The notes under the pieces: generated by a model
Database searches by the model: none
What the model was told of the DNA's origin: nothing
Seen by the model: the letters and a program-made list of their open reading frames with translations, nothing else
Program-made: the position numbers and the translations under genes
In this document: one piece after another, positions 1 through 64,000 of the stretch
Layout of the letters: each line of letters opens with the position of its first letter
How positions within the stretch are numbered: the stretch's first letter is position 1
NCBI RefSeq assembly: GCF_030161595.1
Contig: NZ_BSUM01000001.1
Location: 2,790,001 to 2,854,000 of the forward strand
Direction: 5' to 3'
Source of the DNA: Litorihabitans aurantiacus
GTDB lineage: Bacteria > Actinomycetota > Actinomycetes > Actinomycetales > Beutenbergiaceae
DNA length: 64,000 nt

Positions 1-2
1 CC

Positions 3-908
3 GTCGCCCCGCCCGCCGGCGGCGCGTTCGCCGACACCGCCACCGCGGCGTGGGGGCTGCTCGCGACGGGCGTGGTCGGGGCGGGGGCGGGTGCGGCGTC
101 GACCCCCTGGGACGGTGACGGCGTCGTCGTGGCCGTGCTCGACACGGGGGTCGACGCCGAGCACCCCGACCTCGCCGGCCGCATCGTGACGGCGCGGTCG
201 TTCGTCGACGGCGAGGGCGCGCACGACCGCAACGGTCACGGCACGCACGTGGCCGGGACGGTCGCGGGCGCGCGGGAGCCGGCCGGCGGCGGACCGCGCT
301 ACGGGGTGGCACCCGGCGCCCGTCTGCTGGTGGGCAAGGTCCTGGGGGACGACGGGAGCGGCACCTCGGGCGGTGTCCTCGAGGGGCTGAACTGGGCGGT
401 CGAGCAGGGCGCCCACGTCGTGTCGATGTCGCTGGGCACCCCGGTCGCCGTCGGCGAGCCGCATCTGCGCTACTACGAGGCGGCGGCCCGCGCGGCGCTC
501 GCCGCAGGGACGGTGGTGATCGCGGCCGCGGGCAACGACGGACCGGAACCGGTGAACTCCCCCGCGAACTGCCCGTCGGTCATGGCCGTGGCGGCGCTGG
601 ACACCCGGCTGCGCCGCGCGGACTTCTCGTGCATCGGCCTCAACGGTGACGGCGGCGAGGTCGACATCGCCGCGCCCGGCGTCGCGATCCTGTCCGCCCA
701 CCCGCTCGCCCTCGCGCCGACGGCGGTGCTCGACGGCACGAGCATGGCCACGCCGCACGTCTCGGGGCTGGCGGCGCTCGCCGCCCAGGCGACCGGGTCC
801 CGCGGTCGCGACCTGTGGGAGCACCTCGTCACGACCGCCGCGCCGCTGGCCGACTCCGCGCGCGACGTGGGTCGGGGTCTGGCGGTGGCGCCCCCGCACT
901 CGTCATGA
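3..908 (+). CDS. Subtilisin-like serine peptidase (S8), 5' end outside window
   Basis: The frame is open from the first bases of the window, so the true start lies upstream and the signal peptide and any N-terminal part are missing. The S8 catalytic triad is visible: Asp in VAVLDTGVD, His in NGHGTHVAGT and Ser in GTSMATPHVSG. The oxyanion-hole Asn is in AAGNDG. Two Cys residues (in NCPSV and FSCIG) could form a disulphide. The family is normally exported and hydrolyses extracellular protein. I see no C-terminal cell-wall anchor. A small gene 55 bp downstream encodes a protein resembling a subtilase propeptide and may partner it. The family call is secure; the substrate is unknown. Confidence 0.93.
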   Translation, partial: VAPPAGGAFADTATAAWGLLATGVVGAGAGAASTPWDGDGVVVAVLDTGVDAEHPDLAGRIVTARSFVDGEGAHDRNGHGTHVAGTVAGAREPAGGGPRYGVAPGARLLVGKVLGDDGSGTSGGVLEGLNWAVEQGAHVVSMSLGTPVAVGEPHLRYYEAAARAALAAGTVVIAAAGNDGPEPVNSPANCPSVMAVAALDTRLRRADFSCIGLNGDGGEVDIAAPGVAILSAHPLALAPTAVLDGTSMATPHVSGLAALAAQATGSRGRDLWEHLVTTAAPLADSARDVGRGLAVAPPHSS

Positions 909-963
909 TGGGGTGCACACCCCGCGCAGGCCGCCGGGGTGCGGCGATCAGGAGGGACCCCGC

Positions 964-1329
964 GTGCGCAGGAACCGCGAATCGATCCCGGACTCGGTGT
1001 CGGACCTCGACGCCGTCGACGCGCGGACGGGGGCGGTCGTGCGGCACCCCCGGCCCGAGCACGACGGCGGGGGTGGATCCGGACACCCGGAGGCGCCCGG
1101 CTCGGACTCAGCGCCGCGGACGTCGGTGGTCGTGACGGTCGACGGCGACCTGCCCCGGGCCCTCCCGGCGCTCCGGGACGCCGGGCTGCGCATCGAGCGG
1201 ACGCTCACCGCGCTGTCGGTGGTGACGGGGACGGTCGAGATCGGGCGCGAAGGAGCGATCGCGGCGATCCGCGGCGTCCACGTCGAGCGCGAGCAGACGG
1301 TGCGCGCGACGGCGGGTCCCGCCGCCTGA
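964..1329 (+). CDS. Small protein resembling a stand-alone subtilase propeptide/I9 inhibitor
   Basis: 121 residues. The GTG start is chosen because AGGAGG at 950-955 sits 8 nt upstream. The first ~45 residues are polar and Pro/Gly/Asp-rich. The rest (about 52-115) alternates strand and helix, begins SVVVTVDGDL and ends GVHVEREQTVRA. That ending resembles the I9/subtilisin propeptide pattern in which a final strand reads GV..VE.D..V. No signal peptide is evident, which argues against a secreted inhibitor unless export is non-classical. It lies directly downstream of the S8 peptidase, probably cotranscribed. The propeptide reading is my inference from pattern; a generic small hypothetical protein remains possible. 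Confidence 0.7.
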   Translation: MRRNRESIPDSVSDLDAVDARTGAVVRHPRPEHDGGGGSGHPEAPGSDSAPRTSVVVTVDGDLPRALPALRDAGLRIERTLTALSVVTGTVEIGREGAIAAIRGVHVEREQTVRATAGPAA

Positions 1330-1330
1330 G

Positions 1331-1915
1331 TCAGGCTCCTGCGCCGCCCACCGGGGCCTCGACCGCGCCCCACCGGACGACCTGGTCGACGGCGTCGAGC
1401 CGGGCGGCGGCGGCGACCTCGTCCCCGCGGCCGCGGGCGGCGAGCTCCCGTCCCGATCCGCTCGCGGACACGAGGTGGACGACGGCGCGGCGCAGCCCGA
1501 CGAACGCCTCGCACGCCACGGCGGCCTCGGGCGAGCTGTGGTCGGTGCCCCGCTCGGCGAGCGCGGCGATCACGGCACCGACACCGAGCTGGTCCTCGAC
1601 GGTCACGCGTCCCTCCTCGCCCGCGGCGATCACGGCGATCGACGTGCGGCGCCCGCGCTCGTGCTGGATCGCGAGGCACGCCGTCGCGACGGCGGCGGCG
1701 TTGGTCAGGCCGCCGAGGAGCACGTCCGCGCCGCGCGCGATCTCGCGGTCGAGCGCCGTCGCGAGGTCGTCGTCGAGCGACCCGAGCACGTCGACGGCCA
1801 CGACGACGTCGGCGGGCTCCAGCCGCGCGAGCCCGCTCGCACCCCACTCGAGCCGGACCTGGTAGCCACCCTGCGCCACGTGCTCCGGGAGCGGGCCGAT
1901 CGAGGTCGAGGTCAT
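1331..1915 (-). CDS. 2-phosphosulfolactate phosphatase (ComB)-like protein
   Basis: 194 residues. The sequence resembles the ComB family: VRLEWGASG near the start, a VVAVDVLGS segment (family pattern VvVDVLR/S), LLGGLTNA, and the Glu-rich AAGEEGRVTVEDQLGVGA followed by VACEAFVG. In archaea ComB hydrolyses phosphosulfolactate in coenzyme M synthesis. Actinobacterial homologues are common without that pathway, so the substrate here is unknown. Its ATG overlaps the stop of the upstream MFS gene (ATGA at 1912-1915), implying translational coupling. It may therefore act on a metabolite handled by that exporter. It ends 2 nt from the convergent propeptide-like gene. Confidence 0.75.
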   Translation of the reverse strand: MTSTSIGPLPEHVAQGGYQVRLEWGASGLARLEPADVVVAVDVLGSLDDDLATALDREIARGADVLLGGLTNAAAVATACLAIQHERGRRTSIAVIAAGEEGRVTVEDQLGVGAVIAALAERGTDHSSPEAAVACEAFVGLRRAVVHLVSASGSGRELAARGRGDEVAAAARLDAVDQVVRWGAVEAPVGGAGA

Positions 1916-3264
1916 CGCGCGACCGCCTCGGCCGGAACCGGCGCGTCGTGCGCGTCGGGCACGGCGGCGACGTCGCCACCCGCAGCGCGCTCGCCCCGCC
2001 GCTCGACCGCGCGGCTCGCCAGCGCCAGCGCCAGACCCGCGACGGCGAGCGCCACGCCCACCCACGTCGGCGCCTCGTACCCGAGGCCGGCCGAGATGAC
2101 GGCGGCGCCGAGCGCGGCACCGAGGAAGTTGCCGATGTTCAGCGAGGAGTGGTTGAGCGCGGCGGCCAGGGTCTGCGAGTCGCCCGCGACGTCCATGAGA
2201 CGGGTCTGGATCGTGGGCGAGAGCGCGGACGCGACCGCCCCCACGAGGAAGAGCAGCGGCAGGAGCAGCGCGGCCGTGCTCGCGGTCAGCGCGAGCACCA
2301 CCATGACGACGATGAACACGGGGAACAGTCGTAGCACGGAGCGCAGGGCCCCACGGTCCGCGAGCACGCCGCCGGCGAAGTTGCCCACCGTCATCCCGAC
2401 ACCCACGAGGACCAGCGCCCAGGGCACGACGCCCTGACCGAGGCCCGCGACGTCGTTCACGAGCGGGGCGACGTAGCTGTAGATCGCGAAGAAGCCGCCG
2501 AAGCCGATCGAGCCGATCCCGAGCGCGAACCAGACCTGCCCCCGGCGCAGCGAGCTGAGCTCGCGGCGCACGGTCGCACCGGCGTCGCCCTGCTGCTGGG
2601 GGACGAGGAGGGCGACGGCGAGCGTGGCGGCCACGAAGACACCCGTCACCGCGAGGTAGGCCACCCGCCAGCCCTGCCGCTGACCGAGCGCGGTGATGAG
2701 CGGGACGCCGACGACGTTGGCGACCGTCAGGCCCGAGAGGACCAGGGCGACCCCCTTGCCGCGATTGCCCGGACCCATGAGCTGCGCCGCCACGAGCGCG
2801 GCGATGCCGAAGTAGGCGCCGTGCGGCAGACCGGCGACGAAGCGCGCCACGATCGCGAGCTCGTAGGTGGGCGCCGCGGCGGACAGCAGGGTGGCGACCG
2901 CGAACGCGCTGGTGAAGATGACCAGGAGCCGGCGGCGCGGGAAGCGCGCCACCGTGGCGGCGATCGTCGGGGCGCCGAGGACGACACCGAGCGCGTAGGC
3001 CGAGATGAAACCACCCGTGTGCGCGATCGCCTGCTCCGACCCGGAGGTCCACGTCTCCGGGAGCAGGTCCTGGGCGATCTGCGGCAGCAGCCCCATCGCG
3101 ACGAACTCCGTCGTGCCGATCCCGAAGCCGCCGAGCGCGAGCGCGAGGAGCGCGAGGCGGGTGCGGGCTCGCGAGAGCGGCGGGCGCGGCGTGGAAGTCC
3201 GGGGGCCCGGGGCGTCCCAGGGGGCTGCGGTGTCGGCGGTCGCGGGGTTCTCGGCGCTGGTCAT
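1912..3264 (-). CDS. MFS transporter, DHA1/AraJ-like efflux permease
   Basis: 450 residues from the ATG at 3264, chosen over an upstream in-frame start because AGGAGG (3274-3279) lies 9 nt before it. About twelve hydrophobic segments are visible. The N-terminal GGFGIGTTEFVAMGLLPQIA motif is typical of DHA1 drug/sugar efflux proteins (AraJ, NepI, PbuE). A basic loop (VARFPRRRLL) fits the MFS motif A position between TM2 and TM3. The protein sits in the inner membrane, with likely proton-coupled export. The substrate cannot be read from sequence. It is coupled to the downstream ComB-like gene by an ATGA overlap. Confidence 0.88.
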   Translation of the reverse strand: MTSAENPATADTAAPWDAPGPRTSTPRPPLSRARTRLALLALALGGFGIGTTEFVAMGLLPQIAQDLLPETWTSGSEQAIAHTGGFISAYALGVVLGAPTIAATVARFPRRRLLVIFTSAFAVATLLSAAAPTYELAIVARFVAGLPHGAYFGIAALVAAQLMGPGNRGKGVALVLSGLTVANVVGVPLITALGQRQGWRVAYLAVTGVFVAATLAVALLVPQQQGDAGATVRRELSSLRRGQVWFALGIGSIGFGGFFAIYSYVAPLVNDVAGLGQGVVPWALVLVGVGMTVGNFAGGVLADRGALRSVLRLFPVFIVVMVVLALTASTAALLLPLLFLVGAVASALSPTIQTRLMDVAGDSQTLAAALNHSSLNIGNFLGAALGAAVISAGLGYEAPTWVGVALAVAGLALALASRAVERRGERAAGGDVAAVPDAHDAPVPAEAVAR

Positions 3265-3346
3265 GAGGGTTCGCCTCCTCGGGCTGTGCGGTGAGGTGCG
3301 CACCGAGCGGTGCGGGGCGGCGGCGCACGATTGGGGCGTCTCCGTC

Positions 3347-3359
3347 AATCGTAACGATT
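3347..3359. promoter_or_regulatory. 13-bp palindrome / candidate -10 upstream of the MFS gene
   Basis: AATCGTAACGATT is symmetric around its central base and lies ~83 bp upstream of the MFS start. Read on the minus strand it contains TACGAT, an acceptable sigma70 -10. An operator overlapping the promoter would fit, but no local regulator gene is present. Confidence 0.35.
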
Positions 3360-3428
3360 CGATAGCTCGTCACGCTACGCCTCACCCCACCCCGCGGCGT
3401 GCTCTCCACCACACCGCGGGTGCGGTGT

Positions 3429-3890
3429 TCAGGAGTCGGTCTCGGTGAAGGTGGTTGCGACCCAGTAGACCTCGTCGGCCGCGAGGAGCTGCACCTCGAC
3501 CGGGTCCAGTGGATCCAGGGGCGTGCCGTCGCCGTCGGCACCCAGGCCCATGCCTGCGGTGCCGTCGTCGCACCGCTGATCGGTGATGCGGTCGCTCCCG
3601 TTGACCCGGAGCGTGATCCGGCCCTCGCCCAGGCAGAACATCTTGAAGAACTTCCCCAGCTCCGTCCCGGGGATGTCGAAGACGGCGCTGCCGCGCCCGG
3701 CGTGCGGGGTGACGAGCACCTCCTCGAGCCGTGACTCGCCGTCGAGTAGGCGCTCGGCGGCATCGATCGCGTAGTCGAGGGAAGGCTCCTCGCGCCCGGT
3801 CGGATCCGAACACCCCGCGACGGTCGCGGCGACCACCCCGAGCGTCGCGGCAAGGCGTGCAGGGGAACGGCGGCCTCGTCGTGTCGTCAT
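3429..3890 (-). CDS. Putative lipoprotein, unknown function
   Basis: 153 residues. The N-terminus has basic residues (TTRRGRRSPAR), a hydrophobic stretch and a lipobox ATVAGC with Cys27, so it should be diacylated and anchored outside the membrane. The mature part is acidic and has one further Cys pair (FCLGEG and QRCDD) that may form a disulphide. I recognise no domain. It is transcribed in the same direction as the MFS gene but separated by ~165 bp. It diverges from the Rsm22 gene across a 78-bp gap. Confidence 0.75.
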   Translation of the reverse strand: MTTRRGRRSPARLAATLGVVAATVAGCSDPTGREEPSLDYAIDAAERLLDGESRLEEVLVTPHAGRGSAVFDIPGTELGKFFKMFCLGEGRITLRVNGSDRITDQRCDDGTAGMGLGADGDGTPLDPLDPVEVQLLAADEVYWVATTFTETDS

Positions 3891-3956
3891 CGATCCACGC
3901 TAGGCGACCTGGTGTCGTCGCGCCCGGTGGGCGCGGCCCTCTCGGAGGTCTCGACC

Positions 3957-3962
3957 TAGGAT
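3957..3962 (+). promoter_or_regulatory. -10 box of a probable leaderless promoter (Rsm22 gene)
   Basis: TAGGAT ends exactly 6 nt before the GTG at 3969 and there is no Shine-Dalgarno between them. The same arrangement recurs at several starts in this window. Confidence 0.5.
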
Positions 3963-3968
3963 CGCCAG

Positions 3969-4991
3969 GTGCCCGCCACGTCCGTCATGCCCGCCGCCCT
4001 GCGCGGAGCCGTCGAGGCCGAGCTCGCCGATGCGCGCGGCGCGCGCACGACGTCGGACGCGCGTCGCCTCTCGGACCGCTACCTCGCCGACCGCCCCGCC
4101 GACCGGCCCATCGTCGCGAGCCCCGACGACGCCGCCGCGTACGTCACCGCGCGGATGCCCGCCACGTTCGCCGCCGTCGCGTTCGCCCTCGCACAGGTGC
4201 GCGACGCCGTCCCGCACCTCGCGCCGCGCAGCCTCCTCGACCTCGGCAGCGGCTCCGGCGCCGCGACGTGGGCGGCGTGGGACGTCTTCGGCAGCCTCGA
4301 GCGCGCCGACCTCCTCGACTACTCGCGGCCCATGCTCGCCGCGGCGGAGCGGATGCTCGCGCACGCCGACCTGGCCGTCACCACCACCCTCGCGGATGCG
4401 AGCGCCACCCACCCCACCGCGGCGTCGCCGTCGGACCCCACGCACGACCTAGCCGTCGCCGCCTTCGTCCTGTCGGAGATCACGACGGCGCAGCGCACCG
4501 CCGTCGTCGAGCGCCTCACGGCCGCGGCGAGCGGCGCCATCGTCGTCGTCGAACCCGGGACGCCCGCCGGCTTCCGCCGCGTCCTGGCGGTCCGTGACCA
4601 GCTCCTCGCCGCCGGCTGGCGCGTCGTGGCGCCGTGCCCGCACTCCGGCGCGTGCCCCCTCGCCGGGGACGACGCCGACTGGTGCCACGCCGCCGTCCGA
4701 CTCGAGCGCAGCCGCGCGCACCGCCAGGCCAAGGCCGGTGAGCGCTCGTTCGAGGACGAGAAGCTGGCCTACGTCGCCGCCGTCCCTCCGGACTCCCCTG
4801 ACGCCGCCGACCTCCCCGCCGCGCGCGTGCTGCGCCACCCGCAGACCCACCCCGGCCACATCCGGCTCGAGCTGTGCACGGCCGCGGGCGAGCACGAGCG
4901 AGCCGTCGTGACCAAGCGCGACAAGGAGGCGTTCCGGGCGGCGCGCAAGGTCGAGTGGGGTCAGGCGTGGCGGACGGGGCCGCGCGCGTGA
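3969..4991 (+). CDS. Rsm22-family rRNA methyltransferase-like protein
   Basis: 340 residues from a GTG. A class I SAM-dependent methyltransferase fold is indicated by SLLDLGSGSGAATWAA (motif I) and VVVEPGTPAGFRR. The C-terminal part carries the Rsm22 Cys/His signature: APCPHSGACPL, then DWCHAAVRLERSR. Similar clusters bind a metal or Fe-S in the family. Rsm22 members associate with the small ribosomal subunit. Members in bacteria are presumed rRNA methyltransferases, but the target base is not established. The start follows a TAGGAT box by 6 nt. The stop overlaps the next gene (GTGA), so the two are cotranscribed. Confidence 0.88.
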   Translation: MPATSVMPAALRGAVEAELADARGARTTSDARRLSDRYLADRPADRPIVASPDDAAAYVTARMPATFAAVAFALAQVRDAVPHLAPRSLLDLGSGSGAATWAAWDVFGSLERADLLDYSRPMLAAAERMLAHADLAVTTTLADASATHPTAASPSDPTHDLAVAAFVLSEITTAQRTAVVERLTAAASGAIVVVEPGTPAGFRRVLAVRDQLLAAGWRVVAPCPHSGACPLAGDDADWCHAAVRLERSRAHRQAKAGERSFEDEKLAYVAAVPPDSPDAADLPAARVLRHPQTHPGHIRLELCTAAGEHERAVVTKRDKEAFRAARKVEWGQAWRTGPRA

Positions 4992-5824
4992 GCGCCGTCG
5001 CACTCACCGCGATGACGACCGCGCTCGCGCTGCTCACCCGTCTGCCCTGGGCGCAGAGCGAGTGGTGGCGTGCGGTCGTCGCGCGCTCGGAGCGGGGCGG
5101 CAACGCACTCGTCGAGGGCTATGGATGGACGAGCTACGTGCCGCTGTCCGGCGAGACGTTCATGTCCACGACGCGCCTGCCGGAGTGGCAGGTGTGGGTG
5201 CCACTCGCCGTCGGGCTCGTGGTGTGTCTCGTGCCGCCGCTGTGGCTGCGCGTGCGCGTCGTCGTCACGCTCGCGCACGAGCTCGGTCACGCCGCGGCGG
5301 GCGTCGTCGTCGGGCGCCGGTTCACGGGTTTCGTGGTGCGCTCGGACATGTCCGGGCACGCGGTCACGGTCGGGAAGCCGCGCGGCCCCGGCCTCGCGTG
5401 GACCACCTGGTCGGGCTACCCCGCGCCCGCGCTCCTCGCGGTCGGGCTCGTGGCGGCGGCCATCTCGGGCTGGGCGCCGCTCGTGCTCGGCGTCGTCACG
5501 CTCGTCTGCCTGGTCTGCCTGGTGTTCGTGCGCTCGTGGGCGACGGCGGGGGTCACCCTCGCGGTCGGCCTCGCCGCCGGGGCGCTGTGGTGGTGGCGGT
5601 CGGACGAGCGCTCGAGCACGGTGCTGCTCGTCGTCGCGGCGGTCCTGCTGGTCGGGGCGTGGCGGCACGTCTTCGCCGTCGCCCGCGCCCCGCGCCACTC
5701 CGACCCCGCGGAGATGTCGCGCCTGACGGGGCTGCCCGGGTGGTTCTGGGTCGGCACGCACCTGGTCACGGTCGCTGCGGCGACGGCGGCGATCGCCTGG
5801 CTCCTGCTGCGCGCCGCGACCTGA
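4988..5824 (+). CDS. M50B-like membrane metalloprotease family protein
   Basis: 278 residues. The GTG at 4988 overlaps the stop of the Rsm22 gene (GTGA) and is preferred over longer frames. The zinc motif HELGH (HExxH) lies at about residue 97 inside a hydrophobic segment (VVVTLAHELGHAAAG). It is followed by a TWSGYPAPALLAVGL stretch and several more membrane segments, the layout of 'peptidase M50B-like' proteins. It is predicted to cleave or bind within the cytoplasmic membrane. I do not see the PDZ domain of RseP-type site-2 proteases. The substrate is unknown. It converges with cutC with 3 bp between stops. Confidence 0.85.
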   Translation: MSAVALTAMTTALALLTRLPWAQSEWWRAVVARSERGGNALVEGYGWTSYVPLSGETFMSTTRLPEWQVWVPLAVGLVVCLVPPLWLRVRVVVTLAHELGHAAAGVVVGRRFTGFVVRSDMSGHAVTVGKPRGPGLAWTTWSGYPAPALLAVGLVAAAISGWAPLVLGVVTLVCLVCLVFVRSWATAGVTLAVGLAAGALWWWRSDERSSTVLLVVAAVLLVGAWRHVFAVARAPRHSDPAEMSRLTGLPGWFWVGTHLVTVAAATAAIAWLLLRAAT

Positions 5825-5827
5825 GGA

Positions 5828-6591
5828 TCACCGGGCCGCGCGCGCCGTGCGTGCAGCCGCGACGAAGGCCCGCGCGACGTCGAGGTCCGCCGTGAGCCAG
5901 CTCCCGCCGTCGCTCGTCCCGCCCAGGGGCGCACCGGCGTCGGGCTCCTGCCGCCGCGACGCGGAGGCGTGCACGGCGTCGACCCCCGCGGCCGCGAGGT
6001 CCGCGACCGTCCCGGCCGTGACGCCACCGCCCGCCATGATCTGCAGCCGGCCGCCCGCGGCCTCCACCATGCGGCGCAGGGTCGCCTCCCCGCGGGCGCT
6101 GTCGGCGCACCACCCGAGGTCAGCACACGCGCGACGCCGCCGCCCACCAGCGCCGCGACGGCCGCGACCGGGTCCGCCACGGTGTCCACGACGCGGTGCA
6201 CCGTGACCTCGCGTCCCCCGGCCACCTCGACGGCGCGCGCGACCAGCGCGAGGTCGAGCTCGGTCCCGCCGCCCGAGGCCGCCTGCGCCGCACCGACGAC
6301 CACGCCGTCGGCCCCGCGCTCGACCGCGGCGCGGACGTCGGCGAGCACGAGGTCGCGCTCGCCGTCGTCGTAGACGAACCCGCCCCCGCGCGGCCGCACG
6401 AGCACGTGCACCTCCGGGCCGCCCGCCGCCCGCGCGGCGACGGCGAGGTCGAGCAGGCCGGTCGACGGCGTGACGCCGCCGGTCTCGAGCGCGGCGCACA
6501 GCTCGATGCGGTCCGCCCCGGCGGCGGCCGCGACGGCGACGCCGCGCGGGTCCTGGACGGCGATCTCGACGGCGAGGGTGGAACCGGTCAT
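5828..6591 (-). CDS. cutC: Copper homeostasis protein CutC, split by a frameshift
   Basis: The N-terminal part from ATG 6591 reads AGADRIELCAALETGG and GADGVVVGAAQ, the CutC TIM-barrel signature. The frame is lost after RVLTSGGA near 6113. The continuation (ATLRRMVEAAGGRLQIMAGG, then AAGVDAVHASASR) is intact in the adjacent frame to the stop at 5828. One inserted base restores a 254-residue protein of normal family length. A good SD (GGAGG) precedes the start. CutC was named for copper tolerance in E. coli, but its biochemical role is unsettled. The split is probably a sequence error, because both halves remain conserved. Confidence 0.85.
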
Positions 6592-6618
6592 GGTGACCTC
6601 CGGTGGTGTCGGGTCGGG

Positions 6619-7922
6619 CTAGGGTGCCTTCAGGAAGGTGATCTCGCGCAGGACCTGCATCCACACGGTCCAGACCCAGGCGACCTGCGCCACCGCCAGG
6701 CCGGCCAGGAGGAGCGACGTCCACGCGCGGGCCGCCCACGCTGGACGCGGGACGAGCGCGACGAGCACGATCGCGAGCGGGAACGCCAGCAGCAGGAACC
6801 GCAGTTGGCTGGAGATGAGGTCCCCGACCGCCGCGAGGTAGAGCACGTACGCGGCCGACCACACCCACAGCTCGAGGCCGATCCGTCGCGGGCCGCGCAG
6901 CGCGCCGAGCACCAGGAGCCCGACGATCAGCGTGACGGCGCCGATCGTCAGCCCCACCCCGAGCGGCGAGAACGTCTCCACGCGCGTGAACCCCGCGAAG
7001 AGCCCGATGCCGCGATCGGGGCGCCACGCGCCCTGCGTCAGCACGTAGGCGTCGACCTGCCCCGTGACGGCACCCGCGATCAGCGGCCAGATGCCGCCCG
7101 AGAGCCCGGCCACGCCCAGCAGCCCCACCCCGGTGACCACCTCGCGCCGTGTCATCGCCTCGCGCCCGGCGCGGGCCTCGCGCCAGCGCAGGAGCAGGTG
7201 CACCGCGACCACCACCGCCATCGGCAGCGCGACGGCGCGCGTGAACCCCAGGGCCGCGACGGCGAGCATCGCCCAGCAGTAGCGCCGTCGCACGACCAGC
7301 AGCAGCGTCGTCGCCACGAGCAGGAGCGCGAGCGACTCGGTGTAGGCCACCTGGAGCACGACGGCGGAGGGGAAGAAGGCCACGAGGGCGACGGTGGCGA
7401 GCGGGAGGCCGGGGCGCGCCGCGACGGCGTGGGGCGCCGCGACTGTCACGAGGCGGTGCACCACGAGGAGGGCCGCCGCCCCGATCACGAGCGAGACCAG
7501 TGGCGCGACGACGATCCAGGTGCCGCCGGTCGCCGTCGTGATCGCCCGGACGATTCCGGGGTAGAGCGGGAAGAAGGCCCACTCGTTGATGACGACGACG
7601 CCGTCGCGCACCGGCAGGGCGTCCGGGTAGCCGCCGGCCCAGATGCGCTCGTACCACCAGGCGTCCCACCAGCGGCCGACGAAGACGCCATACGGCGGGC
7701 GGCCCTCGGGGTTGGGCCACCAGCCCTCGAACGACGGGCCCTGGTGGGTGCGCGCGATCAGGAGCGCGCCGGTGACGAGCACGCGGGAGGCGGCGTAGAC
7801 GCCGAGCACGTGCCAGACCCAGCGAGGGGGCGCGGGAGCGTGCGGATCCCGCGGAGGTCGGGGCGACGCCGCGGCCGCCCGGGTGCGTGCGGCGGGGCTT
7901 CGGCGCCACGCGTCGTCGTCAC
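6619..7922 (-). CDS. GT-C mannosyltransferase-like membrane protein (PIG-V type), N-terminus uncertain
   Basis: A polytopic protein with the acidic GT-C loop near the N-terminus (GRWWDAWWYERIWAGGYPD) followed by NEWAFFPLYPGIVRA. This is the PIG-V/actinobacterial mannosyltransferase pattern, where polyprenyl-phosphate mannose is the usual donor. The uninterrupted frame starts at GTG 7809 but lacks an SD and begins inside conserved-looking sequence (WVWHVLGVYAASR continues upstream without a start codon). Adding one base near 7822 joins it to a GTG at 7922 that follows a TAGCGT box (7930-7935). I therefore give 7922 as the likely start and 7809 as the minimal one. The target is probably a cell-envelope glycan or protein; this is inferred. 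Confidence 0.75.
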
Positions 7923-8051
7923 GCGGGCAACGCTAGCCTGCCGCTGGCCTGCAGGGCCGCGCCGCTGCGCGGTTCGGGGAGGCTGCCCGGGACGCGGACG
8001 AGCCGCCGCCCCGGAGGGCGACGGCTCGTCGTGCCGGTGCCGCCGGCAGGC

Positions 8052-8249
8052 TCAGGCGGGGTCCGTGCGCCCGCCCTCGTCCTCCTGGCGCTGCAGGGTC
8101 TCACCGTCCGCTGGCGGGTCGCCGGCGAGCGGGTCGGTCGCGCTCTCCCCCGCCTCGCCGAGGCGGGAGTTGAGGTGCGGCTCGTGCTCGGTGTCGCGGC
8201 GGTCGATCTCGCCGGCCTCGTAGGTGGGCTCACCGATCGGTTCGCTCAT
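8052..8249 (-). CDS. Small acidic hydrophilic protein MSEP-1, unknown function
   Basis: 65 residues starting MSEPIGEPTYEAGEIDRR. It is very hydrophilic and acidic, without Cys, membrane segment or signal peptide, and is probably disordered. GAGAGG lies upstream of the ATG. The start MSEP and general composition are shared with the next gene upstream, suggesting a related pair of small stress- or stationary-phase-type proteins. That role is a guess. Confidence 0.6.
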   Translation of the reverse strand: MSEPIGEPTYEAGEIDRRDTEHEPHLNSRLGEAGESATDPLAGDPPADGETLQRQEDEGGRTDPA

Positions 8250-8298
8250 GGTGGTCGTCCTCTCGTGTGGTGCTGGTGGTGGTCTCGCGGTCCGGCGC

Positions 8299-8522
8299 TC
8301 AGCCCTGACCGGCCTCGGGGCCCGTCCTCGGGTTGAGCATGTCCGGGTCGCCGTCGGGGTCGAGGTCGTCGTCACCCGGCGCACCCGGTGCGGCAGCGTC
8401 GTCGCCGTCGCCGTCGTCCGAGCGGCGGCGCTGCCGGTCCGGGGGTTGAGCATGTCGGGATCGGCGTCGGGGTCCGGGTTCGCACCGCTGGTCGCGTCGC
8501 GCCCGTCCGTCGGTTCGCTCAT
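8299..8522 (-). CDS. Small acidic protein MSEP-2 with duplicated DPDMLNPRTG motif, frameshifted
   Basis: ATG at 8522 (MSEPTDGRDATSG). The motif DPDMLNPRTG appears once before and once after a frameshift near 8430-8440. Restoring one base in the GCCGCCGC stretch gives a 74-residue protein ending DPDMLNPRTGPEAGQG. The linker is rich in Asp, Ala and Gly. No known domain is seen. The retained second motif in the other frame shows the coding sequence is real. It is in the same orientation as, and 49 bp from, MSEP-1. Confidence 0.55.
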
Positions 8523-8698
8523 GGTCCTCTCCTTCGATCGCCGTCGCCCCCTGCTCCTCCATCGTGCGCCCGCGGGCGTGGGCCGACAAGGATCCTGTGC
8601 CGCGCCCGCCGGAGGTGGGAGACCCGCGGGCCACGCCGCGCCGTCGGGGTGCGAGGGTGGAGGCAGGAGCACGACGGCGATCGGGACGGGTGAGCAGC

Positions 8699-9814
8699 AT
8701 GGGTGAGCAGGGTGTGTACTCCAAGCCGGGTGAGGCGTTCGAGCGGGACACCCGCTACATCACCACCCGCGTGACGCGCGACGGCGCGGAGGGGTGGCCG
8801 GTCGAGGCCGGGCGGTACCGGCTCGTGGCCGCCCGCGCGTGCCCGTGGGCGAACCGCACGCTGATCGTGCGCCGCCTCCTCGGGCTCGAGGACGCGATCT
8901 CGGTGGGGCTGCCCGGTCCGACGCACGACGAGCTGTCCTGGACCTTCGACCTCGACCCGGACGGGAAGGACCCCGTGCTCGGGATCCACCACCTGCGCGA
9001 CGCGTTCCTCGCGCGCGATCCGGAGTACCCGCGCGGCATCACGGTGCCGGCGCTCGTGGACGTGCCGAGCGGCGCCGTCGCCACGAACGACTTCGCGCAG
9101 ATCACGCTGGACCTCTCCACCGAGTGGACCGCGTTCCACCGCGACGGCGCGCCCGACCTCCTGCCCGCGGCCCACCGCGAGGAGATGGAGGAGGTCATGC
9201 GCCGCGTGTACACCGAGGTGAACAACGGCGTGTACCGCTGCGGCTTCGCCGGCTCGCAGTCCTCCTACGACGAGGCGTACGAGCGGTTGTGGACCTCGCT
9301 GGACTGGCTCGAGGAGCGCCTGACCACGCGGCGCTACCTCGTCGGTGACACGATCACCGAGGCCGACGTGCGGCTGTTCACCACCCTTGCCCGCTTCGAC
9401 GCGGTCTACCACGGGCACTTCAAGTGCAACCGGAACCTGCTGCGCGAGATGCCGGCGCTGTGGGGGTACGCGCGCGACCTGTTCCAGACGCCGGGGTTCG
9501 GTGACACGGTCGACTTCGCGCAGATCAAGAGCCACTACTACGAGGTGCACCGCGACCTGAACCCGTCGGGCATCGTGCCGCTCGGGCCGTCGCTGGACGG
9601 CTGGGTGTCGCCGCACGGCCGCGAAGAGCTGGGCGGCCGCCCGTTCGGCGACGGTACGGCACCCGGACCGGTGCGGGACGACGAGCGCGTCGACCCGGCC
9701 CACACCCCCTGCGCTGACCGCGAGAGACTTTGGGACGTTCCCGAGAGACTTCGGGGCGACCGCGAGAGACTTCAGGGCACCCGCGAGAGACTTCGGAACG
9801 ACCGCGAGCGATGA
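8699..9814 (+). CDS. Glutathionyl-hydroquinone reductase-like GST (Xi class)
   Basis: 371 residues. An N-terminal thioredoxin fold has the catalytic Cys in RACPWANRT. It is followed by Xi-class features: a WTFDLDPDGKDPVLG segment, an EWTAFHRDGAPDLLP loop, and the C-terminal helical domain with YEAYERLWTSLDWLEE-type sequence and YHGHFKCN. The enzyme reduces S-conjugated hydroquinones. An actinobacterium would use mycothiol rather than glutathione, so the true thiol is inferred. The last ~33 residues (RERL repeats) are encoded by a 21-bp DNA repeat array and are not part of the fold. A GTG nine bases upstream (8690) is an alternative start. Confidence 0.85.
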   Translation: MGEQGVYSKPGEAFERDTRYITTRVTRDGAEGWPVEAGRYRLVAARACPWANRTLIVRRLLGLEDAISVGLPGPTHDELSWTFDLDPDGKDPVLGIHHLRDAFLARDPEYPRGITVPALVDVPSGAVATNDFAQITLDLSTEWTAFHRDGAPDLLPAAHREEMEEVMRRVYTEVNNGVYRCGFAGSQSSYDEAYERLWTSLDWLEERLTTRRYLVGDTITEADVRLFTTLARFDAVYHGHFKCNRNLLREMPALWGYARDLFQTPGFGDTVDFAQIKSHYYEVHRDLNPSGIVPLGPSLDGWVSPHGREELGGRPFGDGTAPGPVRDDERVDPAHTPCADRERLWDVPERLRGDRERLQGTRERLRNDRER

Positions 9815-9877
9815 CGGCGGTCCGAAAGTCTCTCGGGAACACCCCAAAGTCTCTCGGGAACGCCCGAAAGTCTCTCG
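9721..9877. repeat. 21-bp repeat array with inverted half (CGAGAGACTT family)
   Basis: The core CGAGAGACTT occurs at 9721, 9742, 9763 and 9784, exactly 21 bp apart, with a decayed unit at 9805. Its reverse complement AAGTCTCTCG occurs at 9826, 9847 and 9868, again 21 bp apart. The array lies between two convergent genes and can fold into a long hairpin, so it may act as a bidirectional terminator. The same unit recurs at 46,865-46,920. Confidence 0.85.
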
Positions 9878-9888
9878 CGGAGGGTGGG

Positions 9889-10536
9889 TCAGGGGCGGAG
9901 CAGGGCCAGCGGCAGCACGACACCGTCGATCACGCGCTCCAGCAGCTCCGGTGAGAACACCTCGCCGGAGAACGCCTTCGCGTAGAAGATCACCGCGGGC
10001 CCCACGACGGCGATGAGGTCGAGATCGCGGTCGGGCGCCACCTCCCCGCGCACCTGGGCACGCTCGAGCAGACCGCGCAGCACCGTGACCCGGTCGCGCG
10101 CGAGCCGCTGGTGCAGCTGGTCGGCGATCTCGGGATGGTCCCGCGCCGGTCCGAGCAGGTCCGTGGCGGCGTCCTCGCGCGCCCGGTGGATCAGCGCGGG
10201 GATCGTCATGAGGTCACCGCGCAGGCTCCCGGTGTCCGGCACCGCGTCCAGCGTCAGCGCCGGGATCGCCGTCGTCATCGCCTCGACGGCGAGGTGCACC
10301 TTCGTGGTCCAGCGCCGGTACACGGTGGCCTTGCCGACCCCGGCGCGCTCCGCGACATCGTCCATCGTCATCGCGTCGAAGCCGCGCTCGACGAGCAGCT
10401 GGTGGGCGGCCGCGACGATCGCGGCGTCCTTCGCGGCGTCGCGACGCCGACCCGGACGGCGAGGTTCCGGCGCCTCGACCGCATCGAGCGGTTCGCGAAC
10501 CGCGGCGCCGTCGTCGTGCAGCTCGTCCTCCATCAC
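9889..10536 (-). CDS. TetR/AcrR-family transcriptional regulator of the divergent efflux pump
   Basis: 215 residues (GTG 10536; an ATG follows immediately at 10533). The helix-turn-helix lies at about residues 50-85: TMDDVAERAGVGKATVYRRW. The C-terminal ligand domain resembles TetR_C families with LIHRAREDAATDLLGPARDHP. It is transcribed away from a DHA2 efflux gene across 125 bp containing three 15-bp direct repeats, so it most likely represses that pump and itself. The inducer is unknown. Confidence 0.88.
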   Translation of the reverse strand: MMEDELHDDGAAVREPLDAVEAPEPRRPGRRRDAAKDAAIVAAAHQLLVERGFDAMTMDDVAERAGVGKATVYRRWTTKVHLAVEAMTTAIPALTLDAVPDTGSLRGDLMTIPALIHRAREDAATDLLGPARDHPEIADQLHQRLARDRVTVLRGLLERAQVRGEVAPDRDLDLIAVVGPAVIFYAKAFSGEVFSPELLERVIDGVVLPLALLRP

Positions 10537-10580
10537 GGCTCCATCCTCACCCGCGACGCGTCGCCCACGTCACACACCTT

Positions 10581-10625
10581 TTCCGATACCGGCGGTTCCG
10601 ATACTAGCGGTTCTGTATTAGCGTG
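10581..10625. promoter_or_regulatory. Three tandem 15-bp repeats, probable TetR operator
   Basis: TTCCGATACCGGCGG (10581), TTCCGATACTAGCGG (10596) and TTCTGTATTAGCGTG (10611) follow each other without spacing. The last two also contain the inverted pair ATAC-N10-GTAT. They sit between the divergent regulator and efflux genes and overlap the likely -10 (TATTAG) of the efflux gene. Confidence 0.6.
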
Positions 10626-10661
10626 CTGCTTCGCCAGCACCTCGCACCCCAGGAGCACGTC

Positions 10662-12206
10662 ATGTCCGCCACTCCGACCAGCTCGACCACCCCGCCCGCG
10701 CCGACAGCGACGACCGCGACCACCACCGCCGGCGACCACCGCTGGCTCGTCCTCACGACCCTCGCGCTCGCCCAGCTGATGGTCGTGCTCGACGCAACCA
10801 TCGTGAACATCGCCCTGCCCTCGGCGCAGACCGCCCTGGGCTTCGACGACAACGACCGCCAGTGGGTCGTCACCGCCTACGCCCTCGCGTTCGGCAGCCT
10901 CCTGCTCGTCGGCGGACGCCTCAGCGACATCCTGGGCCGCCGTCGGATGTTCCTCGTCGGACTCGTCGGCTTCGCCGGCGCGTCCGCGCTCGGGGGCATC
11001 GCCGACTCCTTCGGCACGCTCGTGGCCGCCCGGGCCCTGCAGGGCGCGTTCGCCGCCGTCCTCGCACCCGCGGCCCTCTCCTCGCTCACCACCACGTTCA
11101 CGCAGCCGCGCGAGCGGGCGCGCGCGTTCGGCATCTTCGGCGCGATCGCCGGCATGGGCGGCGCGATCGGCCTGCTCCTCGGCGGCCTCCTCACCGAGAC
11201 CCTGAGCTGGCGCTGGAACCTCTACGTCAACGTGCCGATCGCCGTCGTGGCCCTCGTGGGTGGGCTGGTCCTCCTGCCGCGTCACTCCGGCCGCGGCGCG
11301 CAGCGCCCCGCGGTGCTCGACGTCGTGCTCGGCTCGGGCGGTCTGTTCACCCTGGTCTTCGGCTTCTCGCAGGCCGAACCCCGCGGGTGGGGCGACGTGC
11401 TGACGTGGGGCCCGCTCGCCGTCGGCGTCGTGCTCCTCGTGGCGTTCGCGCTGCGCCAGCGCCACGGATCGGCCCCGCTGCTCCCGCTCCCGATCGTCAC
11501 CGACCGCGACCGCGGCGCCGCGTTCCTCGGCATCCTCGTGGCCGGCTCGGGGATGTTCGGTGCGTTCCTGTTCGTCACCTACTACCTGCAGTCGGTGCTC
11601 GGCTACTCGCCGATGCGCACGGGCCTGGCGTTCATGCCGATGGTGCTGGCGATCATCGTGACGGCGCAGCTGCAGACCAACCTGCTCGTGCCCCGGTTCG
11701 GGCCGAAGCTCCTCGTCCCCGTCGGCATGCTCGCGGGCGCTGCCGGGATGCTCAGCTTCACCCTCCTGGACGCCACCAGCACCTACCCCCACCTCCTGCC
11801 CGGCTTCGTCCTGCTCGGGATCGGGATGGGTTCGATCATGCCGGTCTCGATCCAGACCGCCACGCTCGGCGTCGCGCCCGCGCAGGCCGGTGCGGCCTCG
11901 GCGGCCGTCTCCACGAGCCAGCAGATCGGCGGCGCCATCGGCACGGCGGTGCTCAACACCATCGCGACGACGGCGACGGCCACCGCACTCGCCGGCGCCG
12001 CCGCGGGCGATCCCGCCGCACGGGTCGAGGCGGCCCTGCACGGGTTCTCGACGGCCTACACGTGGTCGGCGGGCATCTTCGCCGTCGGGTTCGTGCTGAC
12101 CGCGACGCTGTACCGCCGGCGCGGCGACCGTGCGGCGCGGGCGGCCTCCGCCGCCGAGCGGCCGGCGACGGTCGGCGCCGCGGACGCCCCCGCCCTCGCG
12201 CACTGA
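10662..12206 (+). CDS. DHA2-family (EmrB/QacA) multidrug efflux MFS transporter
   Basis: 514 residues from ATG 10662 with AGGAG ten bases upstream. Fourteen membrane segments are expected. DHA2 motifs are visible: VVLDATIVNIALPS in TM1 (motif D1), GGRLSDILGRRRMFLVG (motif A) and GIFGAIAGMGGAIGLLLGG in TM5 (motif C of antiporters). It likely exports hydrophobic cations or drugs by proton antiport. Control by the divergent TetR is indicated by the operator repeats. A strong hairpin (12252-12310) lies 46 bp after the stop. Confidence 0.92.
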   Translation: MSATPTSSTTPPAPTATTATTTAGDHRWLVLTTLALAQLMVVLDATIVNIALPSAQTALGFDDNDRQWVVTAYALAFGSLLLVGGRLSDILGRRRMFLVGLVGFAGASALGGIADSFGTLVAARALQGAFAAVLAPAALSSLTTTFTQPRERARAFGIFGAIAGMGGAIGLLLGGLLTETLSWRWNLYVNVPIAVVALVGGLVLLPRHSGRGAQRPAVLDVVLGSGGLFTLVFGFSQAEPRGWGDVLTWGPLAVGVVLLVAFALRQRHGSAPLLPLPIVTDRDRGAAFLGILVAGSGMFGAFLFVTYYLQSVLGYSPMRTGLAFMPMVLAIIVTAQLQTNLLVPRFGPKLLVPVGMLAGAAGMLSFTLLDATSTYPHLLPGFVLLGIGMGSIMPVSIQTATLGVAPAQAGAASAAVSTSQQIGGAIGTAVLNTIATTATATALAGAAAGDPAARVEAALHGFSTAYTWSAGIFAVGFVLTATLYRRRGDRAARAASAAERPATVGAADAPALAH

Positions 12207-12251
12207 TCAGCCCACGGCACCTTCCGGCGCCGCCCGGCATCGCCCCACCGC

Positions 12252-12310
12252 TTCGCTGCGCACGAATCGGGCCTTCAACCGCCGTGAAGACCCGATTCGT
12301 GCGCAGCGAA
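12252..12310. terminator. Perfect 20-bp-stem hairpin after the efflux gene
   Basis: TTCGCTGCGCACGAATCGGG (12252-12271) is exactly reverse-complementary to 12291-12310. After one mismatch the stem continues five pairs and closes on the loop ACCGCCG. It lacks a U tract but is very stable and lies 46 bp after the stop of the efflux gene. Confidence 0.6.
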
Positions 12311-12387
12311 CGATCCGGGGCGCCGGGGGCGCGGGGCAACGGGGCCGCGGGGTCACCGGGACACGGGGGCGCTCCGCCCTGGAACGA

Positions 12388-12421
12388 CACGAGGCCGGTC
12401 CCCGCGGGGACCGGCCTCGTG
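12388..12421 (-). terminator. Perfect 16-bp palindrome downstream of tRNA-Gly
   Basis: CACGAGGCCGGTCCCC and its exact complement flank a 2-nt centre (GC), starting 12 bp past the tRNA 3' end on the minus strand. It probably terminates the tRNA transcript, though the following T-run is weak. Confidence 0.6.
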
Positions 12422-12432
12422 CTGCGCTTCGG

Positions 12433-12503
12433 AGCGGATGACGGGAATCGAACCCGCGCTATCAGCTTGGGAAGCTGAAGTTCTACCATTGAACTACATC
12501 CGC
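12433..12503 (-). tRNA. tRNA-Gly, anticodon CCC
   Basis: 71 nt on the minus strand. The 5' GCGGATG pairs with 3' CATCCGC and the discriminator is U. The anticodon stem TCAGC/GCTGA closes the loop TTCCCAA, giving anticodon CCC. The T arm is CGGGTTCGATTCCCG. CCA is not encoded. It reads GGG codons, which are frequent in this genome. Confidence 0.95.
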
Positions 12504-12588
12504 ACGCCGCCACGACGGGCAGCGACACCCACTGTAACCGCTCGCGCGGACCGAGCGAAACGGACACGGCCGCAACGCCGCGCGGCGG

Positions 12589-12594
12589 TAGCGT
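12589..12594 (+). promoter_or_regulatory. -10 box of a probable leaderless promoter (dcd)
   Basis: TAGCGT ends 6 nt before the GTG at 12601, with no Shine-Dalgarno. Confidence 0.5.
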
Positions 12595-12600
12595 GAGCCC

Positions 12601-13179
12601 GTGCTGCTCTCCGACCGCGACATCACCGCCGAGCTCGACGCCGGGCGCGTGCGCCTGGACCCCTACGACCCCGCGATGGTGCAGCCGAGCTCGGTCGACG
12701 TCCGGCTCGACCGCTTCTTCCGGCTCTTCGACAACCACAAGTACCCGGTCATCGACCCCGCCCAGGACCAGAGCGAGCTCACGCGTCTGGTGGAGGTCGC
12801 CCCGGACGAGGCGTTCGTGCTCCACCCGGGCGAGTTCGTGCTCGGCGCCACGCACGAGCTGGTCACGCTGCCCGACGACGTCGCGGCCCGCCTCGAGGGC
12901 AAGTCCTCGCTCGGCCGCCTCGGCCTCCTGACCCACTCCACGGCCGGCTTCATCGACCCCGGTTTCACCGGCCACGTCACCCTGGAGCTGAGCAACGTCG
13001 CCACCCTCCCGATCACCCTGTGGCCGGGGATGAAGATCGGGCAGCTCTGCTTCTTCCGCCTCTCCAGCCCCGCGATGAACCCCTACGGCAGCGGCGCGTC
13101 CGGATCGCGCTACCAGGGCCAGCGCGGCCCGACGGCGTCGCGATCGCACCTGAACTTCCACCGCACCTCCGTGGAGTGA
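12601..13179 (+). CDS. dcd: dCTP deaminase
   Basis: 192 residues, normal for the family. It shows SDRDI.AEL at the N-terminus, [11 protein letters not shown], the EFVLGATHE strand, [11 protein letters not shown] (nucleotide-binding loop), and HVTLELSN with the catalytic Glu. The C-terminus ([13 protein letters not shown]) is the mobile lid. It deaminates dCTP to dUTP. Actinobacterial homologues such as that of Mycobacterium are bifunctional and also hydrolyse to dUMP, so this may be dCTP deaminase/dUTPase. It begins 98 bp from, and diverges from, the tRNA. The leaderless-type start supports GTG 12601. Confidence 0.95.
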
Positions 13180-13184
13180 CGGGG

Positions 13185-14198
13185 GTGAGCGCCGAGGCCG
13201 ACACCACCCGCGCGCCCCGGCTCGCACCCGCCGTCGCGGCCCACCACCACCTGCTCCTGCTCGCCGGAGACGTCGAGCCGGACGAGCTCGAGACCCTCGT
13301 GCTCTCGCTCGTGGTCGGCGCCCGGTGGACCACCCCGCCGTCGGCCACGCTGCCGGGCGTCCTGGACCTCCTGCCCGACGCCGACCGTCACTCCCGCGCG
13401 ACGCTCACCGGCCCCTGGGCCGCCGACGCCGCACGCGACGCGCTCGGCCTGCCGGAGTGGGCCGAGACCGTCGTCGTGGTCGACGTCGACCCCGAGCGGT
13501 CCGCGCCCGCCCCCGCGCTCGCGGGTGGCTACGGCGACCTGCTCGACGCGTTCGGGCTCACCCACCCCGAGGGCCTGGAGCGGCAGGTGCTCGACGTCGT
13601 GCACGCGTGCGCCCGCCGGCTCGCCGGAGCGGTGCGCACCAGCACGGGGGTGCTGCTGGAACCGCACCCCGACTCCGCCGTCGATCTCGTGGTGCACGCC
13701 CCGACGTGGCTCGACCCCGAGGCGCTCGCGCACGTGCTGGAGCCGGCGCTGCCCGGTCTGGAGCTCATGCCCGGGGCCGATGCCGCGGCCGCGGAGGGCC
13801 ACCACCTGGACGGGTACGGCGCGTCCTGGACCGATGTCCGGACCTCGAACGACGGCGAGGACGACGGCGCAGCGCACCTCGCGATCGACGTCGAGGCCGC
13901 GGAGGTGCTCCCGCCCGCGCTGCGCACAGCCGCGTGGACGAGCGGCGGCGTCCTGTCCTACGCCGTGCGGTGGGCCGAGCACGACCGGACGCCGACGGCG
14001 CGGGCCGGCCTGCGCCGTCGGGCCGGGATCCGGGCACGCATCGGGCGTGCGGCGCTCGCGCTGCACGAGGCCGTCGGCGGCGCGATCCTCGACGAGGACG
14101 GGTTCCTCGTCGCGCCGGAGCAGCTCGCGCAGGAGCTCGCGAACGACCCCCGCACGCCGGCGACCTACGGCAGCGTGACCCGGCGCAGCTGCGAGTAG
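13185..14198 (+). CDS. Hypothetical protein, 337 residues
   Basis: The GTG start lies 5 nt after the dcd stop and GGAG precedes it within dcd, so the two genes are probably cotranscribed. The protein is acidic and Ala-rich with no signal peptide, membrane segment or catalytic motif that I can recognise. Segments such as HHHLLLLAGDVEPDELETLV and HACARRLAGAVRTSTGV suggest a globular cytoplasmic alpha/beta protein. The 3' end overlaps the convergent beta-propeller gene by 34 bp. That is unusual but consistent with good coding bias up to the stop. Confidence 0.6.
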   Translation: MSAEADTTRAPRLAPAVAAHHHLLLLAGDVEPDELETLVLSLVVGARWTTPPSATLPGVLDLLPDADRHSRATLTGPWAADAARDALGLPEWAETVVVVDVDPERSAPAPALAGGYGDLLDAFGLTHPEGLERQVLDVVHACARRLAGAVRTSTGVLLEPHPDSAVDLVVHAPTWLDPEALAHVLEPALPGLELMPGADAAAAEGHHLDGYGASWTDVRTSNDGEDDGAAHLAIDVEAAEVLPPALRTAAWTSGGVLSYAVRWAEHDRTPTARAGLRRRAGIRARIGRAALALHEAVGGAILDEDGFLVAPEQLAQELANDPRTPATYGSVTRRSCE

Positions 14199-16049
14199 CT
14201 CTCCGTCAGGACGCCGTCCTCGAGCACGACGTCGATGTCGCCGTCACCGCCCATCCCGCCCACGACGGCGCCCGTCGCGCCGTCGAGCACCGTCCAGGTC
14301 TCGCGCTCGACCCCGACGAGCACGCGAGAGCCCGCCACCAGCACCTCCGGGTACTGCCGCGAGTCCAGCTCGGTGGTCCAGGCGATGCCGAGGGTGGCCG
14401 GGTCGAGCGCCGTGATCGTGACGACGGTGGCCTCGTCGTAGTCGTCGCGGTCCTCCTCCGTGACGAGGATCGGCAGGGCCGCGGTGCCGGTGACCTGCGG
14501 CCAGTCGTCGGCGAGGTCGAGCGGCTCGCCGAGGCGCCCGGTGGCCGCGTCGACCATCCGGTACTCCTCGCCGTAGTCACCGCCGTTGCGCGTGTAGTCG
14601 AGCGCGATCGCCACCGCGCCGTCGCGCCCGATGCTGGTGCGCAGCGAGACGTCCTCGCTGGACCACAGCGTGTCGCCGGCCACGGTCAGACCCTCGAGAC
14701 GGCGGTCCGTGCCGCCCTCGCAGACGACGACCTCCTCCACGATCGCGCCGGACCAGCACTCCTTCACGGCGGTCACGCCGGTGGAGTCCATCAGGACCGC
14801 GCCCATCGACCCGGACAGGACCGCGCCCTCGCCGACCGTCGTCAGCCGGGCCGAGCTGCTGAGCTCCCAGCCTCTCTCGTCGTCCTCGCGGGCGAGGCTC
14901 TCGATCAGCTCCCGGTCGAGACCGCCGACGTCCTCGCTCCAGACCGGCAGGCCGGCGTTGTTCCACCACCGCAGGGTGGTCGAGCCGTCCTCGGGGTCGA
15001 TCCGGTCCAGGGTCACGTACGCGGTCGTGGTCGCCGCGATCATCGCGACCGGCTGGGGGTGCGCCAGCGCTCGGTCTCCTCGCCCGAGGTGACGTCGTGC
15101 ACGACGGCGACGGTCGCGCCGTCCTCCTCGCCCGCGCAGGCCACGCGGGAGGCGAGCTCCGGCGTGCCGTAGGGGACGGCGGCGCACCGGGGGTCCTGCA
15201 TCGTCACGAGGTCGGTGCTCGAGCCGTCCGCGAGCGAGACCGACCGGACGGTCGCCGTGATCGTGTCGTCGTAGGGCGCGTCAGAGAACCTGCCGACGGC
15301 GTGCTCCCCCACGACCGCCATGCCGCCGACCGGCGTCGTGTAGGAGCGGGCGCCACCGATGGGGTCGCCGACCAGCCGCCCGTCGCTCAGCCGCGTGGAC
15401 CAGATCTCCTGGCTGGTGTCGGGCTCGCCGTCGACCACCGGGTCGCGCGGGTAGCTGCTCCCGCCGCTGCTCCCGCCCGACTGGATCCCGCCGACGACCG
15501 CGCCCACGAGCACGACGCCCGCGACGCCGAACACGACCCAGGGCACGCGCGACGTCGTCCGGCCCGTGCCGCCGCCGCGACCGCCGCCGCGGACCGGGTA
15601 GCCGGTGCGGGACGAGCCGGAACCGCCGGACCCACCGGAACCGGCCGATCCACCTCTGCCGCCGGAGCCCCGCGAGGGCGACGGCGAGACGGGGGCCGAG
15701 GGCATGCCCGGCTGCCGCGCCGGCGGTGTGCCGTAGAGCGCGGCACCGCCCGAGCCGCGACGACCGCGGTTGCGGGTCGGCGGGACGGGGGCGGGCCCGT
15801 CGGCGCCTGCACGCCGGAGGACGCCTGGGCGCTGGAGGGCGGGGTGATGCTCGAGCCGGCGGGGAGCACCGGGCGCCCGCCCGGCTGCATCGCGGGGTCG
15901 GTCGATCCCGACGTCGTCCCCGAGGACGATCCCGCGCCCGAACCCGACGTCGGCGGGGCGGGCGTGGCGGACGGCAGCGGGAACCCGGTCAGGCCCCCGC
16001 TGAAGTCGTAGGCCGGTGGCAGCTCGACGTCGTCATCCGGTTCAGGCAC
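14165..16049 (-). CDS. Membrane-anchored PQQ/WD-like extracytoplasmic protein, two frameshifts
   Basis: GTG 16049 opens PEPDDDVELPPAYDFSGG, a Pro/Ser-rich cytoplasmic segment. The frame slips near 15,800. It resumes with a Gly/Arg-rich linker, one membrane helix (WVVFGVAGVVLVGAVVGG) and an extracellular part with repeated strand blocks (TSQEIWSTRLSDGRLVG, WNNAGLPVWSEDVGG, IAWTTELDSRQYPEVLVAG). These look like PQQ-type propeller blades. A second slip lies near 15,060. Adding one base at each point gives about 628 residues. Several Cys (DPRCAAVP, RVACAGEE, KECWSG, VVCEGG) suggest extracellular disulphides. The function is unknown. Composition and blades are continuous across both slips, so errors are more likely than decay. 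Confidence 0.7.
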
Positions 16050-16201
16050 GCCACGAGGGTACGGCGTGGGACCGCGGCGGTGCGGAGACGGGTGCGCAAC
16101 GGGTGCGCACGGAGCCCGAGGCACGCATCACGTGGTCCGGGTACAGCCTGGCGGGTAGAGTAGACCACTGCTCCCCGCCGCCGCTACCAGACGGGACCGC
16201 G

Positions 16202-19200
16202 ATGCTCCAGATCCTCCTGCTGCACGTCGCAGCAGCCGTGATCGGCCCCCTCCTCCTGAACAGATTCGGACGGCGCATGTTCGCCGTCCTCGGTCTCGCG
16301 CCCGCGAGCGCAGCCGTGTGGGCGCTGACCCACACCGGCGAGATCATGGCCGGCCGCGAGGTCGTCGAGACCTACACCTGGGTCCCCGAGCTCGACCTCG
16401 AGATCACCTTCCGCCTGGACACGCTGTCGTGGTTCATGGTGCTGATCGTGGGTGCCGTCGGCGCGCTCGTGCTGGCCTACTGCGCCTGGTACTTCGCGTC
16501 CGTCGCGAAGGGCAAGGGCCGCTTCGGCGGCGTCTTCGTCGCGTTCGCCGGCGCGATGCTCGGCCTGGTCGCGACCGACTCGACGCTCATGCTCTACCTG
16601 TTCTGGGAGCTGACCACGGTCTTCTCCTACCTGCTCATCGGCCACTACAGCGAGCGCAAGGTCTCGCGCCGCGCCGCGATGCAGGCGATCATCGTGACGA
16701 CGTTCGGCGGCCTGGTCATGCTGGGCGGCATCATCGTCCTCGGCCAGGTCGAGGGCGGCTCGTACTCGCTGCGCGAGCTCGTCGCCCAGCCGCCCGCGAT
16801 GACGATGCTGACGTCCGTCGCGATCATCTGCGTGCTGGTCGGCGCCGTCAGCAAGTCCGCGCTGATCCCGTTCCACTTCTGGCTCCCGGCCGCGATGGCC
16901 GCCCCGACGCCGGTGAGCGCCTACCTGCACGCCGCCGCGATGGTGAAGGCGGGCGTCTACCTCGTCGCGCGCCTCGCGCCCGGGTTCTCGACGTGGGCGT
17001 CGTGGGAGTGGCCGCTGCTGGTGCTCGCCTCGCTCACGATGATCGTCGGCGGCTACCGCGCGATGCGACAGTGGGACCTCAAGCTCGTGCTCGCCTACGG
17101 CACCGTCAGCCAGCTCGGTCTGCTGATCATGCTCGTGGGGCAGAGCGACCGCGCCGTCGCCCTCGCCGGCATCGCCATGATCGGCAGCCACGCGATGTTC
17201 AAGGCGACCCTGTTCCTCACGGTCGGCATCGTCGACGCCGCGGCGGGCACGCGCGACATCCACCAGCTCTCCAACCTCAAGCGCACCATGCCGTTCCTCG
17301 CCGTGGTCGCGGCGCTCGCGATCGCCTCGATGATCGGCATCGCCCCGATGGCGGGCTACGTCGCCAAGGAGGCGGCGCTCGAGGGCCTGGTGCACGACGG
17401 CGGTCCGCGCAGCACCGCGCTCCTCGTGGTCCTCGTCGTCGGCTCGGTGCTGACCGTCGCCTACGGACTCCGCTTCTGGTGGGGCGCGTTCGCCCGCAAG
17501 GACGGACTCGAGGACACGCCGACCGACCGCGAGGCGTGGCCGATGTTCGTCCCGCCGACGATCCTGGCGCTCGCCGGCCTCGCCGCGGGCCTCGCACCGA
17601 AGCTCGGCGACCGCCTGCTGGCCCCCTACGCCGAGACCTACCCCGAGGGCGACCCCGGCTACCTGACCCTGTGGGGCGGGTTCGGCCTCCCGCTCTACCT
17701 GACGGTCGGCATCCTCGTGGGCGGCGCCGCACTGTTCTGGTGGCGCGGCCGCGACTCCGGTCTGCAGCGCCGCGAGAGCTTCGCGTTCGACGCCGAGGAC
17801 CTCTACCGCCGCTTCATGCGCCGCCTCGACCGCGCCGCCGGGGTGGCGACCTCCATCACCCAGCGCGGATCGCTCCCGGTCTACCTCGCGGTGATCCTCG
17901 TGGTCGCGGTGATCGCGGCGACGACGGCGATCCTGGCCGGCGAGACCCCGATCGGCGACGTCCGGGCCTGGGACTCCCCCGCGCAGCTCGTCATCGGCGT
18001 CGTGATCGTCGTCTCGGCCGTGGCGGCCGCCCGCGCCCGTCGCCGCCTCAAGGCGATCCTCCTGCTCGGCATCTCGGGCTACGGCGTCGCGTTCCTCTAC
18101 GAGATCCACGGCGCGCCCGACCTCGCGCTCACGCAGGTGCTGGTCGAGACGGTCACGCTGCTCGTGTTCGTGCTCGTGCTGCGCCGCCTGCCCGCCTACT
18201 TCTCCAACCGGCCGCTGGCCGACAGCCGCTGGCTCCGCGCGGCGCTCGGCGTCGCCGTCGGCGTCGTCGTGAGCGTGATCGCCCTCATCGCGACGAGCGC
18301 GCGCACCGCCGACCCCGTGTCGGTGGACTTCCCGCGCGAGGCCTACGACTACGGGTACGGCTACAACATCGTCAACGTCACGCTGGTCGACATCCGCGCG
18401 TGGGACACGATGGGCGAGATCTCGGTGCTCCTCGTGGCCGCCACCGGCGTCGCCTCGCTGGTCTTCCTGCGGGTGCGCACGGCACGCGTCGAGCGCGCCG
18501 CGGACCTGAGCGGCCAGCGCCTCGGCGACGTCTGGACCCAGGGGCCGCCGGCGGCGAGCGCCTCGTGCACCTCCAGGCGCGCGGCGTCGAGGCGCCCGGC
18601 GAGCAGCCCGACGGCGCGCTCCGCAACCAGCGCTGGCTCTCAGCCGGGGCGACCCTGGCGCCGCAGCGCCGCTCGGTGATCCTCGAGATCGCGACGCGCC
18701 TGCTGTTCCACACGATGGTCGTGTTCTCGGTCTTCCTGCTGTTCTCGGGCCACAACGCGCCCGGCGGCGGGTTCGCCGGTGGCCTCGTGGCCGGCGTCGC
18801 GCTCGTGCTGCGCTACCTCGCGGGCGGCCGCTACGAGCTCGGTGAGGCGGCCCCGGTCAACGCGGGCGCCCTGCTCGGCTCGGGCCTGTTCCTCTCGGCG
18901 GGCGCGGGCGTCGTGCCGATGTTCTTCGGCGGCACCGTGCTGCAGTCGGCGGTCCTGGAGTTCGACGGCGGGCCGCTGGGCACCGTCAAGTTCGTCACCA
19001 CGCTGTTCTTCGACATCGGCGTCTACCTGGTCGTGATCGGCCTCGTGCTCGACGTGCTGCGCACGCTCGGGGCGGAGATCGACCGCCAGGGCGAGGCCGA
19101 CGGCGCCCAGGCGCGCGAGATCGGGCACGACGACTCCGAGGGCGCCGACGGCACCGAACCCGACGCCGGCGGGGGCGAACCCGCCGCCAGCAGCACCGGA

Positions 19201-19224
19201 CCGACGCAGGAGGGAGCACGATGA
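16202..19224 (+). CDS. mnhA: Mrp Na+/H+ antiporter subunit A fused to subunit B, frameshifted
   Basis: ATG 16202 ([20 protein letters not shown]). The NuoL/ND5-like core contains [19 protein letters not shown] and [20 protein letters not shown] with the conserved Lys/His of proton channels. The MrpA-specific C-terminal helices follow ([20 protein letters not shown]). The frame is lost near 18,545 and continues in the next frame as an MnhB-like domain ([15 protein letters not shown]). One added base gives ~1,007 residues, the usual actinobacterial A/B fusion length. The protein forms the ion-translocating core of the seven-part Mrp complex in the membrane. It is first in the mnhABCDEFG operon and overlaps mnhC by ATGA. 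Confidence 0.93.
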
Positions 19225-19712
19225 TCGTCGCGGACACCACCCCGAGCCTCGTGCTCGTCGTCGTGATGGGCGCCCTGATCGCCACGGGCGTCTACCTCCT
19301 GCTGGAGCGCAGCCTCACGCGCGTGCTCATCGGCGTCGCCCTCGTGGGCAACGGCGTCAACATGCTGATCCTCATCGCCGGCGGCGCCGCGGGCGCCCCG
19401 CCGCTGATCAACGCGTCCGAGGGCGAGGAGATGAGCGACCCGCTGCCGCAGGCGCTCGTCCTCACCGCCATCGTCATCACGCTCGGCTTCACCGCCTTCA
19501 TCCTCGCGATGGCCTACCGCTCGTGGCAGCTGCACGGCCACGACGAGGTCCAGGACGACGTCGAGGACCGTCGCATCGCCCGTCGCGCCGAGCGCGGCGA
19601 GGACGACGCCCGCTCCGACGAGGCCGCCGGGAACGCCGCGCTCGAGGCCGCCCAGGTGCGTGACGAGACCGAGGACGTCCCCGACTCCGAGACCCCTGGA
19701 GGTGCGCGATGA
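19221..19712 (+). CDS. mnhC: Mrp antiporter subunit C
   Basis: 163 residues, NuoK-like, with three hydrophobic helices including [14 protein letters not shown] and the conserved family stretch [14 protein letters not shown]. The C-terminal ~50 residues are a charged cytoplasmic tail (Glu/Asp/Arg) longer than in Bacillus MnhC. The ATG overlaps the stop of mnhA and its own stop overlaps mnhD. Confidence 0.95.
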
Positions 19713-21318
19713 CCTGGCTCGTCCCGCTTCCCGTCGTCATCCCGCTGATCTGCGCGGGTCTCGCGCTCACGCAGGCGCGCCGACCCCGTGTCCAGGCCGC
19801 CATCTCGCTGACCGCGCTCGGCGCGGTGCTCGCCGTCGCCGTCGCGCTGCTGTTCGCCGCCGACGGCGGTCCCCTGGTGGTCAACGTCGGCGGCTGGGCC
19901 GCCCCGGTCGGCATCGCCCTCGTGGTGGACCGGCTCGCCGCGCTGATGCTCGTGGTCTCGAGCCTCGTGCTGCTCGGCGTGCTCTGGTACTCCGTGGGTC
20001 AGCGCACCTCCGACGTCGAGGACGACGAGACCCCGGTCTCCGTCTTCCACCCCACCTACCTCGTGCTCGCCGCAGGCGTGGCGAACGCGTTCGTCTCCGG
20101 CGACCTGTTCAACATCTACGTCGCGTTCGAGATCGTGCTGGGCGCGAGCTTCGTGCTCATCACGCTCGGCGCCACGAGCGACAGGATCCGGGCCGGGACG
20201 ATCTACGTGATCGTCTCGCTGCTGTCCTCGGTGCTGTTCCTCGTGGCCATCGCCCTCATCTACGCCGCGACCGGCACGCTCAACCTGGCCCAGCTCGGCC
20301 AGCGCCTGCCCGAGCTGCCCGAGGGCACGCAGCTCGTCCTGCAGGTCATGCTCCTGCTCGGGTTCGCGATCAAGGCGGCGGTGTTCCCGCTCTCGGCCTG
20401 GTTGCCCGACTCCTACCCGACGGCGCCCGCCCCCGTCACGGCCGTGTTCGCCGGCCTGCTGACGAAGGTCGGGGTCTACGCGATCATCCGCACGCAGACC
20501 GTGCTCTTCCCGGGCGGGGCGCTGGACGACGTGCTGCTCGTGATCGCGCTGCTGACGATGGTGGTGGGCATCCTCGGCGCCGTCGCGCAGGACGACCTGA
20601 AACGTCTGCTCTCGTTCACGCTCGTGAGCCACATCGGCTACATGATCTTCGGCGTCGCCGTCGCCTCGCAGGTGGGCCTCGCAGCCACGGTCTTCTACGT
20701 GGCGCACCACATCACCGTGCAGACCGCGCTGTTCCTCGTCACCGGCCTCATCGAGCAGCGGGGCGGCACGACGTCGCTCGCGCGGCTCGGCGGGCTGGCG
20801 AAGCTCGCACCCGCGCTGGCGATCGTGTTCTTCATCCCCGCGATGAACCTCGCCGGGATCCCGCCGCTGTCGGGCTTCCTGGGCAAGGTCGGTCTGCTGC
20901 AGGCCGGCATCGACCTGGGCACCCCGCTGGGGTACGCGGTGGTGGCGGCGGGTCTGCTGACCTCCTCCTCACGCTGTACGCGATCATCAAAGCCTGGAAC
21001 AAGGCGTTCTGGCAGACGGCGCCGCAGGAGCTGCCGAAGGTCCGCACACCGCGCAGCACCTTCGGCCCGGCGGCCGCGCTGGTCGTCGCGAGCTGCGCGA
21101 TCACCTTCCTGGCGGGTCCGCTGTTCCGGTACGCCGACGACGCGGCGCGCGACCTGCGGGCGCGCTCGCCCTACATCGACGCCGTCCTCGTCGACGGGGC
21201 CCGGGGCGACGGCGAGTCCGCCGAGGCCGACACCGGGAGCGACAGCGACGGCCCGGAGGACTCCTCGCCCGAGCAGCCGACCGGTTCGGGCGCCCGCACC
21301 GGAAGTGAGAACCGATGA
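19709..21318 (+). CDS. mnhD: Mrp antiporter subunit D, frameshifted
   Basis: A NuoM/N-like subunit. ATG 19709 begins [17 protein letters not shown]. It contains SGDLFNIYVAFEIVLGASFVL, FAIKAAVFPLSAWLPDSYP (channel Lys) and FFIPAMNLAGIPPLSGFLGK. The frame breaks near 20,960 after VVAAGLLTS. It continues as LLTLYAIIKAWNKAFW and runs to the stop at 21318. One inserted base gives 536 residues. It pumps or conducts H+/Na+ together with MnhA. The acidic tail (DSDGPEDSSPEQ) is cytoplasmic. It overlaps mnhC and mnhE by ATGA. Confidence 0.92.
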
Positions 21319-21998
21319 CCGCACGGGACCGCAACGCCCAGGACCTCGCGACCAGCCCGGCCGCGACCGTGGCCGCGGAGGCACCCGTCCGCAAGGGACG
21401 GCTCGGGCGACCCTCGATCCCCGCCGTGGTGTGGCTGACGCTCGTCTGGCTCCTGCTGTGGGGCGACTTCTCGCTCGCGAACCTGCTGGGCGGCCTCGCC
21501 GTCGCGACGCTCGTGGCCACGGTGCTCCCGCTGCCGCGCGTGCCGTTCGCGGGGCGCCCCTCGGTGCTCGGCGTCCTCCGGCTGCTGGGCACGCTCGCCG
21601 TCGACATCGTGGTGGCCTCGGCCCAGGTGACCGCCGTCGCGCTCCGGCTGGGGCGTGACCCGCGCAGCGGTGTCATCCGCGTCCAGCTTCGCTCGCGCTC
21701 GGACCTGTACCTGACGCTGACCGCCGACTTCTGCTCCCTCGTGCCCGGCTCGATCATCGTCGAGGCCCACCGCGCGACCAGCACCCTGTACCTGCACGTG
21801 CTCGACCTCGAGGCCGCCGGGGCCGTGGAGCGGGCCCGCGCGAACGTGCTCGAGCAGGAGGCCCGCATCCTGTACGCGCTCGCCTCGGACGAGGAGATCG
21901 CCCGCGCCGGGCTGCCCCGTCGTCGCCTCGGCGGCGCCGGTCGCGGCGGGGCCTCGGCGGTCCCCGCCCCGGCAGCCGGATCGGAGGAGAACCGATGA
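21315..21998 (+). CDS. mnhE: Mrp antiporter subunit E
   Basis: 227 residues. The MnhE pattern is clear: WLLLWGDFSLANLLGGLA near the N-terminus and LTLTADFCSLVPGSIIVEAH, then LYLHVLDLE. The first ~35 residues form a cytoplasmic extension and the C-terminal ~50 are charged. It overlaps both neighbours by ATGA and is needed for assembly of the Mrp complex in other bacteria. Confidence 0.94.
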   Translation: MTARDRNAQDLATSPAATVAAEAPVRKGRLGRPSIPAVVWLTLVWLLLWGDFSLANLLGGLAVATLVATVLPLPRVPFAGRPSVLGVLRLLGTLAVDIVVASAQVTAVALRLGRDPRSGVIRVQLRSRSDLYLTLTADFCSLVPGSIIVEAHRATSTLYLHVLDLEAAGAVERARANVLEQEARILYALASDEEIARAGLPRRRLGGAGRGGASAVPAPAAGSEENR

Positions 21999-22348
21999 AC
22001 ATCGTCGTGGTGATCGTCTGCGGCGTCATGGTCACGATCGGTGCCGTGTGCGCCGTCGTCCGCGCCGAACGCGGTCCGAGCATGCTGGACCGCGTGGTCG
22101 CGGTCGACGTCGTGGTGGCGGGCGTCCTGGCCGCCGTCGCCCTCGTCTCGGCCTGGACGCTGCGCACCGACCTCGTGCCGGTGCTCGTGGTGCTGGCCCT
22201 GGTCGGCTTCCTCGGGTCGGTGACGGTCGCGCGCTTCGCGGCCGCCGACTCCGACGACGACAAGCGCATCATGACCCGCGAGGAGGCGGCCGCCGAGCAG
22301 GCGGCCCGCCGTCGGGCCGAGCTCGAGGACGGGGGTGAGGCGTCGTGA
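21995..22348 (+). CDS. mnhF: Mrp antiporter subunit F
   Basis: 117 residues with three helices and the family segment RAERGPSMLDRVVAVDV (MnhF/PhaF RGPs..DRi.A.D). The charged C-terminus is cytoplasmic. It is in the operon with ATGA overlaps on both sides. Confidence 0.95.
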   Translation: MNIVVVIVCGVMVTIGAVCAVVRAERGPSMLDRVVAVDVVVAGVLAAVALVSAWTLRTDLVPVLVVLALVGFLGSVTVARFAAADSDDDKRIMTREEAAAEQAARRRAELEDGGEAS

Positions 22349-22842
22349 TCACCGAGGGAGGTGTGCTCGACACCGTCATGCACGTGGCGGCGGCGATCTG
22401 CTTCGTGGCGGGGTCGTTCCTCGCGATGGTGGCCGGGATCGGCATCGCGCGGTTCCCGGACCTGCTCGCCCGGATGCACGCGGCCACCAAGCCGCAGGTC
22501 CTCGGTCTCGCGCTGCTCATGGCGGGGCTCGCGCTCGAGATCCGCACCGGCGTCGTCATCTGGACGCTCGTGCTGGTGGTGGCGCTGCAGCTCATCACCG
22601 CGCCGGTCTCGGCCCACATGGTCGGGCGGGCGGGGTACCGGACCGATCAGGTCCGCGACGACCTGCTGGTCGTGGACGAGCTGACCCAGGACCTGGCCGA
22701 GATCGAGCGGACCACGCCCGCCGGCGTGCGTCCGTCGGGCGCGTCCGCGCCGGCGTCGGGCGAGGCGCCCGGGGAGTCCGAGGGTGACGAGGTCATGGCG
22801 ACGACCGACCCGCGCCCCCACGAGGAGCCGCACGAGCGCTAA
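22345..22842 (+). CDS. mnhG: Mrp antiporter subunit G
   Basis: 165 residues with the MnhG signature IGIARFPDLLARMHAATKPQ after the first helix, then ALLMAGLALEIRTGVVIW. A long acidic cytoplasmic tail follows. It is the last gene of the Mrp operon, followed 7 bp later by a perfect hairpin. The complex exports Na+ and cations in exchange for H+, giving alkaline/salt tolerance. Confidence 0.95.
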   Translation: MITEGGVLDTVMHVAAAICFVAGSFLAMVAGIGIARFPDLLARMHAATKPQVLGLALLMAGLALEIRTGVVIWTLVLVVALQLITAPVSAHMVGRAGYRTDQVRDDLLVVDELTQDLAEIERTTPAGVRPSGASAPASGEAPGESEGDEVMATTDPRPHEEPHER

Positions 22843-22848
22843 CCGGCG

Positions 22849-22877
22849 GCGGACGGCGACCCCGGGTCGCCGTCCGC
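22849..22877. terminator. Terminator hairpin after the mnh operon
   Basis: GCGGACGGCGACC and its exact complement flank a 3-nt loop (CCG), 7 bp after mnhG. It lies between convergent genes and may serve both. Confidence 0.75.
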
Positions 22878-22890
22878 ACCGAGGGTCGGG

Positions 22891-23145
22891 TCAGACCGCG
22901 TCGTCGACCCGCTTGGCGATCGCGCGGGTGACGGCCCGCGTGGTGCCCGCGCGGGCGAGCGCCGCGAGGGCGCCGGAGATGGCGGCGAACACGACGAGCT
23001 CGCGCACCGACGCGTCGTCGCCGTGCGACGGCGGCTCGTGGCCGGTGACCTTGCGCCACACGAGGCTCAGGGCCTTCGTGGCGACGAAGCCTGCAGCCAT
23101 GACGGCGAGGGTCGTGACGATCTTCTGGTTGGTCTCGCTGCTCAT
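22891..23145 (-). CDS. DUF4235 family small membrane protein
   Basis: 84 residues, MSSETNQKIVTTLAVMAAGF with a membrane helix through GFVATKALSLVWRKVTG. A second hydrophobic stretch follows (VVFAAISGALAALARAG), then a basic C-terminus. This matches the actinobacterial DUF4235 family, of unknown function, often found near stress genes. It is divergent from the TetR gene at 23283. Confidence 0.85.
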   Translation of the reverse strand: MSSETNQKIVTTLAVMAAGFVATKALSLVWRKVTGHEPPSHGDDASVRELVVFAAISGALAALARAGTTRAVTRAIAKRVDDAV

Positions 23146-23192
23146 GTCGCGAGCCTAGTGCGGGCACGTCCGGGGGCGGCTCCCGGACACCG

Positions 23193-23214
23193 ACCCGGGA
23201 CCTTGGTCCCGGGT
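23193..23214. promoter_or_regulatory. Perfect 10-bp inverted repeat between divergent genes
   Basis: ACCCGGGACC-TT-GGTCCCGGGT lies 48 bp upstream of the DUF4235 start and 69 bp upstream of the TetR start. Because both flanking genes point away, a terminator is unlikely and an operator is the better reading. Confidence 0.35.
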
Positions 23215-23282
23215 GCCCGGTGGCGTTCCCCACATTCTGACGAGCCTGGGTGATACGTCAGATACGTGCGAGAATGGTGCCC

Positions 23283-23900
23283 ATGCCGAAGATCATCGGG
23301 TCGACGCTGGCCGAGCACCGCGCACAGGTGCGCTCTCGGCTGTTCGCCGCGCTGTCGGCGCTGATGGAGCGCGAGGGCTTCGACGCGATCACGCTGGCGG
23401 ACATCGCGGGCGAGGCCGGCGTGGGTCGCACCGCCGTCTACAACCACTTCCCCGACAAGGAGTCGCTCCTCCTCGGGTTCATCGAGAACGAGACGACCTC
23501 GTACATCGCGGCGCTGGAGGAGTCCCTCCTCGGGGTCGAGGACCCGGTCGAGCAGCTGCGGACCTACGTGCAGCAGCAGATCCGCCTCAAGCGCGTCTAC
23601 CACCTCGCGCCCGGCCCGGACCTGCGCACGGTCGTCAGCCGCAACACGATGCTGCGCCTGCGCGAGCACATCTCCCAGATCGAGGCCCCGCTGCGGCGCA
23701 TCCTGATCCAGGGCATCGGCACGGGGCGCTTCCCGCGCCAGGACCTCGACGCCGTCGTACCCCTCATCAACTCCTGCCTCAACGCGCGCCACGTGCCGGA
23801 GGAGGGCTCGCGGCGCAACCGCGCGATCGAGGAGACCGTGGCCTTCGTGATGCGCGCCGTCGGCGTCGACCCGACCGTCGCGGTGCGCCGCACCGCCTGA
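23283..23900 (+). CDS. TetR-family transcriptional regulator
   Basis: 205 residues from ATG 23283 (an in-frame ATG at 23274 is possible). The N-terminal HTH reads ITLADIAGEAGVGRTAVYNHF with the usual FPDKESLL follow-on. The C-terminal domain has no family I can name. Just upstream, GATACGTCA-GATACGT (23252-23267) is a short direct repeat that could be its autoregulatory site. It converges with the DrrB-like permease, so the target is more likely DUF4235 or a distant gene. Confidence 0.85.
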   Translation: MPKIIGSTLAEHRAQVRSRLFAALSALMEREGFDAITLADIAGEAGVGRTAVYNHFPDKESLLLGFIENETTSYIAALEESLLGVEDPVEQLRTYVQQQIRLKRVYHLAPGPDLRTVVSRNTMLRLREHISQIEAPLRRILIQGIGTGRFPRQDLDAVVPLINSCLNARHVPEEGSRRNRAIEETVAFVMRAVGVDPTVAVRRTA

Positions 23901-23928
23901 GGCGCACCGCTCCCGCGCGGTGCGCCTC
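23899..23928. terminator. Bidirectional terminator between TetR and ABC genes
   Basis: GAGGCGCACCGC (23899-23910) pairs exactly with 23917-23928 across a 6-nt loop, overlapping the TetR stop and lying 9 bp before the end of the convergent permease gene. Confidence 0.7.
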
Positions 23929-23936
23929 GGGCAACG

Positions 23937-24788
23937 TCAGCGGGTCGCGCGGCGGATCGCTGACACCCCCACGGCGAGCCCGACGGCGAGCGTCGCCGCC
24001 GCGGCCAGGAAGCCCCAGACCACGTCGATCGTGAATCCGCCGGCGAACAGCACCCGTTCGGCGTCGACCAGGTAGGTGATGGGGTTGAACCGCGAGGCCA
24101 CCTGCATCCACCCCGGCCCGGACTCCAGCGGCAGCATCATGCCCGCCAGCAGCAGGAGCGGGAACGTCACGGACTGCTGCACCGTCCAGAAGAGCCACTC
24201 CCGGTTCTTCGACGCGAGGCCGAGCGCGTAGGAGAGCGATCCGAGGCCGATGCCGAACAGGCCCAGCATCACGAGCCCGAGCGCGACCCCCGCGACGTGG
24301 ATCTCGAACCCGAAGGGGATCGCCGCCAGCGTGAGGATCAGCGCCTGCGCCACCAGCGGCACGAACTCCTTCAGCGCTCGCCCGACGATGATCGAGGCGC
24401 GCGAGAGCGGTGAGGCGAGGATGCGCTCGTAGCTGCCCATCTGCATCTCGAAGAGCAGGTTCGACCCGGTCATCCCGGTGCCGAAGAGCGCGATCATCAC
24501 CAGCAGGCCCGGGAGGAACCACTGGATGGTCGACTCGCCGGCGGCCGCCGCCCCGGGACCGGCCATCGCCCCGCCCACGAGGCCCGAGAGCAGCGGGGCG
24601 AACAGCAGCAGGAACACGATCGGCTGCCCGAGCGCGAAGACCTGCGAGAACGGGTCGCGCAGCGTGAGCCGCAGCTCGCGCCACGCGACGGCCGCCGTGT
24701 CGTGCACGAAACGGGCCACCGGGCTCGTCGGCACGGCCGAGGCGGGCGACGGCGCGGCCCCGGGGGTCGTCGACGTCGCGGCGCTCAT
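23937..24788 (-). CDS. ABC-2 type exporter permease (DrrB-like)
   Basis: 283 residues. It is an ABC-2 membrane subunit with six hydrophobic segments, a cytoplasmic N-terminus (AWRELRLTLRDPFSQVF), GMTGSNLLFEMQMGSYERIL, SPLSRASIIVGRALKEF and FNPITYLVDAERVLFAG. This is the DrrB/NodJ pattern. The ATG overlaps the stop of the ATPase gene (24785-24788), so the two are coupled. With its partner it should export a hydrophobic drug or lipid-like compound. Confidence 0.9.
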   Translation of the reverse strand: MSAATSTTPGAAPSPASAVPTSPVARFVHDTAAVAWRELRLTLRDPFSQVFALGQPIVFLLLFAPLLSGLVGGAMAGPGAAAAGESTIQWFLPGLLVMIALFGTGMTGSNLLFEMQMGSYERILASPLSRASIIVGRALKEFVPLVAQALILTLAAIPFGFEIHVAGVALGLVMLGLFGIGLGSLSYALGLASKNREWLFWTVQQSVTFPLLLLAGMMLPLESGPGWMQVASRFNPITYLVDAERVLFAGGFTIDVVWGFLAAAATLAVGLAVGVSAIRRATR

Positions 24789-25882
24789 GCCGCACCTCCC
24801 GCGCTCCCGGACCCGCCGGACCCGCCGGGCCCACCGGCGGCCGACGCCATCGCGGCGACCGCGGCGGCGTCGTCGCCCGACTCCGACTCCTCGCGCAGCG
24901 ACCGGCCGGTGAGGTTGAGGAACACGTCGTCGAGCGTCGCCTCGGCGATCGACGCCGTCGCCGGTCGCAGGCCCGCACCCTCGAGCAGGTGCAGGAGCAC
25001 GGGCAGGAGGGCGGGACCGTCGTCCAGCTCGAGCCGCAGGCCGCCCGGCACGGTCGCCGCCGGAGCCGCCGCCGTCGCCGTCGTCGTCGCACCGGGCTGC
25101 GCGAGGCCACCGGCGACGCGTGCGTCGGCCGCGAGCACCTCCCGGGCCCGGCGCGCCTCCGCCTCGCTCGCCCAGGTGAGGGTGACGACGTCGGAGGCGT
25201 GCGTGTGGCGCAGGGCCGTCGGGGTGTCGTCCGCGATGATCGACCCCTGGTCGATGACGACGACGCGTTCTGCCATCCGGTCGGCCTCCTCGAGGTAGTG
25301 GGTGGTGAGCACGAGCGTCATCCCGAACTCGTGCCGCATGCGCTGGACGTGCTCCCACAGGTTGGCCCGGCTGGCCGGGTCCATCCCGGTGCTCGGCTCG
25401 TCGAGGAACAGCAGCGGCGGGCGGTTCAGCAGCCCCATCGCGACGTCGAGCCGCCGCCGCTGACCACCCGAGAGGGTGTTGACGGTGCGCTTCTCGAGCC
25501 CGACGAGGTCGAGGGCGGAGAGCAGGTCGGCCGCGCGCCGCCGTCCCTCGGCCGCGGGGACGCCGTAGAACTGCGCCTGGCTGGCGAGCTCGTCCGCGAC
25601 GCGGAAGTAGTGGCCGGCGCTGTTGCCCTGACCGATGTAGCCGATGGCGCGCCGCACGCGGTCGGGGTGCGCCACGACGTCGTGCCCCGCGACGGTCGCC
25701 TCGCCGGCGGTGGGCGCGAGCAGGCCCGTGAGCATCTTCAGGGTGGTGGACTTGCCGGCGCCGTTCGGGCCGAGGATCGCGACGAGCTCGCCGTCCGCGA
25801 CCGACAGGTCGATGCCGCGCACCGCCTCGACCACGCTCGCCTTCCTCGTGAAGGTCCGTCTCAGACCTCGGGTGGTGATCAT
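24785..25882 (-). CDS. ABC exporter ATP-binding protein (DrrA-like)
   Basis: 365 residues from ATG 25882 (MITTRGLRRTFTRK, a canonical ABC start with GGAG upstream). A longer in-frame start at 25939 would run through the operator. Walker A is GPNGAGKST, the signature NTLSGGQRRRLD and Walker B PLLFLDEPSTGMD, followed by the switch His in TTHYLEEADRM. The C-terminal extension resembles the DrrA regulatory tail, with poly-Ala/Gly spacers. It energises the coupled permease. Expression is probably controlled by the divergent TetR through the inverted repeat at 25889-25935. Confidence 0.92.
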   Translation of the reverse strand: MITTRGLRRTFTRKASVVEAVRGIDLSVADGELVAILGPNGAGKSTTLKMLTGLLAPTAGEATVAGHDVVAHPDRVRRAIGYIGQGNSAGHYFRVADELASQAQFYGVPAAEGRRRAADLLSALDLVGLEKRTVNTLSGGQRRRLDVAMGLLNRPPLLFLDEPSTGMDPASRANLWEHVQRMRHEFGMTLVLTTHYLEEADRMAERVVVIDQGSIIADDTPTALRHTHASDVVTLTWASEAEARRAREVLAADARVAGGLAQPGATTTATAAAPAATVPGGLRLELDDGPALLPVLLHLLEGAGLRPATASIAEATLDDVFLNLTGRSLREESESGDDAAAVAAMASAAGGPGGSGGSGSAGGAA

Positions 25883-25888
25883 CGTTCT

Positions 25889-25935
25889 CCGTACGCCGTA
25901 CCGAAAGAGGGACGGCGTTACAGTACGACGTACGG
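25889..25935. promoter_or_regulatory. Inverted-repeat operator between DrrA-like gene and TetR
   Basis: CCGTACGCCGTAC (25889-25901) and GTACGACGTACGG (25923-25935) match as inverted repeats in 12 of 13 positions. Each half is itself nearly palindromic (GTACG.CGTAC). They sit just upstream of the ATPase start and within the divergent promoter region. Confidence 0.6.
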
Positions 25936-26002
25936 ACAAGAAGGGGAAGCCCCCGCCGCGTCACGGGCGGCGGGCACCGGCGGACGAGAGGATCGTGGCG
26001 AG

Positions 26003-26818
26003 ATGCAGGAGCGGGAGACGGCCGGTGCGAGCCTGCGCGACCTCGTCGACGCGCACGCCGAGCAGGTGGGACACGTCGCCGTCGAGCCCTCCGCGGAGGA
26101 ACGGCGCCGCCTCGAGCTGCTCTGGCTGCCGCCCGAGCCCAGCGCGCGCGGGCGGCGCCCCCGCTTCACGCGGGCGGAGGTCGTGGCCGCCGGGCTCGCC
26201 GTCGCCGCCTCCGACGGCCTCGGCGGTGTCACGATGCGCCGCGTCGCGGGCGAGCTCGGCGCGGGTGCGATGAGCCTCTACACCTACGTCCCCGGCCGCG
26301 ATGAGCTGGTCGACCTCATGATCGACGCCGCCTACGCCGAGCTCGACCTCCCCACCGACGGCGGCACGTGGCGCGAGGGTCTGCTGCGCTACGCCGACTC
26401 GCTCCTGCGGATGTACGCCGCGCACCCCTGGCTGCTCGACCTCAACCAGTGGCGCCTCCCGCTGGCCCCGCACGTGCTCGACGCCGAGGAGGCCGGGTTG
26501 CGGGTGCTCGCCGCCACCCCGCTCACCCCCGAGGAGGTCGTCGGCATCCGCGACCTGCTCGAGACCTTCGTGCACGGCCTGGCCCGCGAGCTCGCTCAGG
26601 AGCGGCGCGACGGCGACCAGGGCGTGTCGCAGGAGGACTACTGGACGCAGCAGAGCCACTTCTGGGAGACGCACTTCGACCCGGAGCGGTATCCGACGAT
26701 GACGCGGATGTGGCTCGCGGGCGCGTTCGAGGTGGACCGCTCCGGCACCGAGCAGGCGCTCGCCCCGCTCCTGGCGGCGGTGGAGCGGGCGATCGCCGCC
26801 GCGTCCGCCGGAAGCTAG
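26003..26818 (+). CDS. TetR-family regulator (TetR_C_1 type) of the divergent ABC exporter
   Basis: 271 residues from ATG 26003. A ~50-residue N-terminal extension precedes the DNA-binding domain (PRFTRAEVVAAGLAVA, then GVTMRRVAGELGAGAMSLYT). The C-terminal part is of the tetracycline-repressor-like type (PWLLDLNQWRLPLAPHVL, then GIRDLLETFVHGLARELAQ). Position and operator pairing point to repression of the DrrAB-like exporter. It converges with hmuO with only 8 bp between stops. Confidence 0.88.
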   Translation: MQERETAGASLRDLVDAHAEQVGHVAVEPSAEERRRLELLWLPPEPSARGRRPRFTRAEVVAAGLAVAASDGLGGVTMRRVAGELGAGAMSLYTYVPGRDELVDLMIDAAYAELDLPTDGGTWREGLLRYADSLLRMYAAHPWLLDLNQWRLPLAPHVLDAEEAGLRVLAATPLTPEEVVGIRDLLETFVHGLARELAQERRDGDQGVSQEDYWTQQSHFWETHFDPERYPTMTRMWLAGAFEVDRSGTEQALAPLLAAVERAIAAASAGS

Positions 26819-26826
26819 TCAGCGCC

Positions 26827-27555
26827 TCAGGGGGCGGGGTGGCGCAGCCCGAGGTCGTTGAAGAGGGCGGCGTTGAGGTCGAACGCGACCGCGGCCTCGG
26901 CCACGACGGCGCCCGTGCCCTCGCTCGTCAGCGGTGCGGCGTCCAGGCGAGCCCGGTAGGCGTCCTTGTACGGCTTGGGCTTGGGGATGTCGGCGAACGT
27001 GTAGAACGTCAGCTCCTCCGGAGTCATGCCGTAGTGGCGCTGCAGCATGCGCGCAACGATCTGGCCGCCGGAGAGGTCGCCCAGGTAGCGCGTGTAGTGG
27101 TGCGCGAGCAGGTGCTCGGGCCGCGCGATCGCGTCGAGGCGGGCCGTGTAGGCGAGCGTGGCGGGCACGAGCGTGCGCTCCTCGCGCCAGCCCGGACCGG
27201 CCAGGATCGCCAGGTCGGCCTCGAGGCTCGGCACCCGCAGCAGCTCCGGCAGCACGAAGGGAGCCGCCACGGCGTCGTCGCGGAGGCGTTCGCCGGCCGC
27301 CTCGAGCGCCGTGTAGATCGCGTGGTGCTGCCGCGTCAGGTCGATGTAGGCATCACGGCCGAGCGCGCCACCCATGAGGTCGCTCACGAAGGACCGCGTC
27401 TCGGCGTGCTCGTGCTGCGGGCGGGTGGCCTCGCGCAGCAGCACCGAGAGCGTCGGCGGGGCCGTGGCCTCGGGGGCGACGGCCGCCGACCCGACGGCGT
27501 CGGCGGCAGGGACGCCGGTGGCGGGCGGGGCGGCGGGCTCGAGCGTCTCGGTCAT
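26827..27555 (-). CDS. hmuO: Haem oxygenase
   Basis: 242 residues. After a ~35-residue Ala/Pro extension comes the haem oxygenase domain. The proximal haem-ligand His is in RPQHEHAETRSF. The distal helix Gly-rich motif is RYLGDLSGGQIVARML. Other family signs are IYTALEAAGERL and FYTFADIPKPKPYKDAYR. It opens haem to biliverdin, CO and Fe2+ in the cytoplasm. It lies downstream of the haem-transport genes and has its own promoter region with a DtxR-like box and two small palindromes. This supports iron-regulated release of iron from imported haem. Confidence 0.95.
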   Translation of the reverse strand: MTETLEPAAPPATGVPAADAVGSAAVAPEATAPPTLSVLLREATRPQHEHAETRSFVSDLMGGALGRDAYIDLTRQHHAIYTALEAAGERLRDDAVAAPFVLPELLRVPSLEADLAILAGPGWREERTLVPATLAYTARLDAIARPEHLLAHHYTRYLGDLSGGQIVARMLQRHYGMTPEELTFYTFADIPKPKPYKDAYRARLDAAPLTSEGTGAVVAEAAVAFDLNAALFNDLGLRHPAP

Positions 27556-27569
27556 GGTCTTCCTCGTTC

Positions 27570-27595
27570 TGACAACTTGTCACGACAGTCTGTCA
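27570..27595. promoter_or_regulatory. Two tandem 13-bp palindromes upstream of hmuO
   Basis: TGACAACTTGTCA (27570-27582) and CGACAGTCTGTCA (27583-27595) abut without a gap, 15 bp upstream of the hmuO start. Both fit YGACARYYTGTCA. They are distinct from the DtxR-like site further upstream and suggest a second regulator, possibly haem-responsive. Confidence 0.5.
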
Positions 27596-27607
27596 TGACC
27601 ATTCAGA

Positions 27608-27626
27608 TAAGGAAAGCCTTACCTGC
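27608..27626. promoter_or_regulatory. DtxR/IdeR-like iron box upstream of hmuO
   Basis: TAAGGAAAGCCTTACCTGC matches the consensus TWAGGTWAGSCTWACCTWA at 16 of 19 positions. It lies 53-71 bp before the hmuO start, where an iron-loaded DtxR/IdeR would block transcription. Confidence 0.65.
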
Positions 27627-27646
27627 GCGATTGCACCAGGGGTGTC

Positions 27647-28600
27647 TCAGGCCTCGGACGACGCCTTCCGCCGCCTGACCGCGACCACGGCCGCCGTCGT
27701 CGACCCGATCGCGGCCGCGGCCGTGGTCCCGGCGATGATCCACGGCGCGGCGGACGACGAGCCGCTCTCGTCATCCGCCGTCGCCGCGCCGTCCTCGGCC
27801 GCCGCCGCTGCGCTCGCGGGAGGCTCCTCCGCGGACGCCGACCCCTCGGCGCTCGCGTCCTCACCCTGATCGGCCGGCGCCTCCTCGGCCGGCGCCTCGG
27901 CCGGCGACACCTCGACGGCGGGCTCCTCGACCGGAGCGGCCCCCTCCGCCGTCGTGAACGAGATCGGCGTGAAGGTCTCGTTGTTGGCGTTGACGACGCC
28001 GTGCGCCCCGAACGTGATGACGCCGCAGGTCTCCACGCGGCAGTCGAGCTCGCGCGGGTTCGCGCCGGAGGCGTCGGTGACCTGCAGCACCGGACCGGGG
28101 ATCACGAGGTCGGTGGCCCACGAGCCGTCGAGCGCGACCTCCGAGCCGTTGGCCTCGGACGCGGTGGTGGACCCCGGGAAGGTGACGAACTTCTGGTAGC
28201 CGGAGTTCTCCGCCGCCTGCACGTCCGGCTGGTAGGCGTAGGTGACGCCGAAGCCGCCGCCCGCGCTGGGCTGCCACGCGCCGTCGGCGACCCACCCGAA
28301 CAGCACGTAGATGCCGCCGAAGCCGCCGTCGATCGACTGGAAGCCCGATCCGGTGAGGGTCAGCGTCGTCGGGCCGTCGGGCGAGGCCGTCGCCTCCCCC
28401 AGGGGCCCGACGGCGGAGACGCTCGCCCCGGTCGGGCCCGGCTGAGGAGCGGGGGCGGCGACCGCGGGGGCACCCGTGCCGGCCGCGGCTCCCAGCAGCA
28501 CGCCGGCCCCCGCGAGGGCGAGGGCGGCCCGACGCGGCGTCGATCGAGTGGTGCGGCTGCGCCGTCGAGCGGCGGCGGGTGCAGGGGCGACGGCGCTCAT
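27647..28600 (-). CDS. HtaA-associated surface protein with signal peptide and C-terminal anchor
   Basis: 317 residues. ATG 28600 overlaps the stop of hmuV (ATGA). A twin-basic signal peptide (RRRSRTTRSTPRRAALALAG) ends near AVAAPAP. The mature domain has TTLTLTGSGFQSIDGGFGGI, YVLFGWV, then paired Cys in ELDCRVETCGVITFGAHG and NANNETFTPISF. The same domain occurs in the protein at 44213-45702. An acidic Glu/Ala stalk is followed by a membrane helix (SAAPWIIAGTTAAAAIGS) and RRRK tail. No LPXTG is present, so it is membrane-anchored. It probably captures haem or haemoprotein at the cell wall. Confidence 0.82.
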   Translation of the reverse strand: MSAVAPAPAAARRRSRTTRSTPRRAALALAGAGVLLGAAAGTGAPAVAAPAPQPGPTGASVSAVGPLGEATASPDGPTTLTLTGSGFQSIDGGFGGIYVLFGWVADGAWQPSAGGGFGVTYAYQPDVQAAENSGYQKFVTFPGSTTASEANGSEVALDGSWATDLVIPGPVLQVTDASGANPRELDCRVETCGVITFGAHGVVNANNETFTPISFTTAEGAAPVEEPAVEVSPAEAPAEEAPADQGEDASAEGSASAEEPPASAAAAAEDGAATADDESGSSSAAPWIIAGTTAAAAIGSTTAAVVAVRRRKASSEA

Positions 28601-29487
28601 GGCGTGATCTCCTCGTCGACGAGCGGGTGCGGGGCAGGTTCGCGGGTGACCCGTGGGGTGCGCGGCTGCCGCAGCGGCAGCACGATCGGCCCCGGGTGGT
28701 CGGGGTGGTGCACGACCTCCACCGGGTGGCCGTAGACCTCGGTCAGCAGCGCGGACGTCAGCACGTCGTCCGGCGGACCCTCGGCGCGGACGCGCCCGCC
28801 GCTGAGCAGCACGACGCGGTCGGCGTAGGCCCCGGCGAGGCTGAGGTCGTGCAGGACCACCACGACGGCGGCGCCCCCGTCGACCAGGTGGCGCACCTGC
28901 GTCAGCAGCGCCTCCTGGTGGCGGATGTCGAGCGCGGCGGTCGGCTCGTCCAGCAGGAGCACGGGCGTGCGCTGCGCGAGCGCGCGGGCGAACGAGGTCC
29001 TGGCCTTCTCGCCGCCCGACAGCGAGGGGAAGCGGCGCGGCGCGAGGTGGGTGACGTCGGCCCGGGACATCGACTCGCCGACCACGGCGTCGTCGTCGTC
29101 CTCCGCCGCGGTGCCGCGCCAGGGTGCCCGGCCCATCGCGACCACCTCGGTGACCGTGAACGCGAAGCTCAGCTGGGACTCCTGGACCTGGACCGCGCGC
29201 ACGCGGGCCAGCTCGCGCACGGGCGTGCGGCGCAGCTCGACGCCGAGCACGGCCACGTCGCCGACCTGCGGCTCGAGGTCGCCGGCGAGCACGGACAGCA
29301 GCGTCGACTTGCCCGCGCCGTTGGGGCCGACCAGCGCGACGAGCTCCCCGGGGCGGACCTCGAGCCCGACGCCGTCGAGGATCGTGGACCCGCCGAGCAC
29401 GACACCGACACCGGACGCGACCATCAGGGGCGCCTCGGGCGACGCCGTGGCGCCCGTCGGGACCGGATCCTGGGGCGACGCCGTCAC
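28597..29487 (-). CDS. hmuV: Haem ABC transporter ATP-binding protein
   Basis: 296 residues from GTG 29487, which overlaps the stop of hmuU (GTGA). Walker A is GPNGAGKST, the signature FPSLSGGEKARTSF and Walker B TPVLLLDEPTAALD, with the switch region VVVLHDLSLAGAYADRV. The QVQESQLSFAFTVTEVVAMG segment is typical of HmuV/FepC-type ATPases. The C-terminus has a Pro-rich tail. It drives haem uptake with HmuU; the HmuT binding protein is encoded at 45.7-46.8 kb. Confidence 0.95.
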   Translation of the reverse strand: MTASPQDPVPTGATASPEAPLMVASGVGVVLGGSTILDGVGLEVRPGELVALVGPNGAGKSTLLSVLAGDLEPQVGDVAVLGVELRRTPVRELARVRAVQVQESQLSFAFTVTEVVAMGRAPWRGTAAEDDDDAVVGESMSRADVTHLAPRRFPSLSGGEKARTSFARALAQRTPVLLLDEPTAALDIRHQEALLTQVRHLVDGGAAVVVVLHDLSLAGAYADRVVLLSGGRVRAEGPPDDVLTSALLTEVYGHPVEVVHHPDHPGPIVLPLRQPRTPRVTREPAPHPLVDEEITP

Positions 29488-30562
29488 GACCAGCCCCCGC
29501 CCCGCGGCGCGTGCGGCGCAGCAGCCAGAAGAAGAACGGACCACCGATGATCGCCGTCAGCATGCCGATCGGCAGGTCGGCGTAGGGCACGACCGTGCGT
29601 GCCACGAGGTCGGCCGCCAGCAGCACGACGGCGCCGCCCAGGACCGCGGCGGGCACGAGCACGCGGTGCGCCGGCCCGACGACCATGCGGATGACGTGCG
29701 GCACCACGAGCCCCACGAACGCGATGATCCCGGCGAAGGCGACGGCCGCGCTGGTGGCGACGGCGACCAGCACGATCACGCCGATCCGCAGGCGCTCGAC
29801 GTCGAGCCCGACGTGCCGCGCGGAGCGCTCGCCGAGCGCGAGGAGGTCGAGCTGCCGCGCCACGAGCGCCGCGCCGACGATGCCGATCACGATCAGCGGT
29901 GCGGCGACGGCGACCTGCACCCAGCGCGTCCCGTTCAGCGAGCCGAGCTGCCAGAACACGATCTCCTCGCGCGCCTGGGTGTCCCCCAGGAAGGTCATGA
30001 ACGCGATGACGGCACCGGCGACGGCGTTGACCGCCACCCCGGTCAGCACCAGGGTGACCACCTCGGTGCGCCCGTTCTGCCGTGCGGTGGCGTAGGCGAG
30101 GATCGTCGCGAGCAGGCCCCCGAGGAACGCCGCGAGCGCGACGCCCCACTCGCCCATCGCCGTCCAGCCGAGCACGATCACGAGGCACGCGCCCGCGGCG
30201 GCGCCCGAGGAGACGCCGACGACGCCGGGCTCGGCCAGCGGGTTGCCGAAGACGCCCTGCATCAGCACGCCGCCGACGGCGAGGCCGGCCCCGACGAGCA
30301 CCGCGAGCGTCACGCGCGGGAACCGGACGGTCCACAGCGCGCTCTCGCCGTTGGGGTGCGTCACGGGCACACCGGTCTCGATGCCGACGCGGCGCAGGAC
30401 CGAGGAGATCACCTCGAGCGGCGGGATGCGCAGCTGGCCGACGCCGGCCGAGACGATCACGAGCACGACGAGCGCGACGGCGAGGCCGAAGAGCAGGAGG
30501 GCGATGCGGCGGGCGGGCACGCCGGTGGCGAGGTCGGACCGCCGACGGGCGAGGTGGAGCAC
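29484..30562 (-). CDS. hmuU: Haem ABC transporter permease (FecCD type), frameshift near the 3' end
   Basis: GTG 30562. FecCD/BtuC signatures are clear: LRIPPLEVISSVLRRVG, RFPRVTLAVLVGAGLAVGG, MQGVFGNPLAEPGVVGVSSG, AFVGLVVPHVIRMVVGPAHR and AIIGGPFFFWLLRRTRR. As read, the frame lacks a stop and runs on into the surface-protein gene. Adding one base near 29,515 gives the natural ending (GGGWS) and a stop at 29484 that overlaps the hmuV start. The protein then has 359 residues and about ten membrane helices. A TAGGCT -10 lies 7 nt before the GTG and a DtxR-like box directly upstream. Confidence 0.92.
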
Positions 30563-30569
30563 GAAGGGG

Positions 30570-30596
30570 AGCCTACATTAGGTAAGGCACCCCTCA
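30570..30596 (-). promoter_or_regulatory. Iron-regulated leaderless promoter of hmuU (-10 plus DtxR box)
   Basis: On the minus strand TAGGCT (30570-30575) ends 7 nt before the GTG. Immediately upstream, 30578-30596 reads TTAGGTAAGGCACCCCTCA, matching the DtxR/IdeR consensus at 15 of 19 positions. The box also lies ~70 bp upstream of the divergent HtaA gene and could control both. Confidence 0.65.
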
Positions 30597-30661
30597 TCGC
30601 GGTATAAGTAAGGCCTCCGTGCCCAAATTCGGGTACGCCCACCCCCTCGGAGGCCGTCCCC

Positions 30662-33600
30662 GTGTCCAGAGCACCATCCCTCGCTGCGCCTCGGCGCCGC
30701 ACCGTCGCGAGCGTCCTCGCCGGCGCCCTCGTGGCCGCCGTCGCCCTCGTGGGCGGCGCCTCACCCGCCACCGCCGTCCCCGCCGACGTCGCGGGCGCCA
30801 CGCTGTCCTGGGGCGTGAAGCAGTCCTTCCGCGACTACATCGCGAGCCCGATCGCCCGGGGCACGGCGACGACGTCGGGCGGCGTGAGCGGGACGGGTCC
30901 CTACACCTGGCCGGCCGGCGCGGGCACGACGGACAACGTCTCGGCCGTGGCCGACGCGCGCTTCTCCGGCGGCGTCCAGTTCTCCGGGCACGACGGGCAG
31001 CTCGACGTCCGCCTGACGAACCCGCGCGTGATCATCGAGGGCACGAGCGGCTCGCTGGTGCTCGACTCCTACTCCCGCGCGATGGACGGCACCATCTCCG
31101 AGCGCGCCGGCGTCACCTTCGCGACCCTCACCGTGCCCCAGCCCGTCAACGACGCCTCCACCGTGACGTTCTCCGGCGTCGGCGCCACGCTGACCGCCGA
31201 CGGCGCCGCCGCGTTCGCGGGCTTCTACCCGGCGGGGACGGCCCTCGACCCGCTGAACCTGACGCTGCCGTACACGGTCCCCGCCGCCGCGACGAGCACC
31301 GCGCTGGCCTCCTCGGCGAACCCGTCGACCGCCGGCGCGGAGGTCGTCCTCACCGCCACGGTGACGCCGGCCGCGGCCGGTCAGGTGACGTTCCGCGACG
31401 GCGCGACGACCCTCGGGACCTCCCCGGTCACCGACGGCACGGCGACCCTGGCCACGAGCGACCTCGCCGCGGGCGACCACTCCGTGACGGCCGAGTTCGT
31501 GCCCGCCGACGCCACCCACCTCGGTTCCACCTCCGCCGCGCTGACGCAGGTGGTCGAGGCCGCCGCGCCCGCCCCGGTGTTCGACCCGGCGATCGCGGTC
31601 TTCCTGGCCGACGGCGTCACGCCCTACACCGGCCAGCCCGTCTACGACGGCGACTCCCTCGTCGTGAAGGGCTCCGGCTTCGACCCCGCCGCCAACGTCG
31701 GCGGCCGCGGCGCACCCATCCCGAACACGCTGCCGCAGGGCAGCTACGTCGTCCTCGGCGCCTTCGCCGAGAGCTGGAAGCCCTCCGCGGGCGCCCCCAG
31801 CGCCAGCCGCAAGGTCGTCTCCCAGAAGTGGGCCCTGGCCGAGTCGGTCCTGACCCAGGTCCCCGCGCAGTACCAGAGCGCCATCCGCAACCAGTGGGTG
31901 GACATCTCCGCCGAGGGCGACTTCACCGCCACCCTCGCCGTCACCGCCCCCACCGCCACGCCCGCCGCCCCGACCGGGGCCACCTGGGGCGTCTACACCT
32001 ACGGCGCCGGCGGCGTCACCAACGCCGCGCAGGAGCTCGCCACCCCCGTCAACTACCAGGGCGAGCGGCCCGCCGCCCCGGTCTTCGACCCGGCGATCGC
32101 GGTCTTCCTGGCCGACGGCGTCACGCCCTACACCGGCCAGCCCGTCTACGACGGCGACTCCCTCGTGGTGAAGGGCTCCGGCTTCGATCCCGCCGCCAAC
32201 GTCGGCACCCGCCCGCCGCTCGCTGGCGTCCCGGCCGGCGTCTACGCCGTCCTCGGCAACTTCTCACCGTCCTGGAGGCCGTCGACGGCGGCGCCGTCCT
32301 CCCACCGTCGGGTCGCCGACCAGAAGTGGGCCGCCCCGGGTGAGCCCGCGGCACTGGCGGGCAACCCGCAGTACACCCCTGACGGCCGAGGGCACGTTCA
32401 CCGCGACGCTCGAGGCGAAGGCCCTGACGACCCTGGCGCCCGACGGCGTGTGGGGCGTCTACACCTACCCCGCCTCGGGCGCGACGAACGCGGCGCACGA
32501 GCTCGCCGTCGCCGTCGACCACCGCGGCGCGCGCCCGGTCGAGCCGCCGGTCGTCGAGCCGCCGGTCGCGAACCCCGTCATCACGGTCACGCCGAGCACC
32601 GACCTCGACCCCGCCGTCGACAACGTCCTGACCGTCTCGGGCACCGGCTACACCGGGCCCGGCGCCGCCGTCGGCGCCTACGTCCTGGTGGGCGAGACCT
32701 CGGTCTGGTCCGGGCAGGGCGCCCTCCCGAGCGACGGCTGGGTCGCGCAGATCCACGTCCCCGCCGCACGCTTCTCGGGTGGCGCCTTCACCGCCGAGAT
32801 CACTGTGCCCGCCGGCGCGCTGGAGGCCGGCAAGACCTACCAGGTCGCCACCTCCGCGGCCCACTGGTTCTCCGTCAGCGACCGCACCCTCGACGCCTTC
32901 GCGCCACTCACGGTCAAGGCGGCCGACACCGAGCCGCCGGTGGTCCTGCCCGAGCCCGAGCTCGTCGTGACGCCGTCGACCGATCTCGACCCACGCGGCG
33001 CGACGATCACGATCGAAGGCCGCAACTACCGCGACATCGCGCGCGACGACGCCGGTTTCTTCCTGTCCGTCGGTTACGTGACGCCGGGCTGGGAGCCGTC
33101 CGAGGGCGGCACCACGGCGCACCGCACCGCCCCCTCGCACTACACCTCGCGTGTGTCCGCCGCCGAGCCCGGCGAGCGCAAGGTCCAGTGGTCGGCGAAC
33201 GCCGACGGCACGGTGAACTTCACCCAGACCATCGAGATCGACCTCGCCACGCTCGAGGCGAACCTCGCCCAGGTCCGCGAGCGCGGCCGGGCGCTCGAGG
33301 GTGCCGAGCTCGCCGTCGTCACATACGGGACCGAGGCGGTCACGGGCCTGCAGCCCGAGAACGAGCTGGCGACGCCGTTCTCGTTCGCGCCGGTGCCGGT
33401 CGAGCCCGAGCCGGGCGGCCGACCCGCGATCACGGTCTCGCCGAGCACGGACCTGGATCCCGCCGTCGGGCACGTCCTGACGATCACCGGGACCGGCTTC
33501 ACGGGTGACGGCGCCGCCAACGGCGCCTACGTGCTGGTGGGTGAGACCTCGGTCTGGTCCGGGAACGGGCCGCTGCCCAGCTCCGGCTGGATCGCCCAGG

Positions 33601-35459
33601 CCTGGGTCCCGAAGGCCCTCATCACCGACGGCGCCTTCACCACCCGTCTGACCGTGCCCGCCGGCACCCTCGAGGCGGGCAAGAGCTACCACGTCGCCAC
33701 CTCCGCGGCCCACCAGCTCTCGATCAGCGACCGCACGATGGACGCCTTCGCGCCGGTCACGGTCAAGGTGGCGGACACCGAGCCCCCGGTGACCACGACG
33801 CCGGAGATCTCCCTCCCGGCGGCCACCGTGAAGCAGGGCGAGCCGTTCGCGTTCACCGGGACCGGGTTCCTCCCCGGGGAGCAGGTGCGCGGCGTTGTCA
33901 CCTCGGAGCCGGTCGTCCTCCCGACGCAGACCGCCGACGAGAGCGGCGCGGTCGCCTTCGCGTGGACGGTCCCGGCCGACTTCCCCACGGGTACGCACAC
34001 GATCACGATGACGTCGGACTCCGCCGAGGTCGCCCGGACCTTCACGGTCGAGGCCGCCGCGGTCGACCCGGGTGAGACCCCGGTCGTGACGCCGCCCGTC
34101 ACGCCGCCCGGCGCCCAGTGCCAGGCGATCACGGCCGGGTCGGTCACCTGGGGCGTGAAGGAGTCCTTCCGCAGCTACGTCGCCGGACCCATCGCGAGAG
34201 GTTCCGTCACCACCAGCGCCGGCGCGACCGCGAGCGGTTCCGCCTACACGTGGGCCGGTGCGACGGGCACCTACTCCCCCGACGCCCGCGCGGGTGAGGC
34301 GGCGACGACCGGCACCGTGAGCTTCGACGGCCACGGCGGCCAGCTCGCCCTGCGCCTGAGCGACCCGCGCGTGCAGATCACCTCCCCCACGGAGGCGATC
34401 CTCCTCGTGGACGTCTCGAGCAAGGCGCTCACCTCCGGCACCGTGACCGAGACCGACGCGGTCCCGTTCGCGACGCTGGACATCGCGGGAGCCTCCGTCA
34501 CCCCGGGTGCGATCAGCGTGAGCGGCGCGGCCGCGACGCTGACCGAGGCCGGCGCGGAGAACTTCGCCGGCTTCTACCCGGCCGGCACGGCGCTCGACCC
34601 GGTGTCGTTCCAGCTGTCGCTGGGTGCGAGCACCGACTGCGTGCCGCCGACCGTCGTCAACCCCGGCCTGATCGGTGGCGGCAACGGTGGCGGGACCGGC
34701 TCCGGTCCCGGTGCGGGCGACGGCGCGGGCGCCCCGGCCACCCCGGCCGGCACGGGTACCGGCGCGTCCGGCACGACCCCGCGCAACGGCGGTTCCGCGG
34801 CGCAGCAGTGCGTCGCCCAGGGCGTGGGTGGCGGCACCCTGAGCTGGGGCGTCAAGTCCAGCTTCCGCACCTACGTGACCGGCCCGATCGCCGGCGGTTC
34901 GATCACGACGTCGGGCGTGAGCCAGTCCGGCGGCGCGTTCGTGTGGGGCGGCGGCAGCGGCGCCTTCAACGAGGCCGACGCCAAGGGCCGGGTCTCCTAC
35001 TCCGGCACCGTCGCCTTCGCCGGTCACGGCGGGCAGCTCGACCTGAAGATCAGCAACCCGCGGGTCCAGGTCAACGGCTCTGGCTCGGCCGCCCTGATCG
35101 CCGACATCACGTCGAAGGGCCTCAACGCGCCCGACGTCGCGAAGAACGGCGTGACGATCGCGACCCTGGCGCTCCCGGCGTCGTCGACGAGCGGCGGCTC
35201 GATCGCCTGGAACGGCGCGTCGGCCACGCTGACGGCAGCGGGCGCGGAGGCGTTCGGCGGCTTCTACCAGGCGGGCACCGCGATGGACCCCGTGTCCTTC
35301 TCGTTCCCGCTGGGCGGCGACGTCGAGTGCACCTCCGCCACGGGCACCCTCGCGGACACCGGCGCCGACGCCGTCGGCACCGCGGGCCTCGCGGCTCTCG
35401 GCCTGCTGCTGGCCGGCATCGCGCTGGTCGCGGTGCGCCGCCGGAGCGCCACGGCCTGA
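30662..35459 (+). CDS. Giant triple-HtaA haem-binding surface protein with LAxTG sorting signal, frameshifted
   Basis: About 1,600 residues, GTG 30662 with CGGAGG upstream. The signal peptide ends near ATAVPADVA. HtaA domain 1 (~residues 42-215) begins LSWGVKQSFRDYIASPIARG. An Ig-like repeat follows (~220-300), then two near-identical modules (VFDPAIAVFLADG...), then modules starting PSTDLDP. HtaA 2 (~1150-1325, VTWGVKESFRSYVAGPIARG) and HtaA 3 (~1380-1560, LSWGVKSSFRTYVTGPIAGG) close the protein. The C-terminus has LADTG, a hydrophobic helix and RRRSATA, a class E sortase signal. One frameshift at ~32,378 needs one base fewer or two more. It should be cell-wall linked and bind haem for the adjacent transporter. 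Confidence 0.9.
31574..32208 (+). repeat. Near-identical 130-bp direct repeat inside the giant HtaA gene
   Basis: About 31574-31704 recurs at 32078-32208, offset exactly 504 bp (168 codons), with only about three base differences. It encodes the module DGVTPYTGQPVYDGDSLVVK. Such identity implies recent duplication or gene conversion. Confidence 0.85.
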
Positions 35460-35471
35460 CGCCCGATCGCG

Positions 35472-35517
35472 CACGACGGCGACCGCTCACCCCTCGGGGT
35501 GGGCGGCCGTCGTCGTG
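35472..35517 (+). terminator. Hairpin after the giant HtaA gene
   Basis: CACGACGGCGACCGCTCACCCC pairs, with three imperfect positions, with 35496-35517 around a 2-nt turn. It lies 12 bp after the stop. Confidence 0.6.
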
Positions 35518-35562
35518 TGCGCCTCCGACGTGGCGGGTTCTCGGTCGCTTCTCCTAGGCGAT

Positions 35563-36012
35563 ATGGAGTTGAGAGCGTGGGACAACGAGATGGGAGGACA
35601 AGGTACCCCCGCAGACTTCAGGCGTCGGGTGGTGCATGTGCTGGCGTCGGGTCGGAGTGTGACGAGCCTGGAAGCCAAACTCGGGTCAGCGACCAGACGA
35701 TCTACGACTGGCGGCACCAAGACCGCGTGGACCGGGGTGAGATCGATGGGCTGACCGGTTTCGAGAAGGCCGAGTTCCCGCGGCGCATAAGTAGATCGTC
35801 GACCCGCAGACCCAGGTGACGGTCGCCACTAAGGCGATGGAAGGGCTCACGGCCGAGGCCGACTTAAAGGTTTCACGGGCGTTGACGTTGTCGCAGCCGA
35901 CGGGCTCCCGGTCCAGGCTGCTTGCCGGCTGCTGGGCGTGTCGAATCGGGTTACTACTCCTCGCGACGTCAGCTACCCGCGTCGCACGATTTATCACCAA
36001 GGATCGGACTCA
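35563..36012 (+). pseudogene. IS3-family transposase remnant (orfA and start of orfB), multiply frameshifted
   Basis: Pieces of a typical IS3 OrfA are readable in shifting frames: TPADFRRRVVHVLASGRSV, then VSDQTIYDWRHQDRVDRGE and GLTGFEKAEF. Further on, the start of OrfB is visible: GLPVQAACRLLGVS followed in another frame by SGYYSSRRQLPASHD. The catalytic DDE part is absent. This is dead insertion-sequence DNA at the left edge of a lower-GC patch. From its end to 36228 (about 215 bp) I see no gene. Confidence 0.75.
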
Positions 36013-36228
36013 AGAGGGCAAAATCTACTCCTGCGTTACCCTAAACGCCATCTCGCGCAGAGCGGTCAGCTGGCCAAACGACCTCTCCCCCACCGCAGCA
36101 CTGACGACCGACGCCCCGGGGATGGCGATCGAGTCACGCCTGCGCGGGTCCTGAAAAACACCGGGCGATCACCGCGACCGCCCAGTTGAATGGAACGAAT
36201 CTGACCGTGGTTACGCTGGGGTCCCCCG

Positions 36229-36999
36229 TCACGCCGTCGGGATTAGGCCTTCGGCAGCAGCAACGCCAGGGGGCAGCAGTCGAATGGTTCGCGTCACCGT
36301 GTCGTATTCAATGAAGCGACTCTTGTGCAGTTGCTTCAGGACGTCTTTGCGAAAGGACGGAAGTCCGGGGTGTTCAAGCCAGCGGACCAAATCAGCTTCT
36401 TGCACGTCACCGGGCTCAGTCAACAAGAGCAAGAGGGTCTGCTGCTTCCAAGTGAGGCCCTTCCGCAATACCCGCTTCTTGTCCTCGTGCGCCCAGACCC
36501 ACGCGACCTCGCGCTGAACTAGGCAATCCACAACAGCGGTCGCCTCTTCCGTCGTCAGGGCGTGAAGCAACCGTACAAGCTCCGCGACGAGCCACTTGGC
36601 CTTGTAGAGCACGACAGTTGCGTCCATGTGGTTCGGGTCGACATCGGCGCCAGCATGGCCCACCCCTCGGTTGCTCCGAACATCATATAGCCCGATCATC
36701 ATCCGCGGGATCAGGATGCGCGCCGAGCGGCTATTCGGAACCTGCTGGTAGGCGCTCTCCATCTCCCAGCATTTGTTCGGGAACCGGCTCGGCTTCTCGG
36801 CGCGCGCGGGATAGGCGCCTCCTTCTAGCCATCCCTTGCAGATGGTGTAGACGGCCTCACACAATTTGCCACCATTAAGCTCCGATGGCTCCCAGCGATG
36901 CTCCCGATAGTTTTTAACGATTTCGTTGAACGCGTTCAGCAGATCATCGCGGAGCGTGCTAGGCAGAACGGCCAGCGCGCCCTCCGGCGCTAACGCCAC
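36229..36999 (-). CDS. Putative abortive-infection-like protein (Abi-C-type C-terminal region)
   Basis: 256 residues, GTG 36999, one base after the stop of the upstream gene. The N-terminal third (LPSTLRDDLLNAFNEIVKNY) is helical. The middle holds ARILIPRMMIGLYDVRSNRG followed by VGHAGADVDPNHMDATVV. That RN-G-GH pattern is seen in Abi-C/HEPN-like abortive infection domains, where R.N..H residues are active-site candidates. The C-terminal ~70 residues look like a winged helix (VRWLEHPGLPSFRKDVLKQL). Codon use is less GC-biased than in the neighbours. I infer a phage-defence or toxin-type role; no homology search could be run. Confidence 0.65.
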   Translation of the reverse strand: MALAPEGALAVLPSTLRDDLLNAFNEIVKNYREHRWEPSELNGGKLCEAVYTICKGWLEGGAYPARAEKPSRFPNKCWEMESAYQQVPNSRSARILIPRMMIGLYDVRSNRGVGHAGADVDPNHMDATVVLYKAKWLVAELVRLLHALTTEEATAVVDCLVQREVAWVWAHEDKKRVLRKGLTWKQQTLLLLLTEPGDVQEADLVRWLEHPGLPSFRKDVLKQLHKSRFIEYDTVTRTIRLLPPGVAAAEGLIPTA

Positions 37000-37000
37000 G

Positions 37001-37537
37001 TCAGGAGCCGTCCTCGCCGCCCAGCATGCCCTGAACGTACCTAAGGCCCTCGTGGGTCACCTTATAGGTCTTGTTCGCCTGGCGACTATTGCCAGACTTC
37101 TTCAACTGGATCACTCGTTGCGGCTTCTTACGCATATTACTGCTCAATGCGTCGGTGATGTTGGGGATCGAGTGCCCTAGGTTCTTGAGCTCAGCATTGA
37201 GGAGGCGCGAGGCCCACGACTCGCGAGCCTCGTGCACCTGCACCCAATAGGCAGCGACAAGCGCCCTGTCCTCGTTGGTCTTCGGCGAGGCAGCAGCGAA
37301 CAACTCTGCGAAGTGCTGATAGTTGGGCGCCTCTTCAGCGATCTCGACATCGGTCACTTCTGGAGCAGCAGCCTCGCTGTCGACCGCCGCACTCCCGCCT
37401 ACCCGTCGAATGGCAGGCGACATGGCCACGTCGTACCTGTCGGCCGCCCATCGCAGAACACGGGCACGCGCGTCCTCCTCCAAGTCCGTGAGTGCCGTTG
37501 CAACTGCCGACATAGCCTCGATCTCGGGGTCGCCCAT
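37001..37537 (-). CDS. Hypothetical winged-helix-like protein paired with the Abi-like gene
   Basis: 178 residues from ATG 37537, chosen because GGGAGG lies just upstream. A longer in-frame start (37669) gives an unlikely N-terminus. The N-terminal part MSAVATALTDLEEDARARVL resembles a short helical region found in many phage and island proteins. The C-terminal ~100 residues (FAELFAAASPKTNEDRALVA, then LNAELKNLGHSIPNITDALS and KTYKVTHEGLRYVQGML) look like a DNA-binding winged helix. It is cotranscribed with the Abi-like gene and might sense, regulate or neutralise it. Confidence 0.65.
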   Translation of the reverse strand: MGDPEIEAMSAVATALTDLEEDARARVLRWAADRYDVAMSPAIRRVGGSAAVDSEAAAPEVTDVEIAEEAPNYQHFAELFAAASPKTNEDRALVAAYWVQVHEARESWASRLLNAELKNLGHSIPNITDALSSNMRKKPQRVIQLKKSGNSRQANKTYKVTHEGLRYVQGMLGGEDGS

Positions 37538-37802
37538 GGTTCCTCCCACTGGTTCATGCGCATCAAGAACATTGCCAATGCTACCACCAGTGCCGAGCAT
37601 CGTGTTCGATCGACTCACTGCCGTGTCCTCGATCGAGCGAACGATGTCCGCAGAGAAGGCAGCGCCCACCTGTGCAACTCCGTCCGTCGGGCTGCGGCCG
37701 CGATACCCAACGACTAACGGTGTGACGAGAACCAGCGATGGCGGTAGCGCGCGGCAGCCAACGCACTCAGCGCGACCAGAAACATCACCACTCGGGCGGC
37801 AC

Positions 37803-37838
37803 GGCGGTGCTCACATAGGAGGCGGTGCTCACATAGGA
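37803..37838. repeat. Perfect tandem 18-bp repeat at the island's right edge
   Basis: GGCGGTGCTCACATAGGA is present twice without a gap (37803-37820 and 37821-37838). It lies exactly where recognisable MFS coding sequence begins, so it may be a junction scar. The stretch 37538-37802 otherwise holds no gene that I can support. Confidence 0.8.
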
Positions 37839-38401
37839 GTTGGCATAGGCGTCGCAACCGTGCTTCTGTCCGCCTCGACGGGCGTCCTCCTCGGAGTCCT
37901 GGTGGTGCACGCGTTGCAGACGCTGATGCGGCGGCCCAGCGGATACGGACTCCTGCTCGCCTTCTTCGAGGCAGGGAGCGTCATCGGAGCGCTGCTGATG
38001 CCTCGCCTGCGGGAGCGACTGGGGACCCGCCGGTCGCTCCAGACCTCCGCCGCGCTCGGCGCCCTCGCCACTCTCGGCCTGGCCGCGGCACGCGCCCCGG
38101 TGCCCGCTGCCGCCGCACTTGTTCTGCTCGGAGTGGCCACCATGACCTGGAACACCCTCGCCGTCACCCTCCGCCAGGAACTGACCCCCGCCACCTCCTG
38201 GGGCGTGTCACCAGTGCGTTCACGGTGCTCGGCGTCGGCGCTGCCCCCGTCGCCGCCCCGCTCGGCGGCCTGATCGCCTCGACCGCGACCACGTCGGTCG
38301 CGATCGCCGTCGCCGGAGTGCTGTGCGCGCTCGCGAGCGTCGCCCTCGTGCGCCTGCCCGACGTCGACAACGGCGGTCCATCCGTCCAGGACGGTGACTA
38401 A
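37839..38401 (+). pseudogene. MFS transporter, N-terminal half missing and frameshifted
   Basis: Only the last ~six helices of an MFS permease remain: GVATVLLSASTGVLLGVLVV, then LLLAFFEAGSVIGALLMPRL. The loop RERLGTRRSLQTSAALGAL and ALVLLGVATMTWNTLAVTLR follow. The frame slips near 38,200; after adding a base it reads RVTSAFTVLGVGAAPVAAPL to the stop at 38401. The 5' half is absent, apparently removed when the lower-GC patch arrived. Unlike the other frameshifted genes, this one is truly truncated. Confidence 0.8.
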
Positions 38402-38523
38402 CGCGGCCGGAACTGGCCGCCGTGTGAGCGTCCCGCGCACCTCTCGTGAAACTCGCCGGGCCGCAGCCGTCCCGCACGCGCCCCGTCGTACGTTCGGAGC
38501 TCACCCACACGAGGAGCAGCCCC

Positions 38524-39255
38524 ATGAGCGCCGACGCCTACGACGCCTTCGCCGTCGAGTACGACCGGGAGAACTCCCGCAGCCTGCTGAACTCCTACTA
38601 CTCGCGGCCCGCCACGCTGGACCTCCTGGGCGACGTCGCCGGCCGCCGCATCCTCGACGCCGGCTGCGGTTCGGGCCCGCTGGCGGCGGAGCTCGTCGCC
38701 CGCGGTGCCGACGTCGTCGGGTTCGACGGCAGCCCGGCCATGATCGCGATCGCCCGCGATCGACTCGGCGACGCCGTGCCGCTCACGGTCCACGACCTCG
38801 CGCAACCGCTGCCCTACGAGGACGAGACGTTCGACGACGTCGTGGCCTCCCTCGTGCTGCACTACCTCGAGGACTGGTCCGCTCTTCTGGCGGAGATCCG
38901 GCGGGTGCTCAAGCCCGGCGGTCGGCTCGTCGCGAGCGTCAACCACCCGTTCGTGCGCCAGTACAACGCCATGGAGGAGAACTACTTCGCCACCTACCGC
39001 TACGGCGAGGAGGTGGAGCTCGCCGGTCGCACGACCACCCTGACCTTCTGGCACCGCCCGCTGCAGGACGTCATCCGGGCGTTCGTCGACGCCGACCTCG
39101 ACCTGCGCGTGGTCGGCGAGCCCCCGCCGTCGCCCGACACCCCGGCCGATCTGCTGCCGCCCCGCATCGCCAGCGGTGAGCGGAGCGCGTTCCTGTGCTT
39201 CCTCTTCCTCCGCGCGGACAAGCCGGGGCCGGGCTCAGGACCCGTCGCGGGGTGA
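38524..39255 (+). CDS. SAM-dependent class I methyltransferase
   Basis: 243 residues from ATG 38524 with GAGGAG upstream. Motif I is RILDAGCGSGPLAAEL, followed by GADVVGFDGSPAMIAIA and FDDVVASLVLHYLEDW (motif IV), then VLKPGGRLVASVNHP. This is the Methyltransf_11/25 type common for small-molecule methylation. The substrate is unknown. The 3' end overlaps the convergent small membrane protein by 21 bp. The normal GC bias marks the return to core chromosome. Confidence 0.88.
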   Translation: MSADAYDAFAVEYDRENSRSLLNSYYSRPATLDLLGDVAGRRILDAGCGSGPLAAELVARGADVVGFDGSPAMIAIARDRLGDAVPLTVHDLAQPLPYEDETFDDVVASLVLHYLEDWSALLAEIRRVLKPGGRLVASVNHPFVRQYNAMEENYFATYRYGEEVELAGRTTTLTFWHRPLQDVIRAFVDADLDLRVVGEPPPSPDTPADLLPPRIASGERSAFLCFLFLRADKPGPGSGPVAG

Positions 39256-39567
39256 GCGCTCCGGCGAGGGCGCGGGCTCCTGGTCGATGCGGACCCAGAT
39301 CTGACCGCACAGCAGACCGATGGATCCCGCGACCGCCGCGATGACGATCGCCAGCGTGAACGACGTCGCCACGATGACGCCCGCCACGACGAAGAGGGAC
39401 ACCATGAATCCCAGCGCGTTCAGCAGCAGCGAGAACTTGCTCGACCACCGCTGCATGCGTCGCGACCGGGCCGTCGCACCGCCGACGGGCATGCGACGGT
39501 CGAGGAAGAGCGCGATGAGGAGCAGCGGCACCACCTGGAGGGCGCCTTCGTACACGAGGGTGGTCAC
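39235..39567 (-). CDS. Small two- to three-helix membrane protein, unknown
   Basis: 110 residues from GTG 39567. Helices are visible at GALQVVPLLLIALFL, FSLLLNALGFMVSLFVVAGV and FTLAIVIAAVAGSIGLL, with a basic loop RRMQRWSSKF between the first two. The C-terminus is polar and Pro-rich. No known family is recognised. It ends inside the convergent methyltransferase gene. Confidence 0.7.
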   Translation of the reverse strand: MTTLVYEGALQVVPLLLIALFLDRRMPVGGATARSRRMQRWSSKFSLLLNALGFMVSLFVVAGVIVATSFTLAIVIAAVAGSIGLLCGQIWVRIDQEPAPSPERSPRDGS

Positions 39568-39633
39568 GGCGTCATTCTCCCCGGACTCGTGACGTTCCGC
39601 CCCGCGGGCCTGTCGCCCAGCCTCGAGCACCCC

Positions 39634-39639
39634 TAGGGT
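39634..39639 (+). promoter_or_regulatory. -10 box of a probable leaderless promoter
   Basis: TAGGGT ends 6 nt before the ATG at 39646, with no ribosome binding site between. Confidence 0.5.
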
Positions 39640-39645
39640 CTGCGC

Positions 39646-40206
39646 ATGGGACGCATCGTCATCGAGCAGATCATCACCGCCGACGGGTTCGTGCAGGACT
39701 CGGAGGGAGGGATGAAGTTCATGGACGCCGCGCCGATCGACAGCGCCGACTCCGACCAGCTCGAGATGCTCGAGCGCGTCGGTGCGATCGTGCTCGGGCG
39801 CAGGACGTACGAGATGTTCGCCGGCTACTGGCCCACGGTCGACCCGGCGGACGAGCCCGTGGCGGCGCCGATCAACTCGCTCCCCAAGCACGTCGTCAGC
39901 CGCACGCTCGAGGTCGCTCCCTGGGGTCGGCACGAGGCGGCGATCCTCGAGCGCGCAGGGGCCGTGGCGACGCTCGAACGACTGCGCACCGAGGTCGACG
40001 GCGACCTGCTCGTGTGGGGCAGCCTGCAGCTCACGGATGCGCTGTTTCGCGCCGGTCTCGTCGACGTGCTGCGCCTGCGCCAGGTCCCCAGCCTGATCGG
40101 GGACGGGCGTGGACCGACCCCCTCCGATCTCGACCAGACCGTCATCACGCAGGTCGCGAGCCACGTGGGGAGCAACTGGGTGACCACCGAGTACGCCGTC
40201 CGCTGA
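39646..40206 (+). CDS. Dihydrofolate reductase / RibD C-terminal domain family protein
   Basis: 186 residues. The fold is shown by VIEQIITADGFVQDSEGG at the N-terminus, IVLGRRTYEMFAGYWP in the middle, LLVWGSLQLTDALFRAGL (NADPH-binding Gly) and LRLRQVPSLIGDGRG. This is the YyaP/YwjB-type RibD_C family. It is probably an NADPH-dependent reductase, but the substrate is unknown and it is not the housekeeping folA product. The start follows TAGGGT by 6 nt. Confidence 0.88.
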   Translation: MGRIVIEQIITADGFVQDSEGGMKFMDAAPIDSADSDQLEMLERVGAIVLGRRTYEMFAGYWPTVDPADEPVAAPINSLPKHVVSRTLEVAPWGRHEAAILERAGAVATLERLRTEVDGDLLVWGSLQLTDALFRAGLVDVLRLRQVPSLIGDGRGPTPSDLDQTVITQVASHVGSNWVTTEYAVR

Positions 40207-40218
40207 GCGGTTGCCGGC

Positions 40219-41250
40219 TCAGGCCGCGGCGCCCTCGCCCCGGCCGCGGCGGGCGCGCCGCACCCCGATCACGACGGCGACCGCCACCACCAGCGCCACG
40301 AGCACCAGCGCCGACCACGGCACGACCACGATCGAGGCGCCCACGACCGCCGGATCCGCGACGCTGCCGTCGACGCCCGTCGTGGTGACCGTCAGGTCCA
40401 CGTCGACCGGTCCGAGGAGCCACGCGTCTCCGACGTCGAACGCCACCGGCACGGCGCTGCCCGGCATCACCTCGACGGGCTCGGCCGTGCGCGTCACGCT
40501 GCCGGTCGGCGAGGAGGCCACGAGCCCCGCGGCCACGACCGCCCGGACGTCGCCGGTGTTCGTCACCGTCGCCGTCACGGTGCCCGACGGCGTCCCCCAC
40601 GGCACGGGCGAGGGCGACAGGGAGGTGACGACGTCGCTCGCCGCCACCGTCAGCGTCGTCTCACCCGCCACGCGCACGTGGATGCGCGAGCCGAGGCGCC
40701 GGTCGAGCCGGACATCGCCGTCGGCCGCCTGGACGAACGACGTCACGATGCCGCCGGGGTGGTCGCCGGGTGCGGCGTCCGCGGGCACGGTCAGCGTGAA
40801 CGGCACCTCGACCGACTGCGCGCCCTCGAGCGTCAGGGTCGGCGCGGGCGAGGTGACCCAGGTGCCGAGGTCGGTGGACGGCTCGCCGTCGGGCAGCAGG
40901 TCGAGGTGGCCCGACGCCGTCGTGAACGCGTCCGCGGCGTAGACCTGCAGCTCGAGCGGTGTCGCGCCGAGGTTCGTGACCACGAGGGCGTCCTCGACGA
41001 CGTCACCCGGCGCCAGCTCGTAGGCGAAGTTCGGGCGGCCCGCGCCGAGGTCGTTGTCGGCGGGGCGCACGCTCCAGGTGAGGTCGCCGGTGGCGGGCGC
41101 AGCCGCCGCGTCGGGGCCCGACGGCGCAGCGAGCGCGAGCGGCGCCGTCGCCGACGCCAGGGTCACGACCGCGACGGCGAGCGCGCGCAGCGCCACCCGC
41201 ACGGGTGAAGCGCCGGGACGCGGGGCGCGGCGGGACGGGACGGCGGTCAT
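40219..41250 (-). CDS. DUF916-type WxL-interacting cell-wall protein
   Basis: 343 residues, ATG 41250 with GGAGG upstream. A signal peptide (LRALAVAVVTLASATAPLALA) leads to a mature domain beginning LTWSVRPADNDLGAGRPNFA. It continues with APGDVVEDALVVTNLGATPL, like the DUF916 (WxL protein peptidoglycan-binding) domain, and then a second Ig-like part. A C-terminal helix (WSALVLVALVVAVAVVIGV) and RRARR tail anchor it in the membrane. The gene just upstream encodes a protein ending in a WxL-like domain, its expected partner. This is the last gene of the hmuT-led cluster. Confidence 0.82.
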   Translation of the reverse strand: MTAVPSRRAPRPGASPVRVALRALAVAVVTLASATAPLALAAPSGPDAAAAPATGDLTWSVRPADNDLGAGRPNFAYELAPGDVVEDALVVTNLGATPLELQVYAADAFTTASGHLDLLPDGEPSTDLGTWVTSPAPTLTLEGAQSVEVPFTLTVPADAAPGDHPGGIVTSFVQAADGDVRLDRRLGSRIHVRVAGETTLTVAASDVVTSLSPSPVPWGTPSGTVTATVTNTGDVRAVVAAGLVASSPTGSVTRTAEPVEVMPGSAVPVAFDVGDAWLLGPVDVDLTVTTTGVDGSVADPAVVGASIVVVPWSALVLVALVVAVAVVIGVRRARRGRGEGAAA

Positions 41251-41262
41251 CGCGATCCTCCG

Positions 41263-41292
41263 GTGACGGGACGTGACGGGACGTAACGGGAC
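41263..41292. repeat. Three 10-bp tandem repeats upstream of the DUF916 gene
   Basis: GTGACGGGAC, GTGACGGGAC and GTAACGGGAC follow each other, 13 bp before the DUF916 start. A 10-bp period puts each unit on the same DNA face. Confidence 0.6.
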
Positions 41293-41299
41293 GGACGGA

Positions 41300-41337
41300 G
41301 CCCGGGCCGCGCCGTCGTGCGACGACGCGACCCGGGC
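41300..41337 (-). terminator. Imperfect hairpin after the HtaA-WxL gene
   Basis: GCCCGGG at 41300 pairs with CCCGGGC at 41331-41337, with further inner pairing (CGTCGT/ACGACG). It lies 13 bp past the stop and would attenuate transcription into the DUF916 gene. Confidence 0.5.
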
Positions 41338-41349
41338 ACCGGCGGTGGA

Positions 41350-42750
41350 TCAGCCCAGCGCGGTCAGCGTGAGCGTGGAGGTGTACGCGCCGGCTGCGGT
41401 GCCGGTCGGGGCCAGCAGCGTCAGCGCCGTCGCGACCTCCGCCTGGCCCGCACCCGTCGCCGAGGCGAGCGTGCGCTGCTCCGACAGGCCCGCACCGGAC
41501 CCGGCCGAGACAGCGGGGCCGGCCTGCAGCCCTGCCGCGGTTCCGGTCGCCGCGGGTGCCCAGCCGAGCGCCGAGGCGGAGAACGAGCTGGCGGCGGAGG
41601 CGAAGTCGCTCGCCCGGCCGCTGAGGGACCAGCCGGCGCCGTCGGTGCGCGTGTCGCTCACCGTGATCGCGTGCAGCGACCCGGTGGCCGAGAACCCGGC
41701 GTCGCTCGCGCTCGCGCGGCCGAGGCTGACGGCGGACGTGCCGTTGATCGTCCAGGAGAGCGCACCGGGCTCGGGCTCCGGCTCCGGGTCGGTGACGACG
41801 GGGACCTCGACCTCGATCGGCACCTCGCCGTCGCCCGGCTCCGGCTCCGGCTCCGGCTCGGGGGTCGTGGCGATCTCCCACGCGACGTCGATCGGCTTGG
41901 CGGGCTTCTTCGGGTCGGCCGCGCCGCCCGAGGAGTACCAGTAGGCGGCCTGGCCGGTCTTGCCGTTGAAGTCGACGAACGACTGCGGGAACGCGCCCCA
42001 CGCGCTGCCGGTGCGGACCTGGTTGACGCCCTCGCCCGACACCTCGACGCCGGCGTAGTCCGGCGTGACCGTGAGGCCCTGGGCCGTCACCTCGACGCCG
42101 CTGAGGTCGGCCAGCACGATCTCCTCGGGGGCCAGCGGCACCCACTGGGACATGTCCTCCATGGAGGTGCCGTAGCCCGAGGCGGTCCCGGTCAGCGTGC
42201 CCGTGCCGTCGGCGGCGACGGTGAGCTCGGGGTCGCTGACGCTCCAGTAGGTGAGGCCGCCGTAGAAGACGATCGTGAGGTCGCCCTCCCACGCGATCTG
42301 CGCGGTGCCGGCCTCGACGTCGACCTGCCCCGTGCCGGCGGCGAAGACGGCGCGGTTGGCGGTGGTACTGCCGGGCTGCGGCGTGACGTTGCCGCTCCCG
42401 GAAGGGTTCTGGCACTTGGTCGCCCACGTCGGCGCGACGTACCCGGCCGGCGAGTTCTTCTCGATCGAGACGTTGCCCTCGGAGGGCTTGTAGAAACCGT
42501 CCGCCTCGGTCCACAGGCGGGAGGAGCCCGTGTCGCCGGCCAGGCCGGCCGTGAGGAAGTTGCAGCCGCCGAAGTAGGCGCCGCCGCCGGACTCGTCGTT
42601 GAGGGCCCAGGTGAGGCTGACGCCGTCGACGGACGACGGTGCCGCGGAGGCCGGCGCGGCGAGGGCGAGCGCGGAGCCGGACGCGAGCGCCGCCGTCGCG
42701 ACACCGGCACCGATCCGGCGCAGCACCGGCAAGGCGTGGAGGGATCTCAT
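41350..42750 (-). CDS. HtaA-type haem-binding surface protein with C-terminal WxL domain
   Basis: 466 residues, ATG 42750 with AAGGAG upstream. The signal peptide ends LAAPASAAP. The HtaA-like domain (~residues 42-310) has SLTWALNDESGGGAYFGGCN, DLTIVFYGGLTYWSVSDPEL, SGYGTSMEDMSQWVPLAPEE and SFVDFNGKTGQAAYWYSSGG. An acidic Pro-Glu linker (EPEPEPEPGDGEV) follows. The last ~135 residues resemble a WxL domain: ITVSDTRTDGAGWSLSGRAS carrying W-S-L, and a final GAYTSTLTLTAL. WxL domains bind peptidoglycan non-covalently, so haem binding would be displayed on the wall. Binding of haem itself is inferred from HtaA. Confidence 0.85.
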   Translation of the reverse strand: MRSLHALPVLRRIGAGVATAALASGSALALAAPASAAPSSVDGVSLTWALNDESGGGAYFGGCNFLTAGLAGDTGSSRLWTEADGFYKPSEGNVSIEKNSPAGYVAPTWATKCQNPSGSGNVTPQPGSTTANRAVFAAGTGQVDVEAGTAQIAWEGDLTIVFYGGLTYWSVSDPELTVAADGTGTLTGTASGYGTSMEDMSQWVPLAPEEIVLADLSGVEVTAQGLTVTPDYAGVEVSGEGVNQVRTGSAWGAFPQSFVDFNGKTGQAAYWYSSGGAADPKKPAKPIDVAWEIATTPEPEPEPEPGDGEVPIEVEVPVVTDPEPEPEPGALSWTINGTSAVSLGRASASDAGFSATGSLHAITVSDTRTDGAGWSLSGRASDFASAASSFSASALGWAPAATGTAAGLQAGPAVSAGSGAGLSEQRTLASATGAGQAEVATALTLLAPTGTAAGAYTSTLTLTALG

Positions 42751-42824
42751 CGGGTGGTTCTCCTTCGTGGTGTGGTGGCGCCCCGGACGGGACGCCGCTG
42801 GGTGGACGAGCGCGGGGCGGGTGG

Positions 42825-44216
42825 TCAGGTGGCGCGGGACCACGGGAGGACGAACCACCCGCGCGGGAAGCCGACGACGGCGAGCGAGCCGAGGCCGAAC
42901 ACCCCGGTGAGCGCGAGCGCCAGCCGCTCCGCCGGGTCGACGCCGGCGGGCGCACCGCCCGGGATGAGGGCGCGGTCGGGCAGCGCAGTCTCGGCCGGGA
43001 GCACCTGCGGCAGCGCGAGCGGCACGCCGTCGGCCGCCGCGACCACGGGGGTGGGCGCCACGGGCCCCGCCGGCGCCGCGCGGCCGCGGTTCGCGCCGTT
43101 CGCGGTGCCCGACGGCGACGACCCACCGCCGGCGGTACCCGCGCCGTCGCCGTCCGCGCCGATGCCGGCTCCCGCGCCGCCGCCCGGCCCGGTCAGCGAC
43201 GGCAACCCGCCGCCGGCCCCGCCGTCGGGCCGCACCGCGCCGGACGAACCCTCGCCGCTGTCGACCGGGTCGGCGGCGTCGTAGCTGACGTAGAGCGTGG
43301 TGGCGGGCTTCGCCGGATCGCGCAGACCGCCGGAGGAGTACCAGTAGGCCAGCTGCCCCGTCTGGGCCTGGAAGTCGACGAAGCTCTGCGGGAACGACCC
43401 GGCGCTGGGCGTGCCGGTGACCTGCGGCGTCGCGCCCGCGGGGAGGGTGACACCCACGCCGAGGTAGCGCGGCAGCGTCGAGAAGCCGGTCCGCGTGGCG
43501 GGGACGTCGGCGAGGTCGGCAAGCACGACGCGCGTGGCGGGCAGCGCCGTCCACCGGCTCATGTCCTCCATGTCGGTGCCGTACCCGCCGGCGGTCGCGC
43601 TGAGGGTGCCGCGGCCGCCCGAGATCTCCAGCACCGGGTCGGAGAACCACCAGTAGGTCAGGCCGCCGTAGAACACGACCGTCACGCCGCCGTCCCACTC
43701 GATGCGCACGTCGCCGCTGTCGGGATCGACGGTGCCGGTGCCGCCGTCGATCACGGCCTCGATGCCCGTACCGACGAACGAGCTGGAGCTGACGGGGCTG
43801 CCGGTCGGGTCGAGGCAGCGGTCGGCGAACGGGACGGCGCGGCGCTGCGTCAGGCCGCCGTCGGTCGCGTACGGCTTCTCGATGGTGACGGCGCCGTCCG
43901 TGGTCGCGTAGAAGCCGTCGGCCTCGCTCCACACCCGGCCGCCGCCCGTGTCCCCCACCTCGCCGGCGGACAGGAAGTTGCAGCCGCCGAAGAAGGCCCC
44001 GGAACCGGCCTCGACGTTCAGACCCCAGCGCAGCTGGGCGTCCGTGATCGTCAGGGCCTCGGGGGGCGTCCCGGTGGCGGGGATCTCGACCTGGAGGCGG
44101 ACGTCGGCGGCGGCCGGGGTCGCGAGCGCACCGATCGTCAGCGCGGCGGCGGCGGTCGCGGTCAGAAGGCCGGCGACGGCGGCGGCCCCGCGGGTCCGGT
44201 CCGGTCGACGGCTCAC
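42825..44216 (-). CDS. HtaA-type haem-binding surface protein, membrane anchored
   Basis: 463 residues. GTG 44216 overlaps the upstream stop (GTGA). The signal peptide (LLTATAAAALTIGALATPAAA) is followed by an HtaA-like domain paralogous to the next gene: LRWGLNVEAGSGAFFGGCNF, VTVVFYGGLTYWWFSDPVLE, GYGTDMEDMSRWTALPATRV and SFVDFQAQTGQLAYWYSSGG. A Gly/Pro/Ser-rich stalk and a C-terminal helix (LALALTGVFGLGSLAVVGFP) with a short basic end anchor it. Unlike its neighbour it has no WxL domain. It likely relays haem towards HmuT. Confidence 0.85.
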   Translation of the reverse strand: MSRRPDRTRGAAAVAGLLTATAAAALTIGALATPAAADVRLQVEIPATGTPPEALTITDAQLRWGLNVEAGSGAFFGGCNFLSAGEVGDTGGGRVWSEADGFYATTDGAVTIEKPYATDGGLTQRRAVPFADRCLDPTGSPVSSSSFVGTGIEAVIDGGTGTVDPDSGDVRIEWDGGVTVVFYGGLTYWWFSDPVLEISGGRGTLSATAGGYGTDMEDMSRWTALPATRVVLADLADVPATRTGFSTLPRYLGVGVTLPAGATPQVTGTPSAGSFPQSFVDFQAQTGQLAYWYSSGGLRDPAKPATTLYVSYDAADPVDSGEGSSGAVRPDGGAGGGLPSLTGPGGGAGAGIGADGDGAGTAGGGSSPSGTANGANRGRAAPAGPVAPTPVVAAADGVPLALPQVLPAETALPDRALIPGGAPAGVDPAERLALALTGVFGLGSLAVVGFPRGWFVLPWSRAT

Positions 44217-45702
44217 GAGGTGCCCCCGGTCGTGACGGACCGGCGCACCCGCGGGAGGGTCGCCGTCGACGACGCGTCCTGATCGGCGGGTGCGGGCGGT
44301 GCGGGCGGCACGGGCGGCACCGCCGGCAGCGCCTCCAGCGTCTCGGTGGCCGGAGCCCGCACCGGCTCCCACGGTGCCGACCTCGTGGGCGGCTCCTGCT
44401 CGGCGGGCGCGCCGGGCTCGTCGGAGGACGCGGCCGCGGCCACCGCCGCGGCGCGGGCCGCCCGCCGCCGTCGCCGTCGGCGGACCAGGGCGGTGACGCC
44501 CGAGACGATCAGGAGCGCGAGCAGCAGGAGGCCCGCCCCGGCCGCCGCGAGGAACGGCCACCCCGGGCCGGCCTCGGCCGCGGCGGCCGCGTCCTGCGCC
44601 GCGGCGGCGGCCAGCACCGGGTCCGCCACGACCGTGAGCAGGACCTCGGGCGTCTCGCCCGAGGCTGCGCCGACGAGCGAGAGCGTGTGCGAGCCCGTGC
44701 GGATGTCGGCGGGGAGCGTGACGACGCCCGCGACCTCGCCGGCGGCACCGGCGACGAGCGGACCCGCCGCGGCGAGCCCGCCGCTGAGCGAGGCCACGAC
44801 CTGCTCCCCCGGCGTGAAGCCCTGCCCGGTGAACGCCACGACGCGGCCGACGACGACGGTGCGAGCCTCCACGCCGAGCGTCGCCGGGGCGCGGGGCGCC
44901 GCTTCCTCGTCGGAGCCCTCCGCCGCCTCGCCCTCGCCCGCCGCGGCGTCGCCCTCGGCCTCGGCGGCTCCGGCGTCGGTCGCACCCGCGGGGGCGGCTC
45001 CGTCGTCGGACGATCCCTGCTCGCTGCCGGCCGAGGTGCCGGCCGCGGGCCCGCCCGAGCTCGCACCGGCGTCGGGCGCGCCCGCCCCGCCGGTGGCCGC
45101 GAACGTCACCGGCGTGAACGTCTCGTTGGTCGCGTTCTTGACGCCGTGCGCGCCGATGGTGATGACGCCGCAGGTGACGGCGCGGCAGTCGACCTCGGTG
45201 GGCGCGTTCGACCGGTCGAGCCCGGTGAAGACCGGACCGGGGACCACGAGCGAGGCCGACCAGGTGCCGTCGGCGGCGAGCGTGCCGTGGGCCTCCCCGC
45301 CGTCGAGCTGCCGGGGAACGCGATGAAGCGGCTGTACCCGGCGTTCTGGCCGGACTCGGCGTCGGGCACGTAGACGTAGCTCTGCCCGGTGGCGCCGCCG
45401 TTGCTCGGGGCCCAGCCGCCCCCGGTCGGGTCGTCGACCCAGCCGAACAGCACGTAGATGCCGCCGAAGCCGCCCTGGACGGACTGGAAGCCGGAACCGC
45501 TCAGGCGCAGCGTGGTCGCGCCGTCGACCGCGGCGGTGGCCGTGCCCAGGTCGCTCGTGACCGCGACCCGGCCGACGGCGGCGGCGGGCTGCGCCGTCGT
45601 GGCCGTGAGCGCGCCCGCGCCGAGGACGGCGAGGCCGAGCGCGGCAGCGAGCGCACGGCCGATGCGGCTGGACCTCGCCACGGGGCGGCGGCGCGCGCTC
45701 AC
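44213..45702 (-). CDS. HtaA-associated surface protein (paralogue of 27647-28600), frameshifted
   Basis: GTG 45702 overlaps the hmuT stop (GTGA). The signal peptide ends TTAQPAAAVG. The domain shared with the protein at 27.6 kb is clear: TTLRLSGSGFQSVQGGFGGI, YVLFGWVDDP, then in the next frame EVDCRAVTCGVITIGAHGVK and NATNETFTPVTF. The slip is near 45,303 and one added base gives ~496 residues. After an acidic linker comes a second Ig-like domain (VVGRVVAFTGQGFTPGEQVV). A membrane helix (FLAAAGAGLLLLALLIVSGV), an RRRRRR stop and a ~90-residue cytoplasmic tail follow. The long tail is unusual for a pure anchor. Confidence 0.82.
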
Positions 45703-46814
45703 GAGGCGACCTGCGCGGCGTCGGGCGCGTAGAGGGCGACGGCGAGGGCCTCGAGCACCTCGGCGCTCGCCGGGCCGAAGCTGAGGATCTCCGTGTCGGC
45801 CATGTCGACGAAGCGGCGGTTCTCCCCGGCCGGCGTGCTCGCGAGGGCGGGGACCGCCTCGAGGAGGCCGTCGACGCCGCCGGTCGACTCGAGCCCCTTC
45901 GTCATGAGCAGCACGACCTCGGGCTGCATCGCGATGAGGCCCTCGTCGGTGACGGGCTGCATGCCGGTCCAGCCGATCTCGGTGGCGACGTCGACGCCGC
46001 CCAGGCCCGTGATCAGGGAGTCGGTGCCCGAGCCCTGGCCGAACAGGTAGTAGATCCCGGAACCGCCGCGCACGTAGAGGAACACGGTGCGCAGGCCCTC
46101 GCCGGCCGGCGGAGCGATCTCGGCGATCTCGGCGCGCGCCGTGTCGATCCGCTCCTGCGTGCGCTCGGCGAGCGCCTCGCCCTCGTCGGGGAGCCCGACG
46201 GCGGCCGCCACCTGGCGGATGAGGTCGTCGACCGTCTCGAGGCTGCGCTCGGCGTCGACCACGACGACGGGGATCCCTGCCTCGCGCATCTGCAGCACGA
46301 CGTCCCACGGTCCGAGCGAGGTGTCGGTGATGATCAGCGTCGGGGCCAGCTCGAGGATCGCCTCGGCGTTGAGCTCGTGCCCGCTCGGGGTGACGAGCGG
46401 GAGGTGGCTGACCTCGGGGAAGGCCGAGGAGGTGTCGCGGCCGACGAGGTTCTCGCCCAGGCCCAGCTCGTAGACCGTGCGGGCGGTGGAGCCGTACAGG
46501 TCGAGCGCGAGGATGCGGCTCGCGTCGTGCACGGTGACCGAGGTGCCCTGCGCGTCGGTGACGGTCAGCGGCAGCTCGGGCTCCGGGTTCTCGGCGATCG
46601 GGTCGACCGAGGCGGACGCGAGGCGAGCGGTGCTGGGGCCGACGTAGGAGTGCGGGTCCGCGACCGGCTGGACGTCGGCGAGGGTCGGGCCGCCGGGGGC
46701 CGCCGGGTCGTCACCTCCCTCGGGAGCTCCGCCGCCGCACGCCACGAGCAGGGCGAGGACGGGTACCAGGGCGAGCATCCGCGCGCGCCCGGACCACGAA
46801 GAACCGTTCGACAT
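45699..46814 (-). CDS. hmuT: Haem ABC transporter substrate-binding lipoprotein
   Basis: 371 residues, ATG 46814. The lipobox LALLVAC puts the acylated Cys near residue 26. Periplasmic-binding-protein (class III) features are ASRILALDLYGSTARTVYEL, LVGRDTSSAFPEVSHLPLVT, TLIITDTSLGPWDVVLQMRE and IPVVVVDAERSLETVDDLI. The YLFGQGSGTDSLITGLGGVD segment is typical of HmuT/ChtB. It should hand haem to HmuU/HmuV encoded 15 kb away. It is the first gene of a four- to five-gene operon with GTGA overlaps. Two DtxR-like boxes sit directly upstream. Confidence 0.93.
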   Translation of the reverse strand: MSNGSSWSGRARMLALVPVLALLVACGGGAPEGGDDPAAPGGPTLADVQPVADPHSYVGPSTARLASASVDPIAENPEPELPLTVTDAQGTSVTVHDASRILALDLYGSTARTVYELGLGENLVGRDTSSAFPEVSHLPLVTPSGHELNAEAILELAPTLIITDTSLGPWDVVLQMREAGIPVVVVDAERSLETVDDLIRQVAAAVGLPDEGEALAERTQERIDTARAEIAEIAPPAGEGLRTVFLYVRGGSGIYYLFGQGSGTDSLITGLGGVDVATEIGWTGMQPVTDEGLIAMQPEVVLLMTKGLESTGGVDGLLEAVPALASTPAGENRRFVDMADTEILSFGPASAEVLEALAVALYAPDAAQVAS

Positions 46815-46853
46815 GCAGGTGAGCCTACCCTCACCCAGGCAAGCCTTACCTGT
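46815..46853 (-). promoter_or_regulatory. Leaderless hmuT promoter with two tandem DtxR/IdeR-like boxes
   Basis: 46815-46833 (GCAGGTGAGCCTACCCTCA) and 46835-46853 (CCAGGCAAGCCTTACCTGT) each match the DtxR consensus at 14 of 19 positions. On the minus strand TAGGCT (46822-46827) is a -10 that ends 7 nt before the ATG, so the first box covers the -10 itself. Confidence 0.65.
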
Positions 46854-46864
46854 GACCTGCGTCG

Positions 46865-46920
46865 CGAGGCACTTCGGGGCACCGGCGAGAGACTTCGGGA
46901 CACTCGCGAGAGACTTCTCG
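46865..46920. repeat. Second 21-bp repeat array (CGAGAGACTT family)
   Basis: Units begin at 46865 (CGAGGCACTTCGGGG), 46886 (CGAGAGACTTCGGGA) and 46907 (CGAGAGACTTCTCG), exactly 21 bp apart. This is the same unit and phase as at 9.7 kb. The array ends against the ybaK start codon. Confidence 0.8.
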
Positions 46921-46921
46921 C

Positions 46922-47404
46922 GTGAGCAGCGCCCCCGACACCCCCGCGACCCTCGCCCTGGACGCGGCGGGCACCTCCTTCACCGCCCACACCTACGACC
47001 ACGACCCGCGCGCCACCTCCTTCGGACTCGAGGCCGCGGAGAAGCTCGGCATCGATCCCGCGCAGGTCTACAAGACCCTGATGGTCGACGTCGACGGCGC
47101 CCTCGTCGTCGCGATCGCCCCCGTCGCCGGGCGCGTCGACCTCAAGGAGGTGGCGCGCGCCGTCGGCGGCCGACGTGCGGCGATGGCCGATCCGGCGCAG
47201 GCGCAGCGCCGTACGGGCTACGTCGTCGGCGGCATCTCCCCGATCGGGCAGAAGACGCACCACCGGACCGTGCTCGACTCCTCCGCGATCCTGCTCGAGA
47301 CCCTGCTCGTCTCCGGCGGCCGCCGCGGCCTGGACCTCGAGCTGGCACCGGACGACCTGCTCGCGATCACCGGTGGGGAGTACGCCGACATCGCCCGGGA
47401 CTGA
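46922..47404 (+). CDS. ybaK: Cys-tRNA(Pro)/aminoacyl-tRNA deacylase, YbaK/EbsC type
   Basis: 160 residues, GTG 46922. YbaK signatures are GLEAAEKLGIDPAQVYKTLM (catalytic Lys region), VVAIAPVAGRVDLKEVARAV, GYVVGGISPIGQKTHHRTVL and DLELAPDDLLAITGG. It hydrolyses mischarged Cys-tRNA(Pro), with prolyl-tRNA synthetase as the usual partner. The start abuts the 21-bp repeat array and lacks a clear SD. Confidence 0.93.
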   Translation: MSSAPDTPATLALDAAGTSFTAHTYDHDPRATSFGLEAAEKLGIDPAQVYKTLMVDVDGALVVAIAPVAGRVDLKEVARAVGGRRAAMADPAQAQRRTGYVVGGISPIGQKTHHRTVLDSSAILLETLLVSGGRRGLDLELAPDDLLAITGGEYADIARD

Positions 47405-47420
47405 TGTCATCACCCGGGTC

Positions 47421-47426
47421 TACCCT
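47421..47426 (+). promoter_or_regulatory. -10 box of a probable leaderless promoter
   Basis: TACCCT ends 6 nt before the ATG at 47433, only 17 bp after the ybaK stop. Confidence 0.45.
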
Positions 47427-47432
47427 CGCGCC

Positions 47433-48418
47433 ATGAGCGACGACGCCGACCTCCTCCCCTGGCTCCTCGACACCGATCCAGCCCTGCGGTGGCAGGTGGA
47501 GCGCGACCTCGCGGACGAGCCGGAGAGCGTGTGGTCCGCGACCCGCGCCCGCACCGCCACCGAGGGCTTCGGCGCCCGTCTGCTCGCGCTGCAGGACCCC
47601 GAGGGCTCGTGGGCGGGCGGCGCCCACTTCCCCACCCGCCGCGACGACCGCGCGCTCCGCACCCCGGAGAGGATGACGCGCAGCCGTGGACGGCGACGTC
47701 GTGGAGCCTCGCCTCCCTGCGGGAGTGGGGCGTGCCGGCGTCCGCGCTGGGCGACACCGCCGACCGCATCCGCGCGAATGTGCGCTGGGAGTACGAAAAC
47801 CTGCCCTACTGGGACGGCGAGACGGACGTGTGCATCAACGCGAGCACGCTCGCGAGCGGTGCGTGGCTCGGGACCGACGTCGAGCCGATCGTCGCGTTCT
47901 TCACCGAGCACCAGCTGGCCGACGGCGGGTGGAACTGCGAGTGGGTGGAGGGGTCGACGCGCTCGTCCTTCCACTCCACCCTGAACGCCCTGCGCGGCAT
48001 GCTCGCGTGGGAGCAGCTGACTGGCCGCGACGACCTGCGCGAGGTCCGCCTGCGCGGTCAGGAGTACCTGCTCGAGCGCCGCCTCCTGACGCGGGCGAGC
48101 ACCGGTGAGCGCGTCGGCCCGTGGGTCGAGCACCTCGTCCACCCCGTGCGCTGGATCTACACGGCGCTCGGCGCGCTCGACCACCTGCGGAACGCGGGGG
48201 TGCACGACGGCGTCGCCCCCGACCCGCGTGCGGCCGACGCCGTCGCCGTGGTCCGCGAGGCCCGGCGCGACGACGGCACCTGGGCCCCCAACGTGCGCCT
48301 CGCGGGCGAGCGCTGGTTCGAGGTCGACGTCGAGAAGGGCGAACCCTCGCCGTGGCTGACGTTCACCGCGCTGCGCGCGCTGCACTGGTGGGACGAGGCG
48401 CACGACGGCGAGGCGTGA
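47433..48418 (+). CDS. Prenyltransferase/squalene-oxidase-repeat-like protein, frameshifted
   Basis: ATG 47433 (DADLLPWLLDTDPALRWQVE). The first 75 residues end at GSWAGGAHFPTRR. The frame slips near 47,660 and continues WTATSWSLASLREWGVPASA, HQLADGGWNCEWVEG and STRSSFHSTLNALRGMLAWE. The repeated LxDGxW/GGWN blocks resemble alpha/alpha-barrel terpene-cyclase or squalene-oxidase repeats. One added base gives 328 residues. The DxDD motif of true squalene cyclases is not visible, so a catalytic cyclase role is doubtful. Stand-alone homologues are usually annotated as hypothetical proteins. Confidence 0.78.
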
Positions 48419-48464
48419 GCCGGCAGCGCGCGGACCGGCACCTCGTGAGCGGCGCATCGTCGCC

Positions 48465-48470
48465 TACGGT
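48465..48470 (+). promoter_or_regulatory. -10 box of a probable leaderless promoter
   Basis: TACGGT ends 6 nt before the GTG at 48477. Confidence 0.45.
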
Positions 48471-48476
48471 CGGACG

Positions 48477-49226
48477 GTGAGCATCCTCGACGGCGCCCCC
48501 GCCCATCAGCCGCGACGTCGCAGGCGAGGCCGCGGCGTCGTCGCCCTCCTCGTGGCGCTGCTGATCCTGGCAGGTCTGGCCGTGGCAGCCGACCGCATCG
48601 TGGTGGGCCAGGTCGAGCAGCAGGTCGCGACCGGGCTCGAGGACGGGCTGGCGGCCACGAACGTCACCGCGGAGGTCGACGGCGTCCCGTTCCTCACGCA
48701 GCTCGTCGCCGGCGAGATCACCCGCGTCGACATCACCGCCGACTCCGCTGTGCTCGAGGACATCCCGTTCACCGACGTCGACGCCGTCGTCGGCGCCATC
48801 GCGTTCGACCTGGGCACGCGTGAGATCGGCCGGGCGGGCGACCTCACGGCGTCGGGGACGCTCGCGACCGCGGACCTGCAGAACCTGCTGGAGCGCGAGC
48901 TCACGGATCTCGACGTGACGCTCGCGACGCGCGACGGCGCCGTCGTCGCCGCCACCGAGGTGGTCGGTGGCCTCACGCTCGAGGCCCGGCTGACGCCCCG
49001 GGCGGCCGACGGGAGCATCGCCGTCGACGTCGAGACCGTCACGATCGCCGACCTCGAGGTCTCCGTCGACGACCTGCCGAACGCCCTCGCGCAGCGCCTG
49101 ACCGACCTGCGCGTCGACGTGCCCGGCCTCCCCGACGGGCTGGGCATCACGAACCTGGACGTGATCGACGCCGGTGTCCGCGTCACGGTCGCGGGCACCG
49201 ACGTCGACCTCACCGGTGTGAGCTGA
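48477..49226 (+). CDS. LmeA-like DUF2993 protein
   Basis: 249 residues. The N-terminus is cytoplasmic and basic (QPRRRRRGRG), followed by one membrane helix (VVALLVALLILAGLAVAADR). The extracellular DUF2993 domain shows VDGVPFLTQLVAGEITRVDI, FTDVDAVVGAIAFDLG and LGITNLDVIDAGVRVTVAGT. In mycobacteria LmeA is an envelope phospholipid-binding protein needed for lipomannan maturation. The function here is inferred from that. It converges with the S9 peptidase gene, 6 bp between stops. Confidence 0.88.
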   Translation: MSILDGAPAHQPRRRRRGRGVVALLVALLILAGLAVAADRIVVGQVEQQVATGLEDGLAATNVTAEVDGVPFLTQLVAGEITRVDITADSAVLEDIPFTDVDAVVGAIAFDLGTREIGRAGDLTASGTLATADLQNLLERELTDLDVTLATRDGAVVAATEVVGGLTLEARLTPRAADGSIAVDVETVTIADLEVSVDDLPNALAQRLTDLRVDVPGLPDGLGITNLDVIDAGVRVTVAGTDVDLTGVS

Positions 49227-49232
49227 GCTGAC

Positions 49233-51365
49233 TCAGCCGGCTGACGCCGCCCCGCCCAGGACGTCGGGGAGCTCGCGCGTCTCGCCGAGCACGTGCTCCG
49301 CCAGGAACCCCTCGACCACCTCGTACCAAACCTTCGCGTGCTGCGGGGTGAGGATCCAGTGGTTCTCGTCCGGGTAGTACAGGAAGCGGTGCACGGTCGA
49401 GCCGTCCTCGGCGGCCGGCAGGCCGGAGGAGGAGAGCAGCTCCGTCCACAGCCGCAGCCCCTCGCCGATCGGGACGCGGTAGTCCTTGTCGCCGTGGATG
49501 ACGAGCATCGGGGTGCGGATGTCCCCGACGAACGCGTGCGGGGAGTGCTTCGCCGCCATCTCGGGCGTCATCTCGCGCTGCCAGTAGTAGGAGGCGTCCG
49601 TCGTCGGCCCGAACTGGTCCAGCGCCCACAGGCTCGCGTGCGTCACGACGGCGTCGAACCGGTCCGTGTGACCCGCAACCCAGTTCGCCATGTAGCCGCC
49701 GAACGAGCCGCCCATCGCGGCCGTGCGCGAGGCGTCGACGTCGTCACGCTGCTCGACGGCGTCCGTCGCGGCCATGAGGTCGGTGTAGGGCGCATCGCCC
49801 CACGCGCCCCAGCCGCGCTGCACGAACTCCTGCCCGTACCCGGTCGAGAGCGCGGGGTCCGGCAGCAGGACGGCGTAGCCGCGAGCGACCATGATCCACG
49901 GGTTCCAGCGCCAGCTCCATGCGTTCCAGGACCCCAGGGGTCCGCCGTGGATCCACAGCAGCAGCGGCGCCGGGTTCTCGGCCGATGCTCCCTCGGGCAG
50001 CGCGAGCCACGAGCGCACGGTGTGCGTCGAACCGTCCGGGTCGGTCACGGTCGTGGCGACGTCCTCGAGCCGCCCCGGCAGAGTCGGTCGCTCCGACGGC
50101 GCGCGCAGCACGCGCACGCGGTCCTCGGCGGTGACGCCCTCGGCCAGATCGAGGCGCACGACCTCGGCCGGGGAGGCGTAGGAGCTGCGGGTGGCGAACG
50201 CGTGCGTCCCGGCGGGGTCGACGACGACGCTGCCGAACGCGCCCTCGGCCGTCAGGCGCTCGGGAGCGGCGTCGCCGTCCAGCGCGACCCGGAAGACCGG
50301 CGAGTGGCCGTGCTCGTCCGCCGTCACGAGCAGACCGGAGGAGTCCGGGAGCCACGTGAGCGAGGCGGGCCAGCGGTCCCAGTCGGCGGCGAGCCGGCGC
50401 GGCGTACCGCCCGTGGCAGGGACGACCCACGCCGTGCGGCGCGGCGCCTCCTGCGGCGACGTGATCGAGCTGGCGATGTAGGCCACCCACGCGCCGTCGG
50501 GGCTGATGGCCGGCTCGTCGAGGTCGGCCTCGTTCTCCCGGACGAGCGTGCGCCTCTCCCCCGTGGCGACGTCGATCCGCACGAGGTGCGACTGGGCCGC
50601 GAGCCCCGCGAAGGTGCTCCACGAGGCGACGGCGAAGGTGCCGTCGTCGGAAATCGCACTCGAGGCCTCCACGAGCGCCCGCCCGGCGTCCGGCGTCAGG
50701 TCGCGGGTGCCGCGCTCGTCGTCGGGCCCGGGCTCGTCGGGTGCCGCGGCGAGTGCGTCGCCGTCGTCCCCGTCCCCCGCGGGCGCGAGCGGTGCGCCCT
50801 CCACCACGAAGAGGCGCGGCGCGTCCGGGCCGAGGTCGTGGTCCCAGTAGCGCACCGGGTAGCCGCTGTGCAGGATCGCCGCGACCTTGTTCTCCGAGCG
50901 CGCCTTCCGCAGGCGGCGCTCGCTCGCCTCGTCCGTGGCGCCGGGCAGGGTGTCCGCGGAGACGAGGACGGTGTCGGCGGCGCGCGCCGGGTGGACGGCG
51001 GAGATCCCGCCCGGGCGGCGCACGAGCGGGTACGCCTCGCCGCCACCGGCGGGCAGGCGCCAGACGCACGGCTTCGCGTCATCGCCGTCGCCCGGCCGGG
51101 TGGCGACGAAGAGCAGGTCGCCGGCGGCGGTGAACGCCGGGCCACCCTCGCCCTTCGCGCCGCGCGTCAGGCGGCGGGCGGGGGCCTCGCCGTCGGGATC
51201 GATCTCCCACAGCGCGGTGCTCCAGCGGGTGCGATCGGCGTCGAGCGCGGCCTGCGAGGCGACGAGCCGGCGGCCGTCCGGGGACAGCGCCAGCGCGCCG
51301 AGACGCGGGAGCGCGAGGTAGTCGTCGAGGTCGTGGAACGGGGTCGCCGCGGGGGTGTCGGTCAT
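49233..51365 (-). CDS. S9-family peptidase (acylaminoacyl-peptidase/DPP-like)
   Basis: 710 residues. The N-terminal ~400 residues form a seven-bladed propeller with repeats such as LSPDGRRLVASQAA, AISPDGAWVAYIAS and LTWLPDSSGLLVTADEHG. The alpha/beta hydrolase domain has the nucleophile in AMGGSFGGYMANWVAG, the Asp in VIHGDKDYRVPIGEGL and the His in YPDENHWILTPQHAKVWYE. No signal peptide is seen, so it is cytoplasmic and cleaves oligopeptides or N-acylated peptides. Its start codon region is 115 bp from the long palindrome at 51480. Confidence 0.93.
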   Translation of the reverse strand: MTDTPAATPFHDLDDYLALPRLGALALSPDGRRLVASQAALDADRTRWSTALWEIDPDGEAPARRLTRGAKGEGGPAFTAAGDLLFVATRPGDGDDAKPCVWRLPAGGGEAYPLVRRPGGISAVHPARAADTVLVSADTLPGATDEASERRLRKARSENKVAAILHSGYPVRYWDHDLGPDAPRLFVVEGAPLAPAGDGDDGDALAAAPDEPGPDDERGTRDLTPDAGRALVEASSAISDDGTFAVASWSTFAGLAAQSHLVRIDVATGERRTLVRENEADLDEPAISPDGAWVAYIASSITSPQEAPRRTAWVVPATGGTPRRLAADWDRWPASLTWLPDSSGLLVTADEHGHSPVFRVALDGDAAPERLTAEGAFGSVVVDPAGTHAFATRSSYASPAEVVRLDLAEGVTAEDRVRVLRAPSERPTLPGRLEDVATTVTDPDGSTHTVRSWLALPEGASAENPAPLLLWIHGGPLGSWNAWSWRWNPWIMVARGYAVLLPDPALSTGYGQEFVQRGWGAWGDAPYTDLMAATDAVEQRDDVDASRTAAMGGSFGGYMANWVAGHTDRFDAVVTHASLWALDQFGPTTDASYYWQREMTPEMAAKHSPHAFVGDIRTPMLVIHGDKDYRVPIGEGLRLWTELLSSSGLPAAEDGSTVHRFLYYPDENHWILTPQHAKVWYEVVEGFLAEHVLGETRELPDVLGGAASAG

Positions 51366-51479
51366 CTCCCTGGTCTATCACGCACGCCTGACACGCCTGC
51401 GCCCGGCGCCGATCGAACGCCCGCCCACCCCGTCGAGCCCCCGCCCCGACTCCGACCCGCCTCCCCGGGGGCCTCCGCA

Positions 51480-51537
51480 GACCGCTCGTGGGGAAGTTCC
51501 GCAGGCCTGAGCCTGCGAAAGTTCCCCACGAGCGGTC
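51480..51537. repeat. 27-bp inverted repeat with 4-nt loop
   Basis: 51480-51506 and 51511-51537 are reverse complements at 25 of 27 positions around CTGA. The core GTGGGGAA/TTCCCCAC is perfect. It lies between two divergent promoters, in a 317-bp stretch (51366-51682) that otherwise holds GC-rich simple sequence and no gene. Confidence 0.85.
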
Positions 51538-51670
51538 GGCGGGCTCGGGCCGGGCCCGGGCGCCGTGGTTGGCGGGCGCAGGCCGGGCGCGAGCGCCGGC
51601 CGGGCGCGGGCCGAGCCCGGGAACCACCGGGCCCGCGGAATCCGCCCGGGACGCCCACGCCCGACGCGCC

Positions 51671-51676
51671 TACTGT
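51671..51676 (+). promoter_or_regulatory. -10 box of a probable leaderless promoter (aldo/keto reductase)
   Basis: TACTGT ends 6 nt before the ATG at 51683. GGAGAG between them is too close to the start to serve as a normal SD. Confidence 0.45.
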
Positions 51677-51682
51677 GGAGAG

Positions 51683-52696
51683 ATGGTCAACTACCGCTAC
51701 CTCGGCAACTCCGGTCTGAAGATCTCCGAGATCACCTACGGCAACTGGCTCACCCACGGTTCGCAGGTCGAGAACGACGCGGCCACGGCGTGCGTGCGCG
51801 CCGCCCTCGACGCCGGCATCTCCACCTTCGACACCGCGGACGTCTACGCGAACACCAAGGCCGAGCAGGTGCTCGGTGACGCGCTGAAGGGCGAGCGCCG
51901 CGAGTCCCTCGAGATCTTCACGAAGGTCTACTGGCCGACCGGCCCCGGCGGGCCGAACGACACGGGCCTGTCGCGCAAGCACGTCATGGAGTCGATCAAC
52001 GGCTCGCTCACGCGCCTCGGCACCGACTACGTCGACCTCTACCAGGCGCACCGGTTCGACACCGAGACGCCGCTCGAGGAGACGATGCAGGCGTTCGCCG
52101 ACATCGTCCGCCAGGGCAAGGCGCTCTACATCGGTGTGAGCGAGTGGACGGCCGACCAGATCCGCGCCGGCCACGCCCTGGCGAAGGAGCTCGGCTTCCA
52201 GCTCATCTCCTCGCAGCCGCAGTACTCGATGCTGTGGCGCGTCATCGAGGACGAGGTCGTGCCCACCTCGGCCGAGCTCGGCATCTCCCAGATCGTGTGG
52301 TCGCCGATCGCGCAGGGCGTCCTCACCGGCAAGTACGTGCCCGGCGCCGAGCTGCCGGCCGGGTCGCGCGCCACGGACGAGAAGGGCGGCGCCAACATGA
52401 TCAAGCGCTTCATGCGCGACGACGTGCTGCAGCGCGTGCAGGACCTCAAGCCCGTCGCCGACGAGCTCGACCTCTCGCTCGCGCAGCTCGCCGTCGCGTG
52501 GGTGCTCCAGAACGACAACGTCGCCGCCGCGCTCATCGGCGCCTCGCGTCCCGAGCAGGTCCACGAGAACGTCAAGGCCTCGGGCGTCGTCATCCCGGCC
52601 GAGCTCCTGGAGAAGATCGACACGATCCTTGGCGACGTCGTCGAGCGCGACGCCGCGAAGACGGCCGAGACCGCGCCGCAGGGGCGCGTGGCCTGA
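51683..52696 (+). CDS. Aldo/keto reductase (Kv-beta/AKR6 type)
   Basis: 337 residues. It starts MVNYRYLGNSGLKISEITYG. The catalytic tetrad of AKRs is present: Asp and Tyr in TFDTADVYANTKAEQVLG, Lys in LEIFTKVYWPTG and His in YQAHRFDTETPLEETM. The NADPH-binding loop is VWSPIAQGVLTGKY and ALIGASRPEQVHEN. It is probably NADPH-dependent reduction of aldehydes. It stands alone as a transcription unit. Confidence 0.93.
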   Translation: MVNYRYLGNSGLKISEITYGNWLTHGSQVENDAATACVRAALDAGISTFDTADVYANTKAEQVLGDALKGERRESLEIFTKVYWPTGPGGPNDTGLSRKHVMESINGSLTRLGTDYVDLYQAHRFDTETPLEETMQAFADIVRQGKALYIGVSEWTADQIRAGHALAKELGFQLISSQPQYSMLWRVIEDEVVPTSAELGISQIVWSPIAQGVLTGKYVPGAELPAGSRATDEKGGANMIKRFMRDDVLQRVQDLKPVADELDLSLAQLAVAWVLQNDNVAAALIGASRPEQVHENVKASGVVIPAELLEKIDTILGDVVERDAAKTAETAPQGRVA

Positions 52697-52789
52697 CCTC
52701 GAGACGCCGCGCCGTTCCGCCCGCGGGACGGACCGACGGCGATGCGATCCCCCGGGTCCGCTCCCAGCGGGCCCGGGAGATCGCTGGTC

Positions 52790-53989
52790 TCAGCCCCGGC
52801 GTCGTCCCGCGCGCGACGCGAAGGCATCCAGCGAGTCCAGCACCTCGGGTGCGTGCCAGACGCGGTTGCGCTGCCGGCCGACGACGCTCGGACTCAGGGC
52901 GCCCGCGTCCTCCAGCGCGTCGATCGCTCCTTGAGCCGTGGGGTAGGAGACCCCCAGGGTGCGTTGGACGTGACGGACGTCGACGACGGGCTGGCCGATC
53001 ACGACATCGAGTGCTCGCCAGACGGCGGCGTCCCGCCGCGCGGTGACGCGTTCACGCCAGGTCTCGCGGACGTCGTGCAGATCGCCCACGAGGCGGCGGC
53101 CGTTCGCGACGGCGGTCTCGGCAGCGTCGGCGAAGGTGAGGATGATCGGTTCGAGATCGCCCTCCCGATAGGCGCCGAGCGCCAGGAAGTAGCCGTCTGT
53201 GTCGGCCAGCAGCCCGGCCGACACAGGCACCGTGATGCGCTGCGTCACACCGGCACCACGCAGCATCGACTGGGCCAACGCGCGGCCCGTGCGTCCGTTC
53301 CCGTCGACGAAGGGGTGGATGGTCTCGAAATGGGCGTGCACGAGGGCGACGTGTGCGAGCGCGGGGATCTGGCGCCGCCGAGCGAGTGCGACGAGGTCGG
53401 CCATCGAGACCGCGACGCGCTCGGGAGCGGGCGGGACGAAGGCCGCCTCGGTGGGGGCGCGGCCACCGATCCAGACCGGGACGTCGCGATAGCGCCCGGG
53501 CATCGCGCGCTCCTGACCGTGCAGGAGCGTCTCGTGCATCGTGAGGATCGAGGCTTCGCTGATGTCGTCGGCGAGATCGAGGGCCGCCCGCATGGCGCGG
53601 ACGTTGGCGGAGACCGTGCGGGCGTTCCGGCTGGCTTCGCCGCCGAGGCCGGTGAGCTCGGCGAGGGCGAGCTGGCGGGCGCCGACGGTCAGGTCCTCGA
53701 TCTGGGACGAGGCGGCCGACTCCGAGCGGAGCAGGACCGAGGTGATGGGGGCGATCTCGCTGTCGCCGAAGATGCTCGACGCCTCGGCGTCGAACCTGGC
53801 CATCTCGACAGCGGCCTCGCCGACCCGCGCGGCGGCCGAGGCGCTCAGGTGTGGCTCGACGCCGGCGACCTCAGGCGTCAGAGCCGAGCGGTACTTCCCC
53901 GCCAGCTCCGCGTGGGCCCGGCGTGAGAGCGTCCCCTCCGTGGGTACCCACATCTGGTCTTCCCAATCGAGCGCGGGCCATGTCCCCAT
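52790..53989 (-). CDS. Fic-domain AMP-transferase with N-terminal inhibitory motif
   Basis: 399 residues from ATG 53989 (MGTWPALDWEDQMWVPT); a TTG nine codons upstream is possible. The Fic motif HPFVDGNGRTGRALAQ is complete, with the catalytic His. The N-terminal Fic_N part has SSQIEDLTVGARQLALAE, which fits the class II inhibitory helix (S/T)xxxE with Glu positioned to block ATP. The C-terminal ~90 residues form a winged helix (VVDVRHVQRTLGVSYPTAQG). These proteins AMPylate targets when relieved of inhibition. The target is unknown and no antitoxin gene is adjacent. Confidence 0.93.
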   Translation of the reverse strand: MGTWPALDWEDQMWVPTEGTLSRRAHAELAGKYRSALTPEVAGVEPHLSASAAARVGEAAVEMARFDAEASSIFGDSEIAPITSVLLRSESAASSQIEDLTVGARQLALAELTGLGGEASRNARTVSANVRAMRAALDLADDISEASILTMHETLLHGQERAMPGRYRDVPVWIGGRAPTEAAFVPPAPERVAVSMADLVALARRRQIPALAHVALVHAHFETIHPFVDGNGRTGRALAQSMLRGAGVTQRITVPVSAGLLADTDGYFLALGAYREGDLEPIILTFADAAETAVANGRRLVGDLHDVRETWRERVTARRDAAVWRALDVVIGQPVVDVRHVQRTLGVSYPTAQGAIDALEDAGALSPSVVGRQRNRVWHAPEVLDSLDAFASRAGRRRG

Positions 53990-54089
53990 CCTTGAACTCC
54001 GCTCCTCGTTGTTCAAGGATCGTAGCGCAAGACTGAACGACGACCGGGGTCACTCACGGACGGCGGCGGCGGACGACCGCCGCAGTCGG

Positions 54090-54635
54090 TCAGTCCTCGT
54101 ACGTCAGCAGCGCCGCGACGTCGTCGACCCCGTGCCTCGACAGCAGCGCGCGCGGCTGCAGGAACGCCAGCTCCATCACCACCGCGACCCCCGCGAGCTC
54201 GCCGCCGAGGCGCCGGACGAGCTCCGCCGTCGCGACGACCGTGCCGCCGGTGGCGAGCACGTCGTCCACGATCAGCACCCGCGCACCCGGCGCGATCGCG
54301 TCCGCGTGCACCGCGAGCGTCTCGCTGCTGTACTCCAGCTCGAACGACGTCTCCACCACCGCGCGCGGCAGCTTGCCGGGCTTGCGCACCGGCACGAAGG
54401 CCGCGCCCAGCGCGAGCGCGACCGGCGCTCCGAACAGGAAGCCGCGCGCCTCCATCCCGCACACCGCGTCGATGCCCGACGGCGCCGCCGCCACGAGCGC
54501 GTCCACGCACGCCGCGTAGCCCCGCGGCGAGGCGAGCAGCGGGGTGATGTCCTTGAAGACGACGCCGGGCTTCGGGTGGTCGGGAACGTCCGCGATGAGC
54601 GCGCGCAGGTCGGCGTTCGCGAGGGTCTCGGTCAC
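54090..54635 (-). CDS. apt: Adenine phosphoribosyltransferase
   Basis: 181 residues. Apt signatures are DHPKPGVVFKDITPLLASPR, GMEARGFLFGAPVALALGAA, VPVRKPGKLPRAVVETSFEL and the PRPP loop VLIVDDVLATGGTVVA. It salvages adenine to AMP with PRPP. The ATG overlaps the stop of the upstream CopD-CtaG gene (ATGA), giving coupled translation. That pairing has no obvious metabolic logic. Confidence 0.96.
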   Translation of the reverse strand: MTETLANADLRALIADVPDHPKPGVVFKDITPLLASPRGYAACVDALVAAAPSGIDAVCGMEARGFLFGAPVALALGAAFVPVRKPGKLPRAVVETSFELEYSSETLAVHADAIAPGARVLIVDDVLATGGTVVATAELVRRLGGELAGVAVVMELAFLQPRALLSRHGVDDVAALLTYED

Positions 54636-56709
54636 CGGGTGGTCTCCTGATCGGGTCGGGACGGCGTCGAGCCGCCGGCCATCCGCGCGAGCCGCGCGTT
54701 GTACGCCTCGAGCTCCGCGCCGCCGTCGCGGTCGGACGCGCGGTCGAGCCGCTTCGCGGCCCGCTCGTCGTCACGGATCCACGCGAGCCCCAGGGCGACC
54801 GCGAGCGCGAGCGACGGCACCTCGCCGAAGCCCCACGCGAACGCGCCGCCCCACTGCTGGTCCGCGAGCGCGTCCACACCCCACGGCAGCCCCAGCCCGC
54901 CGAACCACGAGGACGCCAGCAACGACTCCCCCATCGTCAGCGACAGCCCGAAGAACGCGTGGAACGCCATCGTGGAGAAGAGGAGCACGAGCCGCAGCGG
55001 GTAGCTGGGCCGCTTCGGGCCGGGGTCGACGCCCACCAGGACGTTCACGAACATGTACCCGGCGAGCGTGAAGTGCACGATCATCCCGAGGTGCGCGAGG
55101 TGATTCGTCAGCGACAGCTCGAACAGCGGCGTGTAGTAGAAGACGATCATGCTTCCCGCGACGTTCACCGCCGCGACGACCGGCTGCGCGAACACGCCCG
55201 CCACCCGCGAGTGCACGAGCGCCAGCAGCAGCTCGCGCGGCCCGCGCGTCCCGTCGCCGCGCGCGGGCAGCGCGCGCACCGCGAGCGTCACCGGCGCACC
55301 CAGCACGAGGAAGATCGGCGCGAGCATCACGAGCACCATGTGCTGCACCATGTGCGCGCTGAAGAGGATGTGGCCGTACACGGCCGCGCCGCCGCTGGAG
55401 GTCCACGCGATCAGTCCGAGCCCCACGAGCAGGGACGCCACGCGCGCGAGCGGCCACGCGTCCCCGCGCCGCCGCAGGCGGGCGTACCACGTGAGGATCA
55501 CGACGGCGGCGCTCACCACCCCGGTCAGCACCAGCACGTCAGGGGAGAAGCCCGTGACCCAGCCCAGCAGCGTCGGCTCGGCCGGCACGGGCGCGCCCGT
55601 GATCGCCTCGGCGGGGCTGACGTCCTGCGGCACGGTGTCCGGCACCGGCGGTGCCGTGTTCGACAGCGCCGCGGCGATGCCCATCGTCGTGCCGGCGATG
55701 AGGATCTCGACGGCGACGAGCCGCCAGAACGCGAACGTCCGGCGCGGTGAGCCCCCGTGAGCGCCGGGATGGTCCGACGGCGGTGCCAACACCCGGCGGC
55801 CCCGAGCGCCACGACCGCGGCGACCTTGAGGATGAGCAGGACCCCGTAGGCCGTCCCGAGGTCGCGGAGCGAGCCCATCCGGATCCAGGCGCTGACGACG
55901 CCGGAGACCGCCACGAGCGCGTACGCCCAGACCGCGGTGCGCGAGAAGCGCGTGGCGGCCGCGACGACGTCGCGCCCCAGCCGACCGGCGACCAGCGCGA
56001 GCACCGCGAGACCGCCGATCCACACGGTCACGCCCGCGAGGTGGAGCCACAGGCTCCCGACGGCGAGCGTGTGGTTGGCCGCGCCGGCCGCGTGGCCGGT
56101 CTGCGCGACGGGGGCGAGGGCCGCCAGCGAGACGATCGCCGCCGTCAGCGCCGAGACGTAGCCGTTCGCGGCGACGGCGATCAGCGAGGTGAGCGCGGTG
56201 AGCAGCAGGGCCCACAGCATGGCCTGGCCCAGCTCGATCTGGGTGAGGAAGACGCCCAGCTCCGCACCGAAGTTCTCGCCGCCGATCGGCTGGCCGGAGA
56301 CGCGGGCGTAGGTCCCGAGCAGCTGCACGACGAGCGCCGCGGTCCACACCACCGAGGCCACCGCGGCGGTCCGCTGCGCGAACGCCCAGGAGTCCGCCCC
56401 CGCCGCGGACGACGTCGTCCTGCGCGGCAGCACCACCGCCGCCAGGACGAGCGCCCCGATCGTCACGGTCGCCGCGACCTGGACGACGACGTCGGCCACG
56501 GGCAGCCCCCAGCGCACCAGGGCTCCGGGGTCGGCGAGCACGGTCGGGGTCGCGGCACCCGAGAGGGCGATCCCGACGAGGGTCGCGACGACGGCGAGCA
56601 CGGCCCCGACGACCAGGGTCGCCGCGAGAGGGACCCCGGTGCGCGGGGACGGGACGGCGACACGCCCCGCGGCGCCGGGCGCCGCGGGGCGTGTCGTCGA
56701 GGTGGCCAC
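54632..56709 (-). CDS. CopD-CtaG fusion: copper uptake/cytochrome oxidase assembly protein, frameshifted
   Basis: ATG 56709. The first ~320 residues are CopD-like with eight hydrophobic segments (ALVRWGLPVADVVVQVAATV, LWLHLAGVTVWIGGLAVLAL and the His of TGHAAGAANHTLAVG). After a slip near 55,760 the second half is a CtaG/caa3-type assembly domain: YGHILFSAHMVQHMVLVMLA, LTNHLAHLGMIVHFTLAGYM and LLFSTMAFHAFFGLSLTMGE with conserved His. One added base restores ~692 residues, the known actinobacterial fusion. It is predicted to move copper across the membrane and supply CuA/CuB of cytochrome oxidase. Confidence 0.92.
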
Positions 56710-56760
56710 GTCCTCAGGGTACGGCCGTGGGCTGGGAGAGCCCGATCACCTCACGCGCGA

Positions 56761-59700
56761 TCAGCCTTCGCGGGTCGCCCACCGCTGCATGAAGGCCGCC
56801 ATGGCATCGCGGTTGACGTGCTCGAGGGGGCGGTAGATGGACGTACCGTCGTTCCCGACCCACCCCGTCGCGATTCCCGTCGAGGCGAGCCACGAGATCT
56901 CCGTGAAGAAGTCCTGACCGGGAGCGACGTCGGTGAAGGACGAGGTCGCCGGTGCCTGGACATCCTGCGGATCGGCCAGGCGGAACAGGAACGCCGCCAT
57001 GGCGTCGCGCGCGATCGGCTCGAGCGGGCGGAAGGAGTACGTCCCGTCCCCGTTGTCCCAGCCCGTGGAGATCCTCTCGGCGTGCAGCCAGGCGATCTCC
57101 TTGTAGAACTGGTTGTCCGTGCTCACGTCCGTGAACGGGGAGACCTCCGGTGCGTCGAAGTCCGGCTCGTCGGCCAGGCGGTACAGGAACGCCGCCATCG
57201 CATCACGCGCCACCGGCGTCACCGGACGGAACTCCTTGCTCCCGTCCGGCAGGTCCCAGCCCCGCGCGATCCCGCGCTCCGCCAGCCACCCGATCTCCGC
57301 CGCGAACTTCGTCTCGGGCATCACGTCGACGAACGTCACCGGCGCCGGCGGCTCGGACTCCGACGTGACAGTCAGCGCCGCGGTCGCCTCCCCTGCGAGG
57401 CGACCCCCAGCGCCACGACGTCGTACGCGCCGGGCTGCGTGCCGACCGGAACGGTGAGCTCGACCGCAGCCTCACCCTCACCGTCGGCACGACCGGTCGC
57501 CAGCGGCTCGGCCCCGGGCTCCGCACCCGGCACCCCCAGCCGCACCTCGACCGCATCACCGGCGGGCAGACCCGAGACCGAGGCGGTCACCGTCCCGCCC
57601 GGAGCCACCTGGTCGACGTCGAGCGCCACGCTCGGGCTCCAGCTCGCCTCGAGGATGTCCGGACCCCACGCCTCGATCTCCGCGAGCGTCGCGAAGTCCT
57701 TGCCGTTCACCTCCGACAGCGCCACGAGCTTCACGTAGCGGGCCGCGCGTGGAGCAAAGACCGCGTCCTGGCGCTCACCGCTGTTGACGAACGTGCCGGA
57801 CGCCGCCGGCTCGCCCCAGTCCCCCTCGACGGTCGAGACGGACTCCGAGGTGTAGACCTCGTAGTCCGCGATCCGGCCGTTGTCACCGCCGATCACCCGA
57901 CCCCAGACCCCTACGCCGCACGTCTCGATCGACTGACCCAGGTCGACCACGATGGAGTGCGGGTGTTCGAGCTGCTCGGGACTCCACTGGGCCGCCCAGA
58001 AAGTCCGTGGGTCTCCGTCGACCGCGGCGACCGCGGGACCGTTGGGCGCGACCTCACCGGTCAGCTGCTCCGAGCTGAACCCGGTCACCCCCACCGGACG
58101 GGTCCGACCGGCGGCGCAGATGGGTGCCACGCGTGTGCGGCCGGACGCGACGACCTCGTTCGCAGCCGTGACAGCCTCGAACGACACCGAACCCGTCACG
58201 GACGACGCCGATGCGTTGGTGAGCGTGAACGTCTGCTCGAAGGCTGCGCCGGTCGGCAGGTCACCCACCTCGGTCTCCTGGGGGTCGATCGTCCAGCCCC
58301 GTGGCACCTCGGTGACGCGGAGCGTGAGGTCCGAGAGCTGCTCGCTCGAGGTGTTCTCGAGCGCCGCGGTCACGGTTGCCGTTGACCCCGGCTCAACGCC
58401 GGAAGGCTCCGCGTCGACGGTGAGAAGAGCCGTGGCCTCCACCTGCCAGACCGTGCGCCCCCAGTCGGCGGGGGTCTGCACGATCCGTCCGTCCTCGACG
58501 GTCTTGGGCTCGGCGTACGCGACCGGAACGTCCACCAGGTCCTTGGCGACGGACAGGTGCTGCTGCGACGCGGCGTTGACGATCTCGTAACCACCGTCGA
58601 CCGTCGAGAACTCCCACCGCTGCATCGTCGAGCCGTCGCACCCCTGCGCCGTCACGTCCGCACCGATCTCGATCGGCACCGCCTGTCGGATCGTGCCGTC
58701 CCGGGAGACCCCCAGGCACAGGCCCTCAGAGTCGGTCAAGGTGTAGTAGTCGTCCGGGGTGGGCTCGAGGTTCCACGCGGTGACCTGCTCCCCGATCGCG
58801 AGCGAACCGTCAGGCGCAGCACTCAAGGTTCCGCCCTCCGCGACGAGGCGGACCTGACCGGCGTCGAGCGGGAGCACCTCGCCGGCATCCCACAGCGGCG
58901 GTCGACCGATGTCGTCCATCGTCGCGCGGAAGTCGCCGTAGGTCGTCCACGGGTGGGAGTTCGACCACGTGGACTGGCCCACGAACCTGATCGCCTCGAA
59001 CATCCGCTCCTGGACCGTGTTCTCGGCCTCGTTCGGGGTGCCGTCGTCGGGCCACATGCTGAACTTCGCACCGGTGATGAGCTCGTTCGGCCCGACGTCG
59101 CCGATCTCGTAGAAGTTCTCCGGGGTCCATCGCTGCTCGTACAACCCACGCGCGTTGACGTTGTAGCCGCCGCGAATGTGATAGAGGTCCACCGAGGCGT
59201 TCATCATGCGGTGACCCCAGTCCATGAACTGCTCGGGGTCGACCGTGCTCTCGAGCGGCCGCCACCACTCGATCACGATGTCCGTGTCGAAGTCGACGAA
59301 CTCGTTGTCGGTCTGCACGCCGTCGTTCCAGATCCGCAGGGTCTTCCCGCGCGACTTCACGAACTCGTTGACACGGTTGACGTACCAGGCCACGACGTCG
59401 TCGGGCGTGGCCTCGGGGTCGATGGTCTCGGAGGCGAACTCCTGGATCTGGGGGAAGTCCTCGTAGCCGCTGAAGATCATGTACTCGTCCACGCCCATGT
59501 GCCAGTACTCGGAGTCGAAGACCTCGAAGTACTCGTCGATGAGCGTCGTGTAGAACTCGAAGGACTCGTCGCGCGTGATGTCCATCCGGTACTCGTCGCG
59601 TTCACCGTCCCGGTTCTGCAGCTGGAGCTCCGGCATGTTCTCGAGCCAGATCGCCATGTGCCCCGGCGAGTTGATCTCCGGGATGACGTCGATGTTGTAG

Positions 59701-60425
59701 CGACCGGCCTTCTCCACCAGCTCGGCGACCTGCTCCTTGCTGTAGTAGGACCAGGTGTGGGTCTGCGGGTAGGCGTCCACCTTGAGCTTGAGCTCGAGCA
59801 GCAGGTAGTTGAGCTTGAAGTACGACATCTCGTCGAGGAGTCGATCGATGAAGTCCGTCGAGATGCCGATGATGCAGGCGCATAGCGTGATGCCGCGCTC
59901 CTCGTACTCCGGCTGGTCCACAGCGCTTCCCGGCGCCAGCGTCGTGGAGCCCGTCAGCAGCTGCACCAGCGTGCGCGTGCCGTAGAAGACACCCGCCGGC
60001 TCGGCCGCCGTGATGGTCACCGACTCGGCGACCTCGAGCTCGTACCCCTCCTCACCCAGATCGTCCCGCGCGGGGTCGAGGACGAGCTCGACGTCGCCCG
60101 CACCCGCCTCGCCACCCGTCTCGACCTCGACGACGTCGACGACCTCGCTGAGCTCGGCCGCCGTCATCTCCGCGGTGGCCGAGAGCTGGTCCGCGTCCTC
60201 GAGCACGATGGCGGTGCCGTCGGTCAGCTCGAACCCGGCCCCCGCTCCGCCCGGCTCCCACCCGTCCACCGAGGGAACGACCGAGGACCTCGGGTCCGGT
60301 CCCACCGGCGCCGGAGGCTCGGGTGCCGCCGCCGCCGGCACAGCGACCAGCGCCGCCAGTCCCGTCATGACGACGGCGAGCGCCCCGCCCGCCGCCCTCC
60401 TCGCACGTGTTCGCGTCCTCGACAT
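56761..60425 (-). CDS. SLH-anchored GH20-like beta-N-acetylhexosaminidase, frameshifted
   Basis: About 1,221 residues, ATG 60425 with GGGGAGG upstream. A signal peptide (AGGALAVVMTGLAALVAVPA) leads to a GH20b-like domain. The GH20 barrel follows, with PEINSPGHMAIW and the catalytic Asp-Glu in YWHMGVDEYMIFS (~residue 310). Then come a lectin-like segment, an NPCBM/NEW3-like Ig domain (~690), and an F5/8-type discoidin domain (~780-925). Past a slip near 57,400, three SLH repeats occur (FVDVMPETKFAAEIGWLAER and two more, each with RDAMAAFL). It should sit on the cell wall and cleave GlcNAc/GalNAc from glycans. GVDEY replaces the usual GGDE. Confidence 0.88.
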
Positions 60426-60520
60426 CCGACCTCCCCAGGATCTGGCACCCGCGGGCCGGCGCGACCTCGCGCCAGTCGTGGCCCACCGCAGCCCTGGTGG
60501 CCGCGGAGGTGCACGACCCG

Positions 60521-60549
60521 ATCGTAGACAGCGGATGTCACATTCACAA
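60521..60549 (-). promoter_or_regulatory. Predicted sigma70-type promoter of the GH20-like gene
   Basis: On the minus strand TTGTGA (60544-60549) and TACGAT (60521-60526) are separated by 17 bp, ~96 bp upstream of the start codon. Confidence 0.45.
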
Positions 60550-60723
60550 GAGAAAGTGATATCGATGCCATCGTTCATGTAGGTGGCCCGTGCCCGAAGT
60601 GGGGACCGCTACCCGCACCCGGCCGAGCCCGGACGAGCGCACGGGTGGCAGACTGACTGGCGTTCGCCACCGACCGGCACCTCCAGCCGTTCACCACCGT
60701 CTCCAGCTACGAACGGGGCCTCC

Positions 60724-61734
60724 TTGTCCACTCATCTGGCACCGAAGACCAGTCCGATCTCCTACGACGACGGTCAGCGCGCCACCGAGCTGCTCGCGCG
60801 CCTGGGTGAGGTCTTCGACCAGCGCATCGTGGGTCAGCGGGGCCTGCGGACGGCACTCGTCACCTCGCTCCTGGCCGGCGGGCACGTGCTCCTCGAGTCC
60901 GTACCGGGCCTCGCCAAGACGCTGAGCGCCCAGACGCTCGCCTCCGGGGTGAGCGGCACGTTCCGCCGCATCCAGTGCACGCCCGACCTCATGCCGAACG
61001 ACATCATCGGCACCCAGATCTACAACTACGCGACGGGCGAGTTCTCCACCCAGCTCGGCCCGGTGCACGCCAACCTGGTGCTGCTGGACGAGATCAACCG
61101 CTCCAGCGCCAAGACGCAGTCGGCGATGCTCGAGGCGATGCAGGAGAAGCAGACCTCGATCGGCGGCGAGATCTACCCGCTCCCCAAGCCGTTCATGGTG
61201 CTGGCCACGCAGAACCCCATCGAGGAGGAGGGCACCTACGTGCTGCCCGAGGCCCAGATGGACCGCTTCCTCATGAAGGAGGTGCTGACCTACCCCGGGC
61301 CCGAGGATGAGGTCGACATCCTCCAGCGCATGTCCAGCGGCTCGCTCTCCGCCCCGCTGACGACCGAGCCCATCACCATCGAGGACACGGTCTTCCTGCA
61401 GAAGCTGGTCGACAAGGTCTACGTCGACACGGCGATCAAGCAGTACATCGTGGCGCTCATCAACACCACGCGCGGCGGCGGTCCGCGCCCGCTTCCCGGT
61501 TTCAACCAGCACGTCCGGGTCGGCGCCTCGCCGCGCGGCTCGATCGCACTGATGCGCGTCGGCCAGGCGCTCGCGCTGCAGAACGGCCGCGCCTACGTCG
61601 TCCCGGACGACGTCAAGCAGCTGCGCCACGCCGTCCTGCGCCACCGCATCGTGCGCACCTACGACGCGCTGGCCAACAACGTGCCGCCGGAGTCGCTCAT
61701 CGACGCGGTGTTCGCGGCGGTCCCGAGCCCGTGA
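60724..61734 (+). CDS. MoxR-family AAA+ ATPase
   Basis: 336 residues if read from TTG 60724 (STHLAPKTSPISYDDGQ). The open frame extends to 60583, but that extra segment is non-globular and I prefer the shorter form; no start has a clear SD. Walker A is HVLLESVPGLAKTLSAQTLA, Walker B LVLLDEINRSSAKTQSAMLE, sensor 1 VLATQNPIEEEGTYVLPEAQ and sensor 2 in GASPRGSIALMR. MoxR ATPases act with VWA proteins as chaperones that mature metalloenzymes or envelope complexes. It is the first gene of the operon; its stop overlaps the DUF58 start. The intergenic 60426-60723 holds promoters only. Confidence 0.9.
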   Translation: MSTHLAPKTSPISYDDGQRATELLARLGEVFDQRIVGQRGLRTALVTSLLAGGHVLLESVPGLAKTLSAQTLASGVSGTFRRIQCTPDLMPNDIIGTQIYNYATGEFSTQLGPVHANLVLLDEINRSSAKTQSAMLEAMQEKQTSIGGEIYPLPKPFMVLATQNPIEEEGTYVLPEAQMDRFLMKEVLTYPGPEDEVDILQRMSSGSLSAPLTTEPITIEDTVFLQKLVDKVYVDTAIKQYIVALINTTRGGGPRPLPGFNQHVRVGASPRGSIALMRVGQALALQNGRAYVVPDDVKQLRHAVLRHRIVRTYDALANNVPPESLIDAVFAAVPSP

Positions 61735-62669
61735 GCACCACCGGCCCGAGCACGCCGAGCAGGTCGGGCACCGTCGGCTCGAGCCAGGCGCACTCGCGCC
61801 TGGCCGCCGTGCGCGCGCGCCTCGACCTGCCGCTCGTGCGTCGCGCCGCCGGTCTGCTCGACGGCCGCCACCGCTCGATCTTCTCCGGCCACGGCCAGGA
61901 CTTCGACGAGATGGCCCTCTACCTGCCGGGCGACGACGTCGGCGACATCGACTGGAAGGCGTCCGCGAGCACAGGTCACCCCGTGATCCGTCGCTTCCAG
62001 CGCGAGTCCAACCTCGCGATGGTGCTGGCGGTCGACACCGGCCGCAACATGGCCGCGCTCGCCCCCGACGGCAGCACGAAGGCCGACATCGCGCGGTTCG
62101 TGGCCGACGTCATCGGCTACCTCGCCCGCGGCCGCGGCGACCAGCTCGCCCTCGTGGCGGGCGACCGCGAGCGCGTGGTGCAGATCCCGGCGCGCGGCGG
62201 CACGGAGCACATGGAGATGCTCCTGCGACGCATCGATGCGATGTTCGCGCTCGACGCCCCGCCCTCGAACATCACGCACGTGCTCGACCGGGTGCTGACC
62301 TGGTTCACGCGCCGCAGCCTCGTCGTCGTGATCACCGACGAGGTGCGACCGCCGCTGGAGGCCGAGCAGACCGTCAAGCGGCTGCGCACGCGCCACGAGC
62401 TGCTCGTGGTCCAGGTGGCCGACGCGCTCCCCACCGCGTTCGGGGACGAGGCGGTCGACGACGTCGACGCCCCGCTCGGGATCCCCGAGTTCCTGCGCGC
62501 CCGCGCGGACATGGCGGAGGAGGCGCGCGACGCCGTCGCCCGCCGCCGCTCCGACGTCCAGGCGATGCTGCGCCGCTACGGCGTGCAGACCGTGACCGTC
62601 TCCAGCGAGGCCGACGCCGTCGACCGCCTCATGGACCTGCTGCGCAGGAGTCGCCGTGCGCGCCAGTGA
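61731..62669 (+). CDS. DUF58 domain protein (VWA-like)
   Basis: 312 residues, GTG 61731 overlapping the moxR stop (GTGA). The DUF58 hallmark is LYLPGDDVGDIDWKASASTG followed by VIRRFQRESNLAMVLAVDTG, with a degenerate VWA fold (DTGRNM). There are no membrane helices, so it is cytoplasmic. It is part of the conserved MoxR-DUF58-VWA module. Confidence 0.93.
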   Translation: MSTTGPSTPSRSGTVGSSQAHSRLAAVRARLDLPLVRRAAGLLDGRHRSIFSGHGQDFDEMALYLPGDDVGDIDWKASASTGHPVIRRFQRESNLAMVLAVDTGRNMAALAPDGSTKADIARFVADVIGYLARGRGDQLALVAGDRERVVQIPARGGTEHMEMLLRRIDAMFALDAPPSNITHVLDRVLTWFTRRSLVVVITDEVRPPLEAEQTVKRLRTRHELLVVQVADALPTAFGDEAVDDVDAPLGIPEFLRARADMAEEARDAVARRRSDVQAMLRRYGVQTVTVSSEADAVDRLMDLLRRSRRARQ

Positions 62670-63159
62670 CCTCACCTCGATCGCGGACGGGCTCGTGCTG
62701 GCCGTCCCGGCCGACCCCCAGCCTCCCGCGCAGTACTCCTGGTGGGTGTGGGGGCTCGCGTTGCTGCTGATCGCCCTGGTCGCCGCCTGGTACTGGTGGG
62801 TCGTGTGGTCCACGCGCGCCCGCACCGTCCAGGCGCGCCGCAGCCGGACCGACGTCTACGCCGCGATCCGCACGGAGCAGCTCGCCGCCGTCGACGCCGC
62901 CTACGGCCGCTACACCAGCGGCGAGTCGGACCTGCGCACGCTGCACCTCGACCTCAACCACACGATCCGGCAGTTCGCCACGCAGCGGGCCGGCATCGAC
63001 GTCTCCTCCCTGACCGTGCGCGAGCTCGGCCGGCTCGAGCACGGCGGCGCCATCCAGGAGCTCCTGGAGGACTACCAGGAGCCGGCGTTCGCCGCCGCGT
63101 CGGACAACCACGCCGAGCACGCCGCCGACCAGGCGCGGGAGGTGATCCGCACGTGGTGA
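62656..63159 (+). CDS. DUF4381-like single-pass membrane protein
   Basis: 167 residues, GTG 62656, overlapping the DUF58 gene by 14 bp. A short extracellular N-terminus is followed by one strong helix (WWVWGLALLLIALVAAWYWW). A cytoplasmic domain follows with DVYAAIRTEQLAAVDAAYGR and LHLDLNHTIRQFATQRAGID. Size and position match the DUF4381-type gene of MoxR operons. It probably couples the ATPase to the VWA proteins. Its stop overlaps the next start. Confidence 0.82.
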   Translation: MRASDLTSIADGLVLAVPADPQPPAQYSWWVWGLALLLIALVAAWYWWVVWSTRARTVQARRSRTDVYAAIRTEQLAAVDAAYGRYTSGESDLRTLHLDLNHTIRQFATQRAGIDVSSLTVRELGRLEHGGAIQELLEDYQEPAFAAASDNHAEHAADQAREVIRTW

Positions 63160-64000
63160 CCAGCGCCCTGGAGCGCCCGTGGCTGATCGCGCTCGCCGTC
63201 GTCGTCCTCCTCGCCGTGGCCGTGTTCGGCTACCTGACCCGCACCGGCCCGCAGCGCCCCGACGGCGTGCGGTGGGTCGCGAACGCCTCCTACCTGACGC
63301 AGCTCGCCTCGTTCCGCAGCCGCCTCACGCGCTACCGCGTGGGCCTGGGCGCGGTCGCCGTCGTGGCACTGACGGGTGGCGTCGCGGCCGGCGTGCTGCT
63401 CGCGCGGCCGGTGGACCGGCAGGTGCTGAACTCCGAGCTCGCCACGCGCGACATCGTGCTGTGCCTGGACGTGTCCGGCTCGATGGTGGAGTACGACGCC
63501 GAGATCGTCGACCAGTTCCTCACCCTGGTGGAGGGGTTCGACGGCGAGCGCATCGCCCTGTCGATCTGGAACCAGACCTCGCGCACCGTCTTCCCGCTGA
63601 CGGACGACTACGCCCTGATCGCGGAGGAGCTCGAGGCCGCGCGCACCGCGCTCGACTTCGACATCAACGCCTACTACAACGGCTCCTACGACGAGGACGC
63701 CCTCGACCGCCTCCTTGCCTTCATCACCGGCACGGAGCTGGGCGGGGAGCAGTCGAGCTCCCTCATCGGCGACGGCCTCGCCAGCTGCGGCCTGCTGTTC
63801 GACGAGGCCGACTCCGAGCGCTCGCGCACGATCATCCTCGCCTCGGACAACCAGGTGCTCGGCACGCCGATCTACTCCCTCCCGGACGCGGCCGACGCCG
63901 TCGCCGAGCGCGAGATCGGCCTCATCGGCATCTACGCCGGGGCGAGCACGAACACCTCGGCGGCCGAGCAGAAGGAGTACGAGGACGTCGTGGCCGCGCA
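63156..64000 (+). CDS. VWA-domain (BatA-like) membrane protein, 3' end outside window
   Basis: GTG 63156 overlaps the upstream stop. Two N-terminal helices (WLIALAVVVLLAVAVFGYLT, then VGLGAVAVVALTGGVAAGVL) flank a cytoplasmic loop. The VWA domain has a complete MIDAS start IVLCLDVSGSMVEYD and the later Ser/Asp region QSSSLIGDGLASCGLLFDEA, then RTIILASDNQVLG. At least 281 residues are in the window and the frame is open at the end. It is the metal-dependent binding partner of MoxR. Confidence 0.9.
   Translation, partial: MTSALERPWLIALAVVVLLAVAVFGYLTRTGPQRPDGVRWVANASYLTQLASFRSRLTRYRVGLGAVAVVALTGGVAAGVLLARPVDRQVLNSELATRDIVLCLDVSGSMVEYDAEIVDQFLTLVEGFDGERIALSIWNQTSRTVFPLTDDYALIAEELEAARTALDFDINAYYNGSYDEDALDRLLAFITGTELGGEQSSSLIGDGLASCGLLFDEADSERSRTIILASDNQVLGTPIYSLPDAADAVAEREIGLIGIYAGASTNTSAAEQKEYEDVVAA

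Follow-up and report, generated by a model that had tools for sequence, protein, structure and literature searches.

Organisation of the locus

Within this 64,000-nucleotide stretch of the Litorihabitans aurantiacus genome (the window), a reverse-strand gene cluster contains a gene for an HtaA-like protein fused to a WxL-like C-terminal domain and, beside it, a gene for a DUF916-type protein. The preliminary description of this DNA had placed both genes correctly. The features discussed here are as follows.

46837..46851 (+): DtxR/IdeR-like palindrome that differs from AGGTWAGSCTWACCT at 1 position and lies 22 bases upstream of the first gene
46817..46831 (+): another such palindrome, with 2 mismatches; the two start 20 bases apart
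45699..46814 (-): ABC transporter substrate-binding protein (Peripla_BP_2; PF01497, 119.3 bits); below every NCBIfam equivalog cut-off
44213..45702 (-): secreted-type protein, family unassigned; overlaps the gene upstream at GTGA
42825..44216 (-): HtaA-like paralogue whose C-terminal part includes a hydrophobic segment (HtaA 19.2 bits, cut-off 24); overlaps the preceding gene at GTGA
41350..42750 (-): HtaA-like/WxL-like fusion gene, 466 aa
41866..42630 (-): HtaA/CR-fold domain of the fusion, residues 41-295
41779..41850 (-): Pro/Glu-rich linker, residues 301-324, low confidence (model residues 264-287, pLDDT < 50)
41353..41766 (-): WxL-like C-terminal domain, residues 329-466 (first motif D366/R368/W374; LGWxP)
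40219..41250 (-): DUF916/WxLIP partner, 343 aa; signal peptide (by eye), two Ig-like domains, transmembrane helix, basic tail

The fusion gene runs from an ATG at 42750 to a stop at 41350, and its product is ordered as signal peptide, HtaA/CR-fold domain, Pro/Glu linker and WxL-like tail. Past the signal peptide the protein has no strongly hydrophobic segment (best 19-residue hydropathy mean 1.16), and the LPXTG-type model gave no match to it. Ribosome-binding-like sequences are present at the fusion and DUF916 genes, both of which are intact in the window. Family profiles were used for the HtaA-like and WxL-like domains of the fusion, since Pfam and NCBIfam scans with the single sequence had picked up neither. 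Against solved structures by sequence, the fusion profile had C. glutamicum HtaA as its only match (E 0.057), and a tblastn search of plasmids found no match.

The C-terminal tail is homologous to WxL domains

In the Pfam scan, PF13731 gave no match on the window fusion protein at its cut-off, and it reached E <= 0.1 in 3 of 30 fused sequences (best 0.01), this alignment (A3) being composed of the window protein and 29 of 36 fusions from other genomes. When the WxL-like domains were compared with PF13731 proteins by hhalign, the probability was 99 and the E-value 2.5e-18 over 135 columns; the target (A6) consisted of 12 hand-picked actinobacterial rows, 9 of which pass PF13731. Elsewhere in the phylum, the WxL-like family profile and PF13731 point to identical places.

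The first WxL motif reads W-S-L in the window, with Asp366 and Arg368 lying 8 and 6 residues before Trp374. Among the 30 fused sequences the Asp is found in 30, the Arg in 29 and the Trp in 25 (Phe in 5), and the third motif position is Leu in 8 and Val, Ile or Met in 22. The corresponding counts in a second alignment (A1, using 20 of 23 WxL-like domains) are 20 Asp, 20 Arg, 19 Trp and 12 Leu. An Asp at -8 and an Arg at -6 before the first-motif Trp are described for Firmicutes WxL domains in passages of PMC9772566. The second WxL Trp, sought at positions 456-465, occurs in none of the 20 A1 or 30 A3 rows and is missing from the C-terminal strand of the window protein, and none of the 12 A6 rows has a Trp in this strand. 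Thus of the features that had suggested a WxL domain in the preliminary description, W-S-L stands and is joined by Asp366 and Arg368, but the terminal strand lacks the second Trp. The tail is homologous to WxL, as judged by the profile comparison, the first motif and the partnership described below; since the second motif is missing, WxL-like is the right name.

Searched by sequence against solved structures, the A6 profile found no chain at E <= 10 and the A1 profile returned three unrelated names only (E >= 0.16). Structure prediction, which had been proposed as a check, revealed pilin-like neighbours for the modelled WxL-like domain (CFA/I tip adhesin chain, Z 8.5; CfaE, 8.0; FimG, 7.0), and glycoside hydrolase 123 domains matched it about equally (Z 8.0), values of Z near 8 being common according to the tool's own note. 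Because there was no WxL-labelled chain among the 50 structure matches listed for the fusion model, we do not claim a direct fold match to a solved WxL.

The neighbouring gene encodes a DUF916/WxLIP-type protein

The next gene had been read as encoding a DUF916-type protein with a membrane anchor, and the profile search agrees: PF06030 scores 33.1 bits against a cut-off of 27.3 (E 6.5e-8), and a C-terminal hydrophobic segment (mean 2.87 over 19 residues), helical in the predicted model, is followed by the tail RRARRGR. Of the two Pfam models suggested for verification, PF06030 therefore exceeds its cut-off but PF13731 has no match on the window protein. PF06030 also matches 31 of 32 partner sequences at E <= 0.01 (alignment A4, the window protein with 31 of 34 partners).

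The partner model superposes on a solved WxLIP of E. faecium (9i25_C; Z 19.3, rmsd 4.6, 239 residues aligned, target 251), a match that covers both predicted Ig-like domains, and entry 9i25 is, by its title, bound to long WxL. By sequence, the partner family profile finds the solved EfmWxLIP1 (E 1.6e-4); used as a single query against solved structures, the window protein found no WxLIP. Pfam scans of the window protein and the partner rows gave no DUF3324 match in the second domain. After WxLIP, the next structures spanning both domains of the model are CfaA (Z 11.7) and CsuC (11.5), at rmsd 5-6, and transglutaminases also cover both domains at large rmsd.

The fusion is widespread and the pair carries varied cargo in Actinomycetota

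Related loci were collected with two HtaA-like peptide patterns, and the resulting 58 loci are hence a sample of HtaA-like proteins. The fusion is present at 36 of them; the other 22, some of which are short contigs, have no visible fusion. A DUF916-type gene lies within 900 bases downstream in 33 of the 36 fusions of other genomes, so the adjacency of fusion and DUF916 genes is not due to chance. The fusion at locus L148 has no DUF916 partner.

We also surveyed 396 genomes of the phylum, scoring up to 10 WxL-like candidates per genome and accepting PF06030 places at E <= 0.001. WxL-like domains occur in at least 29 genomes (at least 48 places) and PF06030 in 33, of which 25 exceed the Pfam cut-off. 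Among the matches listed, 23 genomes have both families (hypergeometric 3e-24). A PF06030 match is found within 5 kb of 37 of the 48 WxL-like places and is missing at the other 11, and 14 of 46 PF06030 places have no listed WxL-like match within that distance. Given this co-occurrence and proximity, among the matches listed, we reject a coincidental adjacency. The fetched places leave out the WxL-like place of G023, and the two locus sets share four contigs, named L151, L153, L159 and L179 in one and G005, G010, G044 and G015 in the other. One further alignment, A7, was made of 17 hand-picked rows.

In a scan of ten proteins, with the cargo of L079, L085 and L087 left out, the WxL-like tail was found on a phosphatase, GH18 and GH53 proteins, a peptidase, an esterase and canonical HtaA domains. 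Recruitment of the pair for haem alone is ruled out by this diversity. The earlier proposal that the pair was recruited to hold a haem receptor is thus retained as regards surface holding of an HtaA-type protein, but several cargo types occur; because several other secreted proteins are carried in Actinomycetota, the pair looks like an overlooked general surface-holding device.

The HtaA-like domain has a predicted CR fold and, by position, no conserved axial tyrosine

PF04213 scores 22.9 bits on the window domain, below its cut-off of 24, and matches 25 of 52 subfamily members at E <= 1 (best 4.1e-8; alignment A5, using 52 of 87 HtaA-like domains). The predicted model is a CR beta-sandwich (Foldseek probability 1.00). 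It matches HbpA best (Z 15.7, 175 residues, 19% identity), with HtaA rows within 2 Z of this score, including the C-terminal domain of C. glutamicum HtaA (Z 13.8). Together with the homology of the tail to WxL (E 2.5e-18), this predicted fold bears out the fusion of an HtaA-like to a WxL-like domain put forward in the preliminary description.

Helix 1 shows no conserved axial Tyr across the 52 rows. The hhalign alignment leaves the helix 1 stretch uncovered, and positions were assigned by counting from a shared Trp, which places Gly57 at the axial Tyr and Glu53 at the propionate Ser. Residue 59, a Tyr in the window, is ruled out as a conserved axial Tyr, being Tyr in 25 and Phe in 27 of the 52 rows (Tyr in 14/20 fused and 11/32 unfused). 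Glu53, Cys63, Cys113, Tyr163, Trp169, Pro255 and Trp271 are invariant in 52/52 rows, Tyr163 sitting where canonical domains have a helper His. Because the subfamily has no conserved axial Tyr, the HtaA-like domain may or may not bind haem; a role in haem or iron acquisition is nevertheless favoured by the iron-box-like sites and by a relative's operon, and it is in that sense that the protein may be a haem receptor.

Iron-box-like sites and transporter context

Three DtxR/IdeR-like sites were found in the window against 0.03 expected, with a 15-position core (<= 2 mismatches) chosen post hoc, after the stretch had been read, from what we take to be the DtxR consensus. A 19-position consensus with 3 mismatches gave no match in the window. 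Applied unchanged to relatives, the 15-position core gave 79 sites in 920,043 bases, with at least one site in 43 of 67 loci, none in 24, and pairs 20 bases apart in 11.

The window cluster has no permease and ATPase genes of its own. The operon of a relative, L072, encodes a substrate-binding protein, a FecCD permease and an ATPase, and the ATPase exceeds the NCBIfam haem-transporter cut-off (289.4 vs 261); the substrate-binding protein and permease reach no NCBIfam equivalog cut-off. The reading frame of the unassigned secreted-type gene (44213..45702) shifts near 45300 in the window, and its L072 counterpart is one ORF.

Discussion

We propose that the locus is probably an iron-regulated surface-display unit for the acquisition of haem or haemoproteins, held by a WxL-like/WxLIP pair. 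The HtaA-like/WxL-like protein, in which no anchor was recognised, would be secreted, and its WxL-like domain, an incomplete beta-sandwich, would be captured by the DUF916 (WxLIP) protein, itself presumably fixed in the bacterium's own membrane through the helix and basic tail at its C-terminus. Held by this complex, the CR-fold domain could stand within the wall, farther out than either the HtaA-like paralogue in the membrane or the substrate-binding protein, with haem passing inward to a haem-type ABC transporter. In favour of this explanation are the domain architecture, the homology to WxL, the gene partnership, the predicted folds, the iron-box-like sites, the transporter genes of L072 and the dN/dS values (below). 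It is weakened by the lack of a conserved axial Tyr and the PF13731 and PF04213 scores of the window protein, by the absence of an NCBIfam equivalog match for the substrate-binding protein and permease, by the missing permease and ATPase genes, the frame-broken gene and the sister genome, which has a stop codon in the fusion gene and no iron box in its locus (L069), and by the partnerless L148 and the unpaired places (11/48 WxL-like, among the matches listed, and 14/46 PF06030).

The anchoring could hold with an HtaA-like domain that does not itself bind haem, the ligand being for example a haemoprotein, another tetrapyrrole or a chelate. We regard this as a genuine, if lesser, possibility: HbpA, described as a haemoglobin receptor in part of PMC12494546, is the best structural match, and the axial Tyr is unconserved while seven other residues are invariant, but Tyr163 at the helper His position or Tyr59 could serve haem, the L072 ATPase is of haem type and HtaA rows score close to HbpA. 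It is also conceivable, though we think it unlikely, that the DUF916 protein is mainly a secretion chaperone acting by donor-strand complementation, like FimC or CfaA, and that the WxL-like domain alone anchors to peptidoglycan. Chaperone-usher chaperones do rank after WxLIP for the DUF916 model, the WxL-like domain resembles pilin domains, and AlphaFold2 models shown in part of PMC10599100 insert a WxLIP strand into WxL; soluble periplasmic chaperones, however, lack the membrane helix and basic tail of the partner, and glycoside hydrolase 123 and transglutaminases match too, at a level of Z that is common for the former.

Decay of the locus within the genus appears improbable. The frame change and missing transporter genes would fit a remnant, as would the in-frame TAG inside the fusion gene of the sister genome and the third same-genus genome, which gave no match. 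Against this, the fusion and DUF916 genes are intact with ribosome-binding-like sequences, iron-box-like sites are present, and dN/dS to the sister genome is well below 1 (~0.38 for the fusion, ~0.42 for DUF916). It is scarcely credible that the tail is a pilin-like or Ig-like sandwich with no relation to WxL, placed beside DUF916 by coincidence: the want of a PF13731 match, of the second Trp and of a WxL-labelled chain among the 50 matches listed would suit it, but the profile match to PF13731 proteins, the same-place matches and the partnership statistics do not.

The WxL/WxLIP (cscABCD-type) clusters of Lactobacillales and Bacillales likewise set a C-terminal WxL protein beside a DUF916-Ig-TM gene, and the first-motif Asp and Arg and the two-Ig WxLIP superposition are common to the window pair. 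In contrast, the window has a single WxL-like domain alongside its WxLIP, with no second (small) WxL gene, no second WxL Trp, no PF13731 score above the cut-off and no DUF3324 Pfam match, and what it carries, in an operon of iron-uptake type, is an HtaA-like protein in place of a host-binding domain. With Corynebacterium HtaA, HtaB and ChtA the window protein shares the CR fold, and their haem-type transporter gene is matched in the relative's operon; unlike them, its subfamily lacks a conserved axial Tyr, has an invariant Glu at the pocket Ser (by position) and has invariant cysteines 63 and 113. HbpA of C. diphtheriae, the closest fold, is anchored in another way. The NEAT-domain system is another Gram-positive route of haem uptake by a relay of surface domains, as proposed here, with different anchoring, and the HtaA-like domain differs from NEAT domains in fold. 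Chaperone-usher pairs also combine a pilin-like sandwich with a two-Ig-domain partner, a likeness of fold only, but the window partner is membrane-anchored by prediction. As stated in parts of PMC12494546, NEAT-domain haem proteins occur in Bacillota; from the same source, corynebacterial HtaA-type proteins presumably have a C-terminal helix of their own, where the window protein has a WxL-like domain.

Among the papers we searched, none joins WxL with HtaA, or DUF916 with HtaA, in agreement with the preliminary description, which knew of no account of the combination. Passages of PMC10599100 describe WxL proteins as almost wholly confined to Lactobacillales and Bacillales and propose WxLIP as a cell-to-host link. 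The chances seem even that Actinomycetota use the pair as a general and for the most part unreported surface-display platform, sortase-free and in their own membrane, in which a pilin-like WxL-like tail is clamped by a donor strand of the membrane-anchored WxLIP. Equally balanced is the proposition that its cargo comprises haem-type receptors, phosphatases, GH18 and GH53 hydrolases, peptidases and esterases, and we would put no more and no less weight on the partner helix lying in the bacterium's own membrane, as opposed to the host membrane proposed for Firmicutes WxLIP.

Taken as a whole, at least 29 of the 396 Actinomycetota genomes sampled have a divergent WxL-like form, which carries nutrient-acquisition cargo; in one branch its operon also has genes of haem-uptake type and iron-box-like sites. 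The partnership offers a rule by which C-terminal domains that lack a name could be annotated when DUF916 is encoded next to them. If our reading is true, actinobacteria would have a further route for displaying haem proteins, besides helices of their own and sortase motifs, and the role of the WxLIP membrane helix would become testable beyond host-associated Firmicutes.

The fusion and its DUF916 partner lie in one gene cluster

The genes discussed here occupy two loci of the window:

40219-46814, minus strand: cluster encoding a substrate-binding protein, a secreted-type protein of unknown family, an HtaA-like protein, the HtaA-like/WxL-like fusion (41350-42750) and a DUF916 protein (40219-41250)
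26827-35459: second haem locus, encoding a haem oxygenase, an ABC ATPase and canonical HtaA domains

The first cluster gene encodes a substrate-binding protein (PF01497 at 119.3 bits in a Pfam scan); the cluster itself has no permease or ATPase gene. At each of the first two junctions the genes overlap by GTGA, and gaps of 74 and 99 bases precede the fusion and DUF916 genes, with AGGAG and GGAGG upstream, respectively. The secreted-type gene of unknown family (44213-45702) shifts reading frame near 45300 in the window and is a single ORF in Occultella glacieicola (L072); stretches resembling it also adjoin the haem oxygenase locus (27938-28420). The window fusion and partner genes are intact, with dN/dS against the sister genome (L069) of about 0.4; there a single in-frame TAG interrupts the orthologous fusion gene, whose frame is conserved apart from it.

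The preliminary description placed a DUF916-type protein beside the fusion, and this was borne out. PF06030, whose Pfam name is WxLIP_PGBD, matches it at 33.1 bits (cut-off 27.3), and the protein has a hydrophobic stretch (19-residue mean 2.87) followed by RRARRGR. The fusion protein has a signal peptide, identified by eye, beyond which nothing is strongly hydrophobic (highest 19-residue mean 1.16). PF06030 was matched at E up to 0.01 by 31 of 32 partner rows, and the partner family profile found the solved EfmWxLIP1 (E 1.6e-4). The AlphaFold2 model of the partner (pLDDT 90.8) comprises two beta-sandwich domains, with a helix at its C terminus. Solved WxLIP entries of E. faecium, one with a title that describes it as bound to long WxL, match the model best (Z 19.3 over 239 residues), and the next unrelated row scores Z 12.3. 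Despite DUF3324 being unrecognised in the partner by sequence, its second domain falls inside the range aligned to solved WxLIP.

The tail is related to WxL domains

The fusion had been described as ending in a WxL-like domain. Its first motif and profile homology uphold that relationship; Pfam WxL (PF13731) has no match in the window fusion protein, and the second WxL Trp is missing from the domain family alignment (A1, 20 rows). In A1, LGWxP and the terminal strand are retained, the first-motif Trp is kept in 19 of 20 rows, and an Asp at W-8 and an Arg at W-6 precede it in all 20; passages of one paper describe this Asp/Arg pair as a feature of Firmicutes WxL (PMC9772566). Of the 30 fused rows, 5 have Phe in place of the first Trp, and only 8 carry Leu as the third motif residue.

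Searching 396 Actinomycetota genomes with A1, scoring at most ten candidates per genome, located at least 48 places in at least 29 genomes, eight of which also held PF13731 matches over the cut-off. Several times the two models matched the same places (e.g. G409 C90, G434 C48, G232 C133 and G240 C11, given as genome and contig). Twelve actinobacterial sequences from such places, nine over the PF13731 cut-off, align to A1 (E 2.5e-18). Since these twelve lack the second Trp as well, its absence appears from sequence to be a trend of the phylum and not a peculiarity of the window. Small proteins of about 176-214 residues, almost only WxL-like domain, occur at four loci (L078 6355-6969, L095, L102 and L104), in tandem pairs at L102 and L104; they resemble the small WxL proteins of Firmicutes.

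WxL-like domains and DUF916 proteins travel together

A DUF916-type match was present in all 20 relatives' loci fetched for WxL-like matches, within 1 kb of the domain in all except L078 and L081 (18/20). Among 58 loci of named genomes found by HtaA-like patterns, 36 encode the fusion, in carriers including Cellulomonas, Arthrobacter, Pseudoclavibacter, Occultella, Streptomyces, Brachybacterium, Microbacterium and Bifidobacteriaceae; Streptomyces and Cellulomonas are mostly free-living. DUF916 lies no more than 900 bases downstream in 33 of the 36; in L166 and L173 the contigs stop 0.4 and 0.1 kb past the domain, and in L148 no DUF916 was found. Across the 396 genomes, at least 29 carry the WxL-like domain, 33 carry PF06030 and 23 carry both (hypergeometric 3e-24). 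A PF06030 match lies within 5 kb of 37 of the 48 WxL-like places and within 1 kb of 33, and 14 of the 46 PF06030 places lack any WxL-like match inside the same 5 kb range.

The HtaA-like domain and its iron-related setting

In the fusion model (pLDDT 89.0) the HtaA-like domain matches HbpA (Z 15.7) and HtaA (Z 13.8). By sequence the match is marginal, the window domain scoring 22.9 bits where the cut-off is 24, and comparison of the HtaA-like and canonical profiles gave probability 90 and E 1.7e-6 over 88 columns. The canonical HtaA domains (17 rows) share SFxxY as well as a GH motif, with Ser11, Tyr15 and His66 invariant. The 52 HtaA-like rows have no fixed Tyr in the first helix region, where Glu53 is invariant and residue 59 is Tyr in 25 and Phe in 27 (Tyr in the window protein); this register was counted by eye from a shared Trp, as the hhalign alignment stops short of that helix. 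Also invariant among them are Tyr163, which occupies the helper position, Cys63 and Cys113. For C. diphtheriae CR domains, passages of one paper list three universally conserved residues, a Ser, an axial Tyr and another Tyr, and give the helper as His or Tyr (PMC12494546).

The L072 operon encodes a substrate-binding protein, FecCD permease, ATPase, unknown protein, HtaA-like protein, fusion and DUF916, the first five genes overlapping. Its ATPase exceeds the NCBIfam haem-transporter cut-off; its substrate-binding protein and permease passed no NCBIfam equivalog cut-off. In the second haem locus of the window, the haem oxygenase matches PF01126 at 192.7 bits, the ABC ATPase exceeds the haem-transporter cut-off (298.6 vs 261), and the tail of the canonical HtaA protein (32340-35459) matches an LAVTG model below cut-off.

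Using what we take to be the DtxR/IdeR consensus, a core picked after a longer consensus gave no match occurs three times in the window against 0.03 expected: twice upstream of the fusion operon and once, at 27610, 54 bases upstream of the haem oxygenase gene. The same pattern occurs in 43 of 67 relatives' loci, as pairs 20 bases apart in 11, and is absent from the sister locus. Of 36 fused loci, 15 have it no more than 500 bases before the HtaA-like domain, and each of 100 single-base shuffles of these gave no such site.

A proposed mode of attachment

The fold matches, the fusion's lack of an anchor, the partner's helix and basic tail, and a published model in which a WxLIP strand completes WxL (PMC10599100) together suggest that the partner would clamp the WxL-like tail and tie the clamped fusion to the bacterium's own membrane. 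Hassan and co-authors, in the same paper, propose that the WxLIP helix enters a host membrane; the basic C-terminal tail and the mostly free-living carriers lead us to infer that the partner helix sits in the bacterium's own. In structure matches of the models, the partner resembles the chaperones of chaperone-usher pairs and the tail their pilins, with unrelated sandwiches scoring about equally; this likeness of predicted folds would fit donor-strand capture.

A variety of cargo precedes the WxL-like tail

The literature searched yielded neither WxL nor DUF916 together with HtaA; in the one paper that combines WxL domain, DUF916 and Actinobacteria, the WxL passages deal with lactobacilli, and WxLIP occurs in two papers. 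The nearest mention found for Actinomycetota places DUF916 next to Ang-2 metal proteins, in passages of PMC12537917.

In another genus (L077 9581-11257), the domain ahead of a WxL-like tail is a canonical HtaA domain (59.6 bits), in which the usual SFxxY motif is present (L215 row). This combination suggests that CR domains acquired the tail on more than one occasion, or that it was exchanged.

In the same genome as the window, a second WxL-like/DUF916 pair (L068, G000 contig C1 865737-866177) has an alkaline phosphatase as cargo. Among ten proteins scanned, other cargo types are purple acid phosphatase-type, S15 peptidase, GH53, esterase and canonical HtaA, with GH18 in two (one below cut-off); two have no recognised cargo, one of them, at 205 residues, resembling small WxL. 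The proposal that the pair was recruited to hold a haem receptor remains probable in so far as it would hold an HtaA-type protein, a putative haem receptor, on the surface, but is too narrow given the phosphatase, GH18, GH53, peptidase and esterase cargo. With cargo this varied, the WxL-like/DUF916 pair has the look of a display module of general use.
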